Below, in pieces: positions 1 through 42,287 of a DNA stretch of 42,287 nt (its first letter is position 1; the number at the start of each line of letters is the position of its first letter). Below the pieces are notes generated by a model. The model was given only the letters and a program-made list of their open reading frames with translations. It was not told where the DNA came from and did not search any database. A program made the translations under genes and the position numbers. The DNA is from a virus. Location of the stretch: the IMG/VR virus record IMGVR_UViG_3300031601_001712, positions 1 to 42,287 of that record. The stretch is one strand, 5' to 3'.

Positions 1-979
1 TTCCCGCAAGCATTGCATTTCTAAATACTGGATTCTGGACCAACATTTTTTGCCATACTTGTGTCCATGTTCCTATTTGTGCTCCAAGAGCATCTTGAAT
101 TGCAAGTAATGCTCTTAACATTCGTTGCCATGCAGGTTCTTCATATTGTGTTTGCACTTCTCTTAATGCAGTGAAAAATCCCTTTACAAGACCACGTTTT
201 TGATATTGTTCAAGAGATCCAACATATTGATTCATTTTAGACATTGTATGTAACTGACCCTGTTCAACATTTTTGGCCATTGTTCTTGCTAAAGTAAGTT
301 GCTCATCTATACGAGATAATAATTTATCTACAGGCATTACAACTTCTGCAGCATGTAGTTTTGCTAAACCAGCTTTTTCAACAACCCCACCTTTGGCCAT
401 ATGTGGTACTTTAACACTTCTTACTTGCTTACTTAATGAGTCTGTATCTTTTTTAGATTTCTTACCAAACTTTAAATCTCCAATAACATCCTTTAGTTTT
501 TGACCTACAGAACTTAAAGTGTTACCAATATTTTCTTTCATTCTTGCGGATGCAGATTTCCAAACATCTGTTTCCATAAATTTAGAAATAAAATATCCAT
601 ATATAGGAGTTGATTTTGATAAAGCCATTGCAACTATATTTTGTTTATTATAATTAATATCTTGACTAATAGCTCTTCCATATTGAGATATAACGTCTTT
701 ACTAGATTTGGCTACATCGACTGATACTTTTCCAAACCCTTTTCCAATATCTCCAACAGTAGTACTTAATTTTTGAAGAACATTGGTCATAGAGTTTTGT
801 ACTGAACTTATAGCTTCAGCATTCCCTATATTTTTACTCATCTCACCCAATTGCTGATCAACTTTCTTTTGCATATTAGAAATCGTAAGATTTACATTAC
901 TTATTTCAGATATGCGTTCGTTACTATTATCAGCTTTCTGAGTTATACTACCCGGAGTTTTTGTTGGTTCGTCAGCCAT
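1..979 (-). CDS. Tail tape-measure-like protein, N-terminal part (gene runs off the window)
   Basis: Start ATG at 977-979; the frame stays open to the window edge, so only about 326 N-terminal residues are visible. The N-terminus is polar and Ser/Asn/Lys-rich with a heptad-like stretch (NLTISNMQKKVDQQLGEM), suggesting coiled coil. Around residues 195-225 is a KGGVVEKAGLAKLHAAEVVM segment followed by PVDKL; Gly-Gly followed by a Leu-His-Ala-x-Glu-Val-Val-x-Pro run is characteristic of phage tape-measure proteins. Tape-measure proteins set tail length and are ejected with the DNA. The gene lies 11 bases beyond the stop of the HExxH protein gene and downstream of the terminase, in the virion block. 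No transmembrane segment is visible in this part. Another large virion protein carrying the same motif is possible. Confidence 0.6.
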   Translation of the reverse strand, partial: MADEPTKTPGSITQKADNSNERISEISNVNLTISNMQKKVDQQLGEMSKNIGNAEAISSVQNSMTNVLQKLSTTVGDIGKGFGKVSVDVAKSSKDVISQYGRAISQDINYNKQNIVAMALSKSTPIYGYFISKFMETDVWKSASARMKENIGNTLSSVGQKLKDVIGDLKFGKKSKKDTDSLSKQVRSVKVPHMAKGGVVEKAGLAKLHAAEVVMPVDKLLSRIDEQLTLARTMAKNVEQGQLHTMSKMNQYVGSLEQYQKRGLVKGFFTALREVQTQYEEPAWQRMLRALLAIQDALGAQIGTWTQVWQKMLVQNPVFRNAMLAG

Positions 980-990
980 TTATATTCCTC

Positions 991-1872
991 TTATGATACA
1001 ATTTTAAATATCTTTTTGATAGATGAATTTTGTGCATCCATCTCTGCTAATACACACGCGACCTCTGATAAAGAAATTAATTCTTGTAACGGAGTTGTGT
1101 ATAAATTCTTTTTACCAAACGATTGTAAATATGCTTGATTTAATGATGTGAAAACCATTGCGTAATTTCTTGCATTTTTCATTAATGATGGCATATGAAC
1201 AATAAATAATTTTAAAGCAACAACAATATTTGTTAATCGTTGATTGAAATCTTGTTCATCTAATTTTGTATCATTTGAAAACAATGATTGTAGTTTTCTA
1301 AAGTAATTACCTAGTTCTTTATTTGCATATGAAGGGCCACGTTTTTCAAATATTGCTATATACTTAATAAGTTCTCCTATTTTTTTAGAAGACACTTTAT
1401 CAATTTTAAAATAATCGCTTATAAAATTAGAATAATACAATACTAAATTTTTATAAAAAACTTGAGTAAATTTTGATAAATTTCTACCTGCTGCTAAATG
1501 CATACATTCATGCATTGTTGTAGAAACAAGTTCGTTATTTGCTGCAGTTCCAAATACAGAAACTGAATTTTCAATTAATACAATTACTCTTTTTTCATGC
1601 ACATGATAAAATCCTAAAATATATTTTTCTGGTCCTGCTGTTAATTTAGATTTGATAAAAGAAAATATGTTCTTTGATTTATAACAGGGAAGAACAAGTT
1701 TTTTATTAACTAGCATTTCCATCTCTTTTACAACATGCTTTCCTTTTGATGATTTATCAAATGCTTTAATAAATCTGTGTTTTAATATATCTGATGAATA
1801 AAATTTAGTTCCATCAATAGTTGTCTCAAGAGAAAGCGATATAGGTGCACCCATTAATTCTTGAATTTCCAT
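991..1872 (-). CDS. Unknown protein with a zincin-type HExxH motif
   Basis: 293 residues, ATG start with AAGGGG upstream, beginning 2 bases after the terminase stop. The only recognisable feature is HECMH at residues 121-125, preceded by a beta-strand-like run (KRVIVLIENSVSVFG), the usual layout before the metal-binding helix of zinc metallopeptidases. A glutamate or histidine third ligand cannot be assigned by eye. The C-terminal half looks largely helical. Position between terminase and tape-measure genes suggests a virion or morphogenesis role, perhaps a structural-protein or host-envelope peptidase, but that is inference. No signal peptide or membrane segment is visible. Confidence 0.5.
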   Translation of the reverse strand: MEIQELMGAPISLSLETTIDGTKFYSSDILKHRFIKAFDKSSKGKHVVKEMEMLVNKKLVLPCYKSKNIFSFIKSKLTAGPEKYILGFYHVHEKRVIVLIENSVSVFGTAANNELVSTTMHECMHLAAGRNLSKFTQVFYKNLVLYYSNFISDYFKIDKVSSKKIGELIKYIAIFEKRGPSYANKELGNYFRKLQSLFSNDTKLDEQDFNQRLTNIVVALKLFIVHMPSLMKNARNYAMVFTSLNQAYLQSFGKKNLYTTPLQELISLSEVACVLAEMDAQNSSIKKIFKIVS

Positions 1873-1874
1873 AA

Positions 1875-3530
1875 TTACCCCTTAAAAAATGTTAATGTAT
1901 CAACAAATCCTGTTTTTTCATTATAGTTATTTTTAACATGTTTCATAATATCTGGATTATTAAATCCTACATGAATATCATCTGTATTCATACCCATAAT
2001 ATTTTCCATTTCACTTGACAAATCTCCGAATCTTTTTGAATTAAGCATAACAGGAGGATCGTATTTTCTAACATACATACAAACAGCAGCAGATAAAGCA
2101 ATATCATCATGACACCCCGAATCTGCTTCCACTTTACCAGAACTTTTTGATACCAAACCTGTAAGCTCCAATGCAAGACGTTCTGATTTTACAGATTCTG
2201 GATATTGAGTCATATATGAATATAAAGCATCGATCATCAATGGTCTTGTTTTTGCATTGGTTGATAGACCTGGTATATATGTGTTCTGACCGCGCTTTTC
2301 TTTATAAAGCATATGAGAGTATTCACTTACATTTAAATGCTCAACAACTTGATTTCCGTAGGAATTAGATTCAACTACAATGGTTCCGGGATACTCAGTT
2401 GCAGCTACTTTTACGACTTTAACAAAATCAAGAACTTTACATTTACCTTGGTATTCCCAAACTTCTTCAAGAGTTTCATAATCCCATACTGTGATTGCTG
2501 ATTTATCCATACCGTGTTCAGGAGCTGTATCGACTCCAACTAGATAATGTTTACCTGGAACAGAATTTTGAAATTTCCATACTTCTCCATTAAATATTTT
2601 AATTTTTTCAATCGGTTCACATGCTGCATTTTGCATTGCTTCAACAGTATTAGCTTCAAAGAATGATCCTTCTGTTGGTAGAAATTTTAGTTCTAATTCT
2701 TGTGCAATTTTACGTTGATCATTATCAAATAGCTTACATTGAATATCATACCAATCAGGATCTTCTGCTAATTCAGGAATCATCTTCCAATGAATTACAA
2801 ATGGTTCAAAAATATCATCGTTGGCAATAGCTTTCATATATCTTTCAAAATACCATTGACCAATTCCAACTGTTTTATTTGGAGTTGAAAGCACAATCGT
2901 GCCGTAAGGAATCCTTGCTTTTCGAGCTTGCATTTGGTTTGTAGAAAGTGCCGGCACCATTGAGGTCCAAGCTGTATTGATATAATTAACAAAAGCTGCC
3001 TCATCAATAACTAAAAATGTAATCGCTTTACCACGAAGAGTTTTATCAGGTGCATTTGGATTAACAGGAGATGCATAAACTTTACTTCCATTTGTTAAAA
3101 TAAATGAACGCTCAGTTCTTTTTGCAAAACCACGTCCAAGAAGTCCTCCGGGTGGTTTCATCCAATCAGGAAGTTTTTCAACCATACCACGAATAACTCG
3201 AGCAAAGTCTGTAGCTTCAGCTCCGTCTTTTGATATAATACCAATAACAACATTGTCATAAAATGTAGTTAACCATGTTGCATATGCCTGGACAACAGTT
3301 GAAATTCCAATTTGTCTACTTTTTAATACCAATACATATTTTTTAAGATTAATAAGATCAATTAATTCCGTTTGTTTTGCATAAGGTTTGAATAATACAT
3401 CTTTACCTGGAAGTTCTAAATAAACGTAATTCACACAAAAATAATTAAAACTTGCTCTACATTTTAAAAACTCAGCTATATATTGATTAGCTAAATTTTT
3501 TAACTGCATTGGTTTTCTTATTTTCGCCAT
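1875..3530 (-). CDS. terL: Terminase large subunit (DNA packaging ATPase/nuclease)
   Basis: 551 residues, a normal length for T4 gp17-type TerL. The N-terminal ATPase shows a Walker A-like SRQIGIST at about 71-78 (the modified P-loop usual in TerL) and Walker B FLVIDEAAF at about 172-180, with the expected catalytic Glu. The C-terminal RNase H-like nuclease shows GVDTAPEHGMDKSAITVWD, then VVESNSYG, and SGCHDDIALSAAVCMY near the end, giving the acidic metal-binding residues in order. It pumps DNA into the prohead and cuts the concatemer. Start ATG has AGGA about 8 bases upstream. A homing endonuclease gene ends 12 bases before this start; the terminase reading frame itself is uninterrupted. 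Confidence 0.95.
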   Translation of the reverse strand: MAKIRKPMQLKNLANQYIAEFLKCRASFNYFCVNYVYLELPGKDVLFKPYAKQTELIDLINLKKYVLVLKSRQIGISTVVQAYATWLTTFYDNVVIGIISKDGAEATDFARVIRGMVEKLPDWMKPPGGLLGRGFAKRTERSFILTNGSKVYASPVNPNAPDKTLRGKAITFLVIDEAAFVNYINTAWTSMVPALSTNQMQARKARIPYGTIVLSTPNKTVGIGQWYFERYMKAIANDDIFEPFVIHWKMIPELAEDPDWYDIQCKLFDNDQRKIAQELELKFLPTEGSFFEANTVEAMQNAACEPIEKIKIFNGEVWKFQNSVPGKHYLVGVDTAPEHGMDKSAITVWDYETLEEVWEYQGKCKVLDFVKVVKVAATEYPGTIVVESNSYGNQVVEHLNVSEYSHMLYKEKRGQNTYIPGLSTNAKTRPLMIDALYSYMTQYPESVKSERLALELTGLVSKSSGKVEADSGCHDDIALSAAVCMYVRKYDPPVMLNSKRFGDLSSEMENIMGMNTDDIHVGFNNPDIMKHVKNNYNEKTGFVDTLTFFKG

Positions 3531-3542
3531 ATTATTTATCCT

Positions 3543-4457
3543 TTAAATACAAATTTTATTTGCTAATTTCACTGATGAACATTCATTTTTATGTCCATAT
3601 TTATAGTGACATTTTTTACAAACAGATAAAGCTAAATCTGGGTCAAGTGCAAAAAATGGTTCTAATTTTTGTGGTCTTTCATGATGAACATGCTCAGCTA
3701 ACCCTCCACAATATTGACATTCATAATTATCTCGTTTTAAAACATAATCCCTAAATGTTTTATATTCTGATGATGTATATGATTTTATATTTTCTGATAT
3801 AGGATCATTTCTTAAATTATAAAGAGGACATTCATTTTTACATTTTTCTGAGCAATAAAAATAACACCCACCATTACCATGTTCAATTTGTCTTATTCTT
3901 TCATATATTTGACTATACGTTGGAGTAAACCAACCACCTTGTTCTTTTGAATTTGAACAATTATGGTTTTTACAATGCACTTGAATTTCTTTTTTATTTA
4001 ATTTATATCTCATTTCTTCAATTTTTGAAAAAATTAAATGTTTATCATTGATTAATTCGATAGTAATTCTTCTACTATTATATATAAATAAATTATATTT
4101 TTTACCTTTGGCATTTTTATTGTTTTTTAAAGATATTCTTAAATTATTTTTATGAGTATCTGATAAGATTTTTCCTTTATTTGATTTACTTATATTTTGT
4201 TTATGGGTTTTTGTTAATTCTTTTTCATACCAATAATTTTTTGATCCCAGATGAGATTCTTTCATTTTTTTTAATGTATTTTCAGAATATATATTATTTT
4301 TTCCTTTATTCCAAGGTGTATGATCAGATAATTTTTTACTAATCTTTCTTCTGACGCATGGACAAGATTGATAAGTTTTACTACAACACCACTTCCCGTT
4401 TTTAAATTGATGTATTGCTTCTTGCCCACATCCATATTCACATAATTGCTTCGCCAT
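3543..4457 (-). CDS. HNH homing endonuclease, GIY-independent, NUMOD3-like repeats
   Basis: 304 residues. N-terminal zinc-knuckle-like block (CEYGCGQEAIHQFKNGKWCC, about 6-25), then basic repeats of the NUMOD3 type (HTPWNKGK; GSKNYWYEKE), a central Cys/His-rich block (QVHCKNHNCSNSKEQGGWFT through YFYCSEKCKNECPLYN) shared with three other genes in this window, and a C-terminal HNH domain: CQYCG, then HVHHERPQKLEPFF, then CKKCHYKYGH. It would cut a target DNA site to drive its own spread. It stands between terL and the baseplate-like gene, in the same direction, with its own AAGGGG site, the usual placing of a free-standing phage homing gene. Its likely target is an endonuclease-free version of this junction. 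Confidence 0.88.
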   Translation of the reverse strand: MAKQLCEYGCGQEAIHQFKNGKWCCSKTYQSCPCVRRKISKKLSDHTPWNKGKNNIYSENTLKKMKESHLGSKNYWYEKELTKTHKQNISKSNKGKILSDTHKNNLRISLKNNKNAKGKKYNLFIYNSRRITIELINDKHLIFSKIEEMRYKLNKKEIQVHCKNHNCSNSKEQGGWFTPTYSQIYERIRQIEHGNGGCYFYCSEKCKNECPLYNLRNDPISENIKSYTSSEYKTFRDYVLKRDNYECQYCGGLAEHVHHERPQKLEPFFALDPDLALSVCKKCHYKYGHKNECSSVKLANKICI

Positions 4458-4486
4458 ACTATTCCCCTTATAATTTTGTTCTAACT

Positions 4487-5737
4487 TTAGGTTATTGACC
4501 TATTAGTTCTCATTAGAAATAAATTAGCAGATGATTGCCAATCTGTTTCTTTAACAAAATTTATTTGGCTTGCTCTTAATATATACAATCCTGTAAAATC
4601 TCGAGTAGCTCCAATTTTTGTATCTATTTTAACAGCTTCACCAACATTCATTAGATTTAATATTTTCATACTTTGTTGTACGTTAACTGAAAGTTCTGTA
4701 ATTGCACAAATATTTCTTGATAATTTTGCATTAATAAAAGATTTAGTTAACTCATAACCAGTATGATCTTTATGTAAAGATACTCTTGTCTCAGATGATA
4801 ATGCTTTATTGTCATAAAATATTTTATCACCTTTTGAAATTAATCCATATTCTTGTGCAAATGATTCAAGTTCAATATCAATAGGAGCAAATAATCTATC
4901 TTTTGGTTTTACAACATATGTCATATGTGGAGCTAAATATGCAAATGCTGAGTTTCCTTTATATTTAGTATGCATATTTTCAGTTGTATAAAATCGTTTT
5001 CCATCATTACAAGATTCTATTGTTTTTGTATTGTCTATATCAGTAGGCAATTGATATATTATAAATTGATCCGATTTTTTCATTTTTTTTGTTAAATTTT
5101 TAATATTAACTATATTATCATGACTACAATATATTGCTGCCATTCCATCATATATTCCAAATGTTCTATTTACATATCTTAAATTTTTATATAATGTACT
5201 TGGTGGAATAAGCACTTGATCTATCACTTCAGGATTTTGCCCTTGTGATTCATAATTTAATGTTGCCCCAGCAGAAGATATCATTTCAGATATAACAGTC
5301 GATATTTTTTTACCTTGATGAACAGAGTTTACAAATGTGTTCATTGTAGTATATGCATCTCTTGCTACACATGTGAATGTAATTATACTTCTATCTTTTT
5401 GCATATTAGCTGGAGATTGACTATTTATTGGAGATATTTCTATTGGCATATCTGATGATAAATACATGAGTTCAAAACTAATTTCTTCCATAACAATTGA
5501 TGGAGATGTTGCAAACAACCGACTCTTTAACTTCAAAGGTTTTTGACCATATATTTCATCTAAAATAATATCCGTTGGATCTAAAAATAACTGTAATAAA
5601 AATGTTTGATATGGCAAATCAATTGAAGTTAAAATTGTAAGCGAATGCAAATCTAGCGTAAGATCTATTTTTCCAATTTTTAGTTCAAACTCATATGTTC
5701 TATTAGGACTCCAATATCGACTATTATCTTGTGCCAT
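4487..5737 (-). CDS. Putative baseplate hub / tail structural protein
   Basis: 416 residues, ATG start with a GAGGA ribosome site. No enzyme motifs. The N-terminal third is beta-rich (YEFELKIGKIDLTLDLHSLT), and the middle has a segment SSAGATLNYESQGQNP followed by LIPPSTLYKNLRYVNRTFGI, resembling the part of gp27/late-control-D-type hub proteins where a helix bundle precedes the second beta-barrel. A conserved-looking C-terminal strand (MNVGEAVKIDTK, then GLYILRASQINF) fits a barrel of the same kind. Neighbouring terminase, HExxH and tape-measure-like genes support a virion role. It is the first gene after the terminator at 5791-5820, so it probably has a promoter in 5738-5790. Assignment rests on pattern resemblance only. 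Confidence 0.45.
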   Translation of the reverse strand: MAQDNSRYWSPNRTYEFELKIGKIDLTLDLHSLTILTSIDLPYQTFLLQLFLDPTDIILDEIYGQKPLKLKSRLFATSPSIVMEEISFELMYLSSDMPIEISPINSQSPANMQKDRSIITFTCVARDAYTTMNTFVNSVHQGKKISTVISEMISSAGATLNYESQGQNPEVIDQVLIPPSTLYKNLRYVNRTFGIYDGMAAIYCSHDNIVNIKNLTKKMKKSDQFIIYQLPTDIDNTKTIESCNDGKRFYTTENMHTKYKGNSAFAYLAPHMTYVVKPKDRLFAPIDIELESFAQEYGLISKGDKIFYDNKALSSETRVSLHKDHTGYELTKSFINAKLSRNICAITELSVNVQQSMKILNLMNVGEAVKIDTKIGATRDFTGLYILRASQINFVKETDWQSSANLFLMRTNRSIT

Positions 5738-5790
5738 TCTACTATCCTCTTTTTCATGGTATTTTTATTTTGTTCCAAAAAAAACCGAAC

Positions 5791-5820
5791 GAAAAAAAAT
5801 GGGGAGCTTTTACCCCCCAT
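5791..5820 (-). terminator. Rho-independent terminator
   Basis: Read on the minus strand, a stem of ATGGGG pairing with CCCCAT encloses a loop of about ten bases and runs directly into eight T residues. It begins 14 bases past the stop of the 5834-6769 gene. A second T-rich run follows at about 5777-5784. It should end the transcript carrying the non-structural genes to the right and separate it from the virion genes to the left. Confidence 0.8.
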
Positions 5821-5833
5821 AATTTTTGACATT

Positions 5834-6769
5834 TTAAGATGACTCAAGATCTTCTAATACTTTATACATTCTCGCTGGAATTACAAGAACGCTTTCTGCT
5901 GCATTTTCAAGAAGGCGTTTGCTATTCAAATTCGGTTCAAGACTACTGTATCTTGCAATTGCTAAGAATACTTGCCATGCCGATGGAAGTGCCGGGGGAC
6001 CATCTGTTTCTGGTTGAGGATTTAATTCAGCCAATATCGATGATATTTTTTCTTTTCGATTTTTACCAATGCCTTCAATTATATCAAGTACAGATAACAT
6101 TTCATCTTCATTCAATCTGCTGTTAAAACTTGATGTAATCATATCAGTAATATTGTCATGGAAAACTTGTATATAAGATCCAACTGCTGATGATAATTGG
6201 GTTGTTGAACTTTCAACATGAACTTGTCTCATCTCACCCAACGAAAAGCCAAATATAGTTCTCCCAATTTGACTCCCCACATTATCAATTGAAATACCAA
6301 ACCCTAATGATGCTGCTCTTGTTCCATTGTAACTATTGTTTACAATCATAACAGGAAGTACATCGCCAACTTGAGGTATACTGTGACTACTTTGAAGAAT
6401 TATTTCATTTCTCATTCTACAAAAAGAGTTCCAAAGAATTGTATTTTCTTCGAGTATCGGCATTCCAATACTTTGTATTGCAGTTCTTATTCTCTGATTG
6501 ATAGTGTCATTTCCTATAAATTTATAAAACTCGGAAACATAACCTGCATATTTATATTCTTCTTCTTCAGGACCTTTTGTAAATATCCCGATTAATGGTG
6601 TGTCCATTCCATCAGTAGGATGACTATTATGAAGAATATGATCAGATAATGATTTTAATTCACGATAAACAACTTCACCATATCTATCTTCATATTTAAA
6701 TAATCCTTTATAAGAATTTGCTACGTCCAAACCCATTACCTCTGCTCTTACACTAAATGGGGTTCGCAT
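5834..6769 (-). CDS. DUF932-like conserved phage protein
   Basis: 311 residues, ATG start with AAGGAGAT. It overlaps the preceding gene's end by 22 bases. The centre contains GDVLPVMIVNNSYNGTRAAS followed by LGFGISIDN; an 'isNSYdGs...fgfG' core is the signature I associate with DUF932 proteins, phage and plasmid proteins of unknown molecular function. The C-terminal half is helical and ends in a plausible all-alpha domain (SAWQVFLAIARYSSLEPNLN). No catalytic motif is evident. It is the last gene before a strong terminator, so it closes a transcription unit. The family assignment is by motif resemblance and could be wrong. Confidence 0.45.
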   Translation of the reverse strand: MRTPFSVRAEVMGLDVANSYKGLFKYEDRYGEVVYRELKSLSDHILHNSHPTDGMDTPLIGIFTKGPEEEEYKYAGYVSEFYKFIGNDTINQRIRTAIQSIGMPILEENTILWNSFCRMRNEIILQSSHSIPQVGDVLPVMIVNNSYNGTRAASLGFGISIDNVGSQIGRTIFGFSLGEMRQVHVESSTTQLSSAVGSYIQVFHDNITDMITSSFNSRLNEDEMLSVLDIIEGIGKNRKEKISSILAELNPQPETDGPPALPSAWQVFLAIARYSSLEPNLNSKRLLENAAESVLVIPARMYKVLEDLESS

Positions 6770-7068
6770 TTTTTAATATCTCCTTTCGGTATTATATCAT
6801 TCCCAGATATAATATCATTTATCTGTTCTATCAATTTCATTTTCATTGTTTCTTGGAACATATCCATTGAACCTTTAAACACATGTGCTACAAGCATTCC
6901 TGCTATTTGTTCTACTGCTTGATCGGTTGATACAGGTCCTGATATACCTGAATATCGATTTTTTAAAATATTAAAATTGTGTTTATGATTCAGTGATAAA
7001 ACCATATTAGCTTCATATAATTTGCTTGACATCCCGCCTTTGCTAGTTAAAACTGTACCTTTATTCAT
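6748..7068 (-). CDS. Small protein of unknown function
   Basis: 106 residues, ATG start with AGGAAG about 10 bases upstream. I do not recognise it. The C-terminal half is predicted helical with regularly spaced hydrophobics (DQAVEQIAGMLVAHVF, then DMFQETMKMKLIEQI), while the N-terminus has a KGGMSSKLYEANMVLSLN run. No Cys/His motif, signal peptide or membrane segment. It starts 6 bases after the preceding gene and its end overlaps the DUF932-like gene, so the two are probably translationally coupled. Confidence 0.6.
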   Translation of the reverse strand: MNKGTVLTSKGGMSSKLYEANMVLSLNHKHNFNILKNRYSGISGPVSTDQAVEQIAGMLVAHVFKGSMDMFQETMKMKLIEQINDIISGNDIIPKGDIKKCEPHLV

Positions 7069-7073
7069 ATTAT

Positions 7074-7655
7074 TTAACTTCCTTTTATATTAAGTTCATT
7101 ATATAATTTTGAAAGTAATAAGTTTCGCCCATCATTTGTATTTTCATAATCATCATTAAATATACTTATAATATTATCTGGTAATGCTTTTATAAGATAT
7201 TTATAATTTATTTTATTAGGAAATAAAACTTTTTGTCTAAATGGCTTTTTCAAAAAATAGGTTCTTATATGACCAGCTTTTTTCCCGGTTAACATCATCA
7301 CAATACATCCATAATCACGAAAGGTGAAATGTTTTTTATATTTTATAATTTGAAAACGTCCAGCAACTATTCCACATTGGTTTCTTGCATAAACAGGAGT
7401 TATTTTATCATGGAAATGAAATCTTTTTTTATCTTTATTTGTAAGAAACCAAGATTCCCAACCAGAAGGTACTTTTTTAATAACACCACAACCAAATTTA
7501 ATAATATCACCCTTTCTAAATTTCATTGCTACAGTGTCATCTAAATATCGTTTTTCTCGACGACATAAGTAATGTTCCCCATGAAGGTCTCTATACCGAT
7601 AAGGGAGTTGATAAGGGTGTTTAAATACTAATGTATGTTTTTCCCATGGAAACAT
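7074..7655 (-). CDS. Basic beta-rich protein of unknown function
   Basis: 193 residues using the ATG at 7653-7655. Longer starts exist in frame (up to 7748) but lie inside the preceding methyltransferase gene; the chosen ATG sits one base after that gene's stop and has AGAGGG 8-9 bases upstream, so it is preferred. The protein is rich in Lys/Arg and aromatic residues, with a segment KFRKGDIIKFGCGVIKKV reminiscent of an SH3/KOW-type barrel, but this is weak. No known family is recognised. Its tight coupling to the methyltransferase-like gene suggests joint expression. Confidence 0.55.
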   Translation of the reverse strand: MFPWEKHTLVFKHPYQLPYRYRDLHGEHYLCRREKRYLDDTVAMKFRKGDIIKFGCGVIKKVPSGWESWFLTNKDKKRFHFHDKITPVYARNQCGIVAGRFQIIKYKKHFTFRDYGCIVMMLTGKKAGHIRTYFLKKPFRQKVLFPNKINYKYLIKALPDNIISIFNDDYENTNDGRNLLLSKLYNELNIKGS

Positions 7656-7656
7656 T

Positions 7657-8274
7657 TTACACCCTCTGAATAAATGATCGTAGGTATAGTTCTCTTCCAT
7701 CAAATTTAAATGACGAATGTTGTAGACCAACTTTAAAACGTTTTTCAAGTTCCCATAACATTGTCATTCGTTCTTTTGTCCATATTGATGCATGAGGGCA
7801 TGATGGTTCATTTAATAACTCTGTTGTTAAGGTTATATTATGAGCATGAAAATCAAAATTTGGATCTTTCATAAAACTATGTTCATTGACCAGCATATTA
7901 GCCAATATTTTATAATTCGGAACAATAACATCAACATACCCACCTTGTTTTAATACAGTCGATACAAGATATATAAAATATTCAACCTGAGTAAATGGCA
8001 CATGCTCAAGAAAACGATATATTACAACTCGGTCAAATACAATGGAAGTCAGTTCCATAAATTTAAATACATCCATATTTAAATTTTTAGTTACATTGCA
8101 TCTATCAGGATCAGTTTCCCAACAACGAATATCATTTTCAATATTTCCTGCATCTTCATGTGAAAAATATGATGTATCTACATTAAGAACATATTTAGAA
8201 TTGAACATTTCATAATCTTTTGTGTTAAATTCAAGCGGTTCAAATTTTCCTGCTGCTAAATTTAGTATAAGCAT
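7657..8274 (-). CDS. Class I SAM-dependent methyltransferase-like protein
   Basis: 205 residues, ATG start with GAGG. The fold signature is readable: LILNLAAGKFEP near the N-terminus (motif I, nucleotide loop), VLNVDTSY (acidic end of strand 2), NMDVFKFMELTS, then FDRVVIYRFLEHVP (strand 4, the usual 'D...hvLEHv' of class I enzymes) and LKQGGYVDVIVPNYK (strand 5). Substrate cannot be told; the EHxP and GGxxxxxxPN pattern is typical of small-molecule, lipid or glycan methyltransferases and not of NPPY-type DNA ones. The glycine loop is shorter than canonical GxGxG, so binding may be altered. Followed at once by the basic unknown protein. Confidence 0.65.
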   Translation of the reverse strand: MLILNLAAGKFEPLEFNTKDYEMFNSKYVLNVDTSYFSHEDAGNIENDIRCWETDPDRCNVTKNLNMDVFKFMELTSIVFDRVVIYRFLEHVPFTQVEYFIYLVSTVLKQGGYVDVIVPNYKILANMLVNEHSFMKDPNFDFHAHNITLTTELLNEPSCPHASIWTKERMTMLWELEKRFKVGLQHSSFKFDGRELYLRSFIQRV

Positions 8275-8276
8275 TT

Positions 8277-9008
8277 TTACCTCACATTTTCGTAAACTAT
8301 TGATTTTGTAAACGGTTCGATATAAAACTTGAAATACTTTTCTCGATCTACATCATCTGTATCCATGATTTTTAATGTTGATTGAGATACTTCTAATTCT
8401 CCATATCCAAGTAAGAATATATTGAATTTTCCATTTTTGACTGGGATTCCAAACAACTCAGGATTTTCTGTTTTAAAAAAATCCTCCTTGAGTTTTTGTA
8501 GTCGAGTGAATAAAGCATTTTTATTAACATCAAGCATCAAGCATAATTTTTTATAAATCTCATCCATTGCTTTATAATGAAAAGAAACACCTTTTACTTT
8601 TATTTCATTATTACTATCAACTGCAATATAAGATTTCCTATCAATTGAACAAACAAATGTTCTTAACACTTGTCTTAACTCCAATGGAACATGACCAATA
8701 TTTGTTACATGCAGTTGTCGTATTAAAAGTAATCCATCATACTGACGTATTACAATCTCATTATCTTTAATATTATTTATATTAATATAGTCATTGATAA
8801 TTGATTCAGTCGTGTTTCTTAAGAGAGATGTTATTCTTGGATTATCTCGCATCATTTGACCTATCATGATATTTCTTCCAAGTTTATCTTCAGGGTCAAT
8901 ATGTGAAAGATCATATCCTTTGTTTTTTAAAATTGTATAGTGACAGGCTTCAATATCATAAATTAAAACATCTTTCATAACGAATGGTAAATTTGGGTTT
9001 AGTTGCAT
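8277..9008 (-). CDS. Small DNA-polymerase-palm-like protein, function unknown
   Basis: 243 residues. The N-terminus has VLIYDIEACHYTILKNKGYD, resembling motif A of family B polymerases (Asp followed by a short aromatic-rich turn), then a helical stretch (GRNIMIGQMMRDNP), then IVIRQYDGLLL, resembling a motif C hairpin with one Asp, then SYIAVDSNNEIKVKGVSFHY, like the strand and KxKG element that follows motif C. No exonuclease or thumb is present and the protein is far shorter than a replicative polymerase (usually over 500 residues). This could be a degenerate palm protein or a coincidence. The ATG at 9006-9008 has no purine-rich ribosome site; it follows the hairpin at 9016-9041. An in-frame ATG 10 codons later also lacks one. 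Confidence 0.4.
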   Translation of the reverse strand: MQLNPNLPFVMKDVLIYDIEACHYTILKNKGYDLSHIDPEDKLGRNIMIGQMMRDNPRITSLLRNTTESIINDYININNIKDNEIVIRQYDGLLLIRQLHVTNIGHVPLELRQVLRTFVCSIDRKSYIAVDSNNEIKVKGVSFHYKAMDEIYKKLCLMLDVNKNALFTRLQKLKEDFFKTENPELFGIPVKNGKFNIFLLGYGELEVSQSTLKIMDTDDVDREKYFKFYIEPFTKSIVYENVR

Positions 9009-9015
9009 TTTGGGT

Positions 9016-9041
9016 GGGGTCAGACTATTACATCTGACCCC
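9016..9041 (-). other. Perfect 9-bp intergenic hairpin
   Basis: GGGGTCAGA at 9016-9024 pairs with TCTGACCCC at 9033-9041 around an 8-base loop. On the minus strand it begins 8 bases after the stop of the 9049-9780 gene and ends 8 bases before the next ATG. No U-run follows, so it is not a standard rho-independent terminator. It may stabilise the upstream message, mark an RNA-processing point, or limit translation of the downstream gene, which has no visible Shine-Dalgarno. Confidence 0.65.
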
Positions 9042-9048
9042 AATTCCC

Positions 9049-9780
9049 TTAAATCAACGTATCAATAATAACATTGTCTATTTGAAGATGATGATTAATA
9101 TCTTCAATTGTTGCCTGTCGTTCAAGTAACCAGTTGACTGCATCATTATTCAACACAAGTCCCTCAGCTTTTGAGCTTTGTTTATATCGTAACTGTAAGG
9201 CTTCAATATCTACTGCTTCACTGAGTTTGTGTCGAGTGTCAGCTGAGTCTTTTGTAATAATTGAAATACTTGTATCCTTTTTCTTGGCCCGAACAATGCC
9301 ATAAGGGATCAAAACATCATCAATATCATTACAAAATACAGAAATTAACCCTGTACGGACACCATAGCTTTTTACAAAAATACCATTACCAAGATCATAA
9401 ACAATTCTGAATCCATTATTATAAACCTGCATATCCATTGCAGGTTTATTCAACACTGGAAGTAAATGAGCATCATTAAAAACAACTATCCGTTTTTTTT
9501 CATTTCCCTCTTCTGTGTCATACGGAACCGTTATAAGTAATTGTTCTTTTGGGTCAACGTTAGTAATTGCCATGGTTGGTTTTCTGATATTCGGAAAGTT
9601 TTCAACATGTGTTGTAAACCAATCTGATAAATTTGAAATTTCAATTAATGATGGATCTATAATAGGTTCTTCTGTTTGCACGGTTTCAAGGACCTTCGAA
9701 ATATCTAAATCATTTTCAGAAAATACAATTGGTTCTTCTGTTGCTCCATTTTTAACCATCTGAGATAAATTTTCACTCAT
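9049..9780 (-). CDS. Conserved-looking protein of unknown function
   Basis: 243 residues, ATG start with AAGGAGAA. The first 45 residues are acidic and low in order; the centre is beta-rich (FRIVYDLGNGIFVKSYGVRT), and the C-terminus helical. I recognise no family or catalytic motif. It is soluble with no signal peptide or membrane segment. The gene precedes the hairpin at 9016-9041 and follows a 116-residue protein by 24 bases. Confidence 0.6.
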   Translation of the reverse strand: MSENLSQMVKNGATEEPIVFSENDLDISKVLETVQTEEPIIDPSLIEISNLSDWFTTHVENFPNIRKPTMAITNVDPKEQLLITVPYDTEEGNEKKRIVVFNDAHLLPVLNKPAMDMQVYNNGFRIVYDLGNGIFVKSYGVRTGLISVFCNDIDDVLIPYGIVRAKKKDTSISIITKDSADTRHKLSEAVDIEALQLRYKQSSKAEGLVLNNDAVNWLLERQATIEDINHHLQIDNVIIDTLI

Positions 9781-9804
9781 TGTAATTAGTTCTCCTTTAC
9801 ATTT

Positions 9805-10155
9805 TTATTTTTTCCACTTATTACTTTCTTCTTCTGGATTTTCTCTCCAGTCATTAGGATTAATATCAGCAAATGTTTCTAATGCTGCCCCTGCTAATGC
9901 AAAGACTTTAACTAATTGTTCATATGCTTCAACTGGTGCTGATCCTTCTTTCATTTCATCTGAATGAATTAACCATTGTGGTGGTTTTGCAATCCATTTT
10001 CCTGAGTATCCTTTTTTGACTTTCTGTATATATTCTTCAATAAATAAAATGAAACTTGCAAAGTTTAAAGATTTTATATCAGAGTATTCGCCAAAACAAC
10101 ATCTTTGATATTCTCTTTCTCTTTGATAAAGCTTAAATAATTCTCTGCTATTCAT
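9805..10155 (-). CDS. Conserved phage protein of unknown function
   Basis: 116 residues, ATG start with AAGGAG 7 bases upstream. The pattern QRCCFGEYSDIKSLNFASF, then FIEEYIQKVKKGYSGKW, then GSAPVEAYEQLVKVFALAGA with ALETFADINPNDWRE looks like a well-defined, mostly helical family that I associate with phage hypothetical proteins; I cannot give a function. A homing endonuclease gene ends 3 bases before its start, so it may be the second half of a junction invaded by that element. Confidence 0.6.
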   Translation of the reverse strand: MNSRELFKLYQREREYQRCCFGEYSDIKSLNFASFILFIEEYIQKVKKGYSGKWIAKPPQWLIHSDEMKEGSAPVEAYEQLVKVFALAGAALETFADINPNDWRENPEEESNKWKK

Positions 10156-10158
10156 TCA

Positions 10159-11211
10159 TCACTCCTTGAATTTAATTTGACATTTCATATCATGATATCC
10201 ACACCCTTCTATTTTATGAACTTCTTTATGACAATCTTTACATAGAGTTATAACTTTATCGAGATCAGCACTTTCTAATGGTTCCCATCTAATTCCCTCT
10301 ATATGATGACAATGAAGTCCACTATCAAGTTTATCTTGATGTTTACCACATTTTTGACAAGTATAATTATCAATTTCTAATCTCATTTGTCTAAGTTCTG
10401 GTTGAACTTCTCTGGATGCATATTTAATACTTGTTGGATCATTATGCATATTATATAGTATGCATTCTGCTTTACATTCATCAGAACAGTATAAATAACA
10501 CCCTCCGTTTCCATAATCATTTTCTAATTGTCTTATTCTTTCATATAATTGTGAATATATTGGAGTAAACCAACCACCCTTTTCCTTTGAATTTGGGCAG
10601 TTATGATTTTTACAATGTACTTGAATTTCTTTTTCACCTGGTTTATCAGGATTATAACGTAGTTCTTCTTCTTTATAAAAAGTTAGATATTTTTTCTTTA
10701 TTTTAGATATATTTAATCTGTGTTTTATTCGCTCCAACTTATTTTTATATCTTTCTGTGTTTCTTTTACTTTTTAATTCTTTAGTATTTTTACTATCTTT
10801 TTTCCCAGTCATTGCGATTCGCTGTTTTTCTTTTTGAGATTCGGAAACAACTTTACCTTTTTGTGCCATACTTATAATTTCTTTATGGAGATCTGATATA
10901 CGTTTACCAGTATTTGATATAGAGATTTTTTTCTTTATATTATTAGATTTTTCTATTCCATAAAGATCTTCATAGCTTTTATCTTTATATCGATAACTTT
11001 GTTTTTTCTTAAATTTATCAGCATATTTTTTTCCATATATTTCTTCCCATGTTTTATCTTTTTTATTTTTACTTAACTTTTTCTTATGAGCAATAGAAAG
11101 TTTTTTATTGCGAGTATTATGTCCATGTATGTAACTATTATTTATATTTGTAACATTCTCTCCACAACCACATTTACAAAGTGGGAATTTGTTATATAAA
11201 TTGGTCACCAT
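10159..11211 (-). CDS. HNH homing endonuclease (variant with different N- and C-terminal modules)
   Basis: 350 residues. N-terminal CKCGCGENVTNINNSYIHGH block, then a long Lys-rich segment with repeated DNA-binding motifs (TWEEIYGKKYADKFKKK and YEDLYGIEKSNNIKKK are near-duplicates; GKRISDLHKE and GKVVSESQKE follow), then the central Cys/His block (QVHCKNHNCPNSKEKGGWFT to YLYCSDECKAECILYN) shared with the other homing genes here, and an HNH domain (CQKCG, LHCHHIEGIRWEP, CKDCHKEVH). The start ATG lies inside the last codons of folE2, overlapping by 20 bases, with AGAAGG five bases upstream. It sits between folE2 and a small conserved gene. Only the central block matches the paralogues closely, pointing to module swapping. 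Confidence 0.88.
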   Translation of the reverse strand: MVTNLYNKFPLCKCGCGENVTNINNSYIHGHNTRNKKLSIAHKKKLSKNKKDKTWEEIYGKKYADKFKKKQSYRYKDKSYEDLYGIEKSNNIKKKISISNTGKRISDLHKEIISMAQKGKVVSESQKEKQRIAMTGKKDSKNTKELKSKRNTERYKNKLERIKHRLNISKIKKKYLTFYKEEELRYNPDKPGEKEIQVHCKNHNCPNSKEKGGWFTPIYSQLYERIRQLENDYGNGGCYLYCSDECKAECILYNMHNDPTSIKYASREVQPELRQMRLEIDNYTCQKCGKHQDKLDSGLHCHHIEGIRWEPLESADLDKVITLCKDCHKEVHKIEGCGYHDMKCQIKFKE

Positions 11212-12064
11212 TAAAACCTTCTGGTACCCCTTTCCAATTTATTGCAATTGCTTCGTGTGTATGGATTGATTCTTCATGGACGCATTTTACAATCCAATCT
11301 TTTATAGGCATTTTATTTAATACTTGTGATATTATACGGATTGCATCTTCAACAAACATTGGATTTTCTGCTGCAACTCTTGCAATTTCTTGCTCATCGA
11401 TTCTTTTTATTATGGGAAACGGCACAGTTTTAATATTTGCTTCAACTGTCTCAATGATATCCTCTAACCATATATAATTACTTGGGTTACACTCAACTAG
11501 TATATGAGCAAACGATCTTTGATTATGAGGATATCCATGACTCCCATTTTTTTCTAAATGGTGACATAACTCTGCTGAGCATGGGCAATATGATGCATAC
11601 TGAATTGTCACTCCCTGAAAAAACTTAAAATTATCATTTAAAATATCACCATCTTTATTTGTATATAACTGACCTTCAAATTTACATTTATAATATAAAG
11701 GAAATTTATTATCTGATAAAATAGATTTTCGCATCACTGGCATTCTAAAATCAAATTTCATAAAACTCGAATTACTTCCAACGTTTGTTCGTACCTCTTC
11801 TAATATTTGTTTTATTAACTTTTGTTTAAGTGGAAGATCAAGATATGGAGATAAGGTTAGTCCCAATCTTGACATTGAGATACCTTTTATACCGGCATCC
11901 AAATTTGTTCTCATTGAAACATTTGCATTTAACTGGTAAAATCCTCCTGTTTTAAATTCTAGTTTGAATGGTAGTTCAATGTTCTCAACACCAACCTGCA
12001 TAATAGGCATTTCGATTTTTGGTACTGAGCATTGAATATCAGGCAAATCCTGTTTATCTATCAT
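11192..12064 (-). CDS. folE2: GTP cyclohydrolase IB (FolE2)
   Basis: 290 residues, close to the usual family length of 255-300. It turns GTP into 7,8-dihydroneopterin triphosphate, the first step of both folate and 7-deazaguanine (preQ0/queuosine) synthesis. Diagnostic elements are GISMSRL at about 61-67, YCPCSAELC at about 159-167 (the metal-binding Cys region) and HNQRS at about 180-184 (conserved active-site His), followed by HEESIHTHEAIAIN near the end. Start ATG has AAGGAGAA. The same phage carries a QueD domain at 34022-35056, which acts on the product, so the likely use is a 7-deazaguanine nucleotide for DNA modification or tRNA. QueE, QueC and a DNA transglycosylase are not in this window. 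Confidence 0.9.
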   Translation of the reverse strand: MIDKQDLPDIQCSVPKIEMPIMQVGVENIELPFKLEFKTGGFYQLNANVSMRTNLDAGIKGISMSRLGLTLSPYLDLPLKQKLIKQILEEVRTNVGSNSSFMKFDFRMPVMRKSILSDNKFPLYYKCKFEGQLYTNKDGDILNDNFKFFQGVTIQYASYCPCSAELCHHLEKNGSHGYPHNQRSFAHILVECNPSNYIWLEDIIETVEANIKTVPFPIIKRIDEQEIARVAAENPMFVEDAIRIISQVLNKMPIKDWIVKCVHEESIHTHEAIAINWKGVPEGFNGDQFI

Positions 12065-12092
12065 TAATAAACTTTCTCCTTTTATAACTATT

Positions 12093-12488
12093 TTAAATCT
12101 TTTTTTCTGGCCACTCTTTAACTACATCTTTTGGATCAAAATGAAAAATATTTTGTGGTTCAGGCGTATCTTTATTTTTCATTTGACGATTAAAATCTAA
12201 ATCTAAATCATCAGTCATTTTTTGAATACACTCAGGTGGTTTAATGGATTTTAAATTACATGCAGATTTCAATTGTTCTCGTATCATCCTTTGTTCTTGT
12301 ATTTGTTCACTTTCTTCATCAAAATTATTTTGATATTTTTTATTAAAATGTTGTGATTGATGTTCGAAACTGTCATAAAGAGAAGCTTTTGTTACCATCA
12401 TCGAATCAGTAGTTAAATCGCTTGCCGTTGTATATGTATTAGCGGCAGTACTTTCCCAATAAAAATTATCCCATATATTATTACTCAT
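12093..12488 (-). CDS. Acidic protein of unknown function
   Basis: 131 residues. The ATG overlaps the stop of the RNA polymerase beta gene (ATGA), so it is probably translated by coupling to it. The sequence is polar, rich in Asn/Asp/Glu/Gln and Met, with a charged helical stretch (NFDEESEQIQEQRMIREQLK) and a probable disordered C-terminus. No known domain. Its position directly behind rpoB-like suggests, without proof, a function tied to transcription. Confidence 0.6.
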   Translation of the reverse strand: MSNNIWDNFYWESTAANTYTTASDLTTDSMMVTKASLYDSFEHQSQHFNKKYQNNFDEESEQIQEQRMIREQLKSACNLKSIKPPECIQKMTDDLDLDFNRQMKNKDTPEPQNIFHFDPKDVVKEWPEKKI

Positions 12489-15484
12489 TGTTGATCGACT
12501 CCAATCACTGTTAAATAAGAATTTAATAATTTAACAGATTCAGGGGTTGAGTCAAGGTCTTTTGGTTCTTCTGATTTTTCATCAATAAATCCTCTAATAT
12601 AAGCATTCTTTCTTGCAATACAATCGGATTTAGTTGTTAAAAATTCAAAAAGATTTATTGGTGCATCATGTCCAATAATACATGCAGTTTCCATTTCACC
12701 ACACCTTTGACCCCCCTTGTTTTTACGACCCCCCAATGGTTGAAGTGTTCGTTTAGCATACGCTCCAATTCCACGAGCAGAAAGTTTTTCTTCAGCGATA
12801 TGAACCATACGTAAAAAGTAAATATACCCGACTGCAACAGGATTTTTTAAGTGAGTTTTTGCTAGAGGTTCATATATTCTTTCCTTGAATTTTGTATGCG
12901 TGTATTCTAATGCATTTTTAATATCTTGAAGTTTACATGATTCAAATGGTGGCTGAATCAATGTAAGTTCATTTATGAAATCTTCAGTTATTGTCTTCGG
13001 TAGCTGTGTAGCAAATTGTGTAACATACCACTTGTCTGCCGTTTTATCAATAATATCAAGGTATGCTAACAGATACTTTTTGATTTCGTTTTGATCAACC
13101 TTATCTTTAAGTAACTGTAACATGTTTTGTTTCAGATCATAGAGTGACATTGATAATTGTAACTCAAATAATTGACCGATATTCATTCTTGATATGATAC
13201 CAAGAGGGTTGATGCAGATGTCCAAATGCCTTCCATCATCTAATTTTGGCATTTTATTATGAGGTACAATTCTCGAAATAACTCCTTTATTTCCATGTCG
13301 GTTAGCAATTTTATCACCAACTTTTACTCTTCTGAAATGAATTCCATACATCTCCACTTTAATACCATTAATCTTTTCTTTCTTTTCTTTATATTTTCCA
13401 ACAAACGAAAATAGTTCAAGCCCATTCTCTTTAATAAATCTATTGGCTTGATCTTTATCCAACTTATCTTTTATAATCTTTTTGAGAATTAACTCTTTTT
13501 CTTTCTGTTTTTCGATTGTTTTTTCTACCCAACCTTGAAATTCGGGAATATCGTTATTCCATTCATTGGCATATATATTTACCTCTGGAATAATAAATGT
13601 TTTTTCAGCTTCAAGAGGAATTGCTTCATTAAATACCGAATACATATCATCAATTGTTAGAGTTTTTAAAATTGCATAAGGACTACCTGCATTAATTGTT
13701 TCAAATTCGTTTGGTAATGGATTATATCCTTCTTTTGTTAAGGATAACAATACCTTGTGTGGTGGAATTGTAAATGATAAATCCTTAAAATGTACTGATG
13801 TTAAAATGTCGTCATTTACAAGACGATCTGATACAACAATTCCGTCTTCATAATTATTGCCATAATATACCATAACTCCAGTAAGAAGATTTCGACCAAA
13901 TTGAATACTTCCATCTTTACAGAAATTACTTTCTGCTAAAATATCTCCTGCTTTGAATTTGTCTCCTGGTTTGACATAAACATTCATAAAATCCATGTGT
14001 TCAACGTAGATTTTTCTATATGCAATATTAAATATATCAACACCACCATCTGTATAACTAACGATGAGATATTTTGTATCGATATGAATAACCTCACCAT
14101 CTTTCTTTGCTTTTTTAACAAATTGTGTATAGTCCGAATATAGATGTTCACATCCAGATTTGATCATTGGTTGGTCAAAATCTTTCAATAATATTGACTG
14201 TCTCATTTGTGAAGATGACATTTGCAAACGTGTTTGATCATCATGCTCCAAAAACGGAACCATAGAAACAGGAATTGATATTGGCTGTTTTTCTAAAAAA
14301 TCTGGTGTAAATTTTAAATTTTCATCTAATTTTACATTGGGAATAAGATTTTGTAAAACACCACAGTTATCACGATCAGGTGTATCAACTGGGCATATAC
14401 GTCCAAACATTGATGGAGTAATATCTCGTAAATGTCGTGGAATGTTTTCTCTTTTGAACCCACCAGGACCCAGCATGCTTATTCTTGAAAGTTTTGTTAA
14501 TTCTTCAATTGGATTAATTGAAAAATCAAATTGAACAATATCTGAAACATTACACTCGGATAATATTTGTGTTGAACTAATATTAAATTTTGGATGTCGT
14601 GCTGTTCTGTTTGAAAAGCATAAATCAAATACAATTTTTGATAGTTTTGCAAAGATCATATACTCAAAACATCTTACACGTTTATTTGTAAATAATGTAT
14701 CATCAATATTGCCAACTTCCATTGCCCATAATAATTCTTCAATGAGCGATCCGGTTTGTAAAAACTGACATGTTATAGGATCAATTTTTGGAATTAGATC
14801 TAATGCATAAAGAATATCTTCTCCTTTTGATTTTGCATTATATCTTGAATAAAGACGCCCTACTTCTAAAATAAAGTCATCCTGAGTGTATCCTTTCGAT
14901 TCTTCATAAAACAATTTCAAATCTTGAATTAACAATTCCATTAAATTGGTTTTATCTCGAATTTGAAATGTACTCAATGAAAATCGTTTTTCCATTTCTT
15001 CTATGTCATAATATGCCAACATAAGCAATGAAAGCGGAATTTTTTTTCCTAAGAAACTTATATTAATATTTGGTTCTTCTTTACTTTTTATAATCATTAA
15101 TGTTGCTACATTTGTTCTTAATTTAATAGATTCTCCTCTTGTAACAACCGGAATATCAAATAACTGGAATAAAGGAATCTTTTTTCTTCCGTTTATCATT
15201 ATATAATTATCATCAATAATCTTTGGAATAAAGATACTCAAATCAATATTATGATTACCTTTTTGTAAACGAATTACAAGAGATTGCTTAAGAGTTTTTG
15301 ATAGCTCGCCTGATGAAAATCTTGAATCTTTCAAATTTAATTCTGTAATTGTAAAACCGATTTCTGTAACCGGTTGAAGTATCTGAGTCGCTAAAGGTAA
15401 AATATTCTCATAATCGAGTTTCCTTAATGTGAAGATATTTTTATCTTCGTTTTGGATTTTGAAAATTGGATTAATTATGTTCAT
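12485..15484 (-). CDS. Multi-subunit RNA polymerase beta subunit (phage-encoded)
   Basis: 999 residues, against about 1340 in E. coli RpoB. Landmarks occur in order: IMINGRKKIPLFQLFD (protrusion/fork), LTKLSRISMLGPGGF then HLRDITPSMFGRICPVDTPD (rifampicin-pocket/fork loop 2 region), YEDGIVVSDRLV, VGDKIANRHGNKGVISRIVP (active-site lysines and catalytic-centre contacts), MNIGQLFELQLS, and C-terminal YAKRTLQPLGGRKNKGGQRC plus GEMETACIIGHDA (clamp/switch 3). It forms the catalytic core with beta'. The beta chain is one uninterrupted polypeptide, unlike the split beta of phiKZ-type phages. Alpha and omega equivalents are not visible. A nine-codon frame (15491-15520) ends directly before the start. 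Confidence 0.95.
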   Translation of the reverse strand: MNIINPIFKIQNEDKNIFTLRKLDYENILPLATQILQPVTEIGFTITELNLKDSRFSSGELSKTLKQSLVIRLQKGNHNIDLSIFIPKIIDDNYIMINGRKKIPLFQLFDIPVVTRGESIKLRTNVATLMIIKSKEEPNINISFLGKKIPLSLLMLAYYDIEEMEKRFSLSTFQIRDKTNLMELLIQDLKLFYEESKGYTQDDFILEVGRLYSRYNAKSKGEDILYALDLIPKIDPITCQFLQTGSLIEELLWAMEVGNIDDTLFTNKRVRCFEYMIFAKLSKIVFDLCFSNRTARHPKFNISSTQILSECNVSDIVQFDFSINPIEELTKLSRISMLGPGGFKRENIPRHLRDITPSMFGRICPVDTPDRDNCGVLQNLIPNVKLDENLKFTPDFLEKQPISIPVSMVPFLEHDDQTRLQMSSSQMRQSILLKDFDQPMIKSGCEHLYSDYTQFVKKAKKDGEVIHIDTKYLIVSYTDGGVDIFNIAYRKIYVEHMDFMNVYVKPGDKFKAGDILAESNFCKDGSIQFGRNLLTGVMVYYGNNYEDGIVVSDRLVNDDILTSVHFKDLSFTIPPHKVLLSLTKEGYNPLPNEFETINAGSPYAILKTLTIDDMYSVFNEAIPLEAEKTFIIPEVNIYANEWNNDIPEFQGWVEKTIEKQKEKELILKKIIKDKLDKDQANRFIKENGLELFSFVGKYKEKKEKINGIKVEMYGIHFRRVKVGDKIANRHGNKGVISRIVPHNKMPKLDDGRHLDICINPLGIISRMNIGQLFELQLSMSLYDLKQNMLQLLKDKVDQNEIKKYLLAYLDIIDKTADKWYVTQFATQLPKTITEDFINELTLIQPPFESCKLQDIKNALEYTHTKFKERIYEPLAKTHLKNPVAVGYIYFLRMVHIAEEKLSARGIGAYAKRTLQPLGGRKNKGGQRCGEMETACIIGHDAPINLFEFLTTKSDCIARKNAYIRGFIDEKSEEPKDLDSTPESVKLLNSYLTVIGVDQQ

Positions 15485-15561
15485 TTAGTAGTTTACCCCT
15501 TTCTTGCTTTTCATTTTTAGATTGATAATGTTCCTTGTTATTATAATTATTTAGTAACAAA

Positions 15562-18231
15562 TCATTTTATCATTTCCCCTTTTAATATTTTATCCATTAT
15601 TCCTGAATAACGCCCTTTATACATAATTCCTTTTAATATACTACGTTTTGGATTTGAAAATGCCATTGCCAATATCCAACTTTCTTTATTTGGCACACTC
15701 TGGATACTGAAATATGATGGTTTAACTTTATCTCTATCTTTAAGCAATCTCCACTTACGTGAGTTTTTCCACATCAATTGAGCAACTACACATTCAAAAT
15801 GAACATGATGAATATCTTTATTATATACTGCAAATAAATCATGTACGATATCTGTATATGTTTTACCTTTAAATCTATGAAGAAGTTCTGCAACTGTTGC
15901 TAAATCCCCAATAATATCTTTTTGTTTCATACCTCGTTCGTCAGCATCATCGCCTTTAATAACAGCTGATCCTGATGTATGAAATGTTCTTAATACCAAT
16001 TGAGTTCCTCTCTCACCAAGTGTTTGTGCAGCAATAATTCCTACGAAACGACTATTAATATATTTATAAAGATCTCCGTAACATGTTTTGCATAAGTTAG
16101 GTGATTTACAAAGAATCGGACTTCGAATTTTTATTACTGTTCCAACTAATTCTTCACAATTTGTATCTGTTATTTTAACTAATTCACCGCCCCTTGACAT
16201 GTTACGACCAATGAGCATTTTTGCTTTTTTACTTGACTTTACATTAACTTCAAGGAAATCCGTTGTGCCACAATCATCAAGAGTTTCGTCAATTTGCAAA
16301 TTAGCACATGTGAATATCAATTTTCTTGATAGATACCCACTTGTTCCTGTGTTTAATGCAACATCAAGAAGACCTTTTCTACAACCATTGGTTGATAAAA
16401 AGAATCCTTCTGGAGTTAATCCTTGAACTAAACTGTTTTTAATTGGAGTTGGTAAAATTTCCCCATCAAAGTTTGAAATAAACCCACGGGTTAGTACCAT
16501 CTGTTTTGCTTGATCCCAACTTCCCCTTGCTCCAGAGTCAATCATATATGCATAAGGAAATGTTTTTTTCAATTTTTCAATTATATCTGGGCTATTTGCT
16601 GCAACTAATTGATCCCTAATTTCTGGTCTATTATAAATTGATGCCCTGATTTCGTCTGCTCCATCAAAATCGAAATCATCAAGAGACATTGTACATCCCA
16701 TAAGTGTTGCATATTTAAACCCAACTCTTTTGATATTGTCAAGTGTATGTGCTGTTATTTGCTCTGGGTATGAATCTTTAATTTCATTTAATATTAAAAG
16801 AAGTTTCTTTTCATTAACAACCTCTCTGATTTCAGGATATCCATCTGGTAAGCAATCATTAAATAATTTAAATCCTTCTTCTGGGGTTTCAAAGTCTGGT
16901 GATGTTATAAAATATATACCAAGAATAATATCTTGGCTTGGAGTAGTTGTTAATTTTTGATTTGACGGGCTACTTAAATTTTTAGTAATGAACATCTTTT
17001 CACGAATCTCTTTTTTCGCTTCTTCACTAATTGGAATATAAACAGCCATTTGATCCCCATCAAAGTCTGCATTAAATGGAGGGCAAACCAACGGATGTAT
17101 CTTAATAACTTTGTCAAGAGTTATTTTAATATTAAATGCAAGCATCCCCAATTTATGAAGAGATGGTTGTCTATTTAATATACAAACTTCATCTTTTGTT
17201 ATTTCTTCGCATATTTTATATAATATTGGATTGTTGGTTTCAATACATTTATCAACAAAGTCAATTGATTTATTTAATAGTTTAAACTTACCAATTGCGA
17301 TTATTTTTTTAGCAATAGGCAATTTAAATAATTCTAAAATCATAATATATGGAAGAACACATTGATCAAGACTTAATGTTGGATCGGGTGTTATAACTGC
17401 TCGACCAGAAAAATCAATACGTTTACCTAAAATATTACCACGAATCAATCCTTCTTTTTTTGCCATCTTTTCTAAAATTCGATGATATAGTTCATTAACA
17501 TCTTTTTGTAATTGTTTAAAATATGTATAATATAAATTTTTATCTCGAATAATATCAACTACTGTATCTTTCATTATTTCTTTTTTTGTTAATATCTGGA
17601 CATAATAACGATTAATTTTATCCATTAATTGCTTTCCGCCCGATGCTGCAGATGAAGGTCTTAAGTCTGGAGGAAGAACAATAATTTGATTTATTAAAAG
17701 GCTTCCAATATTATCGTAAATTAACTTCCACTCAGGAATTCCTTCTTTTGAAAGACCGCTAGATAGATCTTCAATTAATTTATATATTGCATGAGTTTTT
17801 TCCCAATATTCAGTTCCTTCAGGTTTTTTATCTTGATCGGAACCAATGATATGTTCAAGTCCATCCATATATAAGTAACTTTTTTCATTTCTCATCAGCT
17901 CATCAATAGCATGTTTTAAAGTTTTTCCACCAACTTCTACAAGTAAATCATAGAAAATTGGGTTAACTACTGGAATGGGCAAATTTATTTTGGCAAAGCG
18001 TGTTCTTCTTACATCGCTATTAACAACATCAACTCCACATATTGCGCATTTTCCTCCCGATTTTGATAAGCCATAGTAGGTTCCGCACTGACATGTGTAA
18101 TTTTTTATTGGACCAAAAATTTGCTCAGAGAATAAACCCTGAGAATGAAATTTTTTCTTTCCGAATACTTTTAGAGTAGTTACTTCCTCTAGATTTTCAC
18201 AAAATTGTGCGTAATCTAAAATTTTTGGCAT
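15562..18231 (-). CDS. Multi-subunit RNA polymerase beta' subunit (phage-encoded)
   Basis: 889 residues, much shorter than E. coli RpoC (about 1407), but both ends are recognisable. N-terminal clamp (GLFSEQIFGPIKNYTC) carries a zinc site C47-x-C49 and C62-x2-C65; then lid/rudder region, GRAVITPDPTLSLDQC, LNRQPSLHKLGMLAFN, and the catalytic NADFDGDQMAVYIP with the Mg-binding Asp triad at 387-393. The trigger-loop region IAAQTLGERGTQLVLRTFHT is intact, and the C-terminus (FECVVAQLMWK, SIQSVPNKESWILAMAF, GIMYKGRYSGIMDKI) matches the bacterial C-terminal clamp. It is single-chain and compact. Start ATG has AAGGAGAA. Transcribed just before the beta gene, after the ubiquitin-like cassette. Confidence 0.95.
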   Translation of the reverse strand: MPKILDYAQFCENLEEVTTLKVFGKKKFHSQGLFSEQIFGPIKNYTCQCGTYYGLSKSGGKCAICGVDVVNSDVRRTRFAKINLPIPVVNPIFYDLLVEVGGKTLKHAIDELMRNEKSYLYMDGLEHIIGSDQDKKPEGTEYWEKTHAIYKLIEDLSSGLSKEGIPEWKLIYDNIGSLLINQIIVLPPDLRPSSAASGGKQLMDKINRYYVQILTKKEIMKDTVVDIIRDKNLYYTYFKQLQKDVNELYHRILEKMAKKEGLIRGNILGKRIDFSGRAVITPDPTLSLDQCVLPYIMILELFKLPIAKKIIAIGKFKLLNKSIDFVDKCIETNNPILYKICEEITKDEVCILNRQPSLHKLGMLAFNIKITLDKVIKIHPLVCPPFNADFDGDQMAVYIPISEEAKKEIREKMFITKNLSSPSNQKLTTTPSQDIILGIYFITSPDFETPEEGFKLFNDCLPDGYPEIREVVNEKKLLLILNEIKDSYPEQITAHTLDNIKRVGFKYATLMGCTMSLDDFDFDGADEIRASIYNRPEIRDQLVAANSPDIIEKLKKTFPYAYMIDSGARGSWDQAKQMVLTRGFISNFDGEILPTPIKNSLVQGLTPEGFFLSTNGCRKGLLDVALNTGTSGYLSRKLIFTCANLQIDETLDDCGTTDFLEVNVKSSKKAKMLIGRNMSRGGELVKITDTNCEELVGTVIKIRSPILCKSPNLCKTCYGDLYKYINSRFVGIIAAQTLGERGTQLVLRTFHTSGSAVIKGDDADERGMKQKDIIGDLATVAELLHRFKGKTYTDIVHDLFAVYNKDIHHVHFECVVAQLMWKNSRKWRLLKDRDKVKPSYFSIQSVPNKESWILAMAFSNPKRSILKGIMYKGRYSGIMDKILKGEMIK

Positions 18232-18244
18232 TATCAGTTTCTCC

Positions 18245-18463
18245 TTAAATTGAAAATTTTTCTTTCATGAGATCTGCTACCTCTTTGAGATGTTGTTTGA
18301 TTCGTTTGGATATAAGTCCATCTATATGTGGTAAAATTGCCAAAACAATTTGAGCAGCATCTTCTTCTTTCAATGTTACATCTAATAAAGTAAGTTGTTT
18401 ATCAAGCTCATCCTTTATTAATGTTCTTAGATAATCTTCCATTATATTTGACTTGTCGCTCAT
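18245..18463 (-). CDS. Small helical protein of unknown function
   Basis: 72 residues, ATG start with AAGGGAGA. Strongly helical and amphipathic (YLRTLIKDELDKQLTLLD; EEDAAQIVLAILPHIDGLIS; KRIKQHLKEVADLM). It could be a coiled-coil partner protein. It sits between the 157-residue cassette protein (5 bases away) and the beta' gene (13 bases away), so it is cotranscribed with both. No omega-subunit signature is visible, though an RNA polymerase accessory role cannot be excluded. Confidence 0.55.
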   Translation of the reverse strand: MSDKSNIMEDYLRTLIKDELDKQLTLLDVTLKEEDAAQIVLAILPHIDGLISKRIKQHLKEVADLMKEKFSI

Positions 18464-18467
18464 ATTT

Positions 18468-18941
18468 TTAATCTCCCTTATTCATTTGCATACTCATTGA
18501 GTTCATTTTTTTATATTCAAGATGTGCTTTTGCTGGCATAAAAAAACAACTGTCAAGATAATAAGTTTTAATATTTGTTAAAATCAATTCATAATACACA
18601 GATGAATATTGAACACCTTTTTTATAGTCAGGCAAACAATATAAATTTGTATCTGGATCTCTATTAGGATGAAATCCATGTAATGCAATTGTTTCTACTA
18701 TATCATTAAATGTTGTTACTGTAAAACCATAAATGATATATTGTGGATGTATAGAAATGATTTCATAAGCATTTTTATTTTTTATTACACGAGTTGGTGT
18801 GATTTGCCCTTCATAGATATAAGTTTTTTCTATTATGGGCAAATCATTGTTACGGTTCCATAAAATCTTTGGTCCAATTATAAAGTCATTCCTTTTATGC
18901 GGCGCCTGTTTCTTCCAATAATTCGATAAATGTTTTCCCAT
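18468..18941 (-). CDS. Cassette-associated protein with an HPN-x9-C motif, possible second E2-like or partner protein
   Basis: 157 residues. ATG with AGGAGAAAGT directly upstream; it overlaps the end of the divergent ThiF gene by 47 bases, so coupling is likely. Most of it is unfamiliar. Around residues 90-115 is HGFHPNRDPDTNLYCLP followed by DYKKGVQYSSVYYEL; HPN followed by a CL pair recalls the active-site region of E2 enzymes, and 157 residues is E2-sized. Against that, the segment before HPN looks helical (TTFNDIVETIAL) and not the four-stranded meander of an E2. The better E2 candidate in this cassette is at 22958-25531. No metal site or membrane segment. Confidence 0.4.
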   Translation of the reverse strand: MGKHLSNYWKKQAPHKRNDFIIGPKILWNRNNDLPIIEKTYIYEGQITPTRVIKNKNAYEIISIHPQYIIYGFTVTTFNDIVETIALHGFHPNRDPDTNLYCLPDYKKGVQYSSVYYELILTNIKTYYLDSCFFMPAKAHLEYKKMNSMSMQMNKGD

Positions 18942-19812
18942 ACTTTCTCCTTATAGTAACTATATAATTTGACACGCCTGGTTGTATTTTGACCAAATCT
19001 GAAAGTCTTTTTATAACATCCATTGATGTATTTAAACTTCCAGTTGGAATTAATGCATATTGAGTTTCTGCCACCTCTGGCATTTTTTTAAATAATTTCT
19101 GTATTATATTTGTGGGTTTTTGTTCACCAATATATATATCTATGGGTTGGATCTTGTTTAAATTTAATATTGGTTTGATATGATCTTCTATACATTGAAG
19201 CCTATTTGTCATATCTGATTTTTCATATATAATATCCATTTTATTTTCCATGGATCTTGATATGGCTTTTTCCATGATCGATGGTAGTATATCAAGATCA
19301 ATTTGTTGAATTAAATTGTTTTTCATCATATCAAAAATTTCTATGCTATCAATTACTTGTGCTGCATAAAAAGACGCTTTATTGATTTCATTTTGTGTTA
19401 ATTCAATTGTATACGCACCATCATAAGAACAAGCATTTTTAACTTGTTTTCTACAATCTATCATTAAAATACGTCTTGATATATAAAATCTAACATCGAT
19501 TTCACTTGTTCTATCACATACAACATCCCGACAATCAATGACAAGATTGCATGTAGGGAGTGATGTTTTTCCTTCAACATATTTACGGTTAATTTTAGTG
19601 ACAGCAACATCATCGTTTATAATATCTGCTAATGCATCGACTTTATATTCGCCAACTTGAAAAGAATTATATATTGATGTAAAGGTATTTTTACTTTCAA
19701 TTACATCTGGATCTATAATTACTATTTCTTTTACTTGATTAAGTTCCGATATGTGTTTGCATAAAAACCCACCTAACGTTCCTATTCCAATTATTGCTAC
19801 TTTACGAAACAC
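18895..19812 (-). CDS. Divergent ThiF/E1-like adenylyltransferase
   Basis: 305 residues, starting at GTG (19810-19812) with AAGGAGAT upstream; no ATG fits the conserved first strand. The Rossmann-type loop is KVAIIGIGTLGGFLCKH (about 4-20), followed by EIVIIDPDVIESKN with D34, D36 and N42, and a VGEYKVDAL element with the ATP-binding Lys. The Arg normally found after that Asn (NxxR) is missing, and I see no clear catalytic Cys crossover loop. An extra roughly 150 residues of unknown fold follow (KASFYAAQVIDSIEIFD; IQPIDIYIGEQKPT). It may be an inactive partner for the canonical E1 at 20438-21124, or a distinct adenylating enzyme. Confidence 0.75.
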   Translation of the reverse strand: MFRKVAIIGIGTLGGFLCKHISELNQVKEIVIIDPDVIESKNTFTSIYNSFQVGEYKVDALADIINDDVAVTKINRKYVEGKTSLPTCNLVIDCRDVVCDRTSEIDVRFYISRRILMIDCRKQVKNACSYDGAYTIELTQNEINKASFYAAQVIDSIEIFDMMKNNLIQQIDLDILPSIMEKAISRSMENKMDIIYEKSDMTNRLQCIEDHIKPILNLNKIQPIDIYIGEQKPTNIIQKLFKKMPEVAETQYALIPTGSLNTSMDVIKRLSDLVKIQPGVSNYIVTIRRKYGKTFIELLEETGAA

Positions 19813-19841
19813 TAAGCAAATCTCCTTCCGAATGGATTTTT

Positions 19842-19861
19842 GGGGGACCCGAAGGTCCCCC
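19842..19861 (-). other. Intergenic cUUCGg tetraloop hairpin
   Basis: An 8-bp perfect stem (GGGGGACC with GGTCCCCC) closed by a C(TTCG)G tetraloop when read on the minus strand, lying between the stop of the ubiquitin-like gene (19887) and the GTG start of the divergent ThiF (19812). It is followed by five A residues, not a U-run, so it is unlikely to be a simple terminator. UUCG hairpins of this kind protect 3' ends of abundant messages in T4; here it would favour the ubiquitin-like transcript over the genes behind it. Confidence 0.75.
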
Positions 19862-19886
19862 TTATACTTAATTCATAAAAGATTGC

Positions 19887-20366
19887 TTAGCAGCCCTTTT
19901 TTCCTGCTGGTTTCAGATACTCAAGAGTATCACCGGGTTTTAGAACATACTCGGCTCCAATTTCTTTTCCATTTACCAGACCAGTGGAAAGTCGATCCAC
20001 ATTCAGAACCTCACGGAGAAAATCCCCAACTTCTTTTACAGTTCGTCCTGCAACAGGGAAGTTTCCGGAAGAAGCACCACAGGACACCTGAATGGTGGTG
20101 GATGTTTTGAATCCGAAATCAGCTCCGGGTTTGGTAAGAACGCTTTGTGCTTTAAATGCCACTCCACCCATTGCGGCAGGGGTTTTTTCAGCAGGGGCCT
20201 TGGATACAGTTGCACTGGATGCACCGAACTTGCTCAGGATAGCATCAACTACAACGCTTTTGGCTTTTTTGGTCATACCGGGAATGGCAAGTTCGTCTAC
20301 GCACATTCTTTTAAGAGTGACTGCAGTTTTGGTTTCGAGTTGTTCTTTGGTGTAAGTTGTTCCCAT
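19887..20366 (-). CDS. SAP/HeH-like plus beta-grasp ubiquitin-like protein ending in GKKGC
   Basis: 159 residues, ATG with AAGGAGAT. Residues about 5-48 (YTKEQLETKTAVTLKRMCVD, then LAIPGMTKKAKSVVVDAILS) form a helix-extended-helix of SAP/HeH type, usually a nucleic-acid-binding module. A Pro/Ala-rich linker (50-85) leads to a beta-grasp domain (about 89-155): TIQVSCGA strand, VKEVGDFLREVLN helix, TGLVNGKEI, YVLKPGDTLEYL, as in ThiS/MoaD/Ubl proteins. The tail is PAGKKGC: a Gly-Gly-like KG exposed by removing one Cys, similar to the GTKG end I associate with PRTRC protein C. The flanking JAMM enzyme could do this. G+C is near 45-55% against 25-35% around it, consistent with heavy expression or recent origin. 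Confidence 0.75.
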   Translation of the reverse strand: MGTTYTKEQLETKTAVTLKRMCVDELAIPGMTKKAKSVVVDAILSKFGASSATVSKAPAEKTPAAMGGVAFKAQSVLTKPGADFGFKTSTTIQVSCGASSGNFPVAGRTVKEVGDFLREVLNVDRLSTGLVNGKEIGAEYVLKPGDTLEYLKPAGKKGC

Positions 20367-20437
20367 TTTTTAAATCTCCTTCGTTGTGTTTAGTTTTTTT
20401 TGTTTGTACTTCACTTTGTAATCAATATTAATTACTT

Positions 20438-21124
20438 TTATTTTACGATTCGAATCTTCGAGTTGGAGTTCATACTTAAAATATCAAAGTAGACCTCCGA
20501 CCGATCATGCTGGTCCTTTACAAAAGAATTATAAAATAGCCAACACATCAGCGTTGCAACGCCCAGATTTGTAAAATATAACTGGGGTTCTGAATGTGAT
20601 AGTTCCTCGCATGACATTTCGTCTGGTAACTTATCATTAGGATTTGCAATTTCTGGATGATATGCACATAGATCAGGTGTTAAATTTACACCTCCTTTCC
20701 TGACATACAGTTGCGCATTACCATCTGTTAATTCATTCCCACCAGAAATAACAGTAACATTATTTAAATTTTTACAGTAATTATTAATGATCATTCTGGA
20801 TTTATGATTATCTACACATATAAATACTATTTTATCTTCTTTAATAACTTCGTTTATATTTGATTCATTAATATAAGAATCAAATACATCGAATTCAATG
20901 TTACTAAATTTCATAGCAAGTTCATCAGCTTTTGTTTCAGCTTTATTACCAATACCGCTGAATTCTTGACGATCGAAATTTTTCATTTCGTATTGGTCTC
21001 CATCAACCAAAAGTATTTCTGCTTCATAATCTTGAGAGAAATTTAGAAACCGACAAAGACGTTCTGCAAGTATAGTTCCGACTCCACCTAAACCAATAAT
21101 TGTAATATCAATGGGTTGTGTCAT
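20438..21124 (-). CDS. E1/ThiF-type ubiquitin-like activating enzyme
   Basis: 228 residues, ATG overlapping the JAMM gene by 17 bases, with GGAGGGG upstream. A textbook ThiF fold: ITIIGLGGVGTILAERL (ATP loop 11-16), ILLVDGDQYEMKNFDRQ with D41, D43, N49 and R52, GNKAETKADELA (Lys), then FICVDNHKSRMIINNYC, the DN-x3-R signature that follows strand 6. A catalytic Cys candidate is C172 in DEMSCEEL; C153 in DLCAYHP is another. It would adenylate the C-terminal Gly of the beta-grasp protein encoded next. The length and single ThiF domain match PRTRC-type ThiF proteins. Confidence 0.88.
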   Translation of the reverse strand: MTQPIDITIIGLGGVGTILAERLCRFLNFSQDYEAEILLVDGDQYEMKNFDRQEFSGIGNKAETKADELAMKFSNIEFDVFDSYINESNINEVIKEDKIVFICVDNHKSRMIINNYCKNLNNVTVISGGNELTDGNAQLYVRKGGVNLTPDLCAYHPEIANPNDKLPDEMSCEELSHSEPQLYFTNLGVATLMCWLFYNSFVKDQHDRSEVYFDILSMNSNSKIRIVK

Positions 21125-22958
21125 TATTACCCCCTCCGAACACCTTTCGCATTTTATCCATCAAAGAACTTTTCGATTTTAATGAACTCAATTGATCTGA
21201 CCTTTTCGGATCAGGTATCCGTTCAAGATTTTTGTCGGCATCTGCTGCAGCATTTAATATATCTTCATGCTCTTTATCTGATTGGTCAAGAAAAGCCCCT
21301 GAATCTGATCTCATTTGATGTTCTATTCCAATAGTTTCTACGGTAATTGGAGAATTGCAGTTTTCACATATCCCAAGCATTTTGATGCTTTCAATGGAAT
21401 TTTTTGCCCCACAGTGATTACATATCATAGTTTCTTCATCTTCAGATGAATAAGTAAGTTCTATTTTATTATTACAATGAGGACATTCTCCTTCAACTTC
21501 AATTTCAGATTCTCCAAATGTTGCTTGGCAATGGGGGCATACCCATTCAAGTTCATCTTCACAATCCAAAACATCATCAGGTAATAGAGTTTGACAAAAG
21601 GGGCAGCATTGATCAGTTTCCAATACTAAAACCTGATTACTACATGAAGGGCATGTAATAAATCCTCGTTGCTCCGGTTGCTCAAATTCATCATTTTTTA
21701 CAACAAGATCTTTTGTCATAACTGGTTCATTTTTATATCTATCCGTGAGATCTTTTTCATCTATAAGGGTTAAATGTCCATCACTTTTACATTTTGGGCA
21801 TTTTATATCCGCATCAACTGTTGTGAAAATAACATGACATTTTTCACATTGATACATTTCTTCTTCATATTCTACACCTTGTATCTCATTCATAATCTTA
21901 AGATTTCGATGTTTGCATGATAAACATGGATTTGATTTATCATAAGGTTTTTCTGTTGGAGATGTTGTTGCAGGTGTTGTTGAAGATGTTGTTGGAGGTA
22001 ATGGTTTTTGTCCAGCGAATCCAGGTATTGCTATTCGCTGCCCATTTTTTCCAATTGGTCTATCAACTTGATCCCATGCTTGAGGATCATAATGACCTCC
22101 CCAACCATATACACCTACATTTCTTCTCCAGTCTTGTTTAGCATAATTACCAATTCCATATCCTCTATATGAATATGTATATATTCCACGTTGGACCATT
22201 TTCATCCAGTTCTTATTGAATGTTCCTTTGGCTTTTGATACTTTAAATTGGTATCGCTTATCTAACACTCTGTTTTTATATGAGGTTCTGCTACTGGCTT
22301 TTTCATCCAAAACCATTTTACCAGTTGCATCGGGTTTAAATATTTTTGTCATATATTTAGTTTCACTTTTATCAATATCTCTGGTTTTATCCAACCCCAG
22401 CATATAATCTTCAGGAGTAACTATAAACCGATGACCGTTAGCAACGATTGATGCAGATATACTTATTTCATCATCAAGCACATGACCAAATGTAATATGG
22501 AGTCCATCAAATGTTTTCTCGTCATTATCATCAGTCCCAGAATGAAAAGCTGACATTCTAGCATGACTGTGAATATCTCCGATCATTGTATATCCATCCA
22601 TAGTAATTCCTCTATTATAGTCACATGCTCCAGCAGTCACTTTTTGAGTTGGAGGAACAATTTTATATTTGCCTGTAGATTCATTATAAAAAAGTAACAC
22701 AATTGCTTCCCCATGATATTCTTGACATACTGCTTTAAAGAAATCAGCAATTTTCGCTCCCCATTGTGCTGGGATTGGATTGATGTACATTCGTGCCATT
22801 GTATTGACACTATTCAAGATTGATATATTTTTGACTGGAGCAATACTTTCCATTACTCCTAATTTCTTTTTCAAAAAGACTCCCTCTTTAGCGACAATAT
22901 AATATATATCATCATTTGGAAGTTCTTGACTTCCATCATTTACAACAACTTTAAACAT
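21108..22958 (-). CDS. JAMM/JAB metallo-isopeptidase with C-terminal zinc-ribbon array
   Basis: 616 residues, ATG overlapping the preceding stop as TAATG, with AAGGAGAA. The JAMM motif is complete: E84 (HGEAIVLLF) and H130-S-H132-x7-S140-x2-D143 in IGDIHSHARMSAFHSGTDD. Such enzymes cut ubiquitin-like tails or isopeptide bonds using zinc. Residues about 230-345 are Gly/Tyr/Pro-rich, ending in a Thr/Pro/Ser linker. From about 345 to 535 come successive CxxC pairs (CLSC/CEKC/CPKC; CPSC/CPFC; CPHC/CPHC; CNHC/CENC), at least four zinc ribbons. The last 80 residues are acidic and helical, ending in a Gly/Asn-rich tail. The function fits deconjugation or precursor processing, with ribbons binding partners or nucleic acid. 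Confidence 0.88.
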   Translation of the reverse strand: MFKVVVNDGSQELPNDDIYYIVAKEGVFLKKKLGVMESIAPVKNISILNSVNTMARMYINPIPAQWGAKIADFFKAVCQEYHGEAIVLLFYNESTGKYKIVPPTQKVTAGACDYNRGITMDGYTMIGDIHSHARMSAFHSGTDDNDEKTFDGLHITFGHVLDDEISISASIVANGHRFIVTPEDYMLGLDKTRDIDKSETKYMTKIFKPDATGKMVLDEKASSRTSYKNRVLDKRYQFKVSKAKGTFNKNWMKMVQRGIYTYSYRGYGIGNYAKQDWRRNVGVYGWGGHYDPQAWDQVDRPIGKNGQRIAIPGFAGQKPLPPTTSSTTPATTSPTEKPYDKSNPCLSCKHRNLKIMNEIQGVEYEEEMYQCEKCHVIFTTVDADIKCPKCKSDGHLTLIDEKDLTDRYKNEPVMTKDLVVKNDEFEQPEQRGFITCPSCSNQVLVLETDQCCPFCQTLLPDDVLDCEDELEWVCPHCQATFGESEIEVEGECPHCNNKIELTYSSEDEETMICNHCGAKNSIESIKMLGICENCNSPITVETIGIEHQMRSDSGAFLDQSDKEHEDILNAAADADKNLERIPDPKRSDQLSSLKSKSSLMDKMRKVFGGGNNDTTH

Positions 22959-25531
22959 TAAGTTCTCCTTTGATTTAAGTATGAGTTTGGCATGTGATTT
23001 TCAAATACGTCATAAGAATGTAAATTTAAAAATCCTTTAAGAATGCCAGTTTCCGCGATTTTAGCCGGTATTATTCTTGGAGCTGGAATACAATCTAATT
23101 TACATTCTTTTGTCATACACTGATCAAGAACATAAGATTCGTTATAAGAATGAAGATTTTGTATTCGCAATGCTCTCAATGCTCTTGTTGTAGATGGATT
23201 ATATAATAAATAACCATAGGAATCTTTAAAATCTCTTGTTCCGTTTACAATATCTCCAGCTTGAAATTTGATTTTTGATAAATCTAATGGAACATGATTA
23301 AGTGTTTCCCATTGTTTTGATTTTAATGGTATCTTTTTGAATTTTTCAATAACATCATTATACCATAATGTACATCCATTTGAGCAAAGAACTAATGGTT
23401 CCCTGCCAGTATCGATAATGAAGGCAACAATAATATTAACATCTTTTTTCGGAAAACAAGAAATTCCAGCAACTTCTGATATAATTTTAGTTCCTGCTAA
23501 TAATTCATCAATTTTATTTGTTACTTTTCTGATTTTACCAGTATTTATAATACCATACCTTCCATCGATATATTTTGATTCTGAAATATTTCCTTCTTTG
23601 TCACTCAGTATAAAATGAATATCACCACAAGCTTCATTGTATTTAAATCCTTTAATCATTTTTACTGTCAACACATCTAATGGATTTTCCCAGTTAGCAA
23701 CAACTACTTTGTCTCCAATATAAAATTCTGTATCAAAATCCGCACCTTCAACAAAGAATCTATTATCTTTAATTAGGGATTTTGTATAGCTTCCTTTTAA
23801 TTTACTTAAAGTATAGTAGTTTTCATATATAAGAATTCCATTAACTCCCCAAGCTCCTATTTCTTTTAGGTCATCCTTATAGTTTAAACCTGGTAAAGTA
23901 AATAATCTTCGACCAACTCTAAATGCCCCACTGATTGGTTTTACTTTATCGATTTTATATATATTTTTTCTATCGGGGTTATTGGATAACTCAAGTGTTT
24001 TATAACGTCCTTTTAACTTTGAGTTATTATTTCGAAATTTTGCAACAATTTTCTGATTGTCAACGATAATAGAATCAAATTTCATTATATGACCACTAGT
24101 CATACCACCGTCATATCCATGTTCAGTTATAATAATATATTGTTCATTTTTATTTAACACAACCCCATTGAGTTCAGGCTTATCAAGTTTGAACTCAATT
24201 GCATCAAGGTTTGAGCTAAGATAATAATCATTCCCCAGTTTGACTTCAACTATATCAGTGTTGTCCATACCACGACTTTTTCTTATATAGTCTACTTTTT
24301 TATAGGATTTTTGATCCCCTTGTGTAACAACGAGAATTTTACCTGGGGTGACAATTGTTTTATTTGCAAGAGTTATTTGACTAACTCTTCTTTGTTTGGT
24401 GATTTGTTTTATTAAGAATTTATAACAATTTTTTGTTAATTTCATCATAGATAGTTTATCATTAATAGCAATTTGAATATATTTAATATTGCTTCCATCT
24501 GGAAACCCAACAAATGAGGAAATAAAAGCTATCTTTCCGCTTTTAGTTTTAAAAGAATCCCCAACGTTCATATTGGTTTGATCATCAAGATACATACCTT
24601 GAGCAATATCAAAGAATAACTTAGATGTTCTTTTTGAACGCTTAGAGACTTTCATTTCAAGTCCAGTATCATATGGTCTACAAAACACATCAGTAAGTTG
24701 TTTATATCCCATTGTTTTTTTGTTTTTCAATGAGAATGATTTTTTTATATGTTTTATGCGCTCCCCAATTGTATGCTCGATTTTTAACCAATCTGCATTA
24801 TAGATAAACATTGGGTTTTCTTGGCTCATATATTGCCACTCAAGATAACTATTTAAAATTGGAACGTCTCTATATGAACGGTAATTATATGTATAATCTG
24901 TGTTAAATGTGGCAGACCACCATACCATAATTGCATGTTGAACAGTTGCAGTTAATGACTTGCATCTTTTACAGATTGCATCACCAAAACAAACGAATCC
25001 GCTATCTGATATATTACACATTGGAATTTTGAGTAGATAATCTGATAGTCCAGTCATTTGTTGTGTTCTTAAAAATATTTGAGCACATGATACTTCATTA
25101 TATTTGGTAATATAAAGTATAAAGATGACATATGGGAATGCTAAAGTGAAAGAATAAGGAGGTGAATTTTTGCTTAGCCAATCTTTATATCCATACAAAT
25201 CTAATTTGTTAACTTGACGTAGACGTGATATCTCACTAGTTGCACTCATATTTGATTTTATAGTTCTGTATGCTGGAGGTTCCTCAATAACAACCATATA
25301 TCCAGAGTCCATTTCTTCAATGTATCTACAATTAGGAGGCATTATAATACCTTCAACATTTGACGATACGACTTGATCAATATATTCAGATGCCAACATA
25401 GTTTTCTTTTTAATAGTTGGAATTGACTCTCCTTCATGTTTTTTAGATGGGTATTCTGAATAAAATAAGCTTGCATATCTTCCATTCAATCTAATTTCTT
25501 CAATCAAATCATCGCTTCTGGTTTGTACCAT
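22958..25531 (-). CDS. E2-like (PRTRC protein B / Prok-E2_D type) domain fused to a long beta-barrel-rich region
   Basis: 857 residues, ATG with AAGGGG. In the first 220 residues, MPPNCRYIEE, YMVVIEEPPAY, SFTLAFPYVIFILYI, LKIPMCNISDSGFVCFGDAI and AIMVWWSATFNTDYTY appear in the order seen in prokaryotic E2-like proteins of the PRTRC-B group, with C181 in GFVCFG as predicted catalytic Cys. The following 600 residues are unfamiliar and beta-rich, with repeated vGD-type starts (NMNVGDSFKT; EFYIGDKVVVANW; FQAGDIVNG), suggesting several SH3-like barrels. A fused tail of this size on an E2 is unusual. It is the first gene of the cassette; the JAMM gene follows by TAATG overlap. The E2 call is by motif order and context. 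Confidence 0.65.
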   Translation of the reverse strand: MVQTRSDDLIEEIRLNGRYASLFYSEYPSKKHEGESIPTIKKKTMLASEYIDQVVSSNVEGIIMPPNCRYIEEMDSGYMVVIEEPPAYRTIKSNMSATSEISRLRQVNKLDLYGYKDWLSKNSPPYSFTLAFPYVIFILYITKYNEVSCAQIFLRTQQMTGLSDYLLKIPMCNISDSGFVCFGDAICKRCKSLTATVQHAIMVWWSATFNTDYTYNYRSYRDVPILNSYLEWQYMSQENPMFIYNADWLKIEHTIGERIKHIKKSFSLKNKKTMGYKQLTDVFCRPYDTGLEMKVSKRSKRTSKLFFDIAQGMYLDDQTNMNVGDSFKTKSGKIAFISSFVGFPDGSNIKYIQIAINDKLSMMKLTKNCYKFLIKQITKQRRVSQITLANKTIVTPGKILVVTQGDQKSYKKVDYIRKSRGMDNTDIVEVKLGNDYYLSSNLDAIEFKLDKPELNGVVLNKNEQYIIITEHGYDGGMTSGHIMKFDSIIVDNQKIVAKFRNNNSKLKGRYKTLELSNNPDRKNIYKIDKVKPISGAFRVGRRLFTLPGLNYKDDLKEIGAWGVNGILIYENYYTLSKLKGSYTKSLIKDNRFFVEGADFDTEFYIGDKVVVANWENPLDVLTVKMIKGFKYNEACGDIHFILSDKEGNISESKYIDGRYGIINTGKIRKVTNKIDELLAGTKIISEVAGISCFPKKDVNIIVAFIIDTGREPLVLCSNGCTLWYNDVIEKFKKIPLKSKQWETLNHVPLDLSKIKFQAGDIVNGTRDFKDSYGYLLYNPSTTRALRALRIQNLHSYNESYVLDQCMTKECKLDCIPAPRIIPAKIAETGILKGFLNLHSYDVFENHMPNSYLNQRRT

Positions 25532-25534
25532 TCT

Positions 25535-25912
25535 CTATCCCCTTAACATTTTAAGTTTTTTCGCAAATTGTGTTAAAATCTTTTCTGCCTTATTTTCGTT
25601 AATAACCCACACTTTTCTTCGACGAGTTGGTATCATGTCTTCCGGATCTTCTGAAATTCGATATTTTTCTAATGTGCTATAAATTGCAATGTATGATTCT
25701 TCATCTTCTCTTTCTAAAGTTAAAAAACCAATTTCTTTATCATTTCTTCCCGGCACATTCAGTGATAAAAAGACTCGTGGACCTCTTGGTTTTAATTCTT
25801 GATATTGAATTGATGATGATTCTTCTTTAATAATATCATCACATATAACTCTTACTTGCTGAGTTAAATCTACATCTTTCAATTCACGTAATAAATCTTT
25901 TAAAATTCCCAT
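25535..25912 (-). CDS. Small protein of unknown function
   Basis: 125 residues, ATG with AAAGGTGA. The N-terminus is helical and acidic, the centre has a strand-rich run (RVFLSLNVPGRNDKEIGFLT), and the C-terminus is basic and helical (KAEKILTQFAKKLKMLRG). No family recognised. It lies 3 bases before the 857-residue E2-like gene, so it belongs to the same transcript. Confidence 0.55.
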   Translation of the reverse strand: MGILKDLLRELKDVDLTQQVRVICDDIIKEESSSIQYQELKPRGPRVFLSLNVPGRNDKEIGFLTLEREDEESYIAIYSTLEKYRISEDPEDMIPTRRRKVWVINENKAEKILTQFAKKLKMLRG

Positions 25913-25918
25913 GTTTAA

Positions 25919-26251
25919 TCACCTTTTGAATGGTCTAATTTTAAACCTTTGATTTTGATCTCCATCTAGTTCCAACCAGTCAACCTGTTTAAATGGAACT
26001 GATCTCCAATCTTTCTTTTCTAAATCGTACACATGGATAATACTACTTGATTGTAGAATTTTTAATATTTTTGGTAAATTAACTGTTTTGGGGTGTTGTG
26101 TTTTTGGAATTTTTGAAAAATCCAATGTGCATTTCATAATCCTTATTGTTCCATCTTTTTTAACAAACTTGACTTTAGCTTCTCCAGCAGAATAAAGCTT
26201 TACCCAAAAGTCAATTGCACTACGTAAAATATCATTTTCTGTCTGCGGCAT
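25919..26251 (-). CDS. WYL_2-type (DUF2693-like) SH3-barrel protein
   Basis: 110 residues. VKFVKKDGTIRIMKCTLDF, then IIHVYDLEKKDWRSVPFKQV: the pattern 'vkFtKkDGt.R.m.cTLd ... vyDle...WRs....v' is what I know as the WYL_2 / DUF2693 Sm-like SH3 barrel, common as a stand-alone small protein in large phages. These are thought to bind nucleic acid or ligands, but the function is not known. Its start overlaps the end of the radical SAM gene by about 20 bases, so it is coupled to it. No additional domain. Confidence 0.65.
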   Translation of the reverse strand: MPQTENDILRSAIDFWVKLYSAGEAKVKFVKKDGTIRIMKCTLDFSKIPKTQHPKTVNLPKILKILQSSSIIHVYDLEKKDWRSVPFKQVDWLELDGDQNQRFKIRPFKR

Positions 26252-27302
26252 TGATTACTCCCTCCCGTTTATCTATATGGACTAAATCGCCTTCTCCATC
26301 ATTACCATGATTATCAATATATTTACTCATCATTAAACATGAGTGATTGCACAACTCACAATAGTTTTGTTTATCTATACATAACAAATTATAAAATTCT
26401 TTTGAGACTAAAGATTCAGTTTCAAACAGATTTCTTATATGTACATGTGGTGTTAATGAACCTTTAATACGAAGACATAATCTCATAGTTCCATCTGCGT
26501 CAACTGTTACATTATGAATACCTCTTTCAAGTTCACAGTCAAAATTTGATGGTAATGTATCAAACATCTTTGGAATTAATACCTCCTTCATATGAATATA
26601 TAAATTATCATCATTCATCATTTGTGAAAGCATGTTAGCCAACTCCCATGATTTTTGAACAAGTTGATCTGTTTTTGTCACATTTGAAAAATCGTAATGT
26701 GAGTTTTTTGCAACATCCACAAATGTAATATCACTGTATATTTCATGTTTACTGAGATTGCTTACAAGGTCATATAAGAACTTTTGATTTTCATTCATTA
26801 CTGTTATTTCAGCAACGACATCATTTACATCGCTTTTAGCTTGAATCTCTTTTAATCGTTTCATACCTTCAATACTTTTCTTGATTCTATCCTTACTATT
26901 ATAGTTAGGATTGTTGAATATTGGATCTACTGAACTTGTAAACCCATCAACATAATCAGTTTCATTAAATAACCGTTTTATCAAAGGTTGAATTTCAGGA
27001 GTGTTGTTGCTTATAACTGTATAATAAATTTCATTCTCATTACAAAAATTTATAATCTCTGGTAAATCTTTTCTCAATAATGGCTCACCACCATACAAAA
27101 TTATGAATATTTTGGGATTGTGTTTTTTAAATGCCATTAGTGCATCCGTAACAGTCTTCGTTGACATTTCTTCTTTTGTATAATGCTCCATTCGTGGATA
27201 CTGGCTTGGCATCCCCGGATAATTTCTAACGAGTGCACAATAATCACAATTAAGATTACATCTTCTTGTAAGTAGAAAATTAACAATTCTTATTTTACTC
27301 AT
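26232..27302 (-). CDS. Radical SAM enzyme with C-terminal Cys cluster (SPASM-like)
   Basis: 356 residues from the ATG at 27300-27302, chosen over a GTG two codons upstream because AGAGG lies five bases before it. The [4Fe-4S]-SAM motif is TRRCNLNCDYCAL with C15, C19, C22 (Cx3Cx2C); IILYGGEPLLR is the SAM-binding GGE motif. The C-terminus contains VDADGTMRLCLRIKG and then CELCNHSC, a layout like the SPASM/twitch auxiliary-cluster region of peptide-modifying enzymes (about 350-450 residues). It is too long for QueE, and lacks QueE's usual form. The gene directly behind the TNSSS protein (14-base overlap at its longest start) suggests they act together. Confidence 0.8.
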   Translation of the reverse strand: MSKIRIVNFLLTRRCNLNCDYCALVRNYPGMPSQYPRMEHYTKEEMSTKTVTDALMAFKKHNPKIFIILYGGEPLLRKDLPEIINFCNENEIYYTVISNNTPEIQPLIKRLFNETDYVDGFTSSVDPIFNNPNYNSKDRIKKSIEGMKRLKEIQAKSDVNDVVAEITVMNENQKFLYDLVSNLSKHEIYSDITFVDVAKNSHYDFSNVTKTDQLVQKSWELANMLSQMMNDDNLYIHMKEVLIPKMFDTLPSNFDCELERGIHNVTVDADGTMRLCLRIKGSLTPHVHIRNLFETESLVSKEFYNLLCIDKQNYCELCNHSCLMMSKYIDNHGNDGEGDLVHIDKREGVINAADRK

Positions 27303-27675
27303 TATCACCTCTAATTATATATTTATACCATTTGTTTTCAAACTTCTTTGAAACATTATTATCTACTTCTAAACGAACCACAATATTTTTATTAACAAGA
27401 CCTTTTTTACAAATATTATATGAATATGGGGACATGGTTATAAATTTAGGCCCCATAGTTTTTGATACCCAATCTAAAGGACCATCATTTGCATGTTCGT
27501 TAAGTTGTTTGATGTTTTTTAATGTACCATATATTCTAGCTCCTTCATTACCAGCTTCAGGAGATCTATCTAACTCTTTAATTTCATCTTGTAAATCTGA
27601 TAGTTGTTCTTTTTCAATTGATAATATAAAAGATGTTGATGAACTATTTGTTACAAAGTCAGTTTTTATTTTCAA
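27295..27675 (-). CDS. Small protein with N-terminal TNSSSTSF motif
   Basis: 126 residues, starting at TTG (27673-27675) with GAGG seven bases upstream; no ATG precedes the conserved motif. The N-terminus KIKTDFVTNSSSTSFILS is a conserved N-terminal signature found on many short bacterial and phage proteins whose role is unknown. The rest is mixed alpha/beta with no other motif. It immediately precedes, and overlaps, the radical SAM gene. A shorter protein at 31313-31609 begins with a near-identical motif. Substrate or partner of the radical SAM enzyme is a reasonable hypothesis, not established. Confidence 0.6.
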   Translation of the reverse strand: MKIKTDFVTNSSSTSFILSIEKEQLSDLQDEIKELDRSPEAGNEGARIYGTLKNIKQLNEHANDGPLDWVSKTMGPKFITMSPYSYNICKKGLVNKNIVVRLEVDNNVSKKFENKWYKYIIRGDNE

Positions 27676-27684
27676 TGTTATACC

Positions 27685-29874
27685 TCAACACATTTCTAAT
27701 CTTTGATCTGCTTCAACCTCATCTGGATGTTGATGTGATATTATATAAATTGATTTCCCAATTTTTAATTTATTGAGAACTTTACCAACATAACCAATAT
27801 TTTCATCATCAAGCGCGTCAAAGATTTCATCAAATAATAAAATATTAATTTTCATATCCTGCATATTTGCTTGTAATTCTCCAAGAGTTAATATTGTTGC
27901 TATATCAATAATTCGTGTTTGACCACCTGATAATTGAACTCTTAGATTTGCTTGAGTGTGTGTGTCCAACACTCTAACAGAAATTTTATCCCTGAATTCT
28001 CCACTTTTTGTTTCCGCAAGTGTATCAAATGAAACAATATATCGTCCATTTGTTAACATATCTAAATATTTAGATACCTTTTGATTCATAAAAGGAATTG
28101 ATTCATCAATTAACATTGAAGGGATTCCAGCAGATGAAAAGCCAATCTTCCAAAATGCCAATATTTTTTCTCTTAACCTTAGAGTTTTAGCTTCATTGTT
28201 GTGTTGTTTAATATCTAACCCCAAATTAATTTTACGTTGTTTGTATTTCAATAACTGGTCATCATTATATTCTTTAGACTCTTCTATTTTAATATTGTTT
28301 TCAATTGCAGAATAGTTATTGCTTAGATTTTGTATTTTTTCAATGATGTCATCTATTTTTAATTGATGTGCTTCAGCTTCAAGTTTAACCTCTAATGTTC
28401 TACCATATTGTTGAAGTAGATCAGCTTTTTCTTGATTTGATTTTTCTTCAAGTTGTTTAGTTTGTTGTTTTGCTAATGCATCAACTCTTTCAAATGTTTG
28501 ATTTAATCTTCTATCTATATTATTATACTCATTATTTTCATTTTGTTTTAATTTTGTTATTTGGTGATTGGTAGTTTTTATTAGATCGTTTACTTGATCT
28601 ACAATAATAGAATGAGATTTTTTCAATTTTTCAATTTCATTTTTAATAGATACAATAGTTTCATTATTTTTTATTATGTTTGTTTGATATCCATCAATTT
28701 TGATCATCAATGATTTACGAGTATCATCATTTACTTCCTGATCGCATGTTGGGCATGTGGATATTTCTTTTTCAAGAACATTCATCTTAATTTCAGATAT
28801 CCTAGATTTATTTGATCTATTATCTGCAATTAAGTCATTTATACTTATATCAAAAGTGTGTAACTCTTGTGAATGTTTATTTTCAACTTCCTGTAATTTT
28901 GACTTAGTTGTTTCTAATGCACTTGATAATGCATTATTAGATTCATTTGTTATATCACGAACTTTGGTTTTCGCTTTCTCTCTTGCTGATTTTAATTCAT
29001 ATTTCTTTTGATTAATTTTACTTGTTAAATCATTCAATGTAAGTTGATATTTTGAGTCAAAACTTTCCAACTTCGTATTTATTTTTGCAAGATCATTTCC
29101 CAAAGTTTTTAAACCATATCCAGTTTGGTTAAGCTCATCTAATTCTTTTTGCCAATTAACTGAAAGCCTTTTGTTATCTTCAAGATCTTTTTTCAATTGA
29201 GAAATAAGTTCTTTTTGATCAACATAGAATTTGTTTTTTAATGCTGTTAGTATAGTGATTTGTTCAAGAACATCATCCAAGATTCCATGTTTTATTTTTA
29301 TCTGACTTAACAAATTATCAATTTGATTTCTAACATCTTTTAATCGTCTATCAGTTTCTTTATAGAAAGTTACATATTGACCTAACAATAAAATCTTTCT
29401 GAATATTTCTTTTTTATCAGAATCAATTAAATCTGTAAAAAAGTCTTTAACTTTTTGACCGAACATTAAAGTATTCATAAATGATTTTGCTGGGCATATC
29501 AATCTTTCAATTTCAGGTAAAACTTCTCGTTGCCCTGATTTTATATCAACAGTATTTTTATTTAATACAACTGTATTTCCCAGTTTTGTATACTTTACAT
29601 ATCTGGTTACTAAATATTTATCATCATTAACTTTAAATTTAACCCATGTTTTACAATTTTTTCCTACTGTGTTATTTACAACATCTTCGCCTTTAGCACC
29701 CTTAGATGTTATCCCATATAATGTAAATGGAAGTGCATCTAATGACATTGTTTTACCAATTCCATTTGGGCCAGTCATTAAAGTAACCGTATTATTTATG
29801 AATGTATGAATCATGGGATCAATATAAGGACCATAATTTTCCATTCCAACTTCTTCAAATGTTATTTCTCTCAT
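27685..29874 (-). CDS. 46: SbcC/Rad50-like recombination nuclease subunit (T4 gp46-like)
   Basis: 729 residues, normal for T4-type gp46 (about 560) to SbcC-like proteins. Walker A is TGPNGIGKT at about 34-42; long charged coiled-coil arms flank a zinc hook, CPTC at 374-377; the ABC signature LSGGQTRI at about 638 and Walker B ILLFDEIFDALDD near 668 close the ATPase. With gp47 it resects DNA ends for recombination-dependent replication and for host DNA turnover. ATG with GAGG; it follows the gp47 gene immediately, as in T4. Confidence 0.93.
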   Translation of the reverse strand: MREITFEEVGMENYGPYIDPMIHTFINNTVTLMTGPNGIGKTMSLDALPFTLYGITSKGAKGEDVVNNTVGKNCKTWVKFKVNDDKYLVTRYVKYTKLGNTVVLNKNTVDIKSGQREVLPEIERLICPAKSFMNTLMFGQKVKDFFTDLIDSDKKEIFRKILLLGQYVTFYKETDRRLKDVRNQIDNLLSQIKIKHGILDDVLEQITILTALKNKFYVDQKELISQLKKDLEDNKRLSVNWQKELDELNQTGYGLKTLGNDLAKINTKLESFDSKYQLTLNDLTSKINQKKYELKSAREKAKTKVRDITNESNNALSSALETTKSKLQEVENKHSQELHTFDISINDLIADNRSNKSRISEIKMNVLEKEISTCPTCDQEVNDDTRKSLMIKIDGYQTNIIKNNETIVSIKNEIEKLKKSHSIIVDQVNDLIKTTNHQITKLKQNENNEYNNIDRRLNQTFERVDALAKQQTKQLEEKSNQEKADLLQQYGRTLEVKLEAEAHQLKIDDIIEKIQNLSNNYSAIENNIKIEESKEYNDDQLLKYKQRKINLGLDIKQHNNEAKTLRLREKILAFWKIGFSSAGIPSMLIDESIPFMNQKVSKYLDMLTNGRYIVSFDTLAETKSGEFRDKISVRVLDTHTQANLRVQLSGGQTRIIDIATILTLGELQANMQDMKINILLFDEIFDALDDENIGYVGKVLNKLKIGKSIYIISHQHPDEVEADQRLEMC

Positions 29875-30903
29875 TTATACCTCACAATTCTGAATTATAT
29901 CAAAGGCTTCTTTTGCATATAATTTTTGAATATCTTCTGGGATTTCTCTTATCTCGAGATATTTTAAAAGTTTGTCTTCTTGACTCATTGAACTTGTAAC
30001 TCCACGATCAGTAATGTCGCTTTGTGTTTTATCAACAATATTAAACTCACCACTGAATCCTGAAATATCAGCTTTTTTATCCATTATAACTTTAACATGA
30101 TTACCATCGGCACGTGCTTGTTTTGCATTTGTTATAGCAACATCTACATTATCAGGATCAATTACAATTTCAATATGTTTTTTATACGATGTAAATGGAA
30201 TACTTTGAACATCAAGAGTGTTTGTATCTACAATAAGAAATCGTTTTATGTCATTTTTTTCTCCCCAGTCCAATTCTATTGTTGAGCCAACATAATATAA
30301 TGATATAGTTGGGCGAATTATTTCTTGTGATTTATGATAATGTCCTAATAATACAAGTTTATATCTACCTTCCAAATCCTTCATTGAAATATCAGATACA
30401 ATACTCAATCCTGAATTTAAAATTCCTTCGCTTAAACCGAAATGTGATATTAATATATCTGCTCTGTTATCCCTAATAATTTCAGGTAATTTTGTAGAAT
30501 AAGGAACCATTAATACATCATCATGCTCCATTCGGTATGTTGTATTATAAGGAACCCAATTAACGTTAGGAATTGTTTCAAGTGGGCGAAGAGCAGAAAC
30601 TACAACATCACTTTTTCCTGATAAATCATGGTTTCCATCAATTACATGAAAATATAATTTATCTTGAAAATCACTAAAATATTGAATCATAATTTCTTGG
30701 GCAATTGCATAGATAACAGACTTTCCATGTAACGTATCTCCACCAATAACAATAGTATCAATACCATTATCAATACAATATTTAGCAACTTCATACAAAG
30801 TCTGTTTAATACTGTGTAATCTTTCAGGAAGGTTACTAACTATTTCAATCTTATCTTGCCCATATCTTGAAAGATGGATATCTGCGATAAAAGCAAATTT
30901 CAT
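29875..30903 (-). CDS. 47: SbcD/Mre11-like nuclease subunit (T4 gp47-like)
   Basis: 342 residues, the usual length for gp47. Calcineurin-type phosphoesterase motifs in order: FIADIHLSR (D8, H10), IVIGGDTLHGK, VIDGNHDLSG, ISHFGLSEG and LLGHYHKSQ, giving all metal ligands. It is the nuclease partner of the gp46-like ATPase, to which it is directly adjacent. The ATG overlaps the stop of the prepilin-like gene as ATGA. No additional domain. Confidence 0.93.
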   Translation of the reverse strand: MKFAFIADIHLSRYGQDKIEIVSNLPERLHSIKQTLYEVAKYCIDNGIDTIVIGGDTLHGKSVIYAIAQEIMIQYFSDFQDKLYFHVIDGNHDLSGKSDVVVSALRPLETIPNVNWVPYNTTYRMEHDDVLMVPYSTKLPEIIRDNRADILISHFGLSEGILNSGLSIVSDISMKDLEGRYKLVLLGHYHKSQEIIRPTISLYYVGSTIELDWGEKNDIKRFLIVDTNTLDVQSIPFTSYKKHIEIVIDPDNVDVAITNAKQARADGNHVKVIMDKKADISGFSGEFNIVDKTQSDITDRGVTSSMSQEDKLLKYLEIREIPEDIQKLYAKEAFDIIQNCEV

Positions 30904-31130
30904 AATTTATTATCTTCTCCTTTAGATGAATTTTTATTAACAACAGGAGCATTTTCTTCAACATCAATTTTCGGTTCTTTATTCTGATTTATAACTTCTA
31001 TTGTTTGTGCGGTTTTGTTTGAATGAATCGTTGCTATAAATACAGGTGCTGCAATTGCTAATAGTATCGCAAGTATCATTATTACTATAAATACCTCAAC
31101 TAAAGTAAATCCTTTATTATTTTTTAACAT
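30900..31130 (-). CDS. Type IV prepilin-like protein
   Basis: 76 residues, ATG with AAAGGG. It begins MLKNNKGFTLVEVFIVIMIL and continues as one hydrophobic helix to about residue 34 (LAIAAPVF). This is a textbook type IVa prepilin/pseudopilin N-terminus: a seven-residue basic leader ending in Gly, cleavage before Phe8 expected, and Glu at mature position 5. The remaining 40 residues are hydrophilic and Asn/Lys/Glu-rich, with no globular pilin domain. Flanked by gp47-like and small phage genes in the same operon, so it is genuinely in the phage genome. It could be processed by the host prepilin peptidase and interfere with, or join, host pili. That function is inference. Confidence 0.8.
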   Translation of the reverse strand: MLKNNKGFTLVEVFIVIMILAILLAIAAPVFIATIHSNKTAQTIEVINQNKEPKIDVEENAPVVNKNSSKGEDNKL

Positions 31131-31146
31131 ATTTTAAGCCCTTTCA

Positions 31147-31341
31147 TTAGGTTTGTTTTTCATATTGTTCTTTTATGTATTCTGCCAATTCACAACATCC
31201 TTGACCATCAATAAATGATCTTGAACATGTAGTATTTACTAAACATTTTGTACATGGACTATCTTCATTATATGATAAAGCTTTAATTGATGTCCAATTT
31301 ACCTTTTTGTTTTTAACTATGATGTTGTTGGATTTTGTCAT
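31147..31341 (-). CDS. Small Cys-rich protein (PCxxCLVNTTC)
   Basis: 64 residues from the ATG at 31339-31341, with GGAG six bases upstream; an in-frame TTG further up is less likely. It contains SPCTKCLVNTTCSR and then GQGCCELAEYI, probably a zinc site. A protein at 38564-38758 has a similar PCDNCLVKVTC motif, so the two may be related. It overlaps the TNSSSASF gene's end by 29 bases. Function unknown. Confidence 0.6.
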   Translation of the reverse strand: MTKSNNIIVKNKKVNWTSIKALSYNEDSPCTKCLVNTTCSRSFIDGQGCCELAEYIKEQYEKQT

Positions 31342-31609
31342 AAGGAACTCCAATCGAAGTTAAAAAAGTTATCATATCAAAATTATCCATTGAGCAATCC
31401 CCTTCGATTTTAGTGTCTGTAACATCAATGTTCCATTTATCGCTATTATGTAAAAAACCAAAATTCAACTCCGGGTTTTGTTTATGAAGCATTGTTGCTG
31501 CTTCAAGATGATCAATTATTAATACTTCTTGTATAGTAGATACATCACACCTCATAATTGTAAATGATGCACTTGAGCTATTTGTAATAAAATCTATTTT
31601 GAATTTCAT
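31313..31609 (-). CDS. Small protein with N-terminal TNSSSASF motif
   Basis: 98 residues, ATG with AGGTG and overlapping the homing endonuclease stop. The N-terminus KFKIDFITNSSSASFTIM matches that of the protein at 27295-27675 (KIKTDFVTNSSSTSF), while the rest differs. The remainder is an acidic mixed alpha/beta sequence of unknown fold. Both carriers lie within 4 kb of each other and of the radical SAM gene. Function unknown. Confidence 0.6.
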   Translation of the reverse strand: MKFKIDFITNSSSASFTIMRCDVSTIQEVLIIDHLEAATMLHKQNPELNFGFLHNSDKWNIDVTDTKIEGDCSMDNFDMITFLTSIGVPYDKIQQHHS

Positions 31610-32622
31610 TCATCACACCTCTTTTTTGCTAAATTTCCTGTAGAACATTCTGTTCCTGTTTTATGGCCATATTCATAATGACATTCTTTACACAATACTA
31701 TTCCGTTATCAGGATCTAAAGCAAATATTGGTTCTATTTTCACTGGAATTATATGATGACAACATAAATCTTTTTTTGATCCACATATTTGACATTCATA
31801 ATTATCTTGCTTTAAAACTACTTCATGCCAAACTTGATATTCTTCTTGGGTATAAGGCTGTGCAATTTCTTTGAATGGATCTGAATGTAGATTATAAAGA
31901 ATGCATTCATTTTTACATTTATTAGTACAGTAAAAATAGCTTCCGTCATTTCCATCGGATTTTTCTAATTGATTTTTTCTCATTTGAATTTGTGAAAAAG
32001 TTGGTGTAAACCATCCACCTTGTTCTTTTGAATTTGGACAATTGTGATTTTTACAATGAACTTGTATTTCTTGTTTATCTGGTTTATCTGGGTTATATCT
32101 CATTTCTTCTATTTTTGTAAAAAGTGGATATATTATTTGTATTTTTTCTATTGTGAGTTTACTTTGTATAGACATTTTTTTTTTGGTTTCATTAGAATGA
32201 GAAATATTTTTATTCCATGGCTTACGACCTTTATTTTTTTTACTTATATTATCTCTTTGTTCTGTAGTAAAATATCCACATTTTCCTTTATTCCATGGTA
32301 TATTACCTTTATTTGAATTACTTTTTTTTAGTTTAGTTTCTTTTGAGTCCTTCCATGTTTTTCCATAATTATGATTTTTTTTACCAGATGTGGATTTTTT
32401 TATTTTTTCTATTGATTCTGCGGAAAGGTGAGTTTCTTTCTTTATCATAGAAAGTTTATTTTTAACTTTCTTGGTATGAATTTTTCCGAAAAACGGATTA
32501 TTTTTTCCTTGCTTTTGTTTTCTAATATACGGACATTGATTATATATTTTACTACAACACCATTTACCATTTTTAAATTGGTATTTAGCTTCTTGCCCAC
32601 ATCCATAATCACATATATTCAT
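31606..32622 (-). CDS. HNH homing endonuclease, NUMOD3-like repeats
   Basis: 338 residues. N-terminal block CDYGCGQEAKYQFKNGKWCC, then several NUMOD3-type repeats (NNPFFGKIHTKK, KKNHNYGKTW, NIPWNKGKCG, RKPWNKNI), then the central shared block (QVHCKNHNCPNSKEQGGWFT to YFYCTNKCKNECILYN) and HNH (CQICGS, LCCHHIIPVKIEP, CKECHYEYGH). It stands between the UvsW-like helicase (3 bases away) and the TNSSSASF gene, in the same direction. Closely matches the endonuclease at 3543-4457 in all modules. Confidence 0.88.
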   Translation of the reverse strand: MNICDYGCGQEAKYQFKNGKWCCSKIYNQCPYIRKQKQGKNNPFFGKIHTKKVKNKLSMIKKETHLSAESIEKIKKSTSGKKNHNYGKTWKDSKETKLKKSNSNKGNIPWNKGKCGYFTTEQRDNISKKNKGRKPWNKNISHSNETKKKMSIQSKLTIEKIQIIYPLFTKIEEMRYNPDKPDKQEIQVHCKNHNCPNSKEQGGWFTPTFSQIQMRKNQLEKSDGNDGSYFYCTNKCKNECILYNLHSDPFKEIAQPYTQEEYQVWHEVVLKQDNYECQICGSKKDLCCHHIIPVKIEPIFALDPDNGIVLCKECHYEYGHKTGTECSTGNLAKKRCDE

Positions 32623-32624
32623 AA

Positions 32625-34022
32625 TTACTCCGTTAATATTTTTAATGTAGTATCTTCATCGATTTGTTTTAACTTACCATTTTTGTATAAAACATATTGA
32701 ACTTTCCATTGCTTATTTTCATAAAATTCTTTTCTTTTATAAAATGTTCTTGATATATCACGACATCCATAATCAATCATATCAATTACTATTGGCGTCT
32801 TTTTGTTTTCATTTACTCTTGTTACTCTTCCTACTACTTGCTCAATATTTGAAATAGGAGATGTCATTATCAATGTATCTTTCCAAGGGGCATCTATTCC
32901 ATCCCGGACTTTGCCGGGAGTAGCAAATGTATGCTGACTATCAAGAGTTTCTAATCCACCTAATCCACAAAATTTTGCTTTACTTGTTGATGGCATCCAA
33001 TCATATAATTCATTAATAAGTTTGATTCTTTCAGAAATACATATTGTTTGGTGTGTATCTTTAAACTGTTTTAACAACCCTCTTATAACCTCTACAAACG
33101 GGTTTGATTTTTTAATTAGATTTAGATACCTTGCTCTTTGGAACGCACCTCCCCACCGTATATACGTAGTCCTCCGTGGTGTATCTATTTGATAATCTAA
33201 TAGGATGACTGTAATTCGTGGGTTCATTGTGCCTTGGCTATCTTCATCAGAAAATATCTCTCCTAAATGAAAATGTATTATATCCACATTGCCGTCAAAA
33301 CGATATGGAGTTGCACTTAATCCATATGTGTATTTCGAAGGCATGTGAATAGAACATTCTGAAAATGTTGGAGCTCCTACTGTTGTATGAACTTCATCTC
33401 CAACAAATATTCCTATGTTTGCTTCATCAAGTTTTACAAGAAAATCTTTACGCTTTCTTTTCAACAATGATAAAAATGTTTGTGTAGTTGCTATAATGAT
33501 CGGTTTATCTAAATCTTTTTCAAATGTTGCACTTGACAATCTCACAATATCATCATCTTGTAAATCTGTAAACTCTTTGAATCTGTTTCGCCACTGTTTC
33601 GCAAGTGGGTCACGATGAACAAGAATTAAAGATTTCTTTTTTCTTTCAGCGATCATATAAATGGTTATAACTGTTTTTCCAACACCAGGGGATAATTGTA
33701 AAATCCCATCTTCATGAGTCATCATGTAATCTATAGCTTTTTCTTGAACCTCACCTCTTGGTATAATATTATGATTGATATTAATTGTTTTTCCATGATG
33801 TCTATGATCATGAATTTTATATCCCTTTAGGTAATTCTGGAGTGGAAAATTTCTTGGAATTAACAGAAACTTTTCCGACTCCAGATAAAATATATTTATT
33901 ACCATTGCAGAATTGTTGTATGACCGCGTTCTTCGCTCCAACTTTTCTTTTATATTTATATACTCTCTTGTGTCTCGATGTATTGTTGGGATTAATATAC
34001 CAGAACGCTTTAAAATATCCAT
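32625..34022 (-). CDS. uvsW: SF2 helicase, UvsW-like
   Basis: 465 residues, comparable to T4 UvsW (about 500). Walker A LSPGVGKTVIT at about 110-120, DEVH box VGDEVHTTVG, motif III GLSATPYRFDG, and motif VI QVVGRVTRVNE mark an SF2 helicase of the UvsW/RecG-like group. T4 UvsW unwinds branched DNA and R-loops, moving from origin to recombination-dependent replication; the gp46/gp47 pair nearby fits that scheme. Its ATG overlaps the stop of the HNH-QueD gene as TAATG. The family name is by motif; an unrelated phage SF2 helicase is possible. Confidence 0.75.
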   Translation of the reverse strand: MDILKRSGILIPTIHRDTREYINIKEKLERRTRSYNNSAMVINIFYLESEKFLLIPRNFPLQNYLKGYKIHDHRHHGKTININHNIIPRGEVQEKAIDYMMTHEDGILQLSPGVGKTVITIYMIAERKKKSLILVHRDPLAKQWRNRFKEFTDLQDDDIVRLSSATFEKDLDKPIIIATTQTFLSLLKRKRKDFLVKLDEANIGIFVGDEVHTTVGAPTFSECSIHMPSKYTYGLSATPYRFDGNVDIIHFHLGEIFSDEDSQGTMNPRITVILLDYQIDTPRRTTYIRWGGAFQRARYLNLIKKSNPFVEVIRGLLKQFKDTHQTICISERIKLINELYDWMPSTSKAKFCGLGGLETLDSQHTFATPGKVRDGIDAPWKDTLIMTSPISNIEQVVGRVTRVNENKKTPIVIDMIDYGCRDISRTFYKRKEFYENKQWKVQYVLYKNGKLKQIDEDTTLKILTE

Positions 34023-35056
34023 TACATAGATCCTGCCTTTACTTTATTTTTAAATACGGATAACATTCCTTCTGTATCTATAGATGCAAAACTATCAGGA
34101 CTCTCCCATATTTTAATCTGTTTAATCCCTTTTAAGCATCCTTTAAACATCAACTGTTCCCAACACCAAATTAATATATTTTCAGCTGTTGGTATTGCAA
34201 TTATATCATTAACTGTATTATGATCTAATATATCTATTATATAATTTTTCATAGCTGCCTTCAAATCTTTAAAATCCATAACCATCATTGTTGCAGGATC
34301 AATTCGTTTTCTTATACTAACCTCAATAACCCATTCGTGCCCATGCCAATTCTCACATTTTCCAAGATGGTGTGGAAGTTTATGTGCTGCAGCAAATGAC
34401 ATTTTTCTTGAAATAGTAACAAATGGTTGTTGTCTTGAATCAAAATGAAATTCACCATGACAAGGAACACATAAAGGTTCTAAGTTTGATGTCAAAATAT
34501 TATTATGATCTTCATCTACATGGTGAACATTTATTGAATCAGTTGAATTACATCTTCTACATATAGATATATCTTCAAACTTTGCAAGAAAGTCTCGATA
34601 ATACTTTTTAGCTTCTGCTTCTGGTGTATGAATTTCAGGTTTGTAGTTTGGATGTTCTTCTCCGGTTATATTTAACATTCCATTAATTCTATCTTTATAA
34701 CATCCTTGAATCCATCTTCCTTTAACACTTTCCCTTATTTTATCAATAGTGTTTCCTTTAAAAACAGGATTATTTTCACCCATACGTCTTGAAGAAAGAA
34801 CTCTATTTTTTCTTTCTGGTTCTATTTCTTTTATTCGTGTGGCAATATAATGTTTACTTATAAACAAATCATATTCATTAACCTTGTTTTCAAGTTCAAC
34901 TGTATATAAATCTGTTTCTAATATAAACGGATCAAGAATATCATTTATTTTCCCCAAATATGCTTTATGATTACCATCCTTCTCTCTGGTTAAATGATTC
35001 ATCATATTGCTGTATGTATAACCACATACAGGGCAAATTCCTTGATTTATAATCAT
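34022..35056 (-). CDS. queD: HNH endonuclease fused to QueD (6-carboxytetrahydropterin synthase)
   Basis: 344 residues in one open frame, ATG with AAGGAGAT. Residues 1-30 hold a zinc-finger-like CPVCGYTYSNMMNHL; 87-145 contain NUMOD-like GENNPVFKGN; an HNH domain spans about 163-206 (C166-C169, NVHHVDED with H178/H179, CVPCHGEFH). QueD starts at about 212: TISRKMSFAAAHKLPHH (H225), KCENWHGHEW (catalytic C234, zinc H238/H240), VMDFKDLK, LDHNTVND, PTAENILIWCWEQ, KIWESPDS, the full family pattern at usual length (about 130). QueD makes carboxytetrahydropterin from FolE's product. An internal start for QueD alone (Met219) would lose its first strand, so the fusion seems real. Confidence 0.85.
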   Translation of the reverse strand: MIINQGICPVCGYTYSNMMNHLTREKDGNHKAYLGKINDILDPFILETDLYTVELENKVNEYDLFISKHYIATRIKEIEPERKNRVLSSRRMGENNPVFKGNTIDKIRESVKGRWIQGCYKDRINGMLNITGEEHPNYKPEIHTPEAEAKKYYRDFLAKFEDISICRRCNSTDSINVHHVDEDHNNILTSNLEPLCVPCHGEFHFDSRQQPFVTISRKMSFAAAHKLPHHLGKCENWHGHEWVIEVSIRKRIDPATMMVMDFKDLKAAMKNYIIDILDHNTVNDIIAIPTAENILIWCWEQLMFKGCLKGIKQIKIWESPDSFASIDTEGMLSVFKNKVKAGSM

Positions 35057-35062
35057 ATTATA

Positions 35063-36361
35063 CTATATCTCCTTATATTGATCCAACACATAATCTGTTA
35101 GATTTTTTAAGTTTGATGTAAATCCTTTTAATTTATTTATTAATTCAGTTGTGTCTGTATTCAAAGTCAGCAATTTACTAATTCTATATTTACCAATTAA
35201 TTCTAATATAATTTCTTTTGGCACAACTGTTGTTTTCATAATTATATTAACGGTGGCTGGAATATCTAATTTTTTTTGGATACAATCAGTCAGTGGATTT
35301 CTTATTAATTCCAATGAGTTGTATTCTTTTATTTTTTTATTCAAGTTAGATATTTCATATTTTAACATGGTTTCGTTCATTACTGTAAACATATCATATG
35401 TGTCTAGTAACATTTTATCAATTGGTTTAACTAAGACCTTGCGATTAATATCAACTACGGTTGTTTCAAATGATATTGTTCCTTTGACAGCATTCTTAAT
35501 TTTCACAAGAAAGTCTTGATATATTTTATCTCGATTTCTCTCTCGTAATACTTGAAAAACAATTTTTGTTTTATCAACTGAAAGATCAGTAAATCCAATC
35601 ATTCCTGAATCTAACTCAGCTGAAAATTTGTTTAACATTGACTCAAACCTCTTACCTGGAGGCCATGATTTTAAAGTGATAGTATTATTTCTTGTGTTTC
35701 CTTCAATAATCCCATCAACTTCAATTTTTGCTTTTCCTGTTGTGAGCAATCCTTCTATCACATCAGGTGGAGAAGTTATGATACAATCTGTCATAGGAGA
35801 AATTATTGGTTTTCGTTTTCGAATACCTAATAACCACAATAATCTTTGATATAAATCATTTACTTCAAAACAAGGAATAAATGTTTTAAACCCAAATCCT
35901 ATGCCCTGAGTATATTCATTTCCCATTAAACATATAGGAAACATTGTTGGTAGAAATATGGGTTCTTCATCACCAAGTTCTGTTTTAATAATTGTAGCAT
36001 GATTAACATACTTAAATGCCATATCAATAGTTTTTTGATTAATTCGGCATTCTGTATATCTATCGGCTGCTGCTCCAACAACTTCAACCCCAACATTAGT
36101 ACCAAAATTACCTTGTCCTGTTAAAAACCCTTGACGAACCAACTGGACAATTGTGCCATATGTACCCCCATGTGGATGATAATGACCAATTGTATATGCA
36201 TCAACTTGTCGCGATTTTACAAATTTTAATCTTGAGATCTTATAAGCTGATAATAGAACTCTTCGTTCAACAGGTTTTAACCCATCAATATCCAAAGGAA
36301 AATTTCTATAATTTGAATATTGTCCATAGTCTTTATATAGGTGTGGTAGATTTATATCCAT
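35063..36361 (-). CDS. 52: Type II DNA topoisomerase subunit A (T4 gp52-like)
   Basis: 432 residues, matching T4 gp52 (about 440). It begins with YKDYGQYSNYRNFPLDIDGL, then GLKPVERRVLLSAY and TIGHYHPHGGTYGTIV (GyrA N-terminal landmarks) and carries the catalytic Tyr at 102 in AAADRYTECRI. It lacks the C-terminal beta-pinwheel of GyrA, as usual for phage enzymes. It relaxes DNA ahead of replication forks together with an ATPase subunit (gp39/gp60-like) that is not in this window. ATG with AAGGAGA; a homing endonuclease gene overlaps its start by 29 bases. Confidence 0.93.
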   Translation of the reverse strand: MDINLPHLYKDYGQYSNYRNFPLDIDGLKPVERRVLLSAYKISRLKFVKSRQVDAYTIGHYHPHGGTYGTIVQLVRQGFLTGQGNFGTNVGVEVVGAAADRYTECRINQKTIDMAFKYVNHATIIKTELGDEEPIFLPTMFPICLMGNEYTQGIGFGFKTFIPCFEVNDLYQRLLWLLGIRKRKPIISPMTDCIITSPPDVIEGLLTTGKAKIEVDGIIEGNTRNNTITLKSWPPGKRFESMLNKFSAELDSGMIGFTDLSVDKTKIVFQVLRERNRDKIYQDFLVKIKNAVKGTISFETTVVDINRKVLVKPIDKMLLDTYDMFTVMNETMLKYEISNLNKKIKEYNSLELIRNPLTDCIQKKLDIPATVNIIMKTTVVPKEIILELIGKYRISKLLTLNTDTTELINKLKGFTSNLKNLTDYVLDQYKEI

Positions 36362-37208
36362 GTTGTTTCTCCTTACAAGTTTTAGATATTCCTATTGCAG
36401 AGCATTCACCAGTATGGGTTTTTTTCAAATGGCATTCTCTACATAATACTATTCCATTATCAGGATCTAATGAAAATATTGGATATAACTTTTTAGGTTT
36501 TTCATGATGAACTTGTAAATTAATAGTAGAATAACATAATTCACAAAAATTTGATTTAAATTCTTTTCTTTGCCTTTCAAAAACTTCTTCTTTAAATATA
36601 TTATATTCCACTTGTGTATATGGTAAAATAATTTCTTTTTTATTTTTAATAAAATTATAATTTGGGTTAAACCCATACAAAGGGCAATTATTTTTACATT
36701 CAGCTGAACAATAAAAATTTCTCCCGCCGGTGCCATGCTCAAGAGCTTCTATTCGCCATTCAAGTTGACGACCACTTGGAGTAAACCAACCACCCTTTTC
36801 TTTTGAGTTTGGACAATTATAATATTTACAATGAACTTGAATTTCCCTTTCTTTTATTAATTTATCTGGGGTATATCTTAATTCTTCCATATTAGAAAAT
36901 ACAGGATATTTTTCCTTTATTTTTTTTATTGTTCTTTTATTTTTTTTATTAAATATTTTTGCTTTTTTACTATATGCAGCTTTCTTTTTAGTAGTCCAAT
37001 ATTTTTTATGAGCATCAATTCTTTTATTTTTTTGATCATTTGTTTCATTTTTATAATATTCAATAGTTTTTAATTTTATTTTATTTCTTTTATTTTCAAT
37101 ATGTCCTGGACATTGTTGAAATTTTTTACTGCAACACCACTTACCATTAGCAAACTGATGTTTTGCTTGTTGTCCACATCCATAGTCACATAGTTTTATT
37201 TCATCCAT
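36333..37208 (-). CDS. HNH homing endonuclease
   Basis: 291 residues from the ATG at 37206-37208, which has AAGGAG upstream; longer starts lack a site. N-terminal CDYGCGQQAKHQFANGKWCC block, a Lys-rich linker with few NUMOD repeats, the central shared block (QVHCKYYNCPNSKEKGGWFT to NFYCSAECKNNCPLYG) and an HNH domain (CELCYS, QVHHEKPKKLYPIF, CRECHLKKTH). It overlaps the topoisomerase start by 29 bases and the preceding gene by 8 bases, so it is wedged exactly into the junction without splitting either gene. Confidence 0.87.
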   Translation of the reverse strand: MDEIKLCDYGCGQQAKHQFANGKWCCSKKFQQCPGHIENKRNKIKLKTIEYYKNETNDQKNKRIDAHKKYWTTKKKAAYSKKAKIFNKKNKRTIKKIKEKYPVFSNMEELRYTPDKLIKEREIQVHCKYYNCPNSKEKGGWFTPSGRQLEWRIEALEHGTGGRNFYCSAECKNNCPLYGFNPNYNFIKNKKEIILPYTQVEYNIFKEEVFERQRKEFKSNFCELCYSTINLQVHHEKPKKLYPIFSLDPDNGIVLCRECHLKKTHTGECSAIGISKTCKEKQHGYKSTTPI

Positions 37209-37611
37209 AAAACTCCTTATCATTATAAGGTATTTCATTAATCATCAAAGGAAATATTGGAGGCCCTAAATAAGTATTTGCTTCAATTATATCTTTCCCC
37301 TGCATTATTTTAATTGGATCTAATAAATCTCCACCATTCATTGATACAAAGACTTTTTCATGTTCCGGTATAAAGATATAAGAATAATCTGTCATTCTAC
37401 TATCTGCCCACAACCAGGGCCATTGACAAACATGATTTGCCACGAGTCCTTCACAAAGATTGATGTATTCCACGACCAATTCTTCATACATAGTTTTATT
37501 TACTTGGATTAGAATCTGTGTAGACAATGCCCATATTTCACCACATTTACTAACACTTCCAACCCACTCTGCATCTTTTCCCATACCAACATAAAAATCT
37601 GCTTTTTTCAT
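37201..37611 (-). CDS. Conserved-looking phage protein of unknown function
   Basis: 136 residues, ATG start 3 bases after the preceding gene. ADFYVGMGKDAEWVGS at the N-terminus and ADSRMTDYSYIFIPEHEKVF in the middle look like conserved motifs of a phage family, but I cannot name a function. Mixed alpha/beta; no metal site or membrane segment. The start is followed within the same transcript by the homing endonuclease that overlaps its end. Confidence 0.6.
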   Translation of the reverse strand: MKKADFYVGMGKDAEWVGSVSKCGEIWALSTQILIQVNKTMYEELVVEYINLCEGLVANHVCQWPWLWADSRMTDYSYIFIPEHEKVFVSMNGGDLLDPIKIMQGKDIIEANTYLGPPIFPLMINEIPYNDKEFYG

Positions 37612-37614
37612 TTT

Positions 37615-37908
37615 TTAGCTCCCGTTCATTTGATTCACAATAATTTTAAAGCTGGGAACATCGCCATTTTCTATTTTTTTAATATCTTCGTATGAATCTA
37701 ATAATCTTCTTCTTAGCTCCGTTTCAGCATCATGTACAGCATCAATTTTTTCAGATATGTTTGTATAACTTATACCAGCATCCAAAATAGCTTTACCTAC
37801 TAATTCACATATTACATAATTAAGATCACCTTTGCTTTCAATGAAATTAAATAAGTTATTGATAGCATGGTTCATGTCTTGTTTATCTTCGTCTTTAATA
37901 TAGGGCAT
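37615..37908 (-). CDS. Conserved phage protein (MPYI...NGDV family, DUF6899-like)
   Basis: 97 residues beginning MPYIKDEDK, with GDLNYVICELVG in the middle and DSYEDIKKIENGDVPSF near the end. This pattern (MPYI, GdLNY, YEd.K..NGDV) recurs in a widespread family of small phage and bacterial proteins of unknown function, which I believe is DUF6899. Helical throughout. Start ATG with AAGG-type site, one base after the stop of the small Cys-rich gene. Confidence 0.65.
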   Translation of the reverse strand: MPYIKDEDKQDMNHAINNLFNFIESKGDLNYVICELVGKAILDAGISYTNISEKIDAVHDAETELRRRLLDSYEDIKKIENGDVPSFKIIVNQMNGS

Positions 37909-37909
37909 T

Positions 37910-38077
37910 TTATTTACCTTCTTTTTTGATAAGGTTACAAGTTATGATTTTCTTTCCTTTTGGTTCTTGCATTTTTTTTGGTTCTCCATTGCCCCATGAG
38001 CATTGAAATTGCCCTAATTCATCAACTGAGCATAAGTGACATCCACCACAATCAATTGTTATCGTTTTTGTCCTCAA
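37910..38077 (-). CDS. Small Cys-rich protein, TTG start
   Basis: 55 residues. There is no ATG before the conserved part; a TTG at 38075-38077 has GGAGG six bases upstream and is taken as start. The sequence has IDCGGCHLCSVD, FQCSWGNGEPKK and IITCNLIKK, five cysteines and a CxxCxxC-like cluster, probably a small zinc protein. It overlaps the end of the preceding gene by 26 bases and stops one base before the MPYI protein's ATG. Easily missed because of its size and start codon. Confidence 0.6.
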   Translation of the reverse strand: MRTKTITIDCGGCHLCSVDELGQFQCSWGNGEPKKMQEPKGKKIITCNLIKKEGK

Positions 38078-38282
38078 GTTGTTCCTCCGCCTTATTTACC
38101 AAGTTTATTGATACTGGACCTTTTAAACTCCAGTCCCATTCCCAATGTCTCTTGCCAAATCCAGCTCCTGTATCAAACGATACACCAATATCAAGAAACA
38201 TTTTTTCAATTTTAAATAATTTAGCGCGACCTTCATCACCCAATTTCTCAAGATCAAATGATATGATAATATGAGGGTTCAT
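38052..38282 (-). CDS. Small protein of unknown function
   Basis: 76 residues, ATG with AAAGGAG. Contains FDLEKLGDEGRAKLFKIEKM, a Gly-rich FDTGAGFGKRHWEWDWSLKG and an acidic tail. No family recognised; soluble. It precedes the Cys-rich 55-residue gene, with overlap, in a run of short genes. Confidence 0.55.
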   Translation of the reverse strand: MNPHIIISFDLEKLGDEGRAKLFKIEKMFLDIGVSFDTGAGFGKRHWEWDWSLKGPVSINLVNKAEEQLEDKNDNN

Positions 38283-38298
38283 TGTTTTACTCCTTTTA

Positions 38299-38562
38299 CT
38301 ATTTACTATTCCCTATATATCTCCCTTTTGCATTATAATATCTTGTACCATATTTTGATTTTATGGCATATCCTTGATAGTGGCTTTTTTCATCATAGTA
38401 TCTAATTCGATCACTATTTTGTCTTTGTTGTGAGTACCCTTTATAATGACCACTATCATCATAATATCTTTCTCTTTGATAATAAGAGTCTGTATAAATA
38501 GGAGATATGGTACAAGAACATATTGAAAATATTAATAAACATAAAAGTATAATTCGTTTCAT
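38299..38562 (-). CDS. Small lipoprotein with three YYD-GxYxGY repeats
   Basis: 87 residues from the ATG at 38560-38562, one base after the previous stop; the in-frame upstream extension is rejected because it would bury the signal peptide. KRIILLCLLIFSICSC is a type II signal peptide with a lipobox-like ICSC ending at Cys17. The mature part has three imperfect repeats, RYYDDSGHYKGYSQQ, RYYDEKSHYQGYAIK and RYYNAKGRYIGNSK. A phage-encoded lipoprotein anchored in the host envelope is often involved in superinfection exclusion or lysis control; that role here is inference. Confidence 0.7.
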   Translation of the reverse strand: MKRIILLCLLIFSICSCTISPIYTDSYYQRERYYDDSGHYKGYSQQRQNSDRIRYYDEKSHYQGYAIKSKYGTRYYNAKGRYIGNSK

Positions 38563-38563
38563 T

Positions 38564-38758
38564 TTAAAATTCCATTCCATATTTTGTTTTATTAAATTCT
38601 CTTCGGATTTGTGGCGATACAATTTTCATTTGATTTTTCATAGAATCAAGATATTTTAATTTTTCTTTAATGTTTAGAGTGTCAGACCACAATTGCTGTT
38701 CTAAACAACATTGTCTACATGTTACTTTAACAAGACAATTATCACATGGGGGTTTCAT
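38564..38758 (-). CDS. Small Cys-rich protein (PCDNCLVKVTC)
   Basis: 64 residues from the ATG at 38756-38758, which overlaps the helicase-HNH stop as ATGA; an in-frame GTG further upstream is less likely. PPCDNCLVKVTCRQCCLEQ forms a probable zinc site, and resembles the protein at 31147-31341 (SPCTKCLVNTTC). The rest is helical and charged. Function unknown. Confidence 0.55.
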   Translation of the reverse strand: MKPPCDNCLVKVTCRQCCLEQQLWSDTLNIKEKLKYLDSMKNQMKIVSPQIRREFNKTKYGMEF

Positions 38759-40632
38759 CTTTTTATCATCCTCCACATTTCTTCAATTGTATAGCATGGA
38801 TCTTTTTTAGTATGTATTATTGTATGACAATTTGGACAAACAGGAACTAAATCTTTAATTGGATCTATTATATATTGTTTGCCAATTTGTGATAATGGAA
38901 TAACATGATGAACTTCTATTATATATTTTGCAATAATTCCATAAATTTGTTCCATCTTTATTCCACAAACTTTACAAGAATAACCATGATATTCTAAACA
39001 CTTTTGTCTCGCAGTTGAATTTCGTTCATAGATATTAGATTCAATTTCTTTTCTTGCTCCTTCAAGAAGAATTTGTTGCTCATATGCAAAATTCATTTCT
39101 CCATATGATTCATCAATTAGCGATGATAAAAATTCTTCCTTATCAGATGCTTGATCTAATTGACTTTGTAATTCTTCTTTTATCAGTTCAATTATTGTTG
39201 TTTCAAAGTCATGTTTTAGAGAAAAATCTTTTTGAGAATATTCTTGACCACTTGTTTCATTTACTGATGTTATTACTTTTTCTTTGCTACCTTCAACTAT
39301 TCTACTCATTAATATATTAATAAATGGAATATTATAAGTATCTCTTAATTTTCTTAATATATTTTTATATCGTATTGTTGATTTATCTGCTGAATATAAT
39401 GAAATTATAATCCATGATTCTGGTTTATTCATTTTTAGATCATTAAGAGAACTTATTTCATTACTATATATTTTTTCTCTATCTTCTAAAACTAATCTGG
39501 AGCATCTACCGATGTTCTGAATAAACTTAATGTCGTTTGTCTCTAAATTTCTAAAGAATAAACAGCCAGTCAGATTTGGAATATCAATTCCCTCTGATAA
39601 GATATCATAATGTAAGAAAATAGCTCTTTGATTTAAATCGAGTTTTAATTGTTTTAGTTTTTCTTCATAGTTATATGTAGAATCAAAATCAACTATACAT
39701 CTTCCAATTCTTGATGAGAATAGAAAACATGTAATTTTATTTAATTTACACCATTGTTGAAAATCTTTATCATTATAAATATCATGAACTTGATCTAAAT
39801 CTTTACCTGTAACTAATAGTTTTGCAGCTACTCTTAAAACTTTTTCATGTTCAATAAATGTTTCTATAACAGTTTTAATAGATAATTTGTTGTTATGATT
39901 TATATCAGTTTCATCAAAATATCCATCAATGTCAACTGTATGTAATTTTGGCTGTACTATTTCTAACCTTTCAACCGCTTCCTTAGGACTTAATTCATAT
40001 AGAGGTTTTCCATAAAATTCTTCATCTCTTTGTCCACCAGTTTCTCCGATTGCTTTAGGAGTTGCTGTAAAGAAATATTGTCTTTTAATAGAAGGTTTAA
40101 CTTCCTCAATGTTTCTTCTAAATAACTTTGGATCCTCAATTCCACTCACAGTATTATGAGCTTCATCAAAAGTACAAATATCAATTGGCAAATCTTTTAA
40201 AAGATTAAAACTATGATAAGTTGCAGTTATAATAGTATGACAATTTTGAGCTTTACCACTTTCTACATATGACTTTATATCATGTTCATTAGTAGTTGCC
40301 ATACTTTCATTTGTTATTTTTGGAGTGTAATCCAAACTACCAACAAATATTATTCTAAATTTAATATTAAAATTAGTAGCTAATTCAACAATCTCATCTA
40401 ATAATTGTTCACATAATAGTAATCTATGTGCACCAATAACATATATACCAGTTTCGCTTTGACTATTTTTTATAAGCATATCTTTAACATGAACAGCTTT
40501 CTGAATCCAAGTTTTTCCTGTACCTGTTGGAATAAACACTTGTCCTATATCATGTTTTTGGATTTCATTTGTAGCTAATGTTTGATGATTTCTTAATGTA
40601 TTTATATAGTCACTAAATTTTTCAAATTTCAT
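38755..40632 (-). CDS. SF2 helicase fused to a C-terminal HNH nuclease
   Basis: 625 residues. N-terminal helicase: Walker A IPTGTGKTWIQ (about 34-44), DEAH box CTFDEAHNTVSG, motif III FFTATPKAIG, and a second RecA-like domain with LSEGIDIPNL and QNIGRCSRLV (motif VI). After a linker comes HNH (about 550-615): SCKVCGIKMEQ, IIEVHHVIPLSQIG, PVCPNCHTIIH. This pairing resembles the restriction subunit of type I/III-like or McrBC-like systems, or a phage DNA-processing enzyme. The methyltransferase gene precedes it, with TAATG overlap, which favours a restriction-modification-like module. ATG start. Confidence 0.8.
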   Translation of the reverse strand: MKFEKFSDYINTLRNHQTLATNEIQKHDIGQVFIPTGTGKTWIQKAVHVKDMLIKNSQSETGIYVIGAHRLLLCEQLLDEIVELATNFNIKFRIIFVGSLDYTPKITNESMATTNEHDIKSYVESGKAQNCHTIITATYHSFNLLKDLPIDICTFDEAHNTVSGIEDPKLFRRNIEEVKPSIKRQYFFTATPKAIGETGGQRDEEFYGKPLYELSPKEAVERLEIVQPKLHTVDIDGYFDETDINHNNKLSIKTVIETFIEHEKVLRVAAKLLVTGKDLDQVHDIYNDKDFQQWCKLNKITCFLFSSRIGRCIVDFDSTYNYEEKLKQLKLDLNQRAIFLHYDILSEGIDIPNLTGCLFFRNLETNDIKFIQNIGRCSRLVLEDREKIYSNEISSLNDLKMNKPESWIIISLYSADKSTIRYKNILRKLRDTYNIPFINILMSRIVEGSKEKVITSVNETSGQEYSQKDFSLKHDFETTIIELIKEELQSQLDQASDKEEFLSSLIDESYGEMNFAYEQQILLEGARKEIESNIYERNSTARQKCLEYHGYSCKVCGIKMEQIYGIIAKYIIEVHHVIPLSQIGKQYIIDPIKDLVPVCPNCHTIIHTKKDPCYTIEEMWRMIKR

Positions 40633-41867
40633 TAATTACTCCTTAGCCCGTATAAATCAGCAGGAAAAGAATTTGTAATATAATCAATAGTTTCTTTTGG
40701 TATATTAAAATATAAAAATAATTTATCATCATTCCATTCTTGGTTAAAATCCATAACTGGTATCAAAGAAAGAGCACCATCAAATAAACTATGGTCAGCT
40801 TTATAAATTGATAAACAAAATCTAACAAAATCAGTTTTTAAATATTTTAAAAAATTATATACTTCTGTTTTACTATCAAAGAAAAATATTAATTGAGTTC
40901 TTTGTTTTAATTTTTCAAAACTTGTTATATAATCTTGATTTGGATTTATTATTTTATATAAATCTTCACCATGCATAAATTTTCCGGTTTTATCTCCTGT
41001 TCCAGGTTGCATAGCTGTAAATTGACAGAAAAATTTATTTTTATCTATTTTTGTAATATCAGTTTTATCGGTTATTCTTTGATTCCATGAATAGATTTCC
41101 CCATTATTCTCTAATATATATTTTTCAATTTTTTCTTTAAATGGGTTGACAATTGTTTTCCATTTATCACAGAAAATTGTTATATTATTTATATCTTTTT
41201 CAATATACTTTATTTGGTCAAAATAATTTACATATATTGAAGATTTATATTTTTTATCTATATGAGTAATACAGCATGGAGCTACTTGGTCAATACCAAA
41301 TAATACATTAGGATTAAAAATATCAAAACTACAAACAACATTGTGTAGTTTATTTTTTATTTCCTTAAATATTGGGGTTTGATTTTTCTTAATTGTAAGT
41401 AACCATCTAGCAGGGTGAACAATTATAATTTCATTAAACATTGGAAAAATAGCATTTAAAATTTTAAGATGGTCATTTCTTCCATATGGTGGGTTACTAA
41501 AACATAAATCAAAAGTTTTCATTCCTTTTAAAACCTCCTGGATATTCTCTAAACTATTAACTATTAAATTATTTACTTTATATAGTTTAGTAGCCATTTC
41601 AGATTCTATTCTACAATCTGCTAAAAATATAATGTTTTTATTTGGTACTTTAAATTTATGAATCAATATTTCCAAAAACTCAATATTAAACAAAACTAAA
41701 ATACTTTTATTTGTAACATCAGTTTTAAAAATCATATGTTCACAAAGATCATATGGTGTATGAAAATTTTGCCAATTATTTTCTTTTGGTACTACTTCTA
41801 ATGCTTTTTCTATTAACCACTTTCTTCCTTGTTCGCTTTTTAAAAACTCACGGTGCTCTAATTCCAT
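40632..41867 (-). CDS. N6-adenine DNA methyltransferase (NPPY type)
   Basis: 411 residues from the ATG at 41865-41867 with AGAGGA upstream; an in-frame TTG 18 bases further lacks one. NFHTPYDLCEHMIFKTD near residue 35 resembles the FxTP motif at the start of adenine methyltransferases, ILVLFNIEFLEILIHK takes the place of motif I but lacks its glycines, and FDLCFSNPPYGRNDH at 119-133 is the catalytic motif IV. C-terminal 200 residues would be the target-recognition part. It would methylate adenine in a specific sequence. The degenerate motif I is odd and may reflect help from the upstream partner. It ends in TAATG overlap with the helicase-HNH gene. Confidence 0.75.
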   Translation of the reverse strand: MELEHREFLKSEQGRKWLIEKALEVVPKENNWQNFHTPYDLCEHMIFKTDVTNKSILVLFNIEFLEILIHKFKVPNKNIIFLADCRIESEMATKLYKVNNLIVNSLENIQEVLKGMKTFDLCFSNPPYGRNDHLKILNAIFPMFNEIIIVHPARWLLTIKKNQTPIFKEIKNKLHNVVCSFDIFNPNVLFGIDQVAPCCITHIDKKYKSSIYVNYFDQIKYIEKDINNITIFCDKWKTIVNPFKEKIEKYILENNGEIYSWNQRITDKTDITKIDKNKFFCQFTAMQPGTGDKTGKFMHGEDLYKIINPNQDYITSFEKLKQRTQLIFFFDSKTEVYNFLKYLKTDFVRFCLSIYKADHSLFDGALSLIPVMDFNQEWNDDKLFLYFNIPKETIDYITNSFPADLYGLRSN

Positions 41868-41881
41868 AACACATTCCTCTT

Positions 41882-42287
41882 TCAAACTATTAAAATTTCT
41901 TTTTGTTTTTCTTTAAATTTTTCAAGAAATTTTTCAACAAAAACTTTTTCTTCATTTAAAATTTCTTTTTTAATCCAATCTTTTGGTATGGATTTCCAAT
42001 AATGATCAAAATAATTAATTTCATCCCATTTTCTAACTTTTTTAATTTCTAAGGCATCTCCAATTAATAAATTTATATCTATACCAAATATATATAAAAG
42101 TTTATAAGATGATTCTAATTGCATTTCAATAAACGTATGATTTTCTTTTAACCATTTATTTACATCAAAAGCTTTATCATAATTAGCTAAAGCTCTAATT
42201 ATTCTTATTGTAAATTGACCCCACCCTGCACATAAATCTAATGTTGATTTTGAACTGATTAATTTTTCAATTCCTACTTTTAATATC
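41882..42287 (-). CDS. Methyltransferase-like gene, 3' part (runs off the window)
   Basis: The frame is open to the right edge, so the 5' end is missing; 134 residues are visible. Reading on from the edge gives KSTLDLCAGWGQFTIRIIRA, a good SAM-binding motif I (DxCxGxGxxT), then NYDKAFDVNKWLKENHTFIE, INLLIGDALEIKKV and a charged C-terminus. It looks like the first part of a DNA methyltransferase core, with no NPPY in this part. The next gene has NPPY but a poor motif I, so the two may be related or complementary. Stop codon at 41882-41884, 14 bases before the next ATG. Confidence 0.55.
   Translation of the reverse strand, partial: ILKVGIEKLISSKSTLDLCAGWGQFTIRIIRALANYDKAFDVNKWLKENHTFIEMQLESSYKLLYIFGIDINLLIGDALEIKKVRKWDEINYFDHYWKSIPKDWIKKEILNEEKVFVEKFLEKFKEKQKEILIV

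Follow-up and report, generated by a model that had tools for sequence, protein, structure and literature searches.

The phage genome fragment analysed here, a window of 42,287 nucleotides (IMG/VR record IMGVR_UViG_3300031601_001712), very probably carries the genes of a functional cascade that conjugates and deconjugates a ubiquitin-like protein. This reading is based on gene set, motifs, conservation, selection and synteny, together with the fold of the ubiquitin-like modifier (Ubl) and the family of the E2. Conserved and vertically inherited, the cassette belongs to the gene content of a large group of uncultured phages, in most of which it is tied to viral RNA polymerase (RNAP) genes. A first-pass annotation had proposed a complete cassette of this kind in a phage, and the open reading frames, their motifs and their conservation bear this out at the level of sequence.

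Organisation of the locus

The cassette lies on the minus strand (18468-25531), as do all features named below, and comprises genes for an E2-like protein (857 aa), a JAMM metalloprotease (616 aa), an E1 (E1a, 228 aa), the Ubl (159 aa) and a second E1-like protein (E1b, 305 aa). All five open reading frames were confirmed at their annotated positions on one strand. Start and stop codons overlap between the E2 and JAMM genes at 22958, between the JAMM and E1a genes at 21108-21124, and between the E1b gene and a 157-aa gene at 18895-18941. This last gene (18468..18941) and a 72-aa gene (18245..18463), both with no assigned function and present in most RNAP-linked loci, are followed on the same strand by bacterial-type RpoC (beta prime, 889 aa, 15562..18231; PF00623, E 1e-35; TIGR02386, 439 bits) and RpoB (beta, 999 aa, 12485..15484; PF00562, E 9e-51; TIGR02013, 362 bits). 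RNAP genes are thus located downstream of the cassette, as had been annotated, but do not directly adjoin it, given the two small genes in between. Upstream, synteny places three further genes in the run: a radical SAM protein (26232..27308; PF04055, E 3e-14), a 110-aa WYL_2 protein with an Sm/SH3-like barrel (25919..26251; PF10902, E 2e-10) and a 125-aa protein with no assigned function (25535..25912).

The predicted enzymes

The E2-like protein (22958..25531) consists of an N-terminal E2 domain (approximately residues 1-265) and some 570 residues of tandem SH3/Tudor-like barrels. Its match to Prok-E2_D (PF14460) is weak taken alone (E 0.018, below the curated cut-off); in the profile-profile comparison with Prok-E2_D-type proteins (hhalign) the probability is 97.3, with Cys aligned on Cys, which agrees with the E2-like domain annotated at this N-terminus. 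The putative catalytic Cys181 (codon 24989..24991) lies in the motif N173-x7-C181-F-G, and Cys181, Asn173 and Trp205 are invariant in 45/45 aligned sequences. The AlphaFold2 (AF2) model has a mean pLDDT of 84. Searched at full length with Foldseek, it ranks tandem Tudor folds at the top, the C-terminal part resembling those of SETDB1 and 53BP1, and the E2 domain is not picked out; family match and secondary structure suggest a UBC fold for this putative E2.

In E1a (20438..21124; ThiF, E 1e-18) we found the motifs GLGGVG, DGD (D41/D43), NFDRQ (R52) and DNHKSR (D105, N106, R110), the first, second and last of which had been annotated before, and a Cys172 of catalytic type (codon 20609-20611). 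Residues R52, Q53, D105, N106, R110, C172, Q181 and N186 are invariant in 52/52 sequences, and the Cys is likewise invariant in relatives from bacterial MAGs and other phages. The divergent ThiF-fold protein E1b (18895..19812; ThiF, E 5e-10) ends in a conserved ETGAA and lacks the NLxRQ and DN-x3-R residues throughout an alignment of 44. Because these residues are lost, E1b, listed earlier as the second ThiF, is probably not a further active E1; we regard it as a likely pseudo-E1 that would act as an inactive partner or adaptor.

The JAMM protein (21108..22958) possesses the complete catalytic motif that had been attributed to it, E84 and H130-S-H132-x7-S140-x2-D143, with all five residues invariant in 51/51 sequences, and its C-terminal half matches zinc-ribbon models of Pfam.

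The modifier and its hairpin

The Ubl (19887..20366) combines an N-terminal Rho_N/SAP-like helical domain (20223-20354) with a beta-grasp domain (19893-20147), both assigned from the AF2 model and Foldseek. The model is modest (mean pLDDT 73, pTM 0.35, no Foldseek match with E <0.001); the nearest counterparts of the Ubl domain, by sequence and fold, are TGS/ThiS and MoaD/TtuB, and among 18 relatives Pfam identifies TGS in ten and ThiS in six, while the window Ubl itself scores under curated cut-offs. The beta-grasp fold with a C-terminal Gly, predicted earlier, is therefore upheld with moderate confidence. The protein ends in ...PAGKKG-C, in which Gly158 (codon 19893..19895), the proposed conjugation terminus, is followed by a single Cys. 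The family tail reads (A/S)GxKG, then 0-8 residues or another Ubl repeat; its terminal motif is G-x-K-G, invariant in our Ubl alignment (A8), and not Gly-Gly. Two loci (L048 and L154) have tandem Ubls fused at KG, and Bacillus phage KLEB27-3 has a tetra-Ubl. What looked like a further Ubl in L082/L084 proved to be a Rho_N-like domain standing alone. Such variable extensions past the Gly, along with the tandem and tetra-Ubls, fit the pattern expected of a protease-cut precursor.

The kinship of the Ubl to TGS/ThiS and MoaD/TtuB raises the question whether it is instead a sulfur carrier of ThiS/MoaD/TtuB type, on which E1a would form a thiocarboxylate for nucleoside or cofactor thiolation, perhaps together with the radical SAM neighbour. 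E1a also matches ThiF/MoeB models, and a radical SAM gene is found upstream in nearly all RNAP-linked loci. However, three loci with the core E2-JAMM-E1-Ubl set (L056, L057 and L059) have no radical SAM match, and the scanned window proteins included no thiotransferase, cysteine desulfurase or rhodanese. Nor is sulfur carriage known to involve an E2-type protein with an invariant Cys, and tandem poly-Ubl suits a modifier. We regard sulfur carriage as quite improbable.

Directly 3' of the Ubl stop codon lies a GC-rich hairpin, GGGGGACC-UUCG-GGUCCCCC (19842..19861), whose position is conserved. The mean minimum free energy (MFE) at this site is -24.5 kcal/mol (median z -3.7), compared with -6.5 to -12.3 kcal/mol after the other genes. 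The conserved hairpin fits extra expression of a modifier that is consumed.

Distribution and evolution

Searches of viral contigs for the cluster in related phages, as had been suggested, yielded 76 distinct E1 lineages, in at least 66 of which all four core genes (E1, E2, JAMM and Ubl) are present; in several of the others the locus is truncated by the contig end. The E1 alignment from distant phages (A10), being too divergent, was left out of the collection scan. Among the lineages with four core genes, 49 also possess the second E1-like gene and an adjoining RpoC. In the non-RNAP lineages the cassette is present without a neighbouring RNA polymerase, and several of these phages have two to three E2 genes per single E1.

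The cassette is not a product of chance, because an identical gene set and order recur in dozens of contigs, the catalytic residues are invariant, and dN/dS is well below 1 for all cassette genes (approximately 0.05 for E1a, the most constrained of them). Cassette divergence tracks that of RpoC (r 0.76-0.87); the cassette genes are under purifying selection and are inherited with RpoC. E1a and the Ubl evolve slowly, E2 and JAMM faster.

These constraints bear on two other explanations. It has been proposed that deconjugating JAMMs of Borg elements counter host tagging (PMC12660748), and by analogy the phage JAMM could be the active part, directed against host Ubl conjugation, with E1, E2 and Ubl merely a decoy or inhibitor. 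A decoy would need neither the invariant catalytic residues of E1 and E2 nor an E1a under the strongest constraint in the cassette, and we consider this explanation very improbable indeed. The second concerns purpose and is compatible with the chemistry of the cascade: the phage might tag proteins of host defence or of rival phages, turning around the logic of bacterial Bil and CBASS conjugation. Ubl-type conjugation in CBASS is an anti-phage defence (PMC10097602), and Bil conjugation is likewise described as anti-phage in work cited by PMC13373217; that some jumbo phages carry more than one E2 points to several targets, and the faster evolution of E2 and JAMM leaves room for such a use. On the other hand, inheritance with RpoC and slow evolution of E1a and Ubl are unlike the patchy accessory genes of conflict systems, so that we hold conflict use to be conceivable, if on the unlikely side.

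Relationship to PRTRC and other known systems

To our knowledge, ubiquitin-type tagging in bacteria has so far been known as plasmid or defence equipment. PRTRC cassettes are carried by plasmids and integrative elements. We equate these cassettes (TIGR03735, TIGR03736 and TIGR03738) with operon class 6d of Iyer 2006 (PMC1779556), because their gene content agrees with that described for the class: a Ub-like protein, JAB, E1, E2 and an alpha-helical protein. The phage cassette shares the four enzyme and modifier types, an E2 of family D, a JAB whose additional N-terminal region falls within the PRTRC_A model, an E1a matching PRTRC_ThiF end to end, and a Ubl ending in KG. In contrast to 6d/PRTRC, its Ubl bears a Rho_N domain, its E2 a Tudor-like tail and its JAMM zinc ribbons, E1b and the RNAP linkage are added, and the carriers are tailed phages. 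The alpha-helical protein of class 6d was not identified in the phage set, and the absolutely conserved His that follows the E2 Cys in that class has no invariant counterpart in the aligned columns up to residue 219, where an FNxD motif is found C-terminal to Cys181 instead.

The match to PRTRC cassettes that had been annotated accordingly stands for component types and not for membership. JAMM matches PRTRC_A (TIGR03735) over nearly its full length with 54 bits (E 2.7e-16; E 1e-13 in the family search), below the cut-off of 101.8, and 14 control genomes gave no PRTRC_A match; E1a matches PRTRC_ThiF (TIGR03736) at full length with 44 bits (E 3e-11), below the cut-off of 144.75. For PRTRC_C (TIGR03738) there is no NCBIfam match of the window Ubl and no match in seven sister records, and profile comparison with PRTRC_C-like Ubls, using the whole protein or the domain only, revealed no relation. 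No ParB-related gene (TIGR03734) was found in the window, which is a fragment, or in the L004 record, with weak sub-cut-off matches elsewhere, and in a quick E1 tree E1a falls on a separate supported branch from the PRTRC-like E1s. Judged by sequence, the cassette is PRTRC-like, of the 6d/PRTRC kind, but not a PRTRC member.

PRTRC-like relatives (L012-L021) occur in Bacillus phage KLEB27-3, Vibrio phage D69, Salmonella phage Arash and plasmids of Cytobacillus and B. velezensis. They resemble the phage cassette in their E2-JAMM-E1 order, and several have poly-Ubl or KG-tailed Ubls; they differ in that the Ubl lies upstream, is fused to JAMM or was not identified, the E1 belongs to a separate supported branch, and no RNAP genes are linked within the stretches read. 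Plasmids queried with the Arash E2 gave no matches. Bil, Bub and type II CBASS Cap2/Cap3 have in common with it an E1/E2/JAB chemistry that acts on the tail of a Ubl or substrate but, unlike the phage cassette, reside in bacterial defence or stress operons; of the window proteins, PADLOC E1-E2 models match only the two ThiF proteins, weakly (best E 1e-9), and the E2 has no match.

Lambdoid tail assembly genes I and K likewise represent a phage-encoded Ubl and JAB, for which no E1 or E2 has been described (PMC1779556), whereas the present cassette has a full cascade. A tail-assembly reading was rejected, with no tail or JAB-NlpC/P60 genes identified in the run, as was orthology to thiamine or molybdopterin synthesis genes, since matches to ThiF/MoeB fold models remain far below cut-offs. 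With the E2 family matched and the beta-grasp fold supported, the first-pass annotation held against the objections that it had itself raised.

We found no complete phage-encoded cascade in the open literature searched, in which phrase queries returned nothing about phages, and no report of a tagging system kept as a core part of bacterial viruses; a survey of jumbo phages (PMC7824862) nowhere mentions JAB, ThiF, E1-like or E2-like proteins. New are the phage setting, the Rho_N-Ubl fusion, the E2 with a tandem Tudor-like tail, the pseudo-E1, the RNAP linkage and the conserved hairpin after the Ubl gene.

Proposed mechanism and its meaning

We infer the chemical steps, the direction of JAMM action, the role of E1b and the targets as follows. 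JAMM would trim the residue or residues past the conserved Gly of the Ubl and, in some relatives, split tandem poly-Ubl into single units. E1a would adenylate the Gly and then hold the Ubl as a thioester on Cys172, from which Cys181 of the E2 would receive it for attachment to target proteins selected by the Tudor-like tail. JAMM could also strip the Ubl from its targets, and E1b would probably serve as an inactive E1-like partner or adaptor. Our leading guess, held weakly, is that the targets are transcription or nucleic-acid-associated proteins, the phage RNAP complex included, in view of the RNAP linkage, the Rho_N domain that the Ubl carries and an E2 tail of NusG/Tudor-like type. Against this guess, the cassette also occurs with no RNA polymerase adjoining it.

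A further, speculative and rather unlikely proposal is that a jumbo-phage lineage uses its own Ubl system as a core step of the life cycle, tagging its own or host RNA polymerase complexes by means of a nucleic-acid-binding Ubl, with several E2s per E1 in further lineages; if true, it would amount to a regulated protein-tagging network within bacterial viruses. The cascade itself would be a virus-owned protein-tagging pathway within bacterial cells, a possible source of compact E1, E2, JAMM and Ubl enzymes, and a natural test of the reason why a phage would tag proteins.

Source virus and gene order

The 42,287-base virus record carries a gene for the terminase large subunit (1875-3530; PHROG, E 1e-37) together with bacterial-type RpoB and RpoC, and its source is therefore a tailed phage, with bacteria as the most likely host; the record is likely a fragment of a longer genome. 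A close relative was absent among 50,697 phage records, in which every RpoC match fell below 60% identity and the best identities reached about 26-35% among the matches listed. HNH endonuclease domains occur in several of its genes (10159-11211, 31606-32622, 34022-35056, 36333-37238 and 38755-40632), C-terminal to a helicase in one and N-terminal to a QueD-like protein in another; these genes represent many homing-type endonucleases.

The run of E2-like, JAMM, E1, ubiquitin-like (Ubl) and second ThiF genes described in the first-pass annotation is confirmed. Separated by small gaps or overlapping, the minus-strand genes encode, in order, a radical SAM protein, a WYL_2 barrel protein, a 125-aa protein, the E2-like protein (857 aa), JAMM (616 aa), the predicted Ubl-activating enzyme E1a (228 aa), Ubl (159 aa), the divergent ThiF-fold protein E1b (305 aa), proteins of 157 and 72 aa, RpoC and RpoB. 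As single sequences, E1a matches ThiF (E 1e-18) and, along its full length, PRTRC_ThiF, JAMM matches PRTRC_A (E 1e-13), E1b matches ThiF (E 5e-10) and the E2-like protein weakly matches Prok-E2_D (E 0.018); the single-sequence profile search with Ubl gave no firm family match. Nearly all RNA-polymerase-linked loci keep the radical SAM gene (26232-27308, minus strand) upstream of the cassette; its product matches models of PapB, MoaA and viperin with scores below the cut-offs.

Directly after the Ubl stop codon lies a very stable, GC-rich hairpin with a UUCG loop (19842-19861, minus strand). Nearly all loci linked to RNA polymerase have a strong hairpin at this position, although its stem sequence varies; the mean MFE is -24.5 kcal/mol (median z -3.7), and the values after nine other genes lie between -6.5 and -12.3. 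The hairpin may protect the message upstream of it or lower read-through, so that Ubl would exceed the downstream products.

Recurrence and conservation

The search for this cluster in related phages, proposed from the sequence at the outset, was carried out on viral contigs; E1a, JAMM and Ubl as queries recovered 74 loci, nearly all with the same gene order, and after an additional scan from more distant E1s the collection comprised 76 distinct lineages of E1 (95% identity). E2, JAMM, E1 and Ubl occur together in 66 of the 76, E1b and RpoC additionally in 49 of these 66, and the longest cassette-bearing contigs reach 527 kb. In the first locus set, G11, G13, G16, R52, Q53, D105, N106, R110, C172, Q181 and N186 of E1a (52/52), E84, H130, H132, S140 and D143 of JAMM (51/51) and N173, C181 and W205 of E2 (45/45) are invariant. 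In comparisons with close relatives, E1a has a dN/dS of about 0.05-0.09, Ubl of 0.09-0.12 and RpoC of 0.06-0.1; E1b, E2, JAMM and the 157-aa protein lie at about 0.1-0.35. The identity of the five cassette genes tracks that of RpoC (r 0.76-0.87 over all pairs), a sign of common descent to which no probability is attached because the pairs are not independent.

Other large contigs hold smaller sets that lack E1b and RNA polymerase, several of them with two or three E2s; of these contigs, neither L057, of 177 kb, nor L059, of 459 kb, gave a match to RNA polymerase beta prime. The large-phage contigs L164, L166, L171 and L114 have three E2-like genes around a single E1, JAMM and Ubl. MAG contigs filed as Paceibacterota and Ignavibacteriae contain related E2-JAMM-E1-Ubl sets, and JAMM-E1-Ubl is found under Planctomycetota (labels as filed). 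Contig L091, 4.9 kb long and assigned to a Heimdallarchaeota MAG, carries this phage-type cassette with 53% E1 identity and is probably a misbinned phage contig.

PRTRC-like E2-JAMM-E1 sets are found in the named phages KLEB27-3, D69 and Arash; the annotation of Salmonella phage Arash lists its E1-like and E2-like genes as structural proteins, and a look for virion mass spectrometry behind this label yielded no statement. In an E1 tree inferred by a quick method, which leaves the deep forks without resolution, a branch with support 97 unites the PRTRC-like sequences from phages and plasmids, and the phages with RNA polymerase linkage fall largely on another (support 95).

E2-like protein, E1b and Ubl

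When the alignment of E2-like N-terminal domains is compared by hhalign with Prok-E2_D-type proteins from other phages and plasmids, the probability is 97.3, with Cys on Cys and the FNxD motif matched. In the structure model the remaining 570 residues form tandem SH3/Tudor-like barrels, and this tail has a weak NusG match. E1b conserves the glycine-rich loop, D34, K57, D93, C94 and D119 and has neither the NLxRQ arginine nor DN-x3-R; we infer an E1-like partner without an activating role. Its C-terminus is TG(A/G)A in most relatives, and the ETGAA (18895-18912, minus strand) or close variant with which most of them end is a possible recognition or degradation signal.

In the Ubl model, built from 44 sequences (mean pLDDT 73), a helical domain at the N-terminus is followed by a beta-grasp at the C-terminus. 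PDB matches of the model, none below E 0.001, are headed by TGS and MoaD; TtuB, ubiquitin, FAT10 and ISG15 rank lower. Relatives searched singly matched TGS in 10 of 18 cases and ThiS in six of 18 (E up to 0.05). The N-terminal part resembles the N-terminal domain of Rho, with E 0.017 against a PDB profile and Foldseek probabilities of up to 0.99 in viral models. Most relatives end in (A/S)GxKG, followed by no residue in 39 lineages, by one in 16, and otherwise by up to eight or by another complete Ubl. Units joined at KG form tandems of two Rho_N-Ubl units in locus L048, of three Ubls in locus L154 and of four in Bacillus phage KLEB27-3 (L012:2718-3425), and of the close Ubls of L057 and L059 one stops at VKG and the other carries eight more residues. 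Such variable extensions and tandem units look like ubiquitin-like precursors.

Relationship to known systems and proposed function

The PRTRC match suggested by the first-pass annotation is partly supported. The system would work like class 6d, a gene set known from bacteria and mobile elements (Iyer 2006, PMC1779556), but membership of PRTRC fails on cut-offs, Ubl and ParB. The invariant His after the E2 Cys, a class 6d trait, was not found in the aligned stretch, and a search of mainly open literature found no description of a complete cascade encoded by a phage. We therefore call the cassette a new variant, in a new phage setting, of a kind of gene set that is already known.

With the gene set, the conserved residues and selection observed directly, the reactions are predicted and most likely run as follows: JAMM would mature Ubl at Gly158, E1a would activate the matured Ubl, the E2 Cys would carry it, the E2 tail, perhaps also E1b, would choose the targets, and JAMM would reverse the mark. 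The linkage to RNA polymerase, the Rho_N domain and the NusG/Tudor-like E2 tail suggest proteins of transcription or proteins bound to nucleic acid as candidate targets, but linkage to RNA polymerase is not required, as the smaller sets show.
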